This document shows, piece by piece, positions 1-64,000 of a stretch of 64,000 nucleotides of DNA. The notes under the pieces are model-generated. The model ran no database searches, was not told where the DNA came from, and saw nothing but the letters and a program-made list of their open reading frames with translations. The DNA is taken from the NCBI GenBank assembly GCA_016858145.1, contig JAEHOE010000005.1, forward strand, positions 1,550,001 to 1,614,000, read 5' to 3'. Positions within the stretch are counted from its first letter, which is position 1. Every line of letters starts with the position of its first letter. Position numbers and translations under genes: made by a program. Origin of the DNA: Edaphochlamys debaryana (Eukaryota; Chlorophyta; Chlorophyceae; Chlamydomonadales).

Positions 1-3000
1 AACTGCGCCTCATGGGCAATGCCACACCCTTCCACAAACCCAAAGCGCTCACCTCCGCCCTGCGCCTGCGCTGCCGTCTGCCCCACGGCCACCACGGGCC
101 GCCCCTGGGCCGGGTCGCTCCACTCCGCCGGGTAGTTGAGCTCGAGGATGCCGAAACCGCCGTTGTACCTCTCCACAGCGCCCCGGTCGAAGGCCCGGGC
201 CGCCTCCTCCGGCGTGTTCCAGGTGCCCAGGTGCTTGATCGTACGGTCGATTCGGATCTGCGCGCGGTAGCGGCCGCTGAGCTCCTTCCGGACGCCCTGG
301 GGCAGGCCGGACGGGCTGCGGGCGCCCTGGGCGGTGGTGGTCGCTGGAGGCTGGGGTAGGGCAGCCTGCGCCGCTGGCCTAGCCGGCTCCCCAGGTGACG
401 CTCGTGCAAGGCCAGTTGCAGGCCGGGCGGGAGTGGGCTGCGGCGGCTTCTGCACCCGCGGTGGAGCGGTCGTGGTCTGCGGCTGCTGAGACTTCTCAGG
501 TGCCTCCGCCTCTGGGTTGCGGGCGCGGGAAGTGGGTGCGGCTGTCGTGGCAACGCGTGGTGCCGGCGCCAGGCCAGGGCGTGCAGCTGGCAGCACCGGG
601 GCCAAGTTCGGCCTGGATGGGCCCGCTGCCCGCCCCGCAGACACTGGCTGAGCGGCGGCCGCCGGCCCCTGCCCAGAAGCCCGCGCGGGCTGGGGCTGCG
701 TCTGCGGCTGTGTCTGCGGCTGCCTGCCCCCGTTCGCCTGCGGTGCTGCGGGGCCCGGTTGCTGCTGCTGTGGTGTCGGTGCGTGTGGCACCACAGCGCT
801 TGGCGGTGCGGCTTGCGTCGCAGCGGCAGTGCCTGAAGGCTGAGCGCTGCCGCCCTCCGCGGCCCCAGCGGGGCCCTGGGCGCCAGGAGCCTGCACCCCG
901 CTGGCCCCTCCAGCAGCAGGGGGGCCCAGCGCCGCCTGCGCCTGCGCCCCGCTGCCCTCTTCGGAGCCCCGCCTCGAGCCAGCGGCGCCGGAAGCCGCCG
1001 CCCCTCTTGTCCCCGCTCCGGGCCCCGAAGCACTACCCCCGGCTGCGGCGGGGCGGGGCACCCGGGACACCACAGGCCGCCCCATGACTGGGTCACTCCA
1101 CTCTCCCGGATAGTTAATCAGCAAGCTGGCGCTTTCACCTGCATTGTATTTCTCCACTGCTGCCCGGTCGTGCACCCGGGCGGCCTGCTCTGGCGTGTCC
1201 CACGTCCCGAGGTACCTCAGCTTGTCGCCACGAGTGATGCGGGCAAAGTAGCGCCCGCTGCGCTCCCTGCCCACCCCACGGGGCAGCCGGGAAGGGCCGG
1301 GCGAGTCCCGGGCAGTAGTTTGCCGCTGTGGTTGAGGCTGGGGCTCGGGCTGGGGCGGCTGGGGCTGGGGCTGGGGCGACTGGGCCCGCGGCGGCCTGGT
1401 CTGGGCCTCCGCCATCAACACCTCTGGCGCTGAGCCTTGCGCGGGGTCCTGCGGCTGGGGCTGGCCAGCCCGCAGCGCCTCCGCCTGCGGTGATGCGCCC
1501 AGCGCCCCGCCTTCAGGAGCTCGTGGCGGCGGCTCCTGAGCACGTGGCGGCGGCTCCTGCTCCTGCTGAGAGCCGGCGGGCTGTGGCTGCGTGAAGTGCT
1601 CCGGTGCCTCCGACGGATGGCTCCGTGCCGCTGCCTCGTGCGGCGGGGGGTGGGAGCGAGTCCTGCATGCACCGGCCGAGTGTGCCCCAGGCCCTGGCAG
1701 GGCTGTGGCTTGCTGCGAGCCCCGGGGCAGCTGCTCGTGCTCGGCCGTGCGTGCTGAAGCGAGCTGGGCCCCCAGGCGAGACACCTCAGCCTCCAGCCGC
1801 TGCCTCTCCTCCGAGTCCCTAGCCGCCTGGGCCTGGGCCGTGCGCAATTGCTCTGTGAGCTCCTGCGCCTCGTCATGGGCTGCGTCCTCCCGCTGTTGGA
1901 GGCCGGCGCAAGCCGCCTCGGCCAGTGCCGCCCTGCCCTCAGCCTCCGCGGCCCGCGCCTCTGCTGCTGCCGCCCTGCCCTCGGTCTCCACAGCCCGCGC
2001 GTCGGCAGCCGTGGCCCTGGCCTCAGCCGCCGAGGCCCGCTCCTCGGCAGCCGGCAGCCGGGCTTGGAGCTGCTGCTTCTCCTCCGCTTCCGAAGCCGCC
2101 TGCGCTACCGCTGACTGCAGCTGAGCCATAAGCTCATGCGCACGCCCCGCCAAAGCCTGGGCGGCGTCCACCTGCTGTTGAAGCGTCGTGCAGGTCGCCT
2201 CAGCCGCCTCAGCCCGCTGCTTCGCCCCATGCAGCTGGGCTTGCAGTCGCCCGCACTCCCCCACGCCATGCGCCGCCTGGACCTGGGCGGCGCGCAGCTG
2301 CTCCGTCAGCTGCTGCGCCCGTTGCTGCCATTCCCACGCGGTGTTCACCTGCCCTTGCATGCTGACACCAGCCGCCTCCGACACTGCTGCCCTGCTCTCG
2401 ACCTCCGCAGCCCGGGATTCTGCCGCCGCCGCCCTGGCCTCGGCCTCCGCAGCCCGCGCCTCTGCTGCTGCCGTCTGGCACTGAGCAGCCGCCAGCTCCT
2501 GTTGCATTTGGGCCTGCGCCGCGGTCCCGGCTGCCCGGAGGCCGCCCGCCACGGCTGCGAGCTCCGCGGCCTCTGCCGCCCGCTGCTCCGCCGCCCGTAG
2601 CCTGGCTTGCAGGCCTTCCATCGCCGCCGCTTGCGCCTGCGACTCCGCAGCCCTCCACCGCTCCGCCGCTTGCAGCTGCGTCCGGAGCTCCTGAGCGCAG
2701 GCCTCGGACTCCCGTGCCTGCGCCTCCGCCTCCTGCCGCCGCTGCTCCTCCGCCTGCCACGACCGCTCCGCGAGGGCCGCCTGCTGGACGGCTTCATTGA
2801 ACCGCATATGGAGATCCCGAAAGCGGGCATTGGCCGCAATCAGGGCCTCCCCGGCCCCCGCCGCCTCCGCTGCGGCGCCCGTCTGAGCGCCGCTGAGCCC
2901 ATGCTGCGCCGGAAGGTCTCGCCTTGCGACCTCCTCCCAGAACTCCGCATCCCGTTGCGCATCCTGCTGTGCCAGCTGCACATCGTGCGACCCTGCGGCC

Positions 3001-5388
3001 CTAGCTGCGTCCGCCCAGGCGCCGTGGCTGCCGCTGCCTTCTCTAGAGCGTGAGAGGCCCACCGTAGCGCTGCTAGGGCCGTCCGCGCCGCCGGCGCTCG
3101 CGGTGGCCACGGCCATGGCGGCGGCCAGCTCCCTCACATCCGGGGCGTCCGGGGAAGCGCCGGCGCTGCGTGCGGCAACGCAGAGGTGAGGAGACGTCAG
3201 GGCTGATGTGGGTCAGAACTAGACCGGGTTGTAGCAATCTCCCGCATCCCGAGCGAGTTCCCTCCATCCCCTTCCCGATCCCTCTCAAGATTAAAGGCCT
3301 ACAGCCCATACCCCACGCACCCGCGCCCCTCGCTCTCCCGCCGCTCGCCGCTCGCGGCCTGTACCGCCGCCGACGCGCCGCCCCCCGAGCCCCGCAGGCC
3401 CCGCACTGCCAGCAACACGCGTTGACGCCACTCCGCGGTGAGCAGCGTGGGGTCCAGCAGAGCGGAGGCCAGGCCCCGACGGAGGGCGTCAACCACGATC
3501 GGATCGGGTGTGGGGGAGGCCGCGAAGCAGCCCTGCGGCAGTCGGTAAGGGGCGTAAGGGAGGCGAAACGCGCCAGCGCGTGACGAGGGCTGAGGCGAGG
3601 CTGCGCGAAGGTGGGATGAGGGGCAGTGCAGGGAAATGCAGGGCTCGTGGGCAGGCGCTGTGCAGTGAACACTATTGCCCCTGCTGCCCCTCGCCCTGTG
3701 CCCTTCATCAACCCCACATCTTATAGCTCAGACCCTCCTGCCAGTGATCCCGCACGCACCTTTTCTGCCAGCTCCGTCAGCGCCGGCAGCACCCGTGTGA
3801 TGAGGTGCTTCCGCTCCGCCACCACCGCCAGCGCCGCCGCCACATGCGCCGCCAGGTTGGGGGGCGGCGGCTGCCCCGGGCCGGCGCGGGCGGCGCACCG
3901 CAGCGGCTCCAGCAGCCAGCGCAGCTGCGCCTCCGCCTGCTCCGCGCGGCGGTGGCGGAAGGGGAGCAGCAGCTGGTGAGTGCTGGCCTCGGGCACACCT
4001 GGGCGGGGAAGAAGAGGGCACGCGCAGGGAGGCCGAGGTCAGGTATCACTAAGGAGTGCAGTCAGTGCATTGCTGCGGTGCTACACGCAACCGCCCCAGC
4101 CACCAGAGTGCGGTCCACAGCTCACTCTCACCCCTAGGGGCGAGGTCAGACATGAGTAAGGAGTGTAGTCAGTGCATTGCAGCGGTGCTACACCCGCCAC
4201 CGCGACCGCCCCAACCACCGAGTGCGGTCCACAGCTCACTCTTACCTCTGCTGCCCCACAGCTCACAGCTCACTCACAGTACCGCTATCGCTACCGCTAC
4301 CGCCCCAACCGCTCACCGGGCGCCCTTGGGGCGTAGTCACCGGTCAGGAGGATGATGGCGTCCTCCGCCAGAGTGACGGCCGCCAGGCGGACGCGGGCGT
4401 CAGGGTGCGCCTGGCACCGGGCCAGGGCGTCCGCCTGCAGCTGCCGCACTGCCTCCCATGCGCCAGAGACGCCGGCCTGCGTGGGCTGCGAAGGGATGAG
4501 GAGGGGAGGTGGAGGCGGCTAAGGCTTGGAGGAGAACATCGAAGTGGGTCGGGTGGGCCAGGGCGAGGGCAAGGGCGAGGGCGGGGACGGGCTATGGGCC
4601 AGAGCACCCACTCCGCCGCCGCCTGCTGCTGCTTCCCTGAGACATCCCGCAACCCCCACACAAGTGGTGAGGTCCCTTGGCGCTGCCAGAGTTCGGCTGC
4701 TCTTCAGTCCCTACGTCAGGCCGTCCCCAAGCATGCCCCGTTGCATGACGAACGGCAACAGAGCCGCGCCCATCAACAACCAGTGTCGTACAGGCACATG
4801 CCGTACAGTCGGCGCACCTTTGAAGCTAGCAAGGCCGCGGAGCTTTGGAGCACCACCCCCATTGCCAGCACCGCCTCTGCGACCACCTCGGCGGAGGCAT
4901 CCCCCAGCAGTGCGGCCAGGCAGGCGGCGCTGAGCTCAAGACTCGTCACGCTCGTGTGCTGTGCAGCCAGGCGAGCACAGAATGATGCCGCATGGCGGCG
5001 AACCGTGGGAGAGTGGTCCACCTGTGGGGGGCGGAGCGGGGTTCAGGCGAAGCATGGCGAGGATGGGCGGGGCAGGCCTTGGACCGGGTGAGGGGCGCAC
5101 CCGGCGAATCATGCACACCTGCAGCTGCTTCAAGACGTCTGGTAGCCAAGTAGCCAGCAAAGCCTCGGGGCACGGCCTCGCGCCGGCCAAGGCATTATCA
5201 AGCGCTTGAAGCAACCCGGTGAGCGCCGCAACCTGGAGACGCAAGCAATGCATATAACATGGCAGTTTTACATGAGCAAACTGAGGCAACTGCAGCCGGC
5301 GACAGACCTTGGCCAATTCTCCATAGGCAGCTGTCACAGCAGTAAACAGGCTCGCAAGCTTGTCATCTTGCCTAACGGCAATGTCCAT
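1..5388 (-). CDS. Symplekin-like N-terminal domain fused to coiled coil and two AP2 domains (3' end off the left edge)
   Basis: Predicted exons: 5388-5308, 5232-5119, 5021-4818, 4485-4317, 3998-3760, 3532-3321, and 3165 to beyond base 1; phases agree at every junction. Residues 1-340 resemble in order and spacing the symplekin/Pta1 N-terminal HEAT domain (DUF3453), a scaffold of the mRNA cleavage/polyadenylation machinery: ALLATWLPDVLKQLQ, TVRRHAASF, then DARVRLAAVTLAEDAIILL, and DALRRGLASALLDP followed by EWRQRVLLA. The last exon stays open for over 1000 codons: a linker, an Ala/Glu/Gln coiled coil (about residues 450-860), an AP2 domain at bases 1090-1295 (RLPRGV, LGTWDTPEQAARVHDRAAV) and a second at 110-315 (GLPQGV, LGTWNTPEEAARAFDRGAV). 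The coil and AP2 parts match the neighbouring AP2 genes. The start is the first in-frame ATG after an upstream TGA. The fusion is read directly from the sequence; the symplekin assignment is from memory of the family and needs an HMM search. Confidence 0.72.
4034..4250. repeat. Tandem 108 bp duplication inside an intron
   Basis: Two adjacent copies start gaggtcag and share the core agtcagtgcattgc, followed by gcggtgctacac and gtgcggtccacagctcact. They lie in the intron between exons 4 and 5 of the symplekin/AP2 fusion gene. The corresponding intron of copy B lacks them, so the expansion is younger than the gene duplication or was lost in B. Confidence 0.75.
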
Positions 5389-5493
5389 GGCGACAGACCG
5401 CAGCTTGGCCTCATTCAAGGCACGGCCGCGCCCGAGTTGTCGCCGTCCTCCGCTGGGAGAGCTGGGGAGACTGCATCAGTGCAAAGCGATGTC

Positions 5494-5501
5494 AACTTAT
5501 A
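5494..5501 (-). promoter_or_regulatory. TATA-like element upstream of the symplekin/AP2 fusion gene
   Basis: On the minus strand TATAAGTT lies about 110 bases upstream of the chosen ATG, in a locally AT-richer stretch. The same element occurs at the equivalent place in copy B (near 8637-8644). It is only a motif match; the transcription start is not known. Confidence 0.3.
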
Positions 5502-5973
5502 AACTATACAGAGTGAAGTTTGATGTATGCGGGCAAGCGCTCGTCAGTCGTTGCCGGTCGTTAACCAGAAACTTGTCCGGGACGAACGGCGCTTCTCCGG
5601 AACGCCCGCTGCGCTTGCCAGCGCAAGTGATGTGGCTAGCATCAAGGGCGTGTCTGCGGGCGTCCGAGCTTGTTGTTGTCAGGGCGCATGCCACGCCAAA
5701 CCCATCGGGGGGAAGACACGGGTCTGAACACTTGCACGCCGCCGAGGTGCCGCTGCAGTGCAGAGCAGGCTCAGCAGTTAGGATTGCTCCTTCTCAGGCG
5801 ATAGAGTGGCGGCACGACACACTAGCACGAGAACCAGCAGGAGACCAGGAATGGGCAGCGGGAGCAGGAGCGGGAACGGGAGCGAGGGCCATCGCGGGTA
5901 GACATGCCCGGCACTCTTCCTTGTTGCACCAACGAGTCAGGCCCGCTTTCCACGCCAACCAAGACCATGGCTT

Positions 5974-8530
5974 TCATGGGCATGGCCTACTGGCTGGGCC
6001 GCCGACGCTGACCGTGCACGCTACTTGCTGTTGCCCAGGACTGCCCCCGGCACCAGCGGCGCCGCCAGACACTGGCCATGCCGCTGGGTCCGGACACCGT
6101 GGGGGCCCCGGATTTTGGTCACCTGCGGCACCCGTCTGAGCGCCGTTGAGCCCATGCTGCGCCGGAAGGTCTCGCTTTGCGACCTCCTCCCAGAACTCCG
6201 CATCCCGTTGCGCATCCTGCTGTGCCAGCTGCACATCGTGCGACCCTGCGGCCCTAGCTGCGTCCGCCCAGGCCCCGTGGCTGCCGCTGCCTTCTCTAGA
6301 GCGTGAGAGGCCCACCGTAGCACTGCTAGGGCCGTCCGCGCCGCCGGCGCTCGCAGTGGCCATGGCCAAGGCAGCGGCCAGCTCCCTCACGTCCGGGGCT
6401 TCCGGGGAAGCGCCGGCGCTGCGTGCGGCAAAGCAGAGGTGAGGCGGCGTCAGGGCTGATGTGGGTCAGAACTAGACCGGGCCGTAGCAATCCCCCGTCC
6501 GTCCATGCACCCTTCTCGATCACTCTCACACCTCAGAGCCTACAACCCATACCCCACGCACCCGCGCCCCTCGCTCTCCCGCAGCTCGCCGCTCGCGGCC
6601 TGTACCGCCGCCGACGCGCCACCTCCCGAGCCCCGCAGGCCCCGCACTGCCAGCAACACGCGTTGACGCCACTCCGCGGTGAGCAGCGTGGGGTCCAGCA
6701 GAGCGGAGGCCAGGCCTTGACGGAGGGCGTCAACCACGATCGGATCGGGCGTGGGCGAGGCCGCAAAGCAGCCCTGGGGCAGTCGGTAAGGGGCGTAAGG
6801 GAGGCGAAGCGCGTCAGCGCGTGACGAGGGCTGAGGCGAGGCTGCGCGAAGGTGGGATGAGGGGCAGTGCAGTGCAGGACAGGACAGGAGCCGTGATAAC
6901 GCGAGTCAGAGGTTCAGAGGTCAGAGGTCAGAGGGTCCTGCGCCCAATGATATGTTTTCCTCCACGACTCAGCCATCCCGCATGCACCCGTTCGGGTGCC
7001 GGAGCCTGCCTCCCTGCGCCCACCAACACCCCCTTCTGAAGTTCGGGCCATATCGCCAGTGATCCCGCACGCACCTTTTCTGCCAGCTCCGTCAGCGCCG
7101 GCAGCACCCGTGTGATGAGGTGCTTCCGCTCCGCCACCACCGCCAGCGCCGCCGCCACATGCGCCGCCAGGTTAGGGGGCGGCGGCTGCCCCGGGCCGGC
7201 GCGGGCGGCGCACCGCAGCGGCTCCAGCAGCCAGCGCAGCTGCGCCTCCGCCTGCTCAACGCGGCGGTGGCGGAAGGGGAGCAGCAGCTGGTGAGTGCTG
7301 GCCTCGGGCACACCTGTGCGAAGAAGAAGAGGGCACGCGCAGGAAGGGCACCGGTACGCAGAGTCAGTGTGTGGTTCGCGCTGACCTAGATAACGGCAAA
7401 AAGGGTCGGTACGCGTCGCTATGCCCTGCCTCCGTCACCGTCCCATGCGATGCTCACCGGGCGCCCTTGGGGCGTAGTCACCGGTCAGGAGGATGATGGC
7501 GTCCTCCGCCAGAGTGACGGCCGCCAGGCGGACGCGGGCGTCAGGGTGCGCCTGGCACCGGGCCAGGGCGTCCGCCTGCAGCTGCCGCACCGCCTCCCAT
7601 GCGCCAGAGACGCCGGCGTGCGTGGGCTGCGAAAGGATTAGAATGGGGGGTGGAGGCGGCTAAGGCTTGGAGGAGGACATCGAAGTGGGTCGGGTGGGCC
7701 AGGGCGAGGGTGAGGACGGGCTATGGGCCAGAGCACCCAATCCGCCGCCGCCTGCTGCTGCTTCCCTGGGACATCCCCCAACCCCAACAAGCGACTGTGG
7801 TGAGGCCCCTTGGCGCTGCCAGAGTGCGGGTGCTCTGCTGTCCCTACGCGTCGTTGGCCCCAAGCAGGCCCCGTGGTCAGACGAGCCGAGCCGACAACCA
7901 GCCGGTGCCGTACAGGGACATGCCGTACAGTTGGCGCACCTTAAGGCTAGCAGGGCCGAGGAGCTTTGGAGCACCACCGCCGTTGCCAGCACCGCCTCTG
8001 CGACCACCTCGGCGGAAGCATCCCTCAGCAATTCGGCCAGGCAGGCGGCGCTGAGCTCAAGGCTCGCCACGCCCGTATGCTGTGCAGCCAGGCGAGCACA
8101 GAAGGATGCCGCATTGCGGCGAACCGTTGGAGACGGGTCCACCTGTGGGGGGCGGAGCGGGGATCATGGCGAGGATGGGTGGGAGGTACCGGTATCCAGG
8201 GCAGGCCTTGGACCGGGGACCGCCCCTCAGGGGCGTGTGCACCCGATAGTTGGTGCGCACCTGGAGCTCCTGCAAGACGTCTGGTAGCCAAGTAGCCAGC
8301 AAAGCCTCGGGGCATGGCCTCGCGCCGGCGAAGGCGACGTGAAGGGCATGAAGCAACCCGGTGAGGGCCGCAACCTGGAGACGCAAGTATTGCATATAAC
8401 GTGGCAGCTTTACACAATGAAACTAAGGCAACTGCAGTAGGCGACAGACCTTGGCCAAGTCTCAATGCGCAGCTGTCACCGCCGCAAATAGGCTCGCGAG
8501 CTTGTCGTCCTGCCTAACGGCAACTTCCAT
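5974..8530 (-). pseudogene. Broken copy B of the symplekin-like 5' half
   Basis: All six symplekin-like exons and the first part of the seventh can be aligned with copy A, but the reading frame is damaged. The first exon (ATG at 8530) has an in-frame TGA at 8464-8462 where copy A reads Tyr-Gly-Glu. The end of the third exon is one base shorter (ttaagg against tttgaagc around 7940), which shifts the splice phase. The seventh exon leaves homology after the residues GAQTGAA and ends at a TGA in the duplicated flank. Exons 4-6 are otherwise intact (for example RWLLEPLRCAARAGPG). It may still be transcribed because the promoter region is duplicated, but it cannot make the fusion protein. Confidence 0.8.
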
Positions 8531-9261
8531 GGCGATAGACCGCAGTTTAGCCTCATTCAAGGCACGGCCGCGCCCGAGTTGTCGCCGTCCTCCGCTGGGA
8601 GAGCTGGGGAGACTGCATCAGTGCAAAGCGATGTCAACTTATAAACTTTACAGAGTGAAGTTTGGTGTATGCGGGCAAGCGTCGTCAGTCGTTGCCGGAC
8701 GTTAACCAGAAACTTGTCCGGGACGATTGGCGCTTCTCCGGAACGCCCGCTGCGCTTGCCAGCGCAAGTGATGTGGCTAGCATCGAGGGACCGAGGGGTC
8801 TGCGGGCGTCCGAGCTTACTGTTGTTGCAGGGCGCATGTCATGCCAAACCCATCGGGGGGAAGTCTCGGGTCCGAACCATCGGCACGCCGCCGATGTGCC
8901 GCTGCAGTGCAGAGCAGGCTCAGCAGTTAGGATTGCTCCTTCTCAGGCGACAGGGTGGCGGCACGACACACTAGCACGAGGACCAGCAGGAGACCAGGAA
9001 TGGGCAGCGGGAGCATGAGCGGGAACGGGAGCGTGGGCCATCGCGGGTAGACATGCCCGGCCCTCTACCTTGTTGCACCAACGAGTTAGGCCCGCTTTCC
9101 ACGCCAACCAAGACCATCGCTTTCATGGGTATGGCCTTCTGGCTGGGCCGCCGACGCTGACCGTGCACGCTACTTGCTGTTGCCCAGGACTGCCCCCGGC
9201 ACCAGCGGCGCCGCCAGACACTGGCCATGCCGCTGGGTCCGGACACCGTGGAGGCCCCGGA
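6124..9261. repeat. Tandem duplication, copy B (3.14 kb)
   Basis: Second unit of the tandem duplication. It keeps the presumed original 5' flank on the right and is cut at the same 10-mer on the left, so its last exon runs into the 5' flank of copy A instead of the coiled coil. About 270 bases of 5' flank (8870-9261), ending in a run shared with 5730-6123, are well conserved between the units. Confidence 0.9.
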
Positions 9262-9868
9262 TGCGGCACCCAAAGTAGTTGCAGAGTAGTTGCCGGCAGT
9301 GCACATGGACGGGGGCACACACAGCCGGTTCCCGACACAGACAGAGGTTCATTGCTGCTACCGTACTTCCGACACCAAGCAGGTGCTAGCTAGGACCACA
9401 CGTTGAACACAGCTTGGGCTCAGAGCAGACCGGCGCATGATGCCAGCGCAGACGAGACACACCTGAAGCTCAGACCCGAGCAGCCGACCTTATGGCTTAT
9501 GCTCTCCTGCTACTCTGGAAACCATTAGGAAGCCGTGGCCTTGCATCCTGCCTACAGCCCCCCACCTACCAACCCCAGCTCTCTGGAGCTTTGCGGGGGT
9601 GACGGGGCGCCACATACAGCACACGTTCCATGCATGCATGCTAGAGCCCGACGGAAACTGTTCAGCTCGAGCCGGGAAGTCCCAACCATGGCCGTCCGCC
9701 ATTCCCACGCAAACCAAACGGAGGTGCACCCTCGGCACACGAGTAGGCCGGCCGTGGCCAAACGTGTCCAGGACCAAAAGCATGCTGTCCGCCCAACGAG
9801 TATCGGTCCAGCTTATGACAACCCTCACCACTGCCCGTACGCACGATGCGGGCATCCACAAACTCTTT
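9262..9868. other. Gene-free spacer
   Basis: This lies between the end of the tandem duplication and the 3' end of the first PHD/AP2 gene. I see no conserved coding motif on either strand; it is probably the 3' untranslated and intergenic sequence of the minus-strand gene to its right. Confidence 0.5.
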
Positions 9869-12800
9869 CTACCGGTCTGACCCAAGCCCCGCCAGCCCCG
9901 CCACGCCAGCCCTGCCCTCCATACCCAGAGGGTGTCCAGCCTGCGCCGCCGTTGCGCTCCCCGGGGCAGGTGCGGATGACAGCCCCGCCACGACTCCGTA
10001 GTCGGCCGGTGGCCCTTGGTCCCACACCCCCAGCTGCAGCGCCATCACTCCCCCACCGCCCCCCAGGCCTGGGGCCCAGGGAGCGGCGGTCCGCTGCGCC
10101 CCCAGAGGTATGACTTGGGACACCGCCCGTGGGCCGCCGCCCAAGTCCCGGTGTGGCAGTGCGCCCAGCCACAAGGCACGAGAGGATGGGCCCAAGGCGG
10201 TGGCCGCTGGGTCCTGGGTCCCCCAGTCCTCCGCAGCTTCAAGGTCCGGGCCCTGGGCACCAGCCGCCTGCGCCCCGCTGACCCCCTCCAAGCCCTCCAT
10301 CGGCTGTGGGCCGCTGCCCTCCTCGGCGCCCAGCCCCGTGCCGGCAGCGCTGGGAGCCGCCGCCGGGGGTGCCGCCCCTCCGCCCCCCGCCGCGGGCTGA
10401 GGCACCCGGGGCACCACGGGCCGTACCCGCGGGTCGCTCCACTCCGAGGGGAAGTTGAGCTGCAGCTGCCTCGAGCTCAGCCCCTCGTTGTGCCGCTGCA
10501 CGGCGGCGCGGCCGAACGCCCGGGCCGCCTCCTCGGGTGTATCAAAGGTCCCCAGCGTCGTGGTCTTGCTCTGTAACCACATGGCCGCCCGGAACCGGCC
10601 ACCGGCTGCACGGGTGACGCCCAGCAGGGGCAGCTCACGAGTGTCTGCCGGGGCCAAAGGGGGTTGCAGGGCATACATCAGGACGCCAATCTTCGCCTGG
10701 TGCCATCCAGCCCTACCAACTTCGCTCGCGGTCGCGGGAGGCAGACGTGGTTGGATGGGCCACACATGAGCAGAGATCAAGCCTGGAGCGTGACTCAAGT
10801 GGCTTGAGCATGGCCGTCACCCTTCAGCGGGCCGCACCAATGCCTCTCGGGCACAGCCCAGCCCAGCCATTCCTTCCCACGACTGCCACTTACCGGCCGC
10901 GAGCGCTTGCGGTTCAGTGTCCTCCGCAAGCCCATCGGGGCCCTGGGCGCCAGGAGCAGGGGGGCCCAGCGCCACCTGCGCCTGCGCGCCGCTGCCCCCC
11001 TCAGAGCCCCGCCCAGAGCCAGCAGCGCGGGGCCGCGTGCGAGGTTCGCTACACTCCGCCGCCGGGTTGGTCGCTCCCCAGCGGGGCTCCCGCTGGGGCC
11101 GGCCGCCCCTCTGTCCCTCCCCCACCGCCGGTACTGGTCCACTCTGCGGCCCCAGCTGCGGGGCTATGAGGGTTGCTTGCTCCTGCGCCTGCTGTGGCCA
11201 CAGCTCTTGCTCCCGTGGGAGCGGAGTCCGTGGCTGCGCCCCGCCTGTCCCTTGCAGCCGCACGACCTCTTGCTGGAGCCTATTCTTCTCGGCCAGCAGC
11301 ACTCTGCTGATCTCCGTAGAACTCTCGTTGATACGTGCGCACTCCTGAAACAGGGTCTCCCACTGCCTCCCCTCGACCTGCAGCTCAGCGATCTGTGCCT
11401 CCAGACGCTGCTTCTCTTGAGCATCCCGCTCCATCCTGTCGAGGGCCGCGATCAGCAGTGCCTTCTGCGCACTGCCCTCCGCCTCCGCCGCCTGGGCACG
11501 GGCGTGAGCAGCATCCGCATCCGCCCTCAGCAGGACAGCGGCGGCGCCAGAGGCGGGGGCGGCGGCGGCGGCGGCCTCCGCCTCCTTCCTGCTCTGCTCC
11601 AGCTCCCGCCGTGCCTCCGCCTCGGCGGCTTGAGCGGCCTCCACATCCGCCCTCAGCTGGGCGGCGGCGGCGTCAGCAGCGGCCGCAGCGGTAGCGGCGG
11701 CGACGGCGGCGGCGGCAGCAGCAGTGGCCTCCGCCTCCTTCCTGCTCTGCTCCAGCTCTCGCCGTGCCTCTGCCTCGGCGGCTTGGGCGGCCTCTACATC
11801 CGCCCTCAGCTGGGCGGCGGCGGCGTCAGCAGCGGCCGCAGCGGTAGCGGCGGCGACGGCGGTGGCGGCGGCGGCCTCCGCCTCCTTCCTGCTCTGCTCC
11901 AGCTCCCGCCGTGCCTCCGCCTCGGCGACTTGAGCGGCCTCCACATCCGCCCTCAGCTGGGCGGCGGCGGCGTCAGCAGCGGCCGCAGCGGTAGCGGCGG
12001 CGACGGCGGTGGCGGCAGCAGCAGTGGCCTCCGCCTCCTTCCTGCTCTGCTCCAGCTCTCGCCGTGCCTCTGCCTCGGCGACTTGAGCGGCCTCCACATC
12101 CGCCCTCAGCTGGGCGGCGGCGGCGATGGCAGCGGCGGCAGCAGAGGCGTCAGAGGCGGCGGCGGCAGCAGCAGTGGCCTCCGCCTCCTTCCTGCTCTGC
12201 TCCAGCTCTCGCCGTGCCACCGCCTCGGCGGCTTGGGCGGCCTCCAGATCCGACCTTAGCTGCGCGGCGACGGCGGCAGCGGTCTCCGCCTCCCCCTTGC
12301 TCTGCTCCAGCTGTCGCCTCGCTTTTGCTTTGGCTTCTTTCGCGGCTGCCAGTTTCGCTTGCAGCTTGGCGGCGGCAGCGGCAGCGGCTGCGGCTGCTGC
12401 CTCCGCCTCGTTCCTGCTCTGCTCCAGCTCCCGCCGCGCCTCAGCCTCGGCTGACGTGGCAGCCGCCAGATCCACCCTCAGCGTGGCCTCCCGCCCCTCA
12501 GCCGCCCGCCACTTCTCCTTTGCCTCCCCCGCTGCCCGCTGCAGCCATTGCAGTTCTTGCTCCATCTGGTTCCCCGCCAACGCAGGGTTGCGCTGGTTTG
12601 CCTTGTTATACAAGTCTGCCACCTGAAGCCCGGACAGCAGGCTTCTCATCCCTGCCGCTCGCGCCTGCACCTCCTCAGCCCGCCGCCGCTCCGCCGCTTG
12701 CAGCTGCGCCCGGAGCTCCTCACCGCACGCCTCCGCCTTTCGTGCCTGCGCCTCCGCCTGCCGCCGCCGCTGCTTCTCCGCCTGCCGCCGCCGCTCCTTG

Positions 12801-13710
12801 GCAGCCGCCCGCCCCTCTGCCGCAGCGAGCTGCGCACGGAGCTCGTTCAGCTGGGCTTCAGCCTCGGTCGTCAGCGCCTCGCCAGACCCTGCCTCCTCGC
12901 TGGGCGGGGCCTGTCGCCGGGCCTCCGGCATGAGCGCATCCGCCCCGACCCCGGGGCCCCAGGAGCCCCTACCGGTAGCATTTTGGGAGCGTTTTGCTGG
13001 AGGGCCAGCGCTCGGTGGGTCTCCAGTCTCTGCCGCAGCGCCCGTAGGCCCTGCAGGTGGGGCGGGCCGCTTGCGTGCATCCTGGGCCGGGTGCTTGCTG
13101 TCGAGCTTGCCCCGGAGGTCCCTCCGGAACTTCACCCTGTGCCTGGGCTGCTGCGAAGGCGGCTCCGTGGAGGGCCCCGCGCCGCTGCTGCCACCGCCGC
13201 CGCCCCTGCCACCGCTCACTGGTACCAGGCCCCAGGCCCGAGCGCGGATGCCGGCGGCGGCGTTGGACGACTGGGGGCCGCCATGCACCAAGTCCACCAC
13301 GTCCTGATCGTACTTCTTCACGGTCGCGAGGAAGCCGGCGGCCGTGTGGTGCAGGCAGGGGTCGGGGCTGTCCTTGTCGAAGCCGCAGAAGAAGAGCTTG
13401 GCATCCGAGGGCACGCCCGCACAGCTGGGGTGGCACCACCGGTGGCAGCTGTTCAGAGGCGGGACCGCGGGGGGGGGGAGGGTAGGTACTTATGCAAGAA
13501 CCCATTAAATGTATACCAAGAAGGCCATGCCCGTCACCTATGTCAACTCCTCAGCCTCGGCTTCCGGCCCGTAGCCCATCACGCCTACTGGACAGGACAG
13601 CTGTACAGCTTGCCATTCTTGCGACGCCATCGGTAGTGGCCGCACTGAATTAGCTCGGCATCGTTACTTTGCCCAGTGCCCTTGCAGAGGTAGCACTGAT
13701 GTTCGGCCAT
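9869..13710 (-). CDS. PHD-like zinc finger, coiled coil and one AP2 domain protein
   Basis: Exon 1 starts at the ATG at 13710 and encodes the first half of a PHD-like finger (HQCYLCK, then LIQCGHY). Its donor is not resolved: no canonical GT gives the phase needed by exon 2. Exon 2 (13448-10894) supplies the second half (CHRWCHPSCAGV, then FFC), a conserved patch (YDQDVVDLVHGG, IRARAWGLVP), a basic linker, and a coiled coil of over 500 residues with a 51-residue repeat. Exon 3 (10644-9869, entered in phase 1) carries one AP2 domain (GVTRAAGGRFRAAM, LGTFDTPEEAARAFGRAAV, LQLNFPSEW) and a Gly/Ala/Pro tail. PHD fingers usually read histone tails and AP2 domains bind DNA, so a chromatin or transcription role is inferred. 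The nearest relative is the gene at 16217-21684. Confidence 0.75.
11573..12271. repeat. Coding minisatellite, about 153 bp unit, five copies
   Basis: Units begin at 11573, 11726, 11873, 12026 and 12176, with lengths of 153, 147, 153 and 150 bases, always multiples of three. Each encodes about 51 residues of heptad-like coil built on QLRADVEAAQ, EARRELEQSRKEAEA and a poly-Ala segment. The repeat lengthens the coiled coil of the PHD/AP2 protein without breaking the frame. Confidence 0.9.
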
Positions 13711-15769
13711 CGCCTGCAACGGTGCGCTGGGCCGTCGGCGTCTCCCGCGCGATTCTTGGGCACATCCCGCCGGCGTCGCGCACACTCACCTCATGCCGCC
13801 CTCGCCTTGCCCATAACTAGAGCACTCATGTAAGACACACAACAGGTTGACGACCCCAAGCGGGCGACGAGCGGCACGCGAGCCGACAGCGCGGAGCTGC
13901 GCGGAGTTAGGTAAGGCAAAGCGCACTCTGTATGTGAATGCGTCGAGCAGGCGCCGAGTGTTAACTCTAAATACTAGGTGCTTCTGGTGTAGACGACCAC
14001 GGTCGGCATCACATGCGAAGGCCCAAGCCGCTACCACGCGGCCTGTCATGCAGGGTCATGCCTGTGATGCCTCCCACCCCCCTGCGCGCCCCTTCCCTAG
14101 CACAGCAAGGCGTCGCCGCTATACGCAACAACCATACACCCGGTGAGCAGTTGAAGCAGCAGCAGCCAAGTTGATCGCTCTGCCCCGTGCTTGAATAAGC
14201 CCTCGGCATGCCTTGGCTTTCTCATGCCGTCCCCGCCGTTCCGGGCCCCCGCGGAAGTCCAGCGTCGTCAGCCCCCCTCGACATTCACGATAGGGTCCCC
14301 AGGGTCGCCATGCACTCGAGTGTGTTCGGCTGTTCTTGCCCCGTGCGGGCCATTGCCCAGTCCTTACTTCGTCAAGCCTCTCCGTCCGTTGGCAGCCTCC
14401 GACCCTACGCTCCCTAGGCTTTGACAGCGTGAGCCCCAGCGGCAGGTGGTCGCTGCCGTACACGTCCACGTACGTCAAGATCGGCGGCATGAGGGCGGGC
14501 GCCATGCCATCAACTGCATGGCCCCCGCAAACCCAGCTCGCTTTGCTATACCCACCCCGCGCGCCCCCAGCGTGACACAAGTGGCATGGCAATTGTGAGC
14601 GGGGCCAGCCAATCCGCGGAACATCCTGCGCTGTACCTGTTGTAACTCCATCAGCCCCTGAGCCCCGACGATGGCTAGACAACAAGCCCCTGACCCAGCG
14701 AACGAACACGACCCTGGACATAAACACAATGACGCCTGCGCTCCCCCAGGTGCGTGGTACGGCAGCTGGCAAGAGAACTTCTCACACGCAAGCCACCTCC
14801 CGGTGGCGCATAAAACCTCAAAGGAGCGGTCCGTCCTGCGGGCAGTACCTGCTCCTTATCCAGTCCCTGCATACACCCCCGCTAACTGCCTTTCCCGCGC
14901 GCGAGACGCTTACCCCTGGCGCTTCCGCAAGTTACTGCCCATTGCCAATGTACGCCAGCACTAATATCAGGTTAGTGTGAACATGAATACCGTATGGATA
15001 ATGAGCCCGGGGCTACAACTCGATCGCCTTGCCCCGGACCCCGTGCTCCCCACAATGCGGGAAGCACCCCTCTTCCCACCCTACCGGTACGCTGCTGAAG
15101 TCGCCATGCCTACATTCCAGAACCCGCGTCCGCATTGCCGTTAGCGGCACCAGTTCTCCGCGCTGCTTTCCCCCACCTCCACCTCCATCTCGCCCGGCGG
15201 AGACAGGGCGGTTGGGGCTTCGCCGGCCTCAAGCCGCACAGGGCCACGATGCATGCGCTCCAACACCAGGGCCCCGCCTCTCAGCCTCTCAGCCCACTGG
15301 CAGTGGTTGTTACGCCTTGCGGCGCGGTACCCTGCAAGCGGAGGACGAACGAGGGGGCGGGGGCACGGTCTCAGTCAAGTTGTTGCACACAGGCGCAGCA
15401 GGAGTCGAGGCATTTCCTTACACATCATTCCCACAGGCTCGTCCACAACGGAAACACGCATCGGGTGACGCAGCCTTGGCGTGCATGCGTTTACAGGCGC
15501 GAAAGCAGGCGGGGGGACAGGCGGGGTCGGGAGCTGCTCGCGGCTGGCCGCACCCAGTTCGCTCCCTGCTGGACAGCAAGGCGACGAGGAGGAAGAAAGG
15601 CCAGTCACCTTGCTGCGCCTCCGCACCCAACACGTCACTCTATCTGTCTACCTGCCCACCCAACAACTCCCATAGTCGGCAGGCACGCAGGCCCCTCGCA
15701 GCCGAGGCCCCTCGCAGCCGTGACGTGGACCGAGCGGCCCCAAGCTCCCATCACTCACCCGGGCCGATA
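13711..15769. other. Intergenic stretch between the two PHD/AP2 genes
   Basis: Apart from the AP-endonuclease fragment at 14412-14482, I see no supported gene here. Open frames are present on both strands but have the composition expected of chance frames in GC-rich DNA. The right part is probably 3' flank of the minus-strand gene ending at 16217; a TTACA (reverse TGTAA) at 15418-15422 could be its poly(A) signal. Confidence 0.5.
14412..14482 (-). pseudogene. Fragment of the AP endonuclease 3' end
   Basis: About 70 bases match the last exon and stop region of the AP endonuclease gene at 22922-22990, including codons for [14 protein letters not shown]. One base is missing just before the stop, so the stop is lost, and five bases are inserted upstream. 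Only this tail is present. It is a small duplicated relic 8 kb from its source and cannot encode an enzyme. Confidence 0.75.
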
Positions 15770-16216
15770 GGGATGCCGTCCACACCGAGAGGGGGCCCCG
15801 CCAGTGCCGCCGGCGCCATGCCCGCGGCAGGGGCGGCCGCGAGCCCCCCCATGCCTCCGAAGGCGCCGGGTGGCCTTGGTCGCACTCCCCCGGCTGCAGC
15901 AATACAACGCCCCCATCGCCGCCCTGAGCAGGGGCCCAGCGCGCTGCGCTTTGGGACCCCACCAGAGATATAAGTCGGAACAACGCCTGCGGTCCCCCCG
16001 AGCTGGCCTGTGGCGGCATGCCCTGCCGCATGGTGCGAGGGACGAGTCCCAAGTGGCGGCCGCTGGGGCCTGGCTCCCGCTGCCTGCCGCGGCCTCGAGG
16101 ACAGAGCCCCGGGCGCCAGGAGCCTGCGCCCTTCTAGCCCCTTCTAGGCCCCTCAGCTGGGGGCCGCTGCCCTCCCCGGAGCCCCGCCCCGAGCCAGCGG
16201 CGCCACGAGCAGCCGC
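15770..16216 (-). pseudogene. In-frame remnant downstream of the stop of the five-AP2 gene
   Basis: The frame continues past the TGA at 16219-16217 for about 140 codons and still aligns with the C-terminal linkers of the sister genes: GSGRGSGEGSGPQ here, and an out-of-frame LLQPGECDQGHP further on where the sisters have LLQPGVWDQGPP. This suggests the protein once extended further and that the TGA is recent. Confidence 0.55.
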
Positions 16217-19200
16217 TCAAAGTGCTGCCCGGCCGCCCCCCGCTGCGTGCAAAGGATCCCGGGGCTCCATCGGCCGACCCCTGTCCAGGTCGCTCCACTC
16301 CGAGGGGTAGTTGAGCTCTCGAAGGGCGAGCCCGGCGTTGTAGTCGTTCACGGCGGCCGTATCATACAGCTTGCCTGCCTCCTCCGGCGTCGAGCGGGTG
16401 CCGAGGCGCACGCGCTTCCCACCACGCAGGATGTGGGCGCTGAAGCCGCCGCTGGGATCCTCACTGACCCCTCGCGGCAGGCTGTACTGGGTGGGGGTGC
16501 CCTGAGCGGTGGCCGCAACAGCCGCCAGCACTGCATGGTCGCCTGGTACCCCTCGAGCCCCCAGCGCCCTGACCAGCACCGGTGCCGCCATAGGCTGTGC
16601 GTGACCGCCCTCTGCGCCCCCCACTGCAAGGCCCTGCATCTCCCAAGCGGGACCCTGGCCCCCAGGAGCCTGGGCCCCGCTGGCCCCTCCAGCAGCAGCG
16701 GGGCCCAGCGCTGCCTGCATCTGCGCCCCGCTGCCCCTCTCGAGGCCCTCCATCGGCTGTGGGCCGCTGCCCTCCTCAGAGCCCTGCCCCGATCCGGCAG
16801 CTCCGGGAGCCGCCGCCGGGGAGGGCTCGACCCCGCTGCCCTCCACCGCGGGCTGAGGCGTCCGGGGCAGCACGGGCCGCCCCTGGGCCGGGTCGCTCCA
16901 CTCGGAAGGGAAGTTGAGCTGCAGCGGCTTCGAGCCCAGCCCTTCGTTGTGCCGCTGCACGGCAGCCCGGTCGTACGCCCGGGCCGCCTCCTTGGGGGTA
17001 TCGTTGGTCCCCAGGTATCTCAAGGTGCCTTCCCAAAAGATCCGGGCCCTGTAGCGGCCGTAGCCATCCCGTAAGACCCCTCGGGGCAGGCCGGACAGTC
17101 CAACACCGGCGTGGGATGTGCCCGGGGCCCCGCCGACATCCGCCCCGCCACCTGTGCCGGCGTCGGCGCCGCGGTTGTTGGCCGCATGCGCCGAGCCCCG
17201 GGCAACTCCACCTGTGGTAGGAAGAGTGGGGGCGGAGGGCGAGAGGGCCGGACGAGGACACTTGACCACGAGCAGGTGAAGGTGGCTGAGAGGCGTGAGC
17301 ACCAGCATACCCTGCCCTTACACTGCAGTACCCCCCCTGGCTGCTGGGGCGCTGGGCGGGGGCCGGAGGCGGGCTGGGGGCCGAGCTAGTCAGCAGGCAC
17401 ACCGCCCTCTCGCAACCCTGCCATGCACCGAGCGGCTGGGCTTTTCAGCACTCACCCGCCTGCGCCGCCACTGCCACGCCCGCGGCAGGGGCGGCCGCGA
17501 GCCCCCCCATGCCGCCGAATGCGCCCGGTGGCCCTTGGTCCCACACCCCCGGCTGCAGCAGCACGACGGCCTCACCGCCCCCGAGGCCGGGGGCCCCGGG
17601 CGCCGCGGTCCGCTGCGCCCCCAGAGGTATGACTCGGGGCGCCGCCCGTGGGCCGCCACCCATGTCCCGGTGCGGCAGTGCGCCCAGCCACAAGGCACGA
17701 GAGGATGGGCCCAAGGCGGCGGCCGCTGGGGCCTGGGTCCCGGAATCCTCTGCAGCCTCAAGTTCAGGCCCCGGGGCGCCAGCCGCCTGCGCCCCGCTGC
17801 CCCCCTCGAGGCCCTCCATCGGCTGCGGGCCGCTGCCCTCCTCGGCGCCCAGCCCCGAGCGGAGAGCGCCGGGAGCCGCCACCAGAGGTGCCGCCTCGCT
17901 GCCCTGCACCGCGGGATGAGACCTTCGAGGCATCACGGGCCGCCCCTGGGCAGGGTCGCTCCACTCCGAGGGGTAGTTGAGCTGCAGCTTGGGGCCCCCG
18001 CCCGCATTGTATCGCTCCACGGCGGCGCGGTCGAATGCCCGGCCTGCCTCCTCCGGCGTGTCCCAGGTGCCGGGGTGCCTCTGCTTCCCGTCCGCCTGCA
18101 TTTGGCCCTGGTAGCGTCCGCTCGGCAACTGCTTGACCCCCCGGGGCAGGCCGGACAGGCCGAGGCCGGCGTGGGAGGTGCCGGGCGCCCCGCCAGCCTC
18201 CGCCCTGCCGCCTGCGCCCCCGTCGCCGCCTCGGGTGGGGTCCGTATGCTCCATGCACCCTGTGGTCAAGGAGAACGGCGAAGGCACGTGTCTCAGGTAC
18301 GAAAGACAGTGGAGAGTTGACAGTTGCGGGGAAGGGCGCAGACTGCGAGGGAAGGAGGCCGCAGAGCAGCGTGCAAGGCTCTGCATCAAACAACCTCACC
18401 TCGCCCTGCCCCTGAAGTGGGCAGCAGCACCACGGGTCGCACATGGGGGTCAATCCACTCCGAGGGGAAGTTGAACTGCAGCCTGCCGCCCTCACTGTCA
18501 TTGTATTGCTCCACGGCTGCACGGTCGAACGCCCGGGCCGCCTTCTTGGGGGTATCGTGTGTCCGCAGGTACTCCCTTCTTCGCCCACCAGATGTCGCGT
18601 ACACGCCCCGGGGCAGCTGTTGGTTGCCTGCACGGGCCGAGAGGAGGGTTCACGGCATGAAACCTTGCCCTGAAGCCATATATATGCCTTGACGGATCAC
18701 GCCCAGGAGCAGCTCTCGCACACCTGCGTAGAGTGGTGCATGTGGCCTGGCTATTGCCGCCATCGGACCCCATCAGTCCCTGTCCCCATGTCCATGCTTG
18801 CCCCGTTCAGTCGTCCCAAACATGCCCACGTGTGGACCACACACCAGTCGTCCGCATTTGCGCTCCGTCGCCCTGCGAGAGCCCGCCGGGGCCCTCAGCG
18901 CCGGGGGCCTCACTCCCGCCGGCCCTTCTAGCAGCAGGGGGGCCCAGCGCCGCCTGCGCCTGCGCCCCACTGCCCCCCTCGAAGCCTGGCTGCAAGCCAG
19001 CCGCCGCCAGGGCCGCCCCTGCGCTGCCCCGCGTTGCGGGCTGGGGCACCCGGGGCACCACGGGCCGCCCCTGGGCCGGGTCGCTCCACTCTGAGGACGC
19101 ATCGAGCGGCAGCACGAAGGGTCCGGAATAGGACCGTTCCCCGTGTGCACTGGTGAAGGCCCCCCCGGAAGTGTTCCAGGTGCCGACACGTTGCAGCTGA

Positions 19201-21684
19201 GACCGACCGCCCAGCAGCGCCGCCTCCGCCAGCCGTGCTACCAGCACTGGTCCACCCAACGGCGGGTTCTGCCAGGCTGCTAGGGTCGCCTGGTCCTGCT
19301 CCTGCGGCCGCACTCTCTCCTGGCGAAGAGGGTGGTCTGCTAGCCCCCCAGTGGCGGGTGGCTGCGCCCCGCCGGTCCCTTCCAGCTGCGCTAGCTTCTG
19401 TTGGAGATGGTCGATTTTAGCCAGCAGTTTGTCGTTGAGTTGTGCGGTCTTCTGCCAGCCGGCATCCACCCGTTCCTGCAGATGCTCCTTCTCCTGCATG
19501 ACCTGCCGCAGCTGCTGCTGCAGGGCGCCCACCGCAGCGGCGTGCTGCTCGCCTGCCGCCGCCAGCTCTTGCTCGGCCTCCTCCCGTTGCCGCTGCGCCG
19601 CCGCCAGCTGCTGTTGCAGGGAGGCCACCGCAGCGGCGTGCTGCACGCCTGCCGCCGCCAGCTCTTGCTCGGCCTCCTCCCGTTGCCGCTGCGCCGCTGC
19701 CAGCTGCTCCTGCAGGGCGCCCACCGCAGCGGCGTGCTGCACGCCTGCCGCCGCCAGCTGTTGCTCGGACTCCTCCCGCTGCCGCTGCGCCGCCGCCAGC
19801 TGCTGTTGCAGGGAGGCCACCGCAGCGGCGTGCTGCACGCCTGCCGCCGCCAGCTCTTGCTCGGCCTCCTCCCGCTGCCGCTGCGCCGCCGCCAGCTGCT
19901 CCTGCAGGGCGCCCACCGCAGCCACCTGCCCTGCCTGGGCGACCTCCAGCTCTGCCTCCAGCTGCGCCTGCTGCCTGGCAGCAGCCTTGGCGGCCGCCTC
20001 TGCCCCCTGCTTAACCTGTCCCAGCTCCTTCCGGGCTGCAGCCTCCCCTGCCTCGGCCTTCTGCCGACGTTGCGCCTCCATGTCCGCCGAGCGGCTTGCC
20101 TCAGCCGCCTGATGCTGCAGGTCCTCCAGCTGCCTCTTAAGCCCGGGCACAGCGGCCGCCCTGTCTTGCTCCCGGGCCAGGGCGGCCTTGAGGGAGCGGA
20201 CCTCCTTTTCCAGTTGCCCAGCCTCCTCCCATGCCTGGGCGGCAGCATCAGCAGCAACTTCGGCGCGCCATTCATAGCGGGTCTTGCGCTCGCCAGCCTC
20301 CGACAGCTGTGCCTTCAGCCTGTCAACGTCCGCACGCATCGCAGCTGCCTGGGCTTCTGCCGCTGCCGCCTTGCGCCCGGCGTCCGCCGCCTGGCGCTCT
20401 GCGGCTGCCTGCCGCTGTTGCAGCTGGGGCACCTCGGCCGCCGCCCGCTGCCGGGCTTCCGTCGCCTGCGCCAGGGCTGCCGCCGCCTGCTCCTGTGCCG
20501 CCCTCAGCTGCGCGGTGGCAGTGTCCGCCGCCCGCTTCTGTGCGGCGTCTGCCTTCTCGGCGTGGTCCTTGCATGCCGCCTCTGCCTCCAGCCGCCGCTG
20601 CTCCTCCGCTTGCAGCTGCGTCCGGAGTTCCTGGGCGATTGTCTCCGCCTCCCTTGCCCGCGCCTTTGCCTGCCGCCGCCGCTGCTTCTCCGCCTTCCGT
20701 GAAAGCTCCGCGGCAGCCGCCCGCTCTTCAACCGTAGCGAGCTGTGCTCGAAGCTCATCTAGTTGAGCTTGGGCCGCGGTCAGCGCCTCCCCGGGCACTG
20801 CCGCCTCGCTCGGCGCGGCATGCGGCTTCGACACATCCCTGGCGGCCATTCGCTGGCGTTTCGCTGGAGGGTCAGCGCCCTGTAGGTCGCCAGGCCCTGC
20901 CGCAGCGCCCGGGGGGGCCGCGGGCGGGGCAAGACGTATCATCGATCCCTGAGCCGGGAACTCGCTGTCTAGTATTCCCCCCTGGTAACCCGCACGGAAT
21001 TCCACCTTGCGCCGAGGCTGCTGCGGAGGCGCCGCCGTGGCGGGACCCGCGCCGCTGCTGCCACCGCCGCTGCCCTCAGCCGGCACCAGCCCGCGGGCCC
21101 GCGCGCGGACGCTGTGGTGAACAGGCTTGGTGCGATCATGAACGAAGTCCACCACGGGTTGGTCGTACCGGTGCACGTAGTCGAGGAAGTTGGCGGCCGT
21201 GTGCGCCCCATCGTTGCCGCAGAAGAAGAATTCGGCATCTAGCGGCACGCCCGCGCAGCTGGGGTGGCACCACCGGTCACAGCTGCTCAGGGATGGAGGT
21301 GGAGGGAAGGGACACACGCGGGCTTGGGGTGGAGGGAAGCCGCGCTGGGGTTGTGGGATGGCCTTACGCAGGGGGTGCCGGCAACGAGAGTACGAGACGA
21401 GTGTGCTACCCTCTCCCCTTCCCTCCCAAAGCACAGCCCTCAGCCACCCAGCCCCCATCACGCGCTCACGGGACTGGGCATTGACTGTTGACGCTGGGGA
21501 GGGGCGAAGGGGTGGGGACAAGGCGGACATGGGTGCAGCAGTGCGAGGAGCGAAAGTGTGCTTTGACCCACGCTTACCATGGATTTGGCTTGTAAAAGTA
21601 ATGTCCGCACCGGATGAGCCTCCCGTTGTTGCCCTTTCGCCCGTGATACTTGCAGATGTAGCATTGATGAGTTTTAGGACCCAT
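16217..21684 (-). CDS. PHD-like zinc finger, coiled coil and five AP2 domains protein (1523 aa)
   Basis: Exons: 21684-21578, 21282-18845, 18627-18400, 18259-17456, 17211-16217; phases fit throughout (first junction phase 2, all others phase 1). Exon 1 gives HQCYICK and LIRCGHY; exon 2 opens with CDRWCHPSCAGV and FFFCG, completing a PHD-like finger whose third and fourth ligands are separated by about ten extra residues. Then come YDQPVVDFVH, RARARGLVP, a linker, and a coiled coil of about 500 residues with a 32-residue repeat. Exon 2 ends in a degenerate AP2 (19085-19200: VGTWNTSGGAF, SSEWSDPAQGRPVVP). Exons 3 and 4 carry one AP2 each; exon 5 carries two (RAYDRAAVQRHNEG, and LGTRSTPEEAGKLYDTAAV). 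A regulatory DNA/chromatin role is inferred from the domains. The stop may be premature. Confidence 0.78.
19531..19940. repeat. Coding minisatellite, 96 bp unit, about 4.3 copies
   Basis: Units start at 19531, 19627, 19723, 19819 and 19915, exactly 96 bases apart. Each encodes 32 residues of coiled coil built on AQRQREEAEQELAAAG and VQHAAAVASLQQQL. Successive units alternate between two slightly different versions, which suggests amplification of a two-unit block. Confidence 0.9.
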
Positions 21685-21851
21685 GGCCGTGGGCGCGCGC
21701 ACCGGGCACTGATCGTCTCTAAGAGCACTATGATAGAGATAGGGAGGAGGTAAGACTCTCAATTTCGGCAGGCGCGCGCGAAATGTGCCCAGCGCCGAGC
21801 ACCCGCCCGTTTACTCACCTCACGCCGCGCTCGCCGTGCCAAGAACGAAGT

Positions 21852-21859
21852 TTTTTATA
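21852..21859 (-). promoter_or_regulatory. TATA box candidate of the five-AP2 gene
   Basis: The minus strand reads TATAAAAA here, about 170 bases upstream of the ATG, inside a short AT-rich island that stands out in GC-rich surroundings. No experimental support is available. Confidence 0.4.
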
Positions 21860-22921
21860 TCATGATTGCACTACGGACAGAGTTCAGCGAGCGAGCACCG
21901 CGCGGAGCCCTCCACCGGTGCGCAGCTAGCCGTCAGGTCCTGGCAGGCAGGTAGGTGGTGTAGGCTAAGTTATATGCGCGTATTGTGCAGCAGGGCTACT
22001 AGGGACCCTCTACACACAATCCCCCGCCGACCCCTGACCCTCGCACGCCCGATTGCCCCGCTCCCCGCATACTGGTGCCTGCTAATTGCTACGCGGGGGC
22101 TGCCAGCCTGCTGTTGTTATGGGTGTGAGTGTTACACGGATAAGGGACGCCTGCACGCATCGAAGCCTGTGGCCAGGGACAGTGGGGCGCCCGAAGGCCA
22201 TGTCCTCGATCAGCAGTTCGTGCACGTCACCCGTGCATGGTGCTACCCCTGCTACCAGCCATGCTCCCGACCCGAAGCGCCTCAGTGCCACAAGCGGAGT
22301 CTGCTCTTTTCCGAAGTCCCACTAAACAAGGGTGTCTGTCCTCTTCAGGACAGGGAAAAGGGCTGAGCCCCAAACCCCGCGAGGCCGGGCAGCACTGGGG
22401 CCGCGCAATCACGAGCGAGCGCTGGGACCAGCGGGACAGAGACTAGCTGGGCCACGGTTAACAAAAGTAGAGTTTGAGGCTAGCAGCGGAGCAGGTAGAG
22501 TGCCTGGCCTAGACTGGGCCCACTACAAAATACAGGCATTCCCGAGGGGCCGCCGTCTGCAACCGCTTGGTCACCCTATGCTTCCAAGGAAGCCGCCGAC
22601 AACCGCCCAAGACCTTGCCGACAAGAAGCGAGCGCCGCTCCCCAAAACCTCACTTGACGCCATGGCCACCTGGTGACTGGCCACTGGCGGCCCGGAGCTT
22701 TGCGTGCCCTTTAACCCTTCCAGACCGAACGCCACCGCCAAGTAAGCCTCTCTCTGGCCGCCCTTGGTATATCGTTCCTGAGTCCATCTGTGCCTCGACG
22801 TCGCAGCTCTTGGCCCCGGCAAAGTTCTCAAGTCCATTCCGCAGGGCATCGCCAGAGCGTCCTAGCCTTTCGCGCAGCCACAGGTCAGTCTACACTTGCC
22901 GGCCGCGAACGGCCGCTGGCC
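21860..22921. other. Intergenic stretch with a dispersed repeat
   Basis: This lies between the promoter of the five-AP2 gene and the stop of the AP endonuclease. It holds the 150 bp repeat at 22157-22306. A TTACA (reverse TGTAA) at 22132-22136 is the closest poly(A)-signal candidate I see for the AP endonuclease transcript. No other gene is supported. Confidence 0.5.
22157..22306 (+). repeat. Dispersed repeat, left copy
   Basis: About 150 bases starting gcatcgaagcctgtggcc and ending near agtctgctc recur, with a few substitutions and one small insertion, as the reverse complement at 53901-54059. Both copies are open in some frames, but I do not recognise a protein. Confidence 0.85.
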
Positions 22922-24278
22922 CTAGGCTTTGACCAGCGTGAGCCCCAGCGGCAGATGGTCGCTGCCGTACACGTCCGTCAGGATCCAGCTGTCGTACACC
23001 CGCAGCGGGGCCGTACTGGCTGCCGCGCCGGCCCCCTCATCGCCCGCAGCTTGGGGCATGAGGGACGGCGAAGTGAGGAAGTAGTCCAGGCGCCATCCCT
23101 GAAGAGACGGTGTGGGGAGGATGCGGGGGCCGAGGGCAAAGGGCAAAGGGCGAAGGTGGGAGGGGCACAGAGAGGCCACGTGCAAGAACGAATTGAGCTG
23201 AGAGGGCATGAGGTTTGGGCCATGGACCTCACGCACCCCCACCCTCAACAGGAGCCACCGCGGGGTGTGCCCACAACCCTTCCGCACCTACACACATGTG
23301 CCCCGCGCGGCTCCCCAGCAACCCACCATTGCATTCTGGCCAATCTGTCACTCCTCTCCGCACCCCTGATGAGTGCCTGATGAGTATGGCTCAACGCATC
23401 CTCTTCCAAATCCCCTGGCCGCACTCGCTGCCCATCAACCGCCCCTCCGCAGGCCCACCCGGGCCCACCTTGCCCTTCTCGCGGCAGTTGAAGCGGCGCG
23501 TGTAGTACGTGTACCCCACCGTGTCGGGGAACAGCGTCCGGAAGGTGTCCACCAGCCCCACCTCCCCCAGCAGCAGCCGCCCGAAGCTCTCGCGCTCCTC
23601 CTGTGGGTGCGGCGGCGGGCGGAGCGCGCAGGAAGTGGGAGCAAGATGAAAGAGTGTATGGTAGTGGGACACATGGTGATATGCACACGGTAGCAAACAG
23701 CGAGTGGAGTTTAGGAGCGAAAAGGTATTGGAGGGCGGAGTGGCAGGTGTGCACACATGCCGAGTACTGTCGCAAGCCCTCCAACCCGATCCCATACCAA
23801 CCCATTCCATCCCTGTCCTCGCACCGGCGTGAAGCCCGCGGACTTGAGGTTGGTCTTGGGCGCGTGGATGTCGATCTCCTTGTGGGCGCAGTTGAGGTCG
23901 CCCGTGAGCACCAGCTGGGGGCGGGGGCGCGGGGGGGAAGGGGCCGGGAGGGTGGGAGGGAGGCAATGGGGGAACGGTCAAGGGCGGAGGTGGGGAGGGG
24001 ACGAGAAAGGCTTGGTAGGTGGGGACAGTCGGTACAGGCCTGAGCCCGTGAGCCCACCGGGCATGCCCCGATTCCCGTGACCAGCAGTGGAAGGGATACA
24101 CAAGTAAACCAAGTTGTGCTTGTCTGTGTGCGTTCGGGGACGCACCGGCTTGCCCTTGGCCCCCAGCGCCTGCAGGTAGGCCGCGAAGGCTACGTCCCAG
24201 CGCTGCAGGCGGTAGTCGAGGCGCTTGAGGCCCTCGCCGCTGTTGGGCTGGGGTGTGGTGGGGGAGGGGGGGAGGGGG

Positions 24279-24320
<42 letters not shown>

Positions 24321-26954
24321 GGGGGGAGCGTGTCGTGAAGGGCGTGTGGTGGTGGGAGGTGGGGCGGAGGCAACGTGGCGGGGGCGATACGGTGGTGGTG
24401 GGAGGTGGGGCGGAGGCAACGTAGCGGTTCGGCGGGGGCCAGGGCGGGGCCGTGGAGGCAGCCAATATCCTGCGCGCGCCCGGAGCCCAATCTGAGGCAA
24501 CCCCACGCGACCGTGCCCGAGGCCCAAGCCCCAGGCCTCTCACCACGTAGGCGTTCACCACCACCACGTCATCCAGCTCCACCTGCATGCACGCGCGGCC
24601 GGTGGGAGGTACACCTGTGATGGGGCTTTCCAGTGCCTTGGTACTCCCGTTCCCTGGCGTATGCACCCACAGCTACCCAGAGCTCCTCCGCACGCCGCCT
24701 AGCCGCCCGCCCACCCACCGTCACCACGCGCCCCTCGCCCTCGTGCTCGGGGTCGGGTGCCGCCGCCGTGGTCTCCCCGGGCGGCGTGAGGCCGGTGCTC
24801 ACGGCCAGGGGCTTGGCCCGGGTGTGCACCGACACGCCCGAGTAGCCGGCCTTCTCCGTTGATACCGCCCACGTGTGCGTCCAGCCCTGGAGGGGTCAAG
24901 GAGGGACGGAGAGAGCGGTTTTGGTGGGCAGCTTGGAGGCGGCTGGGAGGGTGAGGCGGGCATGTGGCAGTGACAGCGGGTTGTGGTACCGGGCAAGTTG
25001 CTTGCGGGCAGGGTGGCGCGTGACTCTGCTCCAAGGGCCCTGAGCCTGACCTCGGGGCCTCCAAAGCGCCTTGCTTGCCTCCCCCCTTTCCCCCGCTCGC
25101 CTGCAGCCCCAGCGCCGCCTCCATGGCCCCCGTGTGGGCCTGCTGCAGCTTGTGCTCCTGGGGGCCAGAGGGATGCGTGGGGTGGGTGGTTAGGACTTAG
25201 GAGGAGGCAGAGCGGGGCTGGGCGCAGGCAAGTGCACGAGCTCCATGCCCACGTGGCTCCAGCCCGACAGGAATCCTAACAGGGCCCAGCACAGTCCAGT
25301 CTGTCCAGGCCCCAACACCTCCACACGCCCTCGGGCAGCCCCAGCCCACCTGCAGGCACACCACCTCGGCTCCCTCCCGCTCCACCAGGGCGCTGATGGC
25401 GGTGGGGGTCTGCGGGCCGCGGGCATGGGGGAGCGCTCGTGAGTGGAGATCAGGGGCAGGCCACGGCATTTCTTAGCGTGTCACCTCTGCGCGCTCACCG
25501 CCACCTTGTCCGCAACCCCTCCACACTCCGCGACACCCGTGCCTTCTGCCGCGCCCTACCCCAACAGCAGGCCGCCCGCCCCACCTTGCCCAGCACCGCC
25601 CTCAGCCCAGCCACGTTCCAGCTCAGCAGCTTGAGCGCCGCACCGCCCTCGGGCGGGGGCTTGCGCATGTCTAGCGTGTACACGGGCACTGGCGGGGGAA
25701 ACACGGTGGGGGGGGACGTGTCACGGAAGAGGGTGGGGGCGAGGCTGATACGGAGGTGGGGCTGCGTAGGTTGCCCCCCGGGTAAAAGGGGCCCGGGGAT
25801 GGGGGCCAAGGTCCCTCCCGGAGCAGAGGCGCGGAGCGGGGCCCGGGGAGGGGTGCCGAGGCTGGTGGTGCCACGGTGCTGTCAGTGTTGCAGGGGCGAG
25901 TGCAGATGGGTTGGCTGGCCAGGCTGGCGAGCCTCTAACTGCAACCGAGTTGGTGCCAGGCCCCGCCTGGAGCCACTCACGCTGCGGAGCGGGATCCTTC
26001 TTGGCTCGACCCTTCTTGGGGGCGGCCTCACCGTCCGCCTTGGGGGCGCTGCGGGGAAGGGAAGCAAAGGAAGCAAGGCGCTAACGTGAGACGGAATCCG
26101 GCAGTCCGCGTGCCGCACAATGCAATACGCCTGGTTGGCACTTGCGACATCCCAGGAACTGGGCCCCAAGGCAACAGCAGGCCGACACAGGCGCATACCG
26201 GTATGAGTGTCCTGCGGGCTGTGTGCCCCCCCGCCCCGCCTCACCTGGCCTTGCGTGCGCGCTCGTGCTTGGCCGGAGCAGCCCCCTCCTCGTCTGCCTC
26301 CTCCCCGGCGGCCTCCACATCCCCATCCACCACCTTGGCCTTGCCTTTGCCCTTGGACTTGGCACCTGCGCCCCTGGTCGAGGCAAGGCCAAGGACATGA
26401 CAGCGTTGCCACTCTGGATGCGCAGGCCCGCCCCTGCCGGCGGACGTCAAGGCACCCCGGGAGGGGGCGCAGGAAACCACGAGTGCGGGTGCCAGTCTCT
26501 TTCCACATTGAGCACTCGAGCGCTTCTGCAAGCCCCCTCACTTGGCCGCTCGGGCGCGCTTGGCGGGCGGTGCCTCCTCCTCCGAAGGGGCTTCCTCCTC
26601 TGACGCCCCCTGGGAGCTGGGCTCAGACTCCGGCTCAGGCTTGGGCTTGGCTTCCTTCTTAGGGGTCCTACCATACGATGACAAGGGCAGGATGTCAGAG
26701 GGCCAGGTTAGGTAAGTGTGAGCGGTTGAGGATGTTGGAGAGAAGGCAGAAGACGGACACAGTAGGGGGCCGTGGAGCGAGCACACCCACCTGTCCCCGC
26801 GACACCGGTGCTGGCGCCGACACGCACGCCTCTACCCCCGCGCCAAGACCCCTGCCTCCCCCACTTTCCCCTTGACCCACCGCTTCGGCCGGGCGCGTGG
26901 AGATGCGGTTTCCTCGCCTCCGCCCTCCGCCGAGACCGCCTTGGCCTTCCCCAT
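22922..26954 (-). CDS. APE: AP endonuclease, exonuclease III / APE1 family (441 aa)
   Basis: Cleaves DNA 5' of abasic sites in base-excision repair. Thirteen exons: 26954-26881, 26667-26542, 26373-26245, 26048-25981, 25688-25585, 25409-25350, 25157-25101, 24886-24719, 24582-24544, 24247-24146, 23914-23825, 23600-23469, 23098-22922. Residues 1-135 are a Lys/Glu/Pro-rich tail ([29 protein letters not shown]). The catalytic domain has every landmark of the family: Asn157 in [11 protein letters not shown], Glu188 after CLQ (metal ligand), Tyr274 in NAYVPNSG, Asp315 and Asn317 in [13 protein letters not shown], Asp388 in GWRLDYFL, and Asp430-His431 in [10 protein letters not shown]. The equivalents in APE1 are N68, E96, Y171, D210/N212, D283 and D308/H309. 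The N-terminal tail may hold a nuclear signal. The intron after exon 7 appears to use a GC donor. The gene is divergent from the RsmE gene. Confidence 0.96.
24282..24319 (+). repeat. Homopolymer of 38 G
   Basis: An uninterrupted run of 38 G, flanked by further G-rich sequence from about 24250, lies in the intron between exons 9 and 10 of the AP endonuclease (a C run on the transcribed sense strand). Length may be an assembly or sequencing estimate. Confidence 0.95.
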
Positions 26955-27349
26955 CTCCCGCACCAGAAGCCGAGCAGACACGCCGGGAGGGCCTAGAGGG
27001 CTATGCGGCTGTTCCAAGCGACGCGGCGTAGGTGTACTGGTCCGGAGGAGGTGGACAGGTGCAGACCAAAGTGCGCGCGGTGCCAAGGATCCCTGAAGGC
27101 GCTGTGCAACACGTCGGAGCAGATGCATGGGGCTTGCTGGAAGTCGGTGCTATGGTACTGCGCACAATGCAAGGCTGCTGCGTGATGTCCTTGCAAACTG
27201 CGCACGGTGCATTCGTCGCGGCCCCCGCTGACCTTGACTTGCCGCAAACGAAGCGACAGTACATAGACAAGCTCAGTGCCTACTCGCGACACAGAGGCTC
27301 ACCTTCATAGCTCGTGAGCGACCGAGAATTGCGCCGAACACGGCCACAC
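26955..27349. promoter_or_regulatory. Divergent promoter region between AP endonuclease and RsmE
   Basis: The two ATGs face away from each other 395 bases apart, so both promoters must lie here or within 5' untranslated exons. I see no TATA box. The region also contains a short Cys-rich open frame on the plus strand (27003-27185). Confidence 0.45.
27003..27185 (+). CDS. Possible 60-residue zinc-finger-like ORF
   Basis: ATG-initiated frame of 60 residues with a compact Cys/His pattern: KCARCQG, LCN, MHGACWK and LWYCAQCK. The order C-x2-C, C, H-x2-C, C-x2-C resembles a short PHD/RING-type treble-clef site. No homologue is recognised. The minus strand here is also Cys-rich (for example WACAMCGRV at about 27350, and APCAVCKD), partly because tgcgca encodes Cys on both strands, so the direction of coding, if any, is unsure. 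It may simply be 5' untranslated sequence. Confidence 0.25.
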   Translation: MRLFQATRRRCTGPEEVDRCRPKCARCQGSLKALCNTSEQMHGACWKSVLWYCAQCKAAA

Positions 27350-29294
27350 ATGGCGCACGCCCAGTGCCTTCGCGGCAGTCTCCAAGTAACACGTCTACCC
27401 AGTGCGTTGCGGGCATGGGCATTGCGGCCCGCGCGTCGTCCGTGCCACTCCTCCAGTCGCGCGTCGGCTGAGGCCCCCGCGGCGGCTGCCAGCACAAGCG
27501 GTCGGGAGGCGGAGGGGCGCACCAGGGAGCAGTGGGGGGAGGCGGACTTCGGTGCGCTACAGGTGAGGGGGGGGGGGCGCTGCCCTCACGCCAAGCTGCA
27601 CCCTACCCCTGGCCCCACGGCCTATGGCCCTCCCCAGTCCTCCCTGCAATCTCAACCTTCCCTCCCTCTCCTGCTCCTCCTCTTGCAGAAGCGCGCCGCC
27701 GCCCGCCTGCACCGCTTCTACGTGCCCCAGCCCCTGGGCCCCGCGCCGGAGCCCGCTTCGCTCGCCGCCCTGCTCGCCTCCTCCCCCTCGCCTGCCACAC
27801 CCTCCACCCTCCCCGCCTCCTCAAGCCCCAGCCCTCCCCCAGCAGCCCTGCCCTCGGTGGTGCTGGAGGGGGAGGAGGCGCGCCACGCCGCCCGCGCGCT
27901 GAGGCTGGCGCCCGGTGACCGCGTGGAGCTGTGCGACGGCCGGGGGAACACGGTGGCGGGGGTGGTGGCGGGCTCGGACCGGCAGCGCGTGTGGGTGAGT
28001 GCCGTGAGTTGTCAAAGGTTGACGTAGCTGCCTGACAGAGGAGGGGGGCGGGCAAGTGGGGGTGGGCGGGGGCGAGAGGGCACGCGGGGGAGGACGGGGG
28101 TGCTGCTGGGGCAAATGAGTCCTGATGGATGGTCCGCGCCTGGGCTTGGATGCGTGAGGGGCTGAGGGCCCACCACATGCAACACCCCTTCCTCACCCTC
28201 CATCTCCATCTCCGCCACCGACTGCCCTCCCCGCGCAGGTGTCCCCCGACGGCCCCGCCACGCACACCCCCTGGCGCGGCAGCCGCTGGGTGCTGGCGGC
28301 CGCCGCCACCACGCTCAAGGGCGGCCGGGCCGAGTGGCTGGTGGAGAAGGCCGCGGAGCTGGGGGCGCACAGCTTCGTGCCTCTCACCACGGAGCGGTCG
28401 CAGGTGGGGAGGAGGTGGTGGGGTGGTGGGGGTGGAGTGGGGTGGCTGTGGTGTGGGATCGTTGAAGCGTAGCGCGGGGGAAGGTGCCGGGCGCAGGGCG
28501 GGCCGGCGGGCAACGAGGAGCAGAGGCGGTGAGGGGGCGGGAGTCTCTCGTCCACCGTTTGCCTCCACCTTCAAACCTCTCTCCACTCTCCGCAGGGCGT
28601 TGGGAAGGCCAAGTTTCGGACGCGCGGGGGCGGGGGCCGCGGCGCCTCGTCCGGCGCTGACGAGGGCGAGGGCGGCGATGACTACCAGCCCGGGCGCCTG
28701 GAGCGTGTGGCCATCGCCGCCACCAAGCAGAGCCTCAGGCCGCACGCACTGGCGCTGGAGCCGCCCACGGCCCTGCAGCAGGTGGGGCGGGAGGTGCGGG
28801 GATGGGAAGTGGGTCGCGTTGACGTTCACGTGTCTCAAAAGAGATGAGGAGAGAGGCGGGTGGGGCAACGCGAGCAGGATGGGTGTCTAACACCGGTAAG
28901 TCACTTGACTTGTGCTCTAGGACCGACCCTGCACCTTCCGCTTCCCATCACCGTGCAGGTTCTGCCATTGGTGGCCAAGGCGTCCGGCAGTGAGGGCGGT
29001 TTCGCTCTGGTGGCAGTGGCGGGGGCGCCGCCCCTACCCACCGTTCTGGCGGAGCTGCGGAGTGCTTCTAGGCAGGCGGGGGCCGGGGAAGAGGGGGCTG
29101 CGGGGGCGGGTTCAAGCCCGAGTCCTCTCAGGGTGCTGTTGATTGGGCCGGAGGGGGACTTCACGCCAGGGGAGTTGGCGGCTCTGGTGGAGGCGGGGGC
29201 GCGGCCCGTGGGGTTGGGGGCCAACCGGCTGCGGACCGAGACGGCGGCGATTGGGTTGCTGGCCGCGTGCCTGTTCTCGGAGGGGGATTCGTGA
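27350..29294 (+). CDS. rsmE: 16S rRNA m3U1498 methyltransferase, RsmE family, with organelle-type presequence (401 aa)
   Basis: Methylates N3 of the conserved uridine near the decoding centre of bacterial-type 16S rRNA using SAM. Exons: 27350-27562, 27689-27994, 28239-28403, 28596-28781, 28959-29294, all joined in phase 0. The start is the first ATG of the open frame; a GTG lies 36 bases upstream. Residues 1-60 are Arg/Ser/Ala-rich and almost without acidic residues (RPARRPCHSSSRASAEAP), as in chloroplast or mitochondrial transit peptides. A PUA-like N-domain follows (LHRFYVPQPLG, GEEARHAARALRLAPGDRVELCDG). The SPOUT knot shows EWLVEKAAELGAHSFVPL, ATKQSLRP, GPEGDFTPGE (353-362) and NRLRTETAA (380-388), the SAM-binding signatures of the family. 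Target in the organelle ribosome is inferred from the presequence. Confidence 0.94.
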
Positions 29295-29647
29295 GAGAGT
29301 TGCCGCAGCGGGGCGGAAGAGGGGCTGCAGGGAGTGTTTCGGCGGTGAGGGGCGGTGAGGGGCGGTGTTTCGGCGAGCGGGGCCCCGGACGGCTGCATCC
29401 ATGTGCGGAAGGCCGACTTGGACGCGAAGGCATACATTGCTGTAAGCTCAGCTTCCTATATCGCATCTTACGGAGCTCGCAGCGTCTGACTCGCTGGACG
29501 CCACATACCGCGACCAAAGCGCGCCATCGGCAAGCGTTTGCGCTGGCCCACAAGCTGCTGTCTCGGCGGGCCTGGCCCTTAGCACATTCACATGCAACAG
29601 AAGGTTTAGCATCTGCGGCGCAGCGGAGGTCAGCGGCTGGGAGGGCC
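29295..29647. other. 3' flank of RsmE and 5' flank of the CobW gene
   Basis: Short spacer between two plus-strand genes. It holds the TGTAA signal and then presumably the CobW promoter; I see no TATA box or other recognisable element. Confidence 0.5.
29441..29445 (+). terminator. Poly(A) signal candidate of the RsmE gene
   Basis: TGTAA, the usual green-algal polyadenylation signal, occurs 147 bases after the stop codon and about 200 bases before the next gene. Confidence 0.5.
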
Positions 29648-32600
29648 ATGGCCGCAGAGGAGCACCAGGTCAACCTGGTTGCCCGCTACGAGGCGCGGCT
29701 GCTTTCGGGCGCCAGCTCAAAGCCCACAGGTGAGGCTGCGGGTGTCGCGCTAGGCCTTTCGCGAATTGGCCTGGACCCCGGCCATAGTGTCGTGGCCCGG
29801 CATTCTTGCCACCCGCGCCTCGGCCCCGCACCACCACCCTCAGCCCTCAGCCCTCAATTTACTTCTTCACACCTGCCCCCAAACCCCCTGTGCAGTCATC
29901 CCCGCGGTCGTCATCACCGGCTTTTTGGGAAGCGGCAAGACCACCCTCGTGCAGCACATCCTACGGAACAGGTCCGTGGCGCATCGGCCGTGGTGTTCCA
30001 CCACTTCTCGGCCTCCTAGTGACATCAGCTTTCTCCGTCCCTGTAACTGCCTGTGCTCCCCGAGCCCCCGGGTTGCTCTTTGTGGGCCCCCCTCTGCATG
30101 CACCGTCTTGCGCATGCCAGACGCACCTGCCTTGGTCAAACCCCAGGGGCTCGCTCCGCATCGCCGTACTGGTCAACGAGGTCGGCCGCGTTGACGTTGA
30201 CTCTGACCTGGTCAACGCCAAGCAGGTGCGCACCCCTCGACCCACACCTGCCCACATGCCTGCACGGGTTCCGCTCCCAGGGTCGCGGGGCGCAGGGCAG
30301 GGCGGGGCTCAGCAGGCGTCCCTCCACACCCGCAACCACCAACACCCGCCCCACTCCTTCAAACATACACCCTCACATATGCCCCGATGGCTCCCGCATC
30401 CACTTAACGCAGGGCAATGCGGCCCTGGGCCTGCCCGCCGCGGACCTGTCCGGCGGCTGTGTGTGCTGCTCCCGCTCGGAGGACCTGGAGGCGGCGCTGC
30501 GGCGGCTGAGGGCGCCGGCGGGGGGCGGCGCGGGGCTGGGCGGCGGCGGCGCGGACGCAGCCCCCTGCGACTACCTGCTAGTGGAGGTGGGCCCGATGAC
30601 CGGGGAGCAGGGCGTCGTGTGTCTGGGGGAGGTGTGGCTGTACTATGAGTGTTGATACAGGCTTCGGGACACGCGGGTCCTGCGCTGGAATCTCCGAGAT
30701 GCGTACATCGAGCCTGTGCGCCCACTTACCCGTGCGCCCTGCGCTCCATCTCTTCTCCGTCTGCGCAGACCTCGGGTGCCGCCGACGCGGGCCCCCTGGC
30801 CGAGGCGCTGGTGGCGGGGGGCTTCCGACTGGACTGCGTGGTGGCGGTGGTGGACGCAGAGGTGCGTGGCGGTGGGGGAGGGGACGTGGTTGCAGAGGTG
30901 GGGGTGAAGTGCGGCGGCAGTCTTGCGGATATGTAGGGGGGCGGGAACTGGACTGCGTGGTGGCGGGGGTGGACGCAGCGGTGGGGAGGGGGAGGGACCG
31001 TGGTCGCAGAGGTGTGGAAGGAGTGGGGGCCAGAGCGGCGGAGGCCGGTAGGCTGTTGGGCCGGTAGGCTGTTGGGGTTCGCGGGGCGTGATGCCCTTGA
31101 CCCGCATCATCCCCTCTTCACTCCCAGGCCCCCTTCTCCCCCGTTATCCTCCTTCCAGGCGGGGCCCGATGCCCTACGACAACCGGTGGCCCGGGCTCAG
31201 GTGTGTGAGGGGGAAGCTGCAGGGGCGGCGGTCGGGCAGGCTGGGAGGCAGTACCGTCCACCTGTCAGCTAACGCCTGCTTCGCCCGCACCAGGTTGGCT
31301 GCGCTGACGTGGTGGTCCTCAACAAGTGTGACCTGGTGGGCCTGGGGCTGGGCCTGGGTGGGCCCAGTGGGGCCTGGGGAGGATGGCAGCTGACCAGGGA
31401 AAGGCGTAGCGGACCCACAAGCGAACGCCAGTCGAGGGCCAGTTGGGCGGCGCCTTACCTGCTCTCCACCTCCTGCCCCCTGCCCCCTTGACCATCACAT
31501 CCTTATGTGTCATGTGCCGTGCAGGTGGCGGGAGGGCCGCTGGGCGCTGGCCCGGTGCCCGGCGGCGGCCGGCCCGGCGGCCTGGGCGCTCTGTCTGACC
31601 TGGAGGATGAACTGGCCCGACTGGCGCCGGGGGTGCGCGTGGTGCGGGCCCGCTTCGGCGAGGTGAGGGTCTCTCCTTGTTCCCCACATACCGTAGTCTT
31701 ACAATCGTCCTCTCCATGAACCATGTCTTCGGCCCCCACACCTTGATAACACACGGTCCCGCTTCTCCTCCCACCTCTTGGTTGATGTCTCGGTTCACAT
31801 ACTTTGCCTGGTCTTTCGTCCCACCCCAGGTGCCCCTCACATCGGTGCTGGACGTGGTCCCCGTGGAGCAGGCAGCGGGGGCAGAGGCGGGGCCTGGGGC
31901 GGCACCAGGCGCGAACGGGCAGCAGCCCAGTGGCGTGGCAGCAAGCCCAGCTGCGGCGGGTGGCGGCGAGGTGGGGTTCATGTCCCATGAGGCCACCCCG
32001 GCCGCACCCCCCGGCGGAGCCTACCGCCTCAACACGGGTGAGCCGGGGGAGCAGCCGCGCGTTGGTGCTGTATCGCGTTGGTGCCGTATCGCGTTGGTGC
32101 CGTACCGCGTTGGTGCCGTACCGCGTTGGTGCCGTACCGCGTTGGTGCCGTACCGCGTTGGTGCCGTACCGCGTTGGTGCCGTACCGCGTTGGTGCCGTA
32201 CCTTGCTGGTGTTGCTCCCGCTGGAGGGCTGGCTCCACACGGGCCGAACCACCCACACCCACTTGGCCTGCAGCCCTAAAGACCGTCGCTACCAACTCGT
32301 GCTCGACAGCCTCTTTAGACCGAGCCGCTGCTGCACTGTCCTTCGCAGGCCCCCTGACGGCCGACGGGCTGGCCATCGGCAGCAGCCGCCACGCCAAGCG
32401 CCGAGCGCCGCCGCTGCAGCAGCCCCCGCCGCCCCGCGGCGGACCCGGGCGGCAGCCCTCGGCGGACGCTGCACCCTCCACCACCACCGCTGGCTCCTCT
32501 CACCATCACAACGACGACAACACCCACACCCACACCCATGGCCACGACCACAGCCACTCTGGGCCCCACGCTGGGCCCGGCCCGGGCCCAGCCTCCCACG

Positions 32601-35209
32601 CGACGCTGCATGCGGGCTTCCACACCGAGTCCCTGACCGCCTCGCAGCCCGCGCGCCTAGCGGCATTTGCGGAGTTCGTGCTGCGCCGCCTGGTCACCGA
32701 GCCAGGTGAGCAGGAAGGGAGATCAAATCGGAGGGGTAGGGCCTCGAGGCGGGAAGGGCGGTGGAGGCGTGGACGTCGCGGAGGTAGGGAGGGTGCAACT
32801 GGCTGCACGGGGAGATAACCTCCTACCGTCGCCCTGCGGCCGCATCACTCCCCCGTCTGCGCCCCCTGCTCCCCCCCCAGCGCTCATCCGCAGCAAGGGC
32901 GTGCTGTGGTTCGGGGACCGCCGCGACCGACGCTTCACCTTCCACCTGTCGGGTCGTCGTCGTGTCGAGTGCAGCGCCGAGGGGCCCTGGGACGGTCCCC
33001 CCGGCAGCACCCTGGTCTTCATCGGGTCGGACCCGGCCGCCATGCGGAGCCTGGCGCAGGCCTTCCGCGCCGACGTGCTGGGCGAGACGCCGCAGCACGC
33101 ACCGCACGCTGAGCAGCCCCATGACGGCGCGGACCCGGCACAGCACGCGGCGCAGCACGGGGCTCAGCAGGGGGCGCAGCACCAGGAGAGGCACGGCGCG
33201 CACGCGCACGGCCACGGCGAGCCGTGTGGGCCCCACGACCACAGCGGCGCGGAGGGACACGCAGGAGCAGGAACAACCGCAGACGCGGCAACGGGCACGG
33301 GCGACGGCACTGGTGCTCACGACCACGGCCACCCTAACGGGCACGCAGGGGCAAAGACAGTAGGCGCGGAGGGTGCGGGGTGCGCAGGAGCCAGCGACGC
33401 GGAGCTTGTGGCGGCCGCTGCGGCGGCGCTGGTGCGGGAGGAGAGGCTGGAGCTGCTGCCGCCCACGGCGGAGCTGCTGGCGGCGGCCGGCGGGGCAGCA
33501 GCGGCGGCGGCCCCTGGGTCGGGCGGGGAAGGAGCAGGCGGTGAGCGTCCTGGTCCCACTGGAGGGGTCTCGGCAGCAGCAACGAACGGGTCCGCAGCAG
33601 CGGCCGGTGCCGGAGGGCGGCTGGTGTGCTTCTCGGCCCGGGGCTCCCCGCTCCACGGTATCCAGGTGCGCGGGGGTGGGTTGGGGGTGGGTTTTTTGGG
33701 GGGCAGAGGAGGAGGGGGCCACGCTGACCCTCCCGCTCGCCAGCACCCCATGCGTCAGCTTCCGTGCTACTGTAAGCTAGGCTCCCAACCCTGGCTGAGT
33801 CACAGCAGCTCGCTCGCTCTCGCAGCTCCGACAGGCTTGCGAGGGTAGCGCTGCCCATGCACTCGGTCACTCGCCCCACCCCCCGGGTATGCACCGGTCC
33901 GGCCCCAGGCTGAGAAGCTGCCCCATAGGACACCCGCCTACGCACGCACGCCCCTGTCACGCTGTCCCGCTAGACAGACTGACAACAAGTTGCTGTGTTG
34001 CTTTGCTGTCTTCTCGTCACCCCAGGCCGAGGAGTTGAACGCGGAGCTGCAGCGCCGTGCTAACGTGGGCGGCCAGGTGCTGTTGGTGGGGGTGACGGCG
34101 CCGGTGAGTTGTTGCTGTTCCACGGGCAAGGGCTTCAGCTTCAGCCGTGCTTTCCCGTAAGGGCCGTCGGCCAAAGGGAAGCGTGTCCAGCGGTCAAGCC
34201 AGGTTGCAACGGGGGCACGGGTGGGGTCCACTCGCTCGCCGGCTCCAAGGGTGTGAGGGAGGGTTTGTTGACGCGGGCCAGGCTGGTGGGGGGGGCAGGC
34301 GAGAAGGGGCTGGCGCCAGGAGGCCTGGCCTCAGCGGCCAACGGGGGCGACACCGGCAATCGGCTGTGGATGTTGTGCGTACGGCGCCGCAAGCTTGGCG
34401 CGCAAACCCTTCACCAACGCGCCCTTGCGCCCTCCTCCCTTCCCCCAGGGCACCATCAGCGCTGTGACCCACGTCCAGTCCAGGGACAGGTGTGTCGGGC
34501 TGCGACGAGCTGAAACGGGGGCATACCGGCAGCAACCCCCGGCCGTGGGCCGTTACCCCCGGCCCTTCTCCCCAACCTTCCTTTCCACCCGCCGGACTCC
34601 GCAAGCGGCGCCCCTCCTAGCCCCTTCCGCCCCCGGGCACGCGCCCCTTCCCTCAACCCGTCACCCCGCCGCGCCCATCCCTTCCCCTCTCGCTCCCCCC
34701 AGGGTGGTGTCCCTCATTCTGCCGCTCGCCTCCGACCCCGACGCTGCGCGGCGCCAGGCCCAGGCCGTCCTGGACGCCGCCGAGCCCCTGCTGCGCCGCG
34801 CCTACGCACACGTGCACAACTGCAAGTGTGAGCACTGGGGTCTTGGGTCTGGGGTCTGGGCTGGGACTCGCCTGGGCAGGAGGTCGAGGGGGTGAGGAGG
34901 GGGGATGTGCATGCAGACGAGGGACGGACTTGTGTGGGACTCGGGGGTGGGGACCGGGTGGGGACGGAGGCGGAGGCGGGGGAGGTGGAGGTGGAGGACG
35001 CCTGGAGCTCGCCGGGGCGGGTTGGGTTTGTGGGGGCAGTGGGGTGGGTAGGAGGGGGGGGCGCGTTCGGACTGATGGTTGAGCTGGGCGTGCGAAGCCG
35101 GGTTGGGGAACTTGGGGCTAGGAGCGAGCGCGTGCCTTGCTTGACTCATCGCTTTGGCCCCATGTGCTCGCTCGCAGGCGACGCGGCTGGAGCAGCGCTG
35201 TCGCGCTAG
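29648..35209 (+). CDS. CobW/COG0523 family zinc-type GTPase with His-rich insertions (783 aa)
   Basis: G3E GTPases of this family deliver or sense metals, often zinc. Fifteen exons: 29648-29729, 29896-29971, 30147-30225, 30413-30586, 30769-30861, 31159-31200, 31294-31335, 31525-31662, 31830-32037, 32349-32705, 32881-33665, 34026-34103, 34449-34489, 34703-34827, 35178-35209. Walker A is GFLGSGKT (36-43); the switch region reads LVNEVGRVDVDSDLV; the metal-binding CxCC is GGCVCC (93-98); then ETSGAADAGPLA, and the guanine-specificity motif NKCD (192-195). The CobW C-terminal domain is recognisable (VLWFGDRRDRRFTF, then SAEGPWD). Two long inserts are rich in His (THTHTHGHDHSHSG at about 370, and HGAHAHGHGE plus GAHDHGHPNGH at about 540-580), probable metal-binding tails. 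The protein is about twice the usual size. Substrate protein and metal are not known. Confidence 0.94.
32058..32201. repeat. 16 bp tandem repeat, nine copies, in a CobW intron
   Basis: Unit cgcgttggtgccgtac, starting at 32058 and repeating exactly every 16 bases; the first two copies carry substitutions (ctgtat, ccgtat), the later ones are identical. It lies in the intron between exons 9 and 10 of the GTPase gene. Confidence 0.95.
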
Positions 35210-36220
35210 GCTACGAGAATGCTGGCGTGCGGCGTCGCGCCGACGTGATGCAAGTTCAGTTGTTCGTGAAGGTGCGACAACTGGGCACGGCTGGGCCAGC
35301 ACGTGGGGTCGCGTCGTGGTGGTGCCGATACGGGCTGCGTCGCGCTGAAAGTGCTCAGGGCATTGAAGATCAGACGGTAGTAAGAAAGAAGACGTATCGC
35401 TGCTGTACTGCAGCCAAGTCTGCCGGGGGCGAAGCCTGTGCCGCGGCCGAAACGGCCTAGAACGAAGAGTCGCCTGCCTGGCGAGAGCGGATGCCGCTGA
35501 GCCCTGCTGAGCCAAGCGGCGCATATGGTTAATCAATGAAGTGCCTGCTGTGTCGCCCAGGTGTGGGAGGGTGGCTCGCGTCCAACTTTGACTGACAGTT
35601 GATTGACTTCGGCCGATTCGCATTACGCCGTCGCTTTTGCGGTCGCCCGTGCTTGCAAAACAGCACCAGGCTCTTTGGAAATGCTGGGATTAAATTGGGC
35701 TAAGTGCGACCCCGCGAGCTGGGTATGGCGCCTCTCTGCCTTCCGCCTACGCCAGACGCCGACCTGGCTCAGATAACAAAGGACTCTACCCACTGTCGTT
35801 GCATACGCATACGCCTTATACATACCAATAACTTGAATGAGCTTGTTACAAGCAGGCGCATACCACGCCACTCAAGTGCGCCCGACCTGCGCCGAGGACG
35901 AATAAGAGTCCTTGCTTCGATACTAGAAGCTGCTTATCGGTTGCGTCCATGGAAGGCCCTACGCGCCCACACGCGCACGAGCACGGCTCAGCGAGATGCC
36001 GACAGCCTGCGTGAAGCCTGCGCATTCAGGCGAGCAGCAGCTCGCTAGCGCAAGCACACCAAGAGGCGGTAAGCTTGGTCCTTGAGCTCCTCCCCTCGGT
36101 GGCTGCTCGCGTGCCCGACAACACGTTCGCGATTCCCGTTTACTGTGCGAGAACCCTGGCCTGGTCAACTTCTGCATCTGGAAAATTGTGCTGCTTACCA
36201 CAGGCTTCTGCATTGTGGCC
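35210..36220. other. Intergenic stretch between CobW and kinase genes
   Basis: Less GC-rich than the genes around it. It contains the 3' flank of the GTPase gene (I find no TGTAA close to its stop) and the promoter of the kinase gene. No coding motif is recognised on either strand. Confidence 0.5.
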
Positions 36221-39200
36221 ATGAAGACGCGAGGAGGCGAGGACGGGCGTCGGGCGGTGCCATCTTCGGCGCTGCGCTCGCTGCTCGCGTGCCTGCTGCC
36301 CGGTTGCACCCAGGAGCACAGCAAGCGACTCGAGAGTGTAAGTAGCGACTCAGACTGCATTCGCCGTGGCCAGGCAGAACGGTTGCCTGCCGACGCGTCG
36401 ACATCGGGGTGTAAGGTGCGTTCGCGCGTGAGCAACCGACATCCCAACCCTTGCTCATGGGGCAAACAGGGCAAACTGGGACAAATAAAACACTGGCGCG
36501 GGGTTTCTTGGGAGGCAGCGGCTGGAAGTTGTCTTGACTAAGCGGAGGACGTTTCGGCTGCCACACACGTGCTGTGGCGTCGCTAACCGCGCCTCCCCCC
36601 CGCGTGCACTCATTCCAACCCCTCCGGTCCCCAACATTGACACCTCCCTTCCCTTTTCAATGCGCACCTCATCCCTCAGGAAGCGCATCCCTCCAAAATC
36701 TCCGCGAGCCTGGACACGCTCCAGACATCGGCCTATCCATCCTCCCACACATACGCAGACAGCCGCACAGCCTCCGCCGCGGCCACCATCCTTGACAGTC
36801 CCCGGCAGCGGCCGTGCAGCAGCGCTGGACGCGGCTCAAACCTCAAAGATGAAACGTTCGCACATAACTCGGCTCCCAACCGAGCTCCGCAGCCGCTACA
36901 ACCGATTGTCCCGCCGCCCACCCCAATGGGCAGCGGCGACTGCGTGAACCCCTCTTCCGACAGCAGCCGCTGCAACCTGTGCGCCCCCTGCCTGGCCGCC
37001 GCCGCCGCCGCCGGAGATGCGGCGGATGTGGTTTGCGAAGCAAAGTCGGCGGGGGCGGAGGCAGACGGGGTGCCTGAGCTGCCGACGGTGCTGAGCGCCA
37101 TCCAGCCCGCAGCTGGCAACCCGGGAGGTGCCGAAGGTGAGACACGCATCACGGCTTGCGGTTGAGGCCGGTGGCGTTTGGTCTCCTGGATGGGGACTCT
37201 TGCGTAAGGAAGCTGAGTCATGGGCACATAGCGAGGACCGGCTGAAGGGTGTCGGTTTCTCGAAGTTCAGGCCGCGTTTCCTGTGGGCGCCGGGGCTCCG
37301 CGTGCTTCCCGTCTGCGTTGCCCGCCCGCCCTGGCCACCTCCGTAGCCCGTTGGCAGGCCTCCCGCCACCTACCAATGCCCCTGAACCCCCCTCGCTACA
37401 CCCAATGCAGGCGCCGCCGCCGCGGACACGTGCTTCCGCCCCGGCGCCGCCGTCTCAGCGCCGTTGGGCCCTGGCGGCGGCTGCGACGGCCTCGAGGGGC
37501 CGGGGCTCCCGGGCCCCGGCAAGCCCGCGGGCCGGCCCCCGGCGCCCCTCCGGCGGACGTGGAACGACGCCTGCAGCTCCCCGCTCTCTTCCCCGGGTCC
37601 CAACAGCCCCGCCTCCGGGACGCCCGGCTCCGGGGCAGCTGCGGCGGCGGCCGGGCCCGGCATGTCGTACAGCCGTACGCCCAGCCGCCTCAGCGGCCTC
37701 GTGGGCAACACGTGCGGGTCCAACTCGAGCGGCGGCGGCGTCGTCGGCGGCGGCGGTGGCGCCGGCATGGGCATCGTGCCGCTGCGCTCCCGCCGCGCCG
37801 CGGCCGCGTCCTGCGGGCCGTCGTTGCTAGGGACCGCCGGCAGCGGTGGCGGCGGTGGCGGAGTCCCGCTGGCGACGATCCTAGCCATGGGCATCCATCG
37901 CGTCAGCAGCACCCTCGACAGCGCCTCCGCTGCCGCCGCCGCGGTGGCGGCAGCCGCCGCCGCCGTCGCCGACTGTGACGAGGCGGCCCTGGGTTACACC
38001 AGCTCCGGCGGCGGCCCTGCCCACGCTCAGCCGCACCGCGCCTCCACCTCTTCCGCCCTGCTGCTGCTCACGCAGCGGGACATCCTCGCCTCCGCCACCG
38101 CCACCGGCACCGGCGGCGGCGCGGGCAACACGCGCCACCGCCTCTCCACCCTCGACCGGGACGGCCTGGGCTGCGGCGACGAGCTGTCGACGGTTGGCTC
38201 CATAGCCTCCGCCGCGCTCTACCCGCCGATGCCGCTGCTCGGCACCCGCCCCAGCGCGGCCCTCATCGAGGAGGGAGGCATGGGCTTTGCGGAGCTGATG
38301 AAGGGCGCGGGCTGGCGCGGCGCGGGCACCGCGATGGGGGGCGGCGGCGTGCCCCCGCCGCCGCCCACGCCCTTTGGCATGGGTCCGGGCATGGGGCCGG
38401 CGTACGCGCTCGACTTCGACGCCCCCGAGCCGCTGCAGGCGCCTGTCGTACAGCGGGATGTGTCCGTGCTGTACGGCGCCGCCAGCAGTGCCTGGCTGGG
38501 CACCGCAGGCTCGCACCCGCCGCGCGGGTGGGTGGCAGTGTGGACGGGGGGCAATTTGCTTGGATGCAGCATTTGCACAGCCCGACGAACGCTGCAGCCT
38601 GTGCTCCGCTTGGATGCGTTCCCCTCTTGGCCCAATATTTCTAGGGTTTTTGTGGGGTTTCCTGGCGTGGCATGGCGTGGCATGACCCACTGTTTCCTGG
38701 GTTGGTGCATTGGGGATTAGTTACTGGGCTTGTTTCTTTTTTGGCCTGCCTTACAGCTCTCACTTGGTCCGACCCCGGTGCTCTGCCCTCCATTGTTGCA
38801 GAGCTGAGGCGCACGGCGGAGTGCTCCAGCCCCCCAGCCCCACCTCGGACGCAGACCCCAGCCAGAGCGGCGGCGACTTGTCGCCCCGCTTCGCGCCCTG
38901 GCACCCCATCATAGACCCCGACGGCCTCAGCGGCGATGCCAACACTGCGGCCGCCGCCGCTGCGGCCATGGCGCGCCTGCGCCTCAGCTGGGGCCGCAAG
39001 AAGTCCGTGGGCCGGCGGTGAGCTCCGCGACCGTGCGCGAGCGGTGCTCATTCGTTCCTGTGTTGGACTGAGAGCCCACGTTGCTAGCGTCATGGAACAG
39101 TGGCTGCTCCCGTGGGGGGAGAGGATGATTGGCGTGATCAGTAGGGGCGCAGAAAAGAGGGCTTTTCGTACCTACGTTCGTAAACAAACACACCCTATTG

Positions 39201-42200
39201 CGCTCGGTTGTCACGGCTCACATCCCCTTCTTCTTGTGGCCCTTTGCGCAGGCACGCGCTGTCGCCTCTGGCACACGTTCCCGAGGAGGACTCGCGCCGC
39301 GTCTCCACCAACGCCACGGCAACCACCAACGTCACCACGGAAGGCAGCTCCACCGCAATCTACGGCACGCCCCTGGCCAGCCCGCCGCCGCCGTCGCAGC
39401 GCGGCGGGACCTTCGGCGCCTCCGCTGCCGCCTCCGCCGCTTCCGCCGACGTCGCCCCGCTCTCCGTCTTCCACGCCGCCGCCGGCCTGGATCTAGACGC
39501 CGACGATGACGTCGACGAGTCGGTCTTCACGCCGAGTGTCGCCGCCGCTGCCGCCGCGGCGGCGGCCGCCGCCGCCGTCGCCGACATGAACGACCACCTG
39601 CCAACCGGCAGGTGCATCGGGCTGGACGATCACTTCGAATACTGCCGGTACGACAGTGCAGACAGCGTCGGCGGCTTGCTGCAGCACCTGCCTGGCCACC
39701 GCACCGCCGGCCTGGCCATGCCAGCCGCCGCCGCCACCGCCACCGCCACCGCCACCGCCACCGCCACCGCCGCCGCCGCCGCCGGCGCCGGCGCTTCCGG
39801 CTTGCCTCCCAAGCGACCCGACGGCCCGGCCTCACTCCTGCTGGAGGCTTCCCGCAGCCGCCTGCCGCGCCTGGCCATCCCCGGCCGCCACCGGGAGGGC
39901 GTGCCCATCTCGCCCACCACCGCAGCCCCCGCCGACGTCGAGCCGCCGCCGCTGCCGTCCGCGCCGACCTTCTCACCCTCGGCGGTAGACCCGCCCTCCG
40001 CCGCCGCCGCCGCCGCGCCCGCGCCCGCGGCGCCGCCCAGCCGCTTGGCATTTTTCGGCTCCCACGGCGGCGCCCCCCGCAGCGGCGGCCGCAGCATCGG
40101 CGGCGTCGGCGGCGGCGGCAGCGGCTCCTTCACGGGGGCCCTCCGCGGCCTGTTTGGCTTTGGCCCCGCCGCCGTCTCGCCTCAGCCCAGCTCCGTCGGC
40201 TGCCTCTCGCCCGGCCCCTCCATCAGCGCGACGGCGGTTGCTGTCGGGCTGGACCCAGAGGCTGCGACGCGTCGCATCGATGCTGGGGTAGCCTCGCAGC
40301 CTTTTCACTCGCCTCGCTCCGATGTATACGGCTGCCCGGCATGGCAACAGCGCATGCTGCAACAAGTTGCTCCGGGCATCGCGGGGGCGGTGGGCGGCGG
40401 ACGCACGCTGGCGCGGTCCGAGAGCGCGGGCCCGGGCCTGTTCACGCACCTGCGCGGCGGCGGAGGAGGAGGCAGCGGCAGGCTGTTCGACGCCGCCGCC
40501 GGCCCCGCCAGCCCCGTGCTCCGTAACGGCGCGCTCAACGGCAGCCTCACGCTCTCGCGCCAGCCCAGCCTGGCGCTGCTACAGGTGCGACCGTGTGCGG
40601 TCTCTCTATAACGGCATGCAGCACGCTTGTTTGTTGGAGCCGAGGGCTTGGCTGATGGGGCAGAGTGTGAGGTCTCGGTTGAGGCCTGCCCTGACCTGCA
40701 TGCTGTGCCCCCGCATGCCCCGCCCCTCCGTCTCCCCCACCCCCACCCCGCAGGTGACGTGTCCAAGTGAGGTGGAGCCGCACAAGCTGATCGGGAAGGG
40801 CTGCGCGGGCAAGGTGTTCAAGGGCACGTGGCGGAGCCAGGAGGTGGCGATCAAGGTGGGTCCACGCACGAGGGTGTGGACAGGAAAGGAGGAGCGGTGG
40901 GCTGCAGCGCGCCCGCGAGTCATGCGGAGGATTTATGGCGCAGTGACCCTCAGCTGAGCGCTCTTTTGTGTGCAAACTCCCTTCAGGTCATCACCCACTC
41001 GGAGGTGATCGCGGCAGGGGCCAGCATCACCTCGGGCGTCGGCGAGGACCCGGTGAGCCCTGTACCTGCCTGTCCCGCGGCCCTGGGCCCGGCCTGGGCC
41101 CGTGCCTCGTGCTTGCTTCCTGTGCCGCCCTTGCCTCCCTTCCTCTCTCGCGCCGTTGGCGTCTCCTTACACCCCCACCACACCCGCCTGTTCCTCCTCC
41201 GCCCCGCAGCAAGTGAAGAAGATCGAGCAGGAGGCAGCCCTGGGCATCTGCCTGGACCACCCCAACGTGGTCGCCACCTACGCCGCCTTCACCACCGTGT
41301 CCCTGCCCACCGGCGGCCCCGCGGGCTTCAACAACGGCCTGGCGCCCGGCGGAGGCTCGGGCTCGCAGCTGCAGGTGCGAGCACGTGGCGGAACCGTCTA
41401 GCACCCGCATCCGCCGATCCCACTAGACGGCAATCTTACGACGATAGCGGTTAGGCCCTTGTGGCTAGCAGCCTCCAGAGTTTAAACCCCTCTTGCTGAA
41501 TACACCCTCGCCCCCACGCCCTCTCCTTAGGCCGCTCTGGACCGCGTCGCACAGCTGCGGCTGTCGCCCTACAGCTCCGCGCCCTCGAACCGCCCGCGCC
41601 AGTACACGGCGCCGCAGGCGGGCGAGGTCTACCCCTACCCCTACCCCGGGCCCAGCCTCGGCCCCGGCCCCAGCCCCGGCCCGGGCCCGGGCCCAGGCGG
41701 GCCCATGGTCCCCAGCGCCTTCGCGGGCCCGCAACCGGCCTACAACCCCGGCGGCCTCAGCCCCGAGGGCAGCTTGGCCGGCACGGGCTCGCTCCTGGGC
41801 GTCCACAGCTCCATGGGCCTCTCCTCCCGCCCCACGCTCACGCGCCACCCCTCCACGCTCGGCCGCGAGTGCCACCAGCGCCTGGGCTCCGTGCCCGTCC
41901 CCGCCCACAACGACGGCAGCGTCAGCCCGCTGTCCCACGCCCACACCCACGCCCACGGCCACAACGACTCCCGCGCGGTTGCCTTCTTTCGCGGCAACTC
42001 GGTCGGAGGCGCCCATATGGCTTCGTCGCTCAGCCGAGCCAGTCGCTTGGGCGGCTACGGCAACGGCTCCGATGACGCCAGCAGCGGCGCCGGCGCGCAG
42101 GGTGGCGGCGGCGGCGGCGCTGGCGGCGGCGGCATGGCTGGCGCGGGCAGCGTGGGCGCCGCCGGCGCCGAGTGGAAGACGTTCATCGTGATGGAGCTGT

Positions 42201-45200
42201 GCTGCAGCGGCTCGCTGCGTACGGTCATTGACACCAAGAAGCTGCACGACAAGAAGGGCGCGCCCAAGCTGCACGAGGTGAGCGCGCCCCTCTCCCGCCG
42301 CTTGCGCCTCCACGCCGTGACGCTGCCCTGACATCTCGCCTTTCGCTTACCCACACCAACGCCCATGCACACCCCTCCCCCGCCAAACCCGCAGGTGCTG
42401 CCCCTGGCCTGGGAGGTGGCCTGCGCGCTGCAGTACCTGCATGCCAACGGCGTGGTGCACGGCGACCTCAAGGCGGCCAACGTCATGCTGGCGCCCGCGC
42501 CCGCGCCGCCGGGCTCCCCGGCAGCCGCCGCCAGCCCCAGCGGCGCCGCCGCGGCGCCGGGCACAGCGCGCGAGGGCTCCATCAGCAGCGCGGCTGCGGT
42601 TGCGGTCGCGGCCGGGGCCGCGGGGGATGTGCTGTCTGGGGCGTCGCGTCGCGGCAGTGTCAGCTCCAAGCCCAGGCCGGCGTTCACCGCCAAGGTGCGT
42701 CCCGGGCTCGGGTCGGAGCGTACGACAGGGCGACGCTTGCAGCAAGACCTGCAGCGCAGCTGCTTGCTTGCTTATCGCGTTGACCTCTCTTTCCCGCCGA
42801 ACTCGCCTCGCCCCCCGCAGGTGTGCGACTTCTCCCACAGCGTGCAGGTGGAGCTGATGCTGAGGCGACTGCGCCACGCGGGGCTGCAGGGCGGCGACGC
42901 GGCGGGCGGCAGCGGCGACGAGCTGGCCTCGCCCTCGCACGCCGCGCCGGAGCTGTTCGAGGAGGGCGGCCGGCCGACCTTCCAGTCCGACATCTACTCC
43001 CTGGGTGAGTCCCTGCAACCAAACAACCAAACAACCAAACAAAGCTTTGTCATCTTTCAGTACAAGCTGTGTCGGAGAGTGCTTGGTAGCCGAAACGACT
43101 CTAACAGTGCACTCGGCTCGTTTGGTCTTCCATGCCCGATCTAAGCTCCCTGTCGCCGCTCAACCCTCAGGCGTGGTCTTGTGGGAACTGTACGGCGGCC
43201 GCCGGCCGTACGAGAAGTACACCGTCGGCGAGGTGCTGGCCTCCAAGCGCACCGTGCCCACGGAGCGCGTCTTAGTCATCCCCGACTCCTGGCCTCCCGA
43301 GTACGGCAGCCTCTGCCTGCGCTGCTGGGGCCCGCCCGCCGACCGGCCCTCGCTCGACTCCGTCGTCACGACGCTCGTACTGCTGTGCCGTACGATGCTG
43401 CCGCACGTGCAGCTGGTCTACCCGACCGACGAGACGGACACCGAATCCGAGGCCGAGCTCATGCTTAGCGACGTCGAGCGCCAGGCCACCCTCGCGGACC
43501 AGAACCTGCCGTCCGGCCCTCAAGTCATTGAGCCGCAGTGCCTGCTCCTGCCGCGGCCTGGCGGGCCTGGGCCGGCCGTGCGCCAGCATCCCATTGCCGC
43601 CGCCGCCGTTGCCGCCGCCGCCGCGTTCCCGCCGCCAGGGCCGCGCGAGATCCTGCTGCGCCAGGCCGCCAGCCCGGTCGGCCGGGGCCTGTACGACCCC
43701 GCCCAGCACGCGCACGGCGCGTCGGCTACCAACACCGACCCCAACACCATCACCAACACTAACACCGGGACCATGAGTCACAGCGGCAATGCCAATCTTG
43801 GCAGCGGCCCGGGCGGTCGGCTCCTAGACGCCGGCGTCTGCGCCGCACTCCGGGGCCTGCCCGCCGGCCTGCTGCTGCCGCCAGGCGCTGACGCCGAGCC
43901 GTTCTCCGACGCCTCGACCGCATTCAAGCCGCCTCGGCTGCCGGCAGGACTGTACGGCATGTACGGCGGCGGCGAGGAGTGCGCCGCGCAGAGCAGCTTC
44001 CTGCGCCGCATGGCAGACTCCACGGCGGCGGCGGCGGCCGACGGCGCCGGGTTGGTGTCGCTCAGCGAGCCGTCATTAGCCGCTGCCGCTGCTGCCGCCC
44101 CTGCTGCCGCCGCGCCGCTGGAGGCCCACATGCCGCCGCCAATCAGGGCGCCGCCGCCGTCGCTGCGGCTGCCGCCGCCGGGGAGCATCGCGCTGCCGAC
44201 GATGCCGTTCTCGCCGCCGGTGGTCTCCCCAGTGGCCGCCGGCAAACGGCCCGGCCTTCCCAGTTCCGGCAACGAACCCATTTCCGCCCCGGGCTTCCAA
44301 GCCCCCGACCGTCGGACGCTGCAGGGCCTCAGCGCCGTCAGCCTGCTGCCGCCAGGCACCCCCGCCGCCCGCCCCGCCAGCGCCGTCATCGCGCCCGCCG
44401 GCGCCGGGCCGCCGCTGCCTGGCCGCGGCGCCGCCAGCGGCTTCGACGGCTCCAGCCTGTCCACCTGCGCGCCGATGCAGCCCTCAGATCCTGGCAACAT
44501 GTCAACCGTGACCCCCGGGTCGGCGGCGGCGGACCGAGAGTCGTGGGGCATGTGGGGCCTGAGCAGCCCCTTCAGCTCCAGCGCAGGCGCGATGCTGCTG
44601 CACTCTGGCGGCGGCAGCGGCTGGGGCGCCGACGGCGCCGGGCCGTCCACTTGGGCGGCCCCAACGTCCTCGGGCATCACGCCCTGGCAGCAGCGCAGCG
44701 GCGGCGGCGCCATGCCGCCGCCGTCGGCGGTGCTGGCGGCGGCGCAGGCCGCCGCGGCGGCGGCGGCGGCTGGCAGCGCCGGCGGCGGCAGCGGCGGCGG
44801 CACGCCGACGCGCTTCGCGCGCCGCACGGGCAGCACTCAGGACTTTAGCAACCTGCAGTCGACGAGGCTCGAGCCGCTGCCTGAGATGGAGTCGTACCAC
44901 ATCCCCACGGAGGACGACGCCCTAGCCCTGACGCCCGCCGGCAGCGGCGGCGGCCCCCCGTCCGCCGCCGCCGCCGCCGCACCTGCCGCCGCCGCCAGCA
45001 TTGCTGCTGCCGCTCCCGCCAGCGCCGTCAGGCCGGCGGTGGCGGCGCCGATGCCGCCTTTCCTTGACGACTACCGGTCGCTTGGCAAACAGGCTGGCGG
45101 CGGCGGCGCCAGCCGCATCGTCCACGCCGGCCTGGACGAGATGCTTCCGCCGCTGCGGCAGCCGGTGGCGGCGCCGCCGCCACCAGCCCTGACGTCGCCG

Positions 45201-46610
45201 TCAGCGCACGGCTCCGCCACCTACATCGGAGCGTACGACAGCTCGGGTGGGGGCGGCGGCAGCCTCTTGTTCCGCAGCTGCAGCAACCGGCCGACGCACA
45301 CGCAGAGCCTCGGCCCGCTGTCTCCCGCCGCGCCGGGCCACCAAGCACTCTTCTCCCCCGCTTCCTTCGACTCCCACAGCCCCCTCGCCGCCTCCGCCGC
45401 CGCCGCTTCGGCCTTTGCGCCCGGCACCGCCGGTTTCGCCAGCGCCGCCGGCGCCGCCGCACACCAGCTCCTGCGCCTGCAGTCCTCGCCGCAGTGGCAC
45501 CTGCTGCCGCGCGTCGGCGCCAGCGCCTGCAGCGGCGTCCACGCCTACAGCACCGCGCCCAGCGCCGCCGCCAGCGGCGTCCTGTCCTCGCGGAGCAACA
45601 CCGCCAAGTCCCTGGCCGTCGGGCCCGTGCCCATGGACCTGGACGGCGGCGGCGGCGGCGCCAGCAACCTGCCCAGCGGCGAGGCCGGCAGCGGCCGTCC
45701 GGCGCTGCTGTTCCACAGCGCCGGGCCCGGCCCCGTGCACACCGGCCGTACGACACCCACGGATTCGTCGTACGAGGCCTCGGGGCCCCAGGCCGGCGGC
45801 GCGGCGCTCCTGCACCAGCAGATGCTCCTGCAGCAGCAGCTGCACATGCAGTGGAGCAACGCTGGCGGCGCCGCCGCCGTCGCCGCCGCCGCCGACCTGG
45901 AGCCCACCGCCGTCAGCGGCCCGCCGCTGACGCTCGCCAGTCACTCCTTCGAGCGCGCCTACAACCGCCAGTTCCTGAGCGGCAAGTACGCTCGCTTCGT
46001 CGGCTCGCCCGCCGCCGTCGTGGCGGCGGCGGCTGCCGCCGCCGCCACCGCCGACGGCGGCATGGTCATGCCGCTGCGGCCCAGCGGCGGCCAGTCGCCG
46101 CTGGGCGCCAGCGGCAGCAGCCTGTCGCACGCGCACGCGCACAGCGGCTACAGTGCGTACGGCTCGCCGTACGGCACGACGGCGGGTCACGTGCCCTCCA
46201 GCCCGCACGCGCGGCCCCACGTGTCCGCCTTCATGCGGTCCTCTGCCTACGGCTACGCTGACTATGCGCCAGGCCACCCCGCCGCCAGTGGCGGCGCCGC
46301 CAGCGCGTCCGGCGGACGCTCCGACCGAGCCATGACGGCCGGATGCATCGGCGGCGGCGGCGGATCGGCGGCGGTGACCAGCGTACGTGCCATGGCCAGC
46401 CAAAGTCAGAGCAACAGCCACGGCCACGGTAACAGCGGCGCGGGCCGGAGGCTGCGGGCGCAAAGCCGCATGTTTACGGCGGAAGAGGTGGAGGCTGTGC
46501 TGACGTCGATTCCGAGGTTTGGCGACGCGCAGGCCGCCAGCCTCTTCATGGCAACGGCCAACGGAACGGGCACCGTGTCAGACGGAGGGCACCTGCGCGG
46601 GTTTTGCTGA
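36221..46610 (+). CDS. Very large TKL/MAPKKK-like protein kinase with DFS activation motif (2747 aa)
   Basis: Exons: 36221-36337, 36680-37136, 37411-38527, 38802-39017, 39252-40584, 40754-40855, 40987-41052, 41210-41374, 41531-42277, 42395-42694, 42821-43004, 43171-46610. Residues 1-1080 are mostly Ala/Gly/Ser/Pro-rich and unstructured. The kinase domain begins near 1090: Gly loop IGKGCAGKV, VAIK with Lys1114, an acidic helix-C segment KKIEQEAALG, HPNVV, hinge FIVMELCCSGSL, catalytic loop VVHGDLKAANVML (HGD for HRD; Asp1464, Lys1466 and Asn1469 kept), then CDFS (1542-1545) where DFG is expected, HAAPELF, SDIYSLGVVLWEL and WGPPADRPS. About 200 extra residues with a His-rich patch split the N-lobe before the hinge. 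The C-terminal 1100 residues are low complexity. Start: ATG opening a frame (LRSLLACLLPGCTQ) that splices in phase. Substrate and pathway unknown; catalytic competence is uncertain because of DFS. Confidence 0.9.
39733..39768. repeat. (GCCACC)6 coding microsatellite
   Basis: Six perfect hexamers inside exon 5 of the kinase gene encode an Ala-Thr dipeptide repeat between poly-Ala tracts. Its length is likely to vary between strains without frameshift. Confidence 0.95.
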
Positions 46611-49531
46611 GCCCAGCACTGTGTGTTGACCCAACCTAAACGTGTGTTGACAGGCGACAGGGCCTCAGGCCGGGGCCGGGAGTGTGAGGCCGGGCGGGGC
46701 GGCTGGCAGGTTACCGTGCAGCCAGCTCGCCAGCGCTCCGTGCATTACGTCCCCAGCGTGGGTTTATGTCTCCTTACTGTTGCACAAGCTTCTGCGTTTG
46801 CTCACACCGGGCATGCAAGGCCTGTCAATGCGGGGGGGTGTCCCTGCTAAAGGAATGCAGTTGAGCGATGCTGCTCTGGGCCTCAGGGGATCCTGGGCTG
46901 AAACCTTGATCGCGTGCACCTCAGAGAATGAGTCTTGAGGCGTACCAACGAAGGACCCATGAGCAGAGAATGAGCACGTATTCGCTTGGGCTTGACAAGC
47001 AAGCCGTGGTGCTCAGGGGATTGTAATATATGGGTTTTGAGTGGTCGTGACTCGCGTGGGTGGGGGTGAGCGTCTGACGGGTTGCCGCGGCATAAGCATG
47101 GCTGTCACTGAGCATCGACCTTGCTCGAGGAGGCCACGTGAAAGCCGATGGCCCCTGAGTGTCTTAGCAGTGGTGTGGAGCCCGCGGCATCGCGGGCTGG
47201 GCACGTGGTGCTGTGTGGACCCCGCGCCCCGCACATGGAGAGCCCAGTAGCATCTAGTATTTTGACCCATGGCTCCGTGGGGTTTAGCAAGCATTTGGTG
47301 TATTCCTTGCCGGGGGTACATCAGGAGGCGCTGCACATGTGCTTGCTTGCTTCCTGCTCTGCCGAAGAGCGTGGTCCGATAAGTGACCAGTGCAACATAG
47401 ATTCGTGCCGCCGTAGTGGCTCAGGTTTGCTGTATTAAGGCAATCCCATCCTTGTGTCCGACCCTTTTTGACCTTTCAAGTCTGATTGACCGGCGGGGGT
47501 AGTGCAGAGGCCCTCGCATATGAGGCGAGGGGGGCTGCGTGCATGTCGTGTCACTCAGGCACTCACCCAGTGCCTCCATCATTTGGCTTGCTCTTACGTG
47601 CAAACACCATGCTTTTACGCTCTAGCTATTGATTCCTGGAGACTTGACGGCTTGCGTCCAACTGCCTATCGGATCCCTGGTACGGTACGGGTCGTACCTC
47701 AGGCTTCTGACGGCCCGTGGGACGCGTTTCACGGGGATCCCATCAATCAACCTCAAAGACAAGGTTGCGCCTGTGGGGGTGCTCCATCATCGTTTTACGC
47801 AGGAATACTGCGGCCGTGGGTCTAATCAATAAGGTTGTTTCTGGCGCGCATGCAGCGTGTGCGGTGCACGGCACCGCCGGCCGAGCTGCAGGGCCCATGC
47901 TGGCTGATGCCGAGAGTTGTGGCAACTCACATTGTTCGGTCTCGGGAGGAGGATGTGTGTGAGGTGCGTGTCGTGCAACTGACTTTGGACGGTGGTAGGG
48001 CGACGGAAGTTTTACGTGATACCGGGTGTGGTGCGTGTGGCTTTGGCGGAGCGCAGGAGAGGGCCGGACAGGGGACTCCTGCTTGCATGTCTTTCTGGCG
48101 GGATGAAACCTTGCCTACTAGCCTGTAAGGGCTTTGATGTTGTGGTGCTTGTGTGGTGCGGAGCGCGCTCTGCTTCTTCGGTGTAAGTCATGGGGGCTTG
48201 GCGGCCGGCGGTGCGGCTGCGGTGGGTTACATACACAGCTGACGACTTCGTGGACAGGTCAATTTAACGGGCTGGCATTTTACGTCAGGGCGGGTACTGC
48301 GAGTGTGTGGCTTCCTGTGCAGACACCTTGCCTGTCTATCACTGGAGCGGCAGTACCTGCCTGCGAAGCAGGCGGCAGGGACAGGCCGGCCGGTGGCCGT
48401 CCTTGATTGTGAAAAGGCATGGCAAGGATTTAGGGTTCTCCCGGACCGACCATTCCCGTCGCATGAGCAGGGCTTGTTATCTCCTTTTTCCTGCTGGTGA
48501 TTTTTGCTGCTGCAGTGCGCTGTGGGTAAAGCCAAGGGCGGGCTCGCGTTGCCGTGCGCCAGCACCGCTGCACCGGTGAGGGCCTGCTGTGTGGGGATCT
48601 ACCGTATCTCTGGTGAGTTTGTGTCGGCCTCGGGTCTGTAAGCCCCCAGGCACACATGCCGGATGTCAGCATGCATGCTATGCATGCATGTGTGGGATTT
48701 GCGTGCCTTGTGCGGGCAGGCGCGGAGACAGCAGGGCCATGATCAGCACGCACAAGGAGCGAGGCTCTGGGCGCTCGGGCTAAGGGGTTGCTGCCCCAGC
48801 CCGCAGGACGCAAATCTGTGGGGCGCGCAAGCAACAGCCTGGCCCAAGACGGGAGGCGCCGAGCGGGCTCGGCTACGAGCATAAGGGGCAGTCCGCCCCT
48901 TTGCAAGGTGCATCGGTAATAAGGCGCGCACGCACGTAAAGACGCTGTGGCTCACGACACCCAGTGCCGGCCAGACCCGGTTAGCTGCACGTTGCATTGA
49001 ACCAGTGTCGGCAAGGCTGGGAACCGTCTGGTCACACTCGGGGCATCATCATGAGGGGGGGCTCTGGATGAACTGCAATTCTTGAAAGTAGCTTTGGAGG
49101 AGTGCAGGGTTGACTGGGCAGGACTGGGGGTTAAGGGGAGGTCAGAGACGGGAAACCCACGGAGGCGGCCAGTGCTCGGCGGAGGGGGCGACGGGGATCT
49201 GCGGGGATCAAAGGCACGTGCATGTCTCGGGCGCGTGCTCGTCCTCGGCGGTTGGTGGCCGCACCGGCCGACGCCGTGGACGCGAGGCCAATGCGTGCCT
49301 CCCAATTAAATAGTATTGCTGGCAACGGCTGGCATAGATAGAGAAGAGTTCGACTCTCAACACTCGCGAATTCGTGGCACCACTGCCCCTCAACTTCACT
49401 CCCAGCCGCGGCAACGTTTGTGAGGGAACTCCACGTCATACCTACATCGCATTCCAGTTGCCTTATCGGCGCGCTGGCAGCGACCATGCGCAGAACGTGG
49501 TAGACATATACTGCTTGGGCGTCTACAACGC
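46611..49531. other. Gene-poor stretch, mostly kinase 3' untranslated and intergenic sequence
   Basis: GC content falls and codon-like structure stops after the kinase stop codon. TGTAA occurs at 47022-47026, 48126-48130 and near 48640. Open frames on both strands are short and carry no recognised motif. A small palindromic tract of gcatgc units lies near 48665-48690. I cannot support a gene here. Confidence 0.5.
47022..47026 (+). terminator. Poly(A) signal candidate of the kinase gene
   Basis: TGTAA lies 412 bases after the stop, in an AT-rich context (ttgtaatatatgg). It is the first TGTAA downstream of the gene. A second one at 48126 would give a 1.5 kb untranslated region. Confidence 0.45.
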
Positions 49532-49669
49532 GAAGCATAGAACGAGCTGCAATCCATTGAGTACAAGATACAGGATCTCGAGGATTTCAGCTTGCCGGGG
49601 TACAGTTGCCGACTCGGCAAAGCGACCACGGCCACGCTGAAGCGCGACAAGGCCGTTGCTCGTACCTAA
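49532..49669 (+). other. Orphan coding-like exon ending in TAA
   Basis: After a possible acceptor (catag) a frame of 45 codons reads with balanced composition, unlike the Ala/Gly-rich chance frames around it: NELQSIEYKIQDLEDF, then SLPGYSCRLGKATTATLKRD, ending at TAA. I do not recognise it. It could be the last exon of an unseen gene or a mobile-element relic; no upstream exon can be joined with confidence. Confidence 0.3.
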
Positions 49670-49721
49670 GCTGGGTGGTACGTTACCAGGCGGCTCAACT
49701 CATCTGTCGTGCGTTACCGCC

Positions 49722-52700
49722 ATGTGGTGCGGCAGCGATGCGCACATGGTCAGGCCACAGCTGGGGCCCCAGGCGCGGGTAGCTGCCCCGTGCGCCCAGC
49801 ACCTGACCGCCGCGCATGGCGAGGCATCGCAGTCCAACCAGCAGCAGCCGCCAGCCGAGTGGCCCCAGGTGACGGTGGTGGGGCCCGCCGGCGACCAGCG
49901 GGGCCCGATGGAGGCGGCGTGGGCTGCAGCCCCGCAGGAGGAGCAGCCGGGACAGCCGGATGCGGAGCGGGGGGGGCGCTGGGATCATTGCCCCGGGATC
50001 TGGCAGCTCTTAAGCGCACGGGAGGACCCTCTGTCCCAGGAAGGGCTGTTTAGCGCCCGAGCGCGTGCCACAGCCGAGGCCCGGGGGCGGCGGGAAGCCG
50101 AGGGCGCGGGGCCCCGGGAGGTGTTGCCCGAGGCTGAAGCTCAGGTGACCGAGCTCTGTGCAAAGCTCGCTGCGGCAGAGGAGCGGGCGGCTGCCGCGGA
50201 GCGGGCGCGACAGGCGGAGTCGCAGGCGCAAGCCGCGGCGATGGAGGGCCTGCAAACCAGGCTACGGGCGGCTGAGCAGCGGGCGGCAGAGGCCGCGGAG
50301 CTCGCAGCCGTGGCGGGCGGCCTCCGGGCAGCCGGGACCGCGGCGCAGGCCCAAATGCAACAGGAGCTGGCGGATGCGCACTGCCAGACGGCGGCGGCAG
50401 AGGCGAGGGCTGCGGAGGCCGAGGCACGTGCTGCGCAGGCTGAGGCTAAGGGTGCGGCGGCAGAGGGGCGGGCCGCGCAGGCTGAGGGCAGGGCGGCACT
50501 GGCCGAGGCGGCCTGTGCCGGCCTGCAGGAGCGGGAGCACGCAGCCCATGACGAGGCGCAGGAGCTGACAGAGCGACTGCGCACGGCCCAGGCCCAGGCG
50601 GCTAGGGACGCGGAGGAGAGGCAGCGGCTGGAGGCTGTGGTGTCTCGCCTGGGGGCCCTGCTCGCTGTTACGTGTTCTGCCGACGCGCCACAGGTGGGGT
50701 GGGGGCCGGTTGGTGCCCCGTGCCACGGCCCCTCCCGCAGGGCAGTGCAAGGAGGGGGAGGCGAAACACGGCTGCCGGAGGAAGGTCGGATGACGGTGCT
50801 TGCCCAACGAGTGGAGCTGGGTCGGGGCTCCAAGCAGGCCGAGCAGGCCGCTGAGACAAGCTCTCTCCCGCTGCGGAGGCAGGTAGAGGCACGGAGTATT
50901 GCGACGGAGACAGGAGAGGACCCGCAGCCGCAGCAGCCGGCCAGGTCACAGCGCCGAGTGCTCGAGCTGCCGCCAGCTGTCTCTTCCTTGGCGCAGCGGG
51001 GTCCGGATGGGCCGCAGCCACTGGCAACACCCGAGCGTCTACTCTTGGGGCCCCGTGTGTCCCACACGACTCCAAATCAGCAGGCTTCCTTTCCGCCCAT
51101 ACGTCTCGATACCCCAATCCGGAACCTGGCACTGGGCCCCCTTCCTGCCCCGCCCGTGACGGGGCTCGTGCCTGGCCCAGCAAGGGCTGCCGTGGCGATG
51201 GCAGGAGCAGTGGGAGGCCTGCCGTCCTACCCTCAGCAGCCCCCCCTGCCCCGCTTGCCCAACAGTACCGCCATGGGTTCACCGTGCACTGCTGTCGAGC
51301 TGGGGTCACAACAGCAGCCGGGGACTCGTGCCCCGCAACTAGACAGCGGGTCAGAGCAGCGGCCGTCACCAAAGCGTGGCCTTTCCGACGGGCCCCTCTG
51401 CACCAAGCGGTTACGGACGGCGGCTCAGCCCGCGGCGGGGGCCCGTGGGGCAGCGACTCCCAGCGCTGCCGGCTGGGGGAGGGGCGCCGGGGAGGGCAGC
51501 GACCCGCAGCCGCTTGGTGGCTGCATCGTGCTGGACCGCATCTCCTCCTCCGGGTCGGGTTGGCCCGTGGCGCCCGGGGCGCCTCAGCCCGCAGCGGGGG
51601 CCCGTGGGGTAGCTGCTCCCGGCGCTGCAGGCTCGGGGCGGGGCTCCGAGGAGGGCAGCGGCCCGCAGCCGATGGAGGGCCTCGAGGGGGGCAGCGGGGC
51701 GCAGGCGCCTGGCGCCCAGGGCCCCGCTGGGGAGGCGCAGGGCAACGAGGAGCATGTGGCGGCGGCGGGTGAGTGGTCCAGTGGAGTAGGGCAATACTGT
51801 AGGGTCCGGGCGAGGGGCTGCTACAGGGGCTAGCGGCGCCGGGGGTCCTCGTGGGCTTCTCGCTTCTCAAAGAGCCCTGCTTTCGCCCCCCGCAGGACCC
51901 CGACGGCGTTTCCTGGGCGTGCACCGGACACGCGGTGGCCGCTTCCAGGCATCCATAAGCGTACAGGGCAAGGAGTACCTGGGGTGCTACGATACCCCCA
52001 AGGAGGCGGCTCGGGCGTACGACCGGGCCGCCGCTCAGCGGTACAATGAGGGGCTGAGTAAGTGGAAGTTGCGGCTCAACTTCCCCTCGGAGTGGAGCAA
52101 CCCCGCTGTGCGGCCCGTGGTGCCTCGGGTGCCGCGGCCGGACGGACAAGGGTGTGAGCAAAGTATGGGTGGGCAGTCTCCCATTTGCCGCAGCTGCTGG
52201 GCGCATGCCTCCTTCGTTACATCCCTTTGCCGCCCGCTCTGCCGTAAGGCGCCATGGCTTAAGTGGTTGCCCTCTCCCGGTTATGCAGGGGGTGCCGTCG
52301 AGGGCTCTGCGCATGAGGCGGGCAGCGGGGCTGGTGGGGGCAGTGACGAGGGCGCAGGTGACGAGGAGGGGGCCGGCGGGGACCCCGGTTCCTCCCACGC
52401 CGGCCTCGGCCTGTCCGGCCTGCCCCGGGGCGTTGCACGGCAGCATAAGAGCTGCCGCTACCAGGCCTTCATATGGCGGGACGGGAAGAAGAGGTCCCTG
52501 GGCACATGGGACACGCCAGAGGAGGCGGGTCGGGCTTTCGATCGCGCAGCTGTCGAGAAGTTCAATGCCGCCGGCGAGGGCGGCAGGCTGCAGCTAAACT
52601 TCCCCTCGGAGTGGACTGACCTTGGTGTCCGGCCCGTGGTGCCCCGGGTGCCTCCACCCGTAGCAGAGTGCAGCGGGGCGGCACCCCTGGCGGGCAGGTG

Positions 52701-52848
52701 CCGCCCCCCTGCGACCGTCGCTGCGGTGCGCGACCACCCACCATATGCCTCTTGGCCTCACGTGTCACAGCCTCCGGTGCGCGCCGCCTGGCCGGGTGAC
52801 CTACAGCAGCCGGGCCCTGGGGCCCAACAGGCGGAAGCGGACGTGTGA
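49722..52848 (+). CDS. Coiled coil and two AP2 domains protein (954 aa)
   Basis: Exons: 49722-51768, 51896-52153, 52289-52848; both introns are phase 1. The ATG is the first in the long frame, but the frame is open further upstream, so an earlier exon is possible; no PHD finger is visible. Residues 120-320 form an Ala/Glu/Gln coiled coil (AQVTELCAKLAAAEERAAAA, MEGLQTRLRAAEQRAAEAAE), followed by a Gly/Pro linker with the family module GSGPQPMEGLEGGSGAQAP. Exon 2 is one AP2 domain (FLGVHRTRGGRFQASI, DTPKEAARAYDRAAAQRYN, LRLNFPSEW). Exon 3 holds another (LGLSGLPRGVARQ, LGTWDTPEEAGRAFDRAAVE, LQLNFPSEW). A DNA-binding regulator is inferred. Its coil is almost identical at the DNA level to that of the gene at 54881. 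Confidence 0.75.
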
Positions 52849-54880
52849 TGGAACCGCATACAGGGGGTGAAGGCAGCGGAGGGCTACGGCGAGGGGCTAC
52901 GGCCTGGGGGCATGTACAGCGCAGCAGCAACAAGCAGCCGCAGGGATCTGTGGCCGCGGGGCTGTGGGCGGCGTGGGAGGGGTGGTGCCGCTCGGCGGAG
53001 CAGTCGCTGTCGCCGCAAGCCGGGCTCGGGCTACGGAGGGGCATGAGAGCAAGGCGGGGGCGCGGGAGGTCCGTCATGGCTGCGTGGCTGAGCGGCCGTA
53101 CCTTTAAGTACTGTGGAGGCTCAGGGTGTCGTTCTCGTGTAGGCATGGCGGGGAGGGGACAGGTCAGGCAGGAACATGGCGTATGACTCCACGTTGTCCG
53201 ACTGACGGGCCTCACCTCCTCTATGCCATCCCTTCAGGGTGCACACGTGTGACGGACCGACTGCCGCGTGGGCTTGGTGGCCGTCACGGCGCTTCGTTGC
53301 CCCGAGTGGACGGCACCAGGCGCCCTTGCGAACGGGCTGGCCAGCTCCGCAGCAGCTCTGTAGAGAGAGCATTGAGCCCAGGGCCCTATGGGCTGACCGT
53401 GGACGGCGGCTGAGGCGGGCAGGAGGGCGTTGGCACAGTGATTCTGCACCCGGATAGGGGTGGGCAACGTAGCGTGGTGCGCTGCTGCTTGGGGGCCGGG
53501 GAGGAGGCAGCAAGGCGAACATAGCGACCATGCGATGCGGAGACCGGGGGCGCGTTGAGGACACGTGCGGGCACCGGGTGCGGCTGAGTGCTACGAGGCA
53601 TGCGCTCTCCCTGACCTTGCAAGGGCAGCCGGTACGATGTATGGCAGGGCAGGGCGCAAGGGGAGCCTAGGAGGTAGTGCGGCCGTGGACGATGAGGGCC
53701 GGTTGGCACGGTGGAAGCGATAGGGCAAGCTGGCCAAGGTGTGGCAAGCTGGTCAGCGCGCTAGACCACGGGGGCTTACCAGCGTTGCGGCGCATGGAGG
53801 CGCATGGCATGCATGGAACAGGTGTGAAAGGCCGACGGATGACGGTGGTAGAGTGCATAGTGTGGTTGTTGAGCATGCGGGGTAGGATCGTAGGAACCAT
53901 GAGCAGACTTCGCTTGTGGCACTAAGGCGCTTCGGGTCGGGAGCATGGCTGGTAGCAGGGGTAGCACCATTGCACCAAGCACGGGTGACGTGCACGAACT
54001 GCTGATCGAGGACATGGCCTTCGGGCGCCCCAATGTCCCTGGCCACAGGCTTCGATGCGCAGAAGGTTAGAGGGTAGGGGAGGCGGGGAAGAGCCAGGGA
54101 AGAGCGGGGGACGGGGAACGAATGGTTCTGACACGTGCTCGTCCTCGTCGCAAGATGGACGACGCGGGCCAGCTCCGAGTCGTACGCCCTCGACCGCCCG
54201 CCGCGACCCCCCGCGCGCAACATCCCGTGCGCATCGCGAGCTTTGCGGCCTCCAAGCGCCAAAACGGGGCCTAGCGTCGTCCATCTTGCCTCCTCGGCGG
54301 TTGGCGCAGCAATGCTTCATGGCTGATGCAGTGCCCCTCATTAAGCAGTAACACACATCAGGCCACGCAGGACACGCTCTCGACACTGGCCACTTGCCGA
54401 TGCGCCCAGCCCGCTCTGCGCCTGCGCGGGTCCTGTTCCGCACGAGAGGAACTGAGGTGATACTCGCTTTAGCTTGCGTCCTTCCTCTGGGACCAGAAAG
54501 AGCTTTGCCAGCTTGTTGGCCTCGGTAGCTGGACCGCCGAGCACGGTCTACACCTCACAGCATACATAGAGTATCACACACTTACCATAGAAGCTAGGAT
54601 TCTTGTGGAAGTTGTAGCGGCGCTTGCGGAATGGAACGGTCGATGCCGTGGTGTCTTGCGCTGATACGCGCCGAGGCAGTCTCTCGTAGCTGAGCTTTCG
54701 ACAGGACCAGGCGGCTCGGGTCAGTCATCAGTCAAGAGCGGACATCCGCATGGACATGGCCAGTGCACCAAGCACCTGACCGCGACGCATGGCGAGGCGG
54801 CGCAGTCCAACCAGCAGCAGGCGCCTGCCAAGTGGCTCCTGGCAACGGTGGTGGGGCCCGGCGGCGACCAGCGGGGCCCG
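52849..54880. other. Intergenic stretch between the two right-hand AP2 genes
   Basis: Contains the right copy of the dispersed repeat (53901-54059). On the minus strand, 54544-54341 reads ATEANKLAKLFLVPEEGRKL and 54680-54586 reads VPFRKRRYNFHKNPSFYG just before a GTAAGT; both look coding but do not join in one frame, so they may be relics. The frame of the next gene is open back to about 54660 without an ATG. Confidence 0.4.
53901..54059 (-). repeat. Dispersed repeat, right copy (inverted)
   Basis: Reverse complement of 22157-22306, with a short duplication (caatggtgc) relative to the left copy and about six substitutions. The two copies are 31.7 kb apart and in opposite orientation. Confidence 0.85.
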
Positions 54881-57800
54881 ATGGAGGCGGCGTGGGCTGC
54901 AGCCCCGCAGGAGGAGCGGCCGGGACAGCCGGATGCGGAGCATGGGGCGTCCCGAGAGAAGCCTTCGGGTGGAAGGCAAGAGCCTCAGGCGCAGGATGGG
55001 CTCAATAGGGCTGAGGCACTTGCCGCAGCCGGGGCCCGGGGGCGGCGGGAAGCCGAGGGCGCGGGGCCGCCGGTGTTGCCCGAGGCTGAAGCTCAGGTGA
55101 CCGAGCTCCGCGCACAGCTCGCTGCGGCAGAGGAGCGGGCGGCTGTCGTGGAGCGGACGCGACAGGCGGAGTCGCAGGCGCAAGCCGCGGCGATGGAGGG
55201 CCTGCAAACCAGGCTACGGGCGGCTGAGCAGCGGGCGGCAGAGGCCGCGGAGCTCGCAGCCGTGGCGGGCGGCCTCCGGGCAGCCGGGACCGCGGCGCAG
55301 GCCCAAATGCAACAGGAGCTGGCGGATGCGCACTGCCAGACGGCGGCGGCAGAGGCGAGGGCTGCGGAGGCCGAGGCACGTGCTGCGCAGGCTGAGGCTA
55401 AGGGTGCGGCGGCAGAGGGGCGGGCCGCGCAGGCTGAGGGCAGGGCGGCACTGGCCGAGGCGGCTTGCGCCGGCCTGCAGGAGCGGGAGCACGCAGCCCA
55501 TGACGAGGCGTGGGAGCTGACAGAGCAACTGCGCACGGCCAAGGTCCAGGCGGCGAGGGACTCGGAGGAGAGGCAGCGGCTGGAGGCTGAGGTGTCTCGC
55601 CTGGGGGCCCTGCTCGCTGCTACGCGCACTGCCGGCCCACCCCCGGCGGTGTTGGCAGGTGCCCCGTGCCACGGCCTCATCTCCTCGACGGCGCAAGGCG
55701 GGCGAGGGGACACCCAGCTGCCGGGGCCAGGCCGGGGGCAGGCGCTTGCCCAACGACCGGAGCTGAGTCGGGGCTCCGAGCAGGCCAAGGCCATGCCAGT
55801 ACCTGGGGCGCACACTGCGGCGACGGGTGGGACGTGCTCCGACCCACCGCCGAATGACGCGGCGGGGCGAAGGCATCGGTCGGGGACACCGGAGGACCTG
55901 CAGCCGTCACAGCCCGCCGGCTCCCACCCTGCTGCGCAAGAGCCACCGCCAGTCGCCCCTTCCCTGACGGTCCCACAACCCGGGCCGCGCGGCGCGGCAT
56001 TGCAGGAGGTGCAGGGGCGGCTGGGCGGCCAGCTGCAGCAGGCGGGATTGCATGGCCTACTCTTCAGGGCCTACGGGTTGCTCACAGCCCACGGCTCTGG
56101 CTCTGGCGCCGGGTCCCACTACCCGAACCGGGCACTGGGCCCCGGCAGTATGCCGTCCGCGACGGGTCGCATGCCTGGCACAGCAGGGGAGGCGGAACCG
56201 ACGGCAGGAGCACCGGGCGGCCTGCCTCGCCCCCAGCAGCGCCCCACAGTCCAGTCGTCAAGCGCCGCCGCCTCGGGACAACCGTGGGCTTTAGTGGGGC
56301 CGTGCTCACAGCAACAGCCGGGGACTCATGCCCCACTAGTCCACAGCGGGTCAGAGCAGCGGCCGTCACCAAAGCGCGGCCTTCCCGACGAGCCCCTCTG
56401 CACCAAGCGCTTACGGACGGTGCCTCCGCCTACATCAGGGTCCAGTGGGGCAGCGGCTCCCGACGCTGCTGGCTCGCGTCGGGGCTCCGACGAGGGCAGC
56501 GGCCCGCAGCCGATCGAGGGCCTCGAGGGGGGCAGCGGGGCGCAGGCGCAAGCAGCGGAGGGGCGGCACGCGGAGGGCGGCATCACTCAGCCGGCGGGTG
56601 CCGGGCTCTGGGATGCACGCTGTGTGCAGCGGTACAACGAGCCACAGAGCTCGAGGCCGCTGCAGCTCAACTTACCCTCGGCGTGGAGCGATCTGCGTGC
56701 ACGGCCCGTGCTATCCCTGGTGCCTCAGCCCTCGGAGGGCAGCGGGGTCGAGCCCTCCCCGGCGGCGGCTCCCGGCGCTGCCGGCTCGGGGCAGGGCTCC
56801 GAGGAGGGCGGCGGCCCGCAGCCGATGGAGGGCCTCGAGGGGGGCAGCGGGGCGCAGGCGCAGGCGGCGATGGGCCCCCCTGCTGCTGGAGGGACCGGCG
56901 GGGCGCAGGCTCCGGGCGGCCATGGCTCCTGTCGGGTCACGGAGGACAAGGGAACGCGAGCCCTGTCGGCTGGTAAGTTTCAGTTGAGAGAAGGGGTAGC
57001 TGGGCCGCAGCTGCGGGTGGAGGCGGAGGGGGCGGTGTTCCTGAATGAGGAGGAGCCTCCCGTAGCCGTAACTGCGGGTAGATCCAGCCGGCTATGTCCG
57101 GGCCGAGGCAGTTAAACGCCGTAAGAGCGCATCACCTCGTGTGGAGTGCGGGGTTAGAACCGGATTGTTGGCCGGGTGCGGGACGTACGGCGTGCCGTGG
57201 TGCAGGCTGGTGGTGGACAGGGTTTGAGGGCTCCAGACAGTCTGCAACATCGCATCTCCCTGGGGGGCGCCACGGGGCTCAGGTTACATAAGCTTCTAAT
57301 GTAGTGCTCGAGTCATACGCATCACGCGTGCGCCTTGAACTCTGCTGACGTGTGGCCAAACCATGTTTGCCTCCGCAGGCTCCGGGCCGCTACCCCTGGG
57401 CGTCACCCGTCAAGCCGGTGGCCGACTCCAGGTATCTATACGCGTACAGGGCAACCTCAAGTCCCTGGGGTCCTTTGACAACCCCGAGGAGGCGGCGCGG
57501 GCGTTCGATCGGGCGGCCGTGCAGCGGCACAACGAGGGGCTAAGCCATGTGAGACGACTGCGGCTCAACTTCCCCTCGGAGTGGAGCAATACCGACGTGC
57601 GGCCCGTGGTGCCCCGAGTGTCCCGGCCAACCGGACAAAAGCATGAGCGAGGTGAAGCCGGTCAAGATCTATCCCTTTAGCCACAGTTGGGCAGAGTAAG
57701 CATTGTTTGACAGATGCCTGCTTCGCCACATGCCTTCCTCACCCGCGCCGCTAAGCTGCTTAGCCGGTTACTCGTCCTCTGTCCGTGCCACCTCACAACG

Positions 57801-58141
57801 CAGGGGGAAGCCTGCAGGGCTCTGCGCGGGTGGAGGACAGCAGGGCCGGTGGGAGCGGCGATGGCGGCGGAAGCGGCAAGGCGGAGGGGGCCGGCGGGGT
57901 CCTCGGTCCCTCCCACGCCGGCCTCGGCCTGTCTGGCCTGCCCCGGGGGGTCAGGAGGCAGAGCAGCGGCCGCTACGAGGCCCATATTCGCCGGGATGCG
58001 AAGATGAGGTCCCTGGGCACCTGGGACACGCCGGAGGAGGCAGCCCGGGTGTACGACCGCGCTGCCGTGAAGAAGTTCAATGCCGGCAAGGGCGGCAGGC
58101 TGCAGCTCAACTTCCCCTCGGAATGGAGCGACCCGGCCTAG
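54881..58141 (+). CDS. Coiled coil and AP2 domains protein, paralogue of the gene to its left (900 aa)
   Basis: Exons: 54881-56972, 57379-57651, 57804-58141, introns in phase 1. The first ATG of the open frame is used; an upstream exon is likely because the frame is open without an ATG back to about 54660. The coiled coil (AQVTELRAQLAAAEERAAVV) is nearly identical to that at 50125-50660. Exon 1 also contains half an AP2 domain (RCVQRYNEPQ, LQLNLPSAWSD; 56600-56700) between two linker modules. Exon 2 is a full AP2 domain (GVTRQAGGRLQVSIRVQG, NPEEAARAFDRAAVQRHNEG), and exon 3 another (GLSGLPRGVRRQSSGRYEAH, DTPEEAARVYDRAAVKKFN). The stop is TAG at DPA*GRPVVPW, where sister genes read DPAQGRPVVPR, so the C-terminal tail has been cut by a CAG-to-TAG change. 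Confidence 0.75.
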
Positions 58142-60099
58142 GGGCGGCCCGTGGTGCCCTGGTTGCCTCAGCTCGCAGCGGTGGCGGGCCGCGCGGGGGC
58201 ATCCCTGGTGGGCATGCCCACCTGCCCATCTGCGCAGATGACACCTCCGAGTGGCCGACGCTGTGAGGCATGAACCCCAGGTGCACGCCGCTTAGATTGG
58301 CGACGCCAACGCAGCTGGGACCTGGTAGTTCTATAGCGGACGCATGCTGGATACAAGATAGAGGTGGTGGCGCGCGGCGGAGATACTACAACCAGCCGCC
58401 GGGATCTGGGACCGCGGGGCAGCGGGCCGCGGGGGCGGGGATGTCGCTCGGAGCAGCAGCCGCTGTCACCGCAAGCCGGGATCTGACTACGGAGGCGGCA
58501 TGAAAGCAAGGCGGGAGCGCGGGAGCTCTTTGTGAGTGGCTGTACGCGGTAAGCTCTCGGCTGAAATGCTCGGGGGATGGTTTTGGTTTGGTCATGAAGG
58601 GATGGCGACAGGCGCAATGGCCGTCTGGCTTCCGGCGTGGGCGGGATGATGCGCCCTACCACTACTATTGCCTCTTATGAATGCGAAGGGTGTGATGGCG
58701 TGGACTGGGTGACCAGCCCGATCTCCCAAGCTCCCCCTGACCCCAACACTCTTACTTCACTGATCGACCGCTTCGCCCTCACAAAGTCGAAGCCCCCTAA
58801 GTTCACCAAGGGGCTTGGCCCTGTTCCTGCCTTCGGGCAGCCACCCTTGTCGACCGTCCATACCCCCTCCATGCCACTTAGCTCTGCAGCCGCAGCCACT
58901 CAGGCCGTGCCTCCCTGTTGCTCCCACGCAGGGCGTTCTGGAGCTGTGTTAGGATGGCGGCGATGTTGCCCGCAGGCAGAATCGCTGGTGACTGGACATA
59001 CGCGGCAAGCAGGCAGGACGCAGAAGCGTGTGGAGCAAGAGAAGGGAGAGGCCATCTGTCAGGGCCGCCGATATCAACGCTAATGCAATGGGTGAAGAGA
59101 CCCGGGACACGTTGGAGAAGGCGCAGGACCAATGAGTGTTCGAGAGCTGTAAAATGGCGGGGCTGGGCAACGTGGCGTACATGGTGTACTGCCGATGGGG
59201 GTTGGAGGGAGCAAGGCGAGAGTGGTGATTACGAGTTGCGGAGGCTGGGGACTAGAGGGGTCGGGAGCGGGAGGGGCATACGGCAGGGGGTTCATTCGGA
59301 CCAGGGGGGTCATTCGGACCAGGGGGTTACGTTCAGGTGCGGGTGGGGCGTACGGCTGGCTGGTGATTCTTCACGTTACATGGGCCTTTGCAAGGACAGC
59401 CCTTGAAATAGCAAAGTCGGGGACTATGAGGGCCGTTTGGTGCGGTGGATGGAAGCGAATGCATGCGGCGCTGTAGGGAGAGTTGGTCCACGGCAGGAGA
59501 GCGCCACTACATGTGAGGGGCGTCTGCGGGTTGAGTCGTATGCAATCCCTCAAGGAGCTCTATCTGTGTCCAGCTGAGCGAGGTGGGCTGGAGGTGGGCT
59601 ACGCAAAGCTCCCTGCCTACCTACTGCTCTCGCAAGCAAGGGATGCAAAGCTCCACACTTGAAGTGCCCCGTGCTGATATGACTGGACCGGCTGGGCCCG
59701 GGGCTCCCCAGGCTAGAGCTGTACAACATCGCTGCCTGGTTCCAGCCCTTCTCAGAAAATCCCCAGCAAGGAGCCGGGGCATTCAGCACCCCTGGCATCT
59801 CGACACCTGCCAGCTTCCCCCAGCTGCGTCCGCACGCGTCCGACTGCAATTCTACATGGAAGAACCGTGCCGCACCGCATCGTAACGTCAGGTAACGTCT
59901 ACCAATCACACCTCTCTGGCAGCAGCGGGCAGGAGTGCGGTGGCCCCGGCATCTGTTGCATGCCCCGGGCACCTCTTCTGCCCCTCCCTCTGCCCCCTCG
60001 CTCAGTGCGTGACCTCTCGCCTTCTTTCGCGCTCTCACTCTCAAAGCCCTCTCCTACCCCCTACGTCGCTTGTATGGCCCTTGCTCTTCCTCAAATGCA
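58142..60099. other. Intergenic stretch
   Basis: An ATG frame of 145 codons at 58646-59083 (plus) has balanced composition (SYECEGCDGVDWVTSP, DPNTLTSLIDRFALTKSKPP) but no recognised domain; it may be chance or a relic. TGTAA at 59147-59151 could end the AP2 transcript, and TTACA at 59376-59380 could serve the minus-strand gene that stops at 60100. Near 59280 the unit ttcggaccagggggt is tandemly doubled. Confidence 0.4.
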
Positions 60100-62768
60100 T
60101 CACGCCGCCGCTGGCTCGCCCAACGTGATGTGGATGTTGATGCAAAAGGGCTCTGTGGCCTCCCACAGCGCCTCCAGCCCTCGTGACACAGCCGCGTGCA
60201 GAGGCGAGGCGGAGAGGCACGCGGCCGGGGCAGCAGTCAGGGGTGCGTCTCCGAGTGAAGCCCCTTGCCCCGCGTTGGCCCCCTTTCGCCTGCCCCGAGC
60301 CTTCCCCTCCTCGACGTCAGCCTCTCCAGCCTCCAGCCGTAGCCGCGCTTCCCTGCAAGGAGAGGGCACGGGCCGCAATCCGTACAGTCGTACGATGCCA
60401 GCCAGGATGCCTGCCACTTTCAACGGCCGGGCTGACACGTACTCGGGCTTGCACACTGTGTTTCCTGTAGAGCCTTTACCTCGACAAGCTAGCTACACAG
60501 GTGCTGTCAAGCGGCACGCACACCCGTCTACCCCGTGTCAACCCTGCCCTGCCCCTCCCCGCCGTGCCCCTGCGTGCCCCTGCCCACCTGCGCCGGTCCA
60601 GCTCGCCCCGCACGCCCGAGATGACGTTGCGCGCCTGCTTGGCGCACATGCCCTGCACCAGGCCCCGCATGAACTCGGGGATGTGGCCCTTGGGCAGCAC
60701 CGCCTCATGGTACACGATGAGCGACTCGGAGGCGGCAGGGGCGGCGGCGGGGGCGGCGGGGGCGGGGCTGCCTGCTTGGGAGCGGGGCGGAGCGGAGTGG
60801 GTACATGACGGAGGCTGCCAGGCCAAGGAGACCGAGTGTGTGAGCAGCTGGTTGCGTGGGGAGAAGAGCAAGCATGTGGGATTGGGAGAAGCTACGGGTG
60901 GGTGCGTGGACCCGTGCAGCTAGCTGAGATGTACTTGACCGGCACCCACGCACCCGGGTTGAACATGCGGTGGAGGCCCGCCGAGGCTGTGGCCAGCTGG
61001 TGACCCCACACGTCCCCCTGGGCGGTTGGCGCGGGGGAGCCGGCGGCCGAGGCAGTGCTGCCTGGTGAACCCAAGGGGCCGGCGGTGGCGGAGGGGTAGG
61101 GGCCGATGCTCCAGCCGCTGCTGAACTGCGGGGTAGTTCATGCAAGGATGGGAAGGTCGTGGGCTGCCTCAAGAGCTAGCGGGGCGGGTGACGTGTCTCA
61201 CCAGGCCGTGTTTCGGCCCCCCATGCGCCCGCCATGCCAAGGGTTCAGCCGGGCCCCACCCGCTGCATGTTGCTGGACTTGATGAGAGATGAGCGGATCT
61301 GCAAGAAAGGGCCAAGCGAGCAGAAGGGATGGATGACAGCACTGCGCCACAGCCTGATGATCCAGCTACGTCAGCAGATGAGAGAACGGCAAAGCACAGT
61401 CTCCTATGCCACCCCGTGCCCCCACCCCCAGTACGTTGACGTCCTGCCGGTACCGGCTCTTCACCAACCACCAGCCGGGCAAGGGCGTGCGCCCGATGCA
61501 GGCCACCCCGCCCCTCGCTCCCCCTCGCCGCCACAAGAACGCACCGTGCGGGCCTTGTCGTCCTCCCAGACGTGACTGTGGATTTCCTGTCGAGGCAGGG
61601 GATCGGGAAGTGAGGAGCTGGGGCAGGGGATCGGGGGGTGAGGTGCCGTACTGGTACACGCTGACCATCATCCCTGCACGACCGCTGTCCCGTGCTCCTA
61701 TCGGGACGTGGCGAGGCGACGTGGCGAGGCCCAGGTGGGGCCGCTGGCCCAGACCACCAACGAACTCCCTGCGCACCCTCTAAGCACCTCACCGCTTGCA
61801 TGCGCACAATCAAGAGCCGGACGTTGGCCCGCAACCCCACGGCCAGCTTTCGTCGCCCCCTGCTGTCCTCCTCCAGTACTGTCCGGTACAGGCCCTGTGT
61901 ACGGCAGACGGGACGCAACGGGGAGTGGACTGCATCAGCTTGGCGGAAAGGTAGGCGACCGGACAGAGATGATGCGCCGTGATGAGCGAGGCAGCATGAG
62001 CTCCCCCTTCCTCCAGACCTCACGGACCCCTCCGACGCGCGACGCCGCCTCCACCCTATCGCCGCCCCCGCCCCACTCTCCCATGCCGAAATTTGAAAGC
62101 CTCGCGAGTCCCTACGCACAACCCACAGACGCCACCCCCGCCCTCGTCTCCTGAGACCTCACGCGACCCTCAACCCACCCCTCCACACGCAGTACGACAG
62201 CCTCGTGCTCCAGCTGCTGAGCAGCGTGCAATGCAACCAGGTAATACCGCTGCACATGCAGCACAATCCTTATCCATCCGCCCTGGGGTCACGGCGCGGC
62301 CAGAACCAGGCCTCCGCACTGCTCCCTCGCGCCATGCCGTCTTGGGTCTTGCCCTTGTCGCGCTCCGCACGTCCCTCCCCTGCCCGGCCCAGCCCCTTGT
62401 CGACTGCTCCCCACCGTCACGTTCTTGAAGGCCGAGAGCCGATCCTCGGGCCGCGTCAACAGGTTGTAGATGTCATCTGGGCTGTGGTCAATCTGGAAGC
62501 GTAAACAGGGACAGCAAGGACTTGAGCACGTCATGTCACGAGGCCCCGACTAAGAGCAGGCCTGTGCCACCCCAGCTAATAACATCCCAGCTCCTCGCAA
62601 TTTGACCTACTGGTACCAGATAGAGATAGCCTTTCTGACCTTGCAGGTGTACTCCAGGTCGTAGAAGTAGTCTGGGTCCTCGTGCTTGACCACCAGCTTG
62701 TCGTCGTGATGGTGCTGGGACGACTTTGAGTGGCCGTCGCCGCCCTTGTGGCGGCCCCAGAGCCGCAT
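60100..62768 (-). CDS. DUF220 / START-like (SRPBCC) domain protein (332 aa)
   Basis: Exons: 62768-62640, 62492-62415, 61894-61793, 61586-61545, 61298-61260, 61125-60954, 60771-60588, 60352-60100; every junction keeps phase. The order of short motifs matches the plant/algal DUF220 proteins, a Bet v1-like hydrophobic-cavity fold related to COQ10/polyketide cyclase: IDHSPDDIYNLLTRPED, AFKNVT, YRTVLEEDSRGRRKLAVG, HVWEDDKART, then SLIVYHEAVLPKGHIPEF and GLVQGMCAKQARNVISGV. The function of DUF220 is not established; lipid or isoprenoid binding is inferred from the fold. The exon between the last two motif groups has a Gly/Ser/Pro insert. The start is the first ATG of the exon (MRLWGRHKGG); the frame is open for another 36 codons upstream, so the N-terminus is unsure and I cannot call a targeting signal. 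Confidence 0.72.
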
Positions 62769-63319
62769 GGCGTGTGGGCTGCTGGGCGCCGGGTACTGAG
62801 CTGGAGCGGGCAGGGTGGGTAAGCAGAGAGGGTTGAGGGCGGAAGAGTTGGGCGCGTAAGGGCGCGTGGCACCCATAGTACGTCCGCATGCGGTGCGTGC
62901 GGGGCATGCGGTGCGGAGGGTTGCGGGCGGCAGTTTTGGGACTCCTGCTGGTGGAAACCCGTAGAGGGCCGAACGAAACTAGGGGCCGACGGGGCAATGA
63001 GGTGAGGAATGGGTGCTATGTGCATGCGCGCATGGCGCCATGTGCAAGGGGGATACGTGCAGTGTTCGGGTAACCCCTGGTCCTCATGGTAACTGTTGGG
63101 GGGAACGGCGGAACTGGGTCGCGTATGGGCTGCTGTGCGTCGCAGGTCCAGCAGCGACGTGGTAAAGACTGTGGTCGTCGTCGTCGGTCTACTGGATTGC
63201 AGGCTGGAGGGGCGTCTGACCCTAAACGAGGGCGACCGAGCTGAGTCGCGAACGAGCGAGGCGCCGCGAACTCAACAACAACGCTTCCGCTTACTGTGCT
63301 TGTAGTACCAGCCACACGT
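62769..63319. other. 5' flank of the DUF220-like gene
   Basis: Presumed promoter of the minus-strand DUF220-like gene and 3' flank of the unrecognised gene to its right. No TATA box, RNA gene or conserved coding motif seen. Confidence 0.45.
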
Positions 63320-63827
63320 TTAGCGCTTCTGCCTTGAGGTAGAGCGTTCGGCCTGACGAACGTCTTTGCGCAGCAGGTACCGATTGCAGAAGCGAACACT
63401 CTGGGGTTGGGTCAGTAGCTCTGCGTGATGCAGCCTTCTGGTTCTAGAAGCTCCATTTGAAGAACGCACGGCAGGTTGACGCCAGTGGGAGGTTCCGCAC
63501 GTACCGCGACGCGGTGTCATGCCCGACTACGGTGCGGCGGTGGCCACCGCATCATCAAAACGCAGCACGCAGAAAGTCTAACGCTTGTTAGCTGGTTGAG
63601 GCGATTGAGCAGCGGCAGGCCGCAGGTTCGCCGCAACCCTAAACTTTTTACACATCGCCGCATTCCCCTTCTCATACTTCTCGAGCCAAGCCCGAAGTAT
63701 ACACAAAACATTGCCGGTACCATATGGTGAAGACTCGCCGCTAGTTGAGAGTGGAAGCGAACACCGTTCGACCACCAGGTTGCAGAAGCGCTTCACATCC
63801 GCTCCACGAACGGCCCCGCCAGTGCCC
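63320..63827 (-). CDS. 3' end of an unrecognised gene entering from the right edge
   Basis: Two exons can be joined in phase 0: 63827-63638 (GADVKRFCNLVVERC, SSPYGTGNVLCILRAWLEKY, GNAAMCKKFR) and 63400-63320 (SVRFCNRYLLRKDVRQAERS, ending at TAA), with a CCCCAG acceptor. Composition is balanced and lower in GC than the other genes. I recognise no domain; the motif RFCN occurs in both exons. Upstream exons must lie right of the window or are degraded; a T-rich TTTTTTAG acceptor at about 63860 leads into a different frame. A mobile-element protein is possible. Confidence 0.4.
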
Positions 63828-64000
63828 TTGTAATTTCGTTAGAAACACCTTTGACCTAAAAAATGGTCAAAGAAGGCGTCGCTGCTGCAGCAGGCGCCGA
63901 TGCCGACCGGCGAGGCGCGGACTGGCCAGCGAGTCTCCAGGCGCTTCCACAGGCTGTGGACGCAGCCGCTGCTGGCTCAAAGCGCAGCGTACACGCCGAG

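Follow-up and report, generated by a model that had tools for sequence, protein, structure and literature searches.

A symplekin N-terminal domain joined in phase to a coiled-coil/AP2-repeat gene in Edaphochlamys debaryana

Introduction

Tandem duplication and exon shuffling are a known route to chimaeric genes and new domain combinations. Gene fusions involving AP2/ERF have reportedly been found in sesame. In human symplekin, Lys185 is what we take to be a contact with Ssu72. According to extracts of PMC8887125, human CPSF retains cleavage in vitro after deletion of the symplekin N-terminal domain, and a human symplekin construct without the N-terminal part, starting from residue 341, does not bind SSU72. 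Extracts of PMC3538716 give a single symplekin gene for C. reinhardtii. Here we describe a gene of E. debaryana in which the symplekin N-terminal HEAT domain (340 residues, six exons) is in phase with a coiled-coil/AP2 exon.

Results and Discussion

Anatomy of the fusion gene

Exons 1–7 of the gene all lie on the minus strand of the window (the whole stretch of 64,000 nucleotides analysed) and have GT-AG borders (Table 1). The 3321/3165 junction is in phase 2 and maintains the reading frame, and the exon 6 donor matches intron 6 of the symplekin gene on contig C183 of the same genome in both position and phase. The modelled 3′ end lies at about −7572, i.e. 7.6 kb outside the window start. Our gene model comprises 16 exons and encodes 3455 residues with 13 AP2-like repeats; its 3455-codon frame crosses 15 GT-AG introns, exons 8–16 having been picked by eye to keep the frame. 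The earlier note had described six symplekin-like exons spliced in phase into an exon with a coil and two AP2 domains. The phase agrees with our analysis but the number of AP2 domains does not, as a further 11 lie beyond the window, as far as −6856. Neither Rfam nor tRNA scanning gave any match in the window.

Table 1. Features of the fusion gene, its tandem copy and the neighbouring cluster genes (window positions).
Feature	Position	Strand	Remarks
Exon 1, symplekin NTD	5308..5388	-	Putative start ATG 5388; open frame, GT donor; aligns with C183 exon 1
Exon 2, symplekin NTD	5119..5232	-	GT-AG, phase 0 as C183; 58% identity to C183 exon 2
Exon 3, symplekin NTD	4818..5021	-	GT-AG, C183 phase kept; 57% identity
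Exon 4, symplekin NTD	4317..4485	-	GT-AG, phase 1 as C183; 54% identity
Exon 5, symplekin NTD	3760..3998	-	GT-AG; 49% identity to C183 exon 5
Exon 6, symplekin NTD end (residue 340)	3321..3532	-	Phase 2 donor; 41% identity to C183
Exon 7	53..3165	-	Linker of ~100 codons, coiled coil, first two AP2-like domains; open frame
AP2-like domain 1	1056..1286	-	PF00847 23.0 bits (cut-off 33.3); in profile matching solved AP2/ERF proteins
AP2-like domain 2	90..305	-	From tblastn family search; alone without Pfam match
Duplication unit B (5′ flank and exons 1 to 7′)	2871..6113	-	Self-blast pieces 89–98% identical to unit A
Duplication unit A (tandem copy)	6123..9262	-	TGA in exon 1, 1-bp deletion in exon 3
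Cluster gene 2	10400..13710 (approximate)	-	PHD-like module, coil, AP2; front end differs from fusion gene
Cluster gene 3	16253..21684 (approximate)	-	PHD-like module, coil, several AP2-like domains
Cluster gene 4	49796..52653 (approximate)	+	Linker, coil, AP2; linker related to exon 7
Cluster gene 5	54760..58168 (approximate)	+	Linker, coil, AP2

Identity and origin of the symplekin domain

The likeness to PF11935 proposed in the earlier note was present but weak. The N-terminus of our own model alone scored 20.3 bits, below the 25-bit cut-off, and Cnd1 scored 24.2 bits on it, also below its own cut-off. On the whole protein of the deposited model HYH03_002302, which has the same fusion, PF11935 reached 28.9 bits, above the cut-off, with no individual part of it reaching E 0.01. 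A genome-wide family search for PF11935 gave no match, but as it was equally blank in all 14 control genomes we disregarded it. A separate full-length symplekin gene, for which the earlier note had suggested a search, was found on C183. Across the whole domain, the fused part is 51% identical to this gene, which is the firm evidence of symplekin identity. The spliced N-terminus of C183 symplekin matched PF11935 (38.4 bits) and a rough join of its C-terminal open stretches matched PF12295 (49.6 bits), both above cut-off, and its domain is 70% identical to a Volvox protein named Symplekin. In HYH03_002302, the C-terminal domain PF12295 was not found at E 0.01, while Volvox symplekin scored 154.5 bits in the same scan. 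Profiles built from the algal domain pair and trio matched solved symplekins (best 2.2e-6), but no symplekin was found when solved structures were searched with either algal domain as a single sequence. Designed armadillo proteins made up 4 of the 11 matches and ranked above symplekin in the profile searches; we rejected them as short repeat-like matches, expected by chance for a repeat protein.

The fused domain and C183 symplekin have six intron positions and phases in common, the C183 borders having been read by eye. Together with the 51% identity, this marks the fused part as a genomic paralogue that has diverged. It is a genomic copy rather than a retrocopy, as the six parental introns of the domain were kept.

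At 103 columns of the alignment the fusion departs from a residue common to C183 and Volvox, while C183 alone differs at 9 and Volvox alone at 36. This indicates that the fused domain diverged fast, as judged from the alignment. In other words, 36 columns are common to the fusion and C183 only and 9 to the fusion and Volvox only. This points to a duplication within this lineage, after rather than before the split from Volvox, although a slow C183 lineage would mimic the pattern.

Several other resemblances were discarded. That of exon 7 to C183 symplekin exon 7 was equalled by 175 of 200 shuffles. Five weak symplekin-like rows elsewhere in the cluster (26.6–32.4% identity, E 9e-5 to 6e-4) lay in Ala-rich stretches and were discounted as low complexity, and so were 5 of the 23 genome matches (E 0.08–1.6). 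The 5′ flank of the fusion gene gave no match to the region upstream of C183 symplekin, and genome-wide it matched only itself, the tandem copy and a 52-bp stretch on C47.

The AP2 part and its gene cluster

When seven repeats were scanned singly with PF00847, five matched (19.8–32.1 bits) and none reached the 33.3-bit cut-off. Pfam scans of the long exon and of the HYH03_002302 protein found no AP2 match. However, a profile of ten repeats matched solved AP2/ERF proteins (best 3.6e-16). We then predicted the structure of a gene 5 repeat aligned with nine other window repeats, including two of the fusion gene, and obtained an AP2-like order of strand-strand-strand-helix (pLDDT 87). The nine best Foldseek matches were plant AP2/ERF chains (query TM 0.61–0.78, E 6e-4 to 1.6e-2), three of them at E ≤ 0.001. 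The predicted model thus supports an AP2 fold for the cluster repeats.

The acceptor of the fusion belongs to a 200-kb AP2 cluster: at least 69 of at least 83 AP2-like matches were on C5. The coil and AP2 parts of exon 7 match the cluster genes, and part of its linker DNA matches genes 5 and 4. The gene 5 linker aligned with exon 7 bases 154–272 (119 bases) over 125 columns (68.8%, E 2e-6), and the gene 4 linker aligned with part of the same stretch, at the corresponding place (62 bp, 74%, E 3e-5). The PHD-like modules of genes 2 and 3 scored 22.8 and 16.8 bits with PF00628 (cut-off 24). This suggests that the front ends in this algal cluster are exchangeable, being PHD-like in some members and a symplekin domain in one. 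The suggestion of the earlier note that a symplekin 5′ end was captured by the AP2 family is therefore well supported: a full-length symplekin exists elsewhere in the genome, the intron positions and phases of the fused part are those of that gene, and the AP2-coil part belongs to the local cluster, with exon 7 DNA related to the linkers of genes 5 and 4.

The Lys185 site and a possible role in 3′ processing

Such a protein could tether Ssu72 (a CTD phosphatase) or other 3′-processing factors to AP2-bound DNA and so link termination or phosphatase activity to particular genes. The genome does have an Ssu72 gene (all three matches on C22 and over the cut-off, best 2.2e-14), the AP2 fold is supported, and the 340-residue module corresponds to the part that human symplekin needs for SSU72 binding, as far as the extracts of PMC8887125 go. 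However, both copies of exon 4 have Thr (Thr171 in unit B) where human symplekin has Lys185 and where fly, Volvox and C183 also have K, and a second lysine common to the same four (VVK or VIK) is Ala in the fusion. Loss of the Lys185 equivalent argues against a simple 3′-processing tether and points instead to a HEAT interaction module taken up through exon shuffling. The fast divergence (103 fusion-only columns against 9 and 36) and the lack of the symplekin C-terminal domain in the HYH03_002302 protein also speak against a tether. The idea in the earlier note that 3′ processing factors would be linked to DNA sites is weakened, because the fusion carries only the N-terminal domain, dispensable for in vitro cleavage in the same extracts (PMC8887125), and the Lys185 equivalent is lost. 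We consider such a tether, of Ssu72 or other 3′-processing factors, unlikely.

Tandem duplication, constraint and order of events

A tandem duplication of about 3.2 kb has left a partly broken second copy, unit A, upstream of the fusion gene. In unit A, exons 4–7′ have neither indel nor stop, and the unit ends at CAG|GT, implied as a donor by HYH03_002302. The splice sites and frame at the exon 6/7 junction are intact in both copies. Between units A and B, exons 4–7 showed 24 substitutions, 17 of them at third positions, and no indels in 915 nt. Across introns 3–6, the 810 aligned nt contained 191 substitutions and 8 indel events; segments replaced in introns 4 and 5 inflate these distances. 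For exons 4–7, dS was 0.061 and dN 0.014 (dN/dS ~0.23); for exons 1–3, dS was 0.234 and dN/dS 0.34. Nonsynonymous changes were depleted in both parts (p = 0.0004 and 0.0025, respectively). Since exons 4–7 have no indel and a low dN/dS, the joined frame looks constrained. Conversion could be behind part of the low dS in exons 4–7 compared with exons 1–3.

These values bear on whether the gene is a young chimaera without selected function, a duplication by-product of an unstable AP2 cluster that is kept or lost by chance. The nonsense codon and frameshift already in the tandem copy, in-frame stops in other cluster members (gene 5 and C271) and the quick divergence of unit B would all fit that account. 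But it sits poorly with the dN/dS ratios, the absence of indels, the depletion of nonsynonymous changes and the long frame over 15 introns, even with exons 8–16 picked by eye. We regard it as improbable.

That the fusion is older than the tandem duplication is supported but not certain from these comparisons. The tandem copy also has the exon 7 stretch that matches the linkers of genes 5 and 4, so the fusion would have come first. At the protein level, the score of the duplicated exon 7 part against gene 4 was reached by 1 of 200 shuffles, and the scores against gene 5, gene 2, gene 3 and C271 by 41, 14, 16 and 89, respectively. The claim is thus drawn mainly from the DNA linker match, because the protein comparison clearly beats shuffles only for gene 4.

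The deposited model and the exon 6/7 join

HYH03_002302, found in a search in which the best 7985 candidates were scored, is an automatic BRAKER model from a pipeline that used RNA-seq hints, as described in extracts of PMC8226300. Its 5′ end differs from that of our model: it begins in copy A and enters copy B within exon 2 at 5138, and its protein has the symplekin domain twice. Two of the implied joins are doubtful, an out-of-frame start in copy A exon 3 and an acceptor within exon 2. These joins would suit an annotation artefact, with the symplekin-like exons and the AP2 gene being separate transcription units and the 3321/3165 join, supported by sequence and the automatic model only, never used. 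However, the junction splice sites and frame are conserved in both copies, the exon 6–7 join is present in both units of the hint-aided model, and exon 7 up to the duplication border had 7 of its 11 changes at third positions and no indels. An artefact is quite unlikely. It is likewise rather doubtful that both tandem units are exons of one gene, as HYH03_002302 implies, encoding a protein with two HEAT arms, a coil and at least 12 AP2 domains that would recruit a Pol II CTD or 3′-end factor to AP2-bound loci. Our search found no description of a DNA-addressed transcription-termination or phosphatase factor of such a kind. Least probable is that the fused domain is a decoy that competes for the partners of true symplekin, because it has lost the residue taken to contact Ssu72 and the AP2 part would be left without explanation. 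Plants do have partial symplekin isoforms (extracts of PMC3538716), and partial 3′-processing proteins can compete, as yeast Syc1 does with Ysh1 (extracts of a review).

Proposed origin

With the anatomy, homology, common intron positions and phases and constraint on exons 4–7 established, we think it probable on the whole that a symplekin 5′ duplicate was joined to a coil/AP2 cluster gene and its HEAT arm repurposed. Exons 1–6 of the algal symplekin gene, encoding the N-terminal HEAT domain, would have been duplicated genomically and put ahead of a member of the amplified coiled-coil/AP2-repeat cluster. The join would lie at or near an intron, in the place occupied in two neighbours by a PHD-like front end. 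The product would be a nuclear DNA-binding protein: its HEAT solenoid would form an N-terminal arm for protein interactions, its coil a rod for oligomerisation and its 13 AP2-like repeats the array that binds DNA. Given the lost Lys185 equivalent and the fast divergence of the domain, the arm probably no longer partners Ssu72 in the usual way. Most likely, the arm serves as a recruiting surface for the AP2 factor and does not bring the 3′-processing complex to DNA.

This is a case of exon shuffling whose donor gene, acceptor family and probable sequence of events can all be seen in one genome, and in which a core mRNA 3′-processing domain is joined to DNA-binding domains. Should the joined protein be produced and bind a 3′-end or CTD factor, it would act as a natural DNA-targeted termination factor; otherwise, it illustrates how a domain of this sort can be repurposed after losing its original contact.

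Comparison with known systems

The fused domain resembles symplekin/Pta1 (PF11935), as represented by C183, in its nearly equal length, its 51% identity and its six intron positions and phases. But the fusion ends with this domain, has no detected Symplekin_C, has lost the Lys185 equivalent and has a coil and AP2 repeats attached. The AP2-like repeats share three strands and a helix, and the profile match of 3.6e-16, with AP2/ERF proteins of solved structure (ERF1, ERF96, TEM1 and WRI1). However, the fusion has 13 diverged repeats, singly under the Pfam cut-off, rather than the one or two of the solved proteins found. Cluster genes 2 and 3 are similar to the fusion gene in their coil and AP2 parts, cluster and strand, but carry a PHD-like zinc module at the front in place of the symplekin domain. 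Arabidopsis At5g27595/At5g27590 is likewise a second symplekin gene and does not code for a single complete protein, but unlike for the E. debaryana gene, no AP2 fusion is described for it in the extracts of PMC3538716. Compared with known chimaeric genes, and with the AP2/ERF fusions said to exist in sesame, the partner here is a domain of a core 3′-processing scaffold.

Structure of the fusion gene

The window covers bases 1550001–1614000 of contig C5. On the minus strand, the 5.4 kb at its start carry seven exons, six of them short and one longer than 3 kb, with GT-AG borders throughout and a single continuous frame, which confirms the reading in the earlier note that six symplekin-like exons are spliced in frame into a long exon. 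The frame was traced through nine further exons (exons 8–16, chosen by eye) in the adjoining 10 kb of contig C5, joined at phase-1 introns, giving a total of 16 exons and 3455 residues. A coil and two AP2 domains had been proposed behind the symplekin part; the AP2-like part held, but the number two did not, as the extended gene has thirteen AP2-like repeats.

Coordinates of the fusion gene, its tandem units, and AP2-family features (window positions unless a contig is named; negative positions lie on contig C5 beyond the window start)
Feature	Position	Observation
Fusion gene, minus strand	5388 to −7572	Stop at −7572
AP2-like repeats of fusion gene	1286 to −6856	Thirteen
Unit A (upstream tandem unit)	9262–6123	
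Unit B (fusion gene's own unit)	6113–2871	
Intron 4 of unit B	4031–4246	Local duplication of about 110 bases, 82–84% identical
Coil of cluster gene 2	11380–12250	Long repetitive Ala/Glu-rich array
PHD-like module	13710–13217	Intron-split; 22.8 bits (PHD cut-off 24)
PHD-like module	21684–21081	Intron-split; 16.8 bits (PHD cut-off 24)
AP2 repeat of cluster gene 5	57926–58168	In-frame TAG
AP2-like matches on C5	C5:1543000–1740300	Nearly all C5 matches
AP2-like matches on C100	C100:36000–231000	
Coil match on C271	C271:51055–51465	One TAG

Origin of the symplekin part

The PF11935 match proposed for the fused N-terminal domain is present, but below the 25-bit cut-off when the domain is taken alone (20.3 bits, with another HEAT family scoring somewhat higher); the whole deposited protein HYH03_002302 reaches 28.9 bits, with no single stretch at E 0.01. 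The firm evidence for the predicted symplekin identity is a second gene on another contig (C183), 51% identical to the fused domain over 331 aligned columns. This gene, found upon a search for a separate symplekin in the same genome, matches PF11935 at 38.4 bits and PF12295 at 49.6 bits (the latter on a rough join of C-terminal stretches), and shares 70% identity over the symplekin N-terminal domain with a protein of Volvox africanus that carries the name Symplekin. Identity between fused and C183 exons 1–6 is, in order, 50, 58, 57, 54, 49, and 41%. All six introns of the fused domain equal those of C183 (borders read by eye) in position and phase, including the phase-2 intron 6 at the fusion site (3321/3165). 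Profiles of these symplekin-domain proteins match the fly and human symplekin structures collinearly. Among 23 matches of an N-terminal query to the genome (141.9 Mb, 502 contigs), 14 belong to the two copies on C5, 4 to C183, and the other 5 are weak matches with E of 0.08 or above. Judged from these sequences, the fused part derives from a genomic copy of symplekin exons 1–6 that has diverged, as expected if the AP2 family captured a symplekin 5′ end, a possibility raised in the earlier note. A retrocopy or a chance resemblance is ruled out by the homology to C183 and the six introns at the same places and phases.

AP2 repeats and the gene cluster

Upon a Pfam scan of seven single AP2-like repeats, five matched PF00847 and none reached the cut-off; no AP2 match was listed in scans of longer pieces of the fusion protein. 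A ten-repeat profile matches WRI1, ERF96, AtERF1, and TEM1, and when one repeat was modelled (pLDDT 87), the nine best structural matches to its predicted fold were all plant AP2/ERF chains.

In the genome, one AP2 repeat matched at least 83 places, 69 on C5, 11 on C100, 2 on C271, and 1 on C79. The matches in the 214 kb examined form about 18 groups by our own grouping, and the only symplekin exons there, apart from low-complexity matches, are those of units A and B. A Cys-rich PHD-like module stands at the front of three AP2-coil genes (cluster genes 2 and 3, and C5:1742719). The TAG-bearing repeat of cluster gene 5 and the C271 coil match may be broken or differently spliced cluster members.

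Tandem duplication and probable order of events

Units A and B are a head-to-tail duplication, about 9 bases apart, whose end falls inside exon 7. Within the duplicated part of exon 7 (exon 7′, 296 bases compared), bases 154–272 match the linker that directly precedes the coil of cluster gene 5 (DNA, 125 columns, 68.8%, E 2e-6) and bases 154–215 match the linker of cluster gene 4 (DNA, 62 bases, 74%, E 3e-5); further DNA matches are scattered, at E 3e-4 or weaker. Out of 200 protein shuffles of the duplicated part alone, the score was reached by 1 for gene 4, 14 for gene 2, 16 for gene 3, 41 for gene 5, 89 for C271, and 185 for C183 exon 7. With the coil start added, the counts were 0 for genes 4 and 3, 4 for gene 5, 9 for gene 2, 34 for C271, and 175 for C183 exon 7. 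Because the duplicated part matches cluster linkers, mainly in the DNA comparison, copy A very likely already carried AP2-family sequence behind its symplekin exons, and the fusion would have preceded the tandem duplication. Intron 4 of copy A is 174 bases shorter than that of B.

Possible maintenance of the joined frame

Copies A and B show 24 differences in 915 sites and no indel in exons 4–7, against 191 differences in 810 aligned sites and 8 indel events in introns 3–6. Since replacement, not mutation, seems to account for parts of introns 4 and 5, exons 6 and 7 against intron 6 give the cleaner comparison (19/507 vs 27/143, p = 2e-8). By the Nei-Gojobori method, dS and dN are 0.061 and 0.014 in exons 4–7, and 0.234 and 0.080 in exons 1–3 (last 12 bases of exon 3 excluded, stop codon skipped). 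In copy A, exon 1 is interrupted by a TGA and exon 3 by a 1-base deletion; exons 4–7 of this copy are clean, as would follow from their continued use as exons, in line with HYH03_002302, or from recent conversion.

The deposited protein model

Searching proteins with a long query gave one match, the E. debaryana hypothetical protein HYH03_002302 (3569 aa), as which the fusion protein is already public; its UniRef entry has an AP2/ERF name and a PF11935 flag. The annotation pipeline for this species was BRAKER with RNA-seq, as given in PMC8226300. Among the papers listed by searches of open-licence literature, none describes this fusion, and neither AP2 nor symplekin occurs in the main text of the E. 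debaryana genome paper.

From residue 59 of our model on, the two models agree, except for one residue and two stretches (90 and 77 residues) missing from HYH03_002302, the 77-residue one being most of one AP2 repeat. The front ends differ: judged from the protein, HYH03_002302 uses exons 4–7′ of copy A (exon 7′ at 6418–6123) and continues from 6123 into exon 2 of B, entering that exon internally at 5138, with CAG/GT at the end of copy A as the implied donor. Its first residues derive from another frame of copy A exon 3, so its start is doubtful and its N-terminus is probably wrong.

Possible function of the fused domain

In the alignment to 3o2q, fly, Volvox, and C183 have Lys in the column of human Lys185 (position 176 of the chain with 9 added, as inferred from the chain lengths and the construct), and copies A and B both have Thr; a second lysine that human, fly, Volvox, and C183 have in common is Ala in the fusion. 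Lys185 of symplekin reportedly contacts Ssu72, according to a 2010 structure paper, and an Ssu72 gene is present in the E. debaryana genome. There are 103 columns in which C183 equals Volvox and the fusion differs, while C183 alone differs in 9 and Volvox alone in 36. The loss of the Lys185 equivalent, the Ala at the second lysine, and these 103 columns suggest that the fused domain now probably serves a partner other than its former one, inside a predicted DNA-binding AP2 protein. This AP2 fusion protein would probably be oligomeric.

Human symplekin without residues 1–340 keeps CPSF cleavage activity in vitro and loses SSU72 binding, and the symplekin N-terminal domain is required for activation in the histone complex, as stated in PMC8887125 and PMC7614891. 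The piece captured in E. debaryana is about this separable domain of human symplekin.
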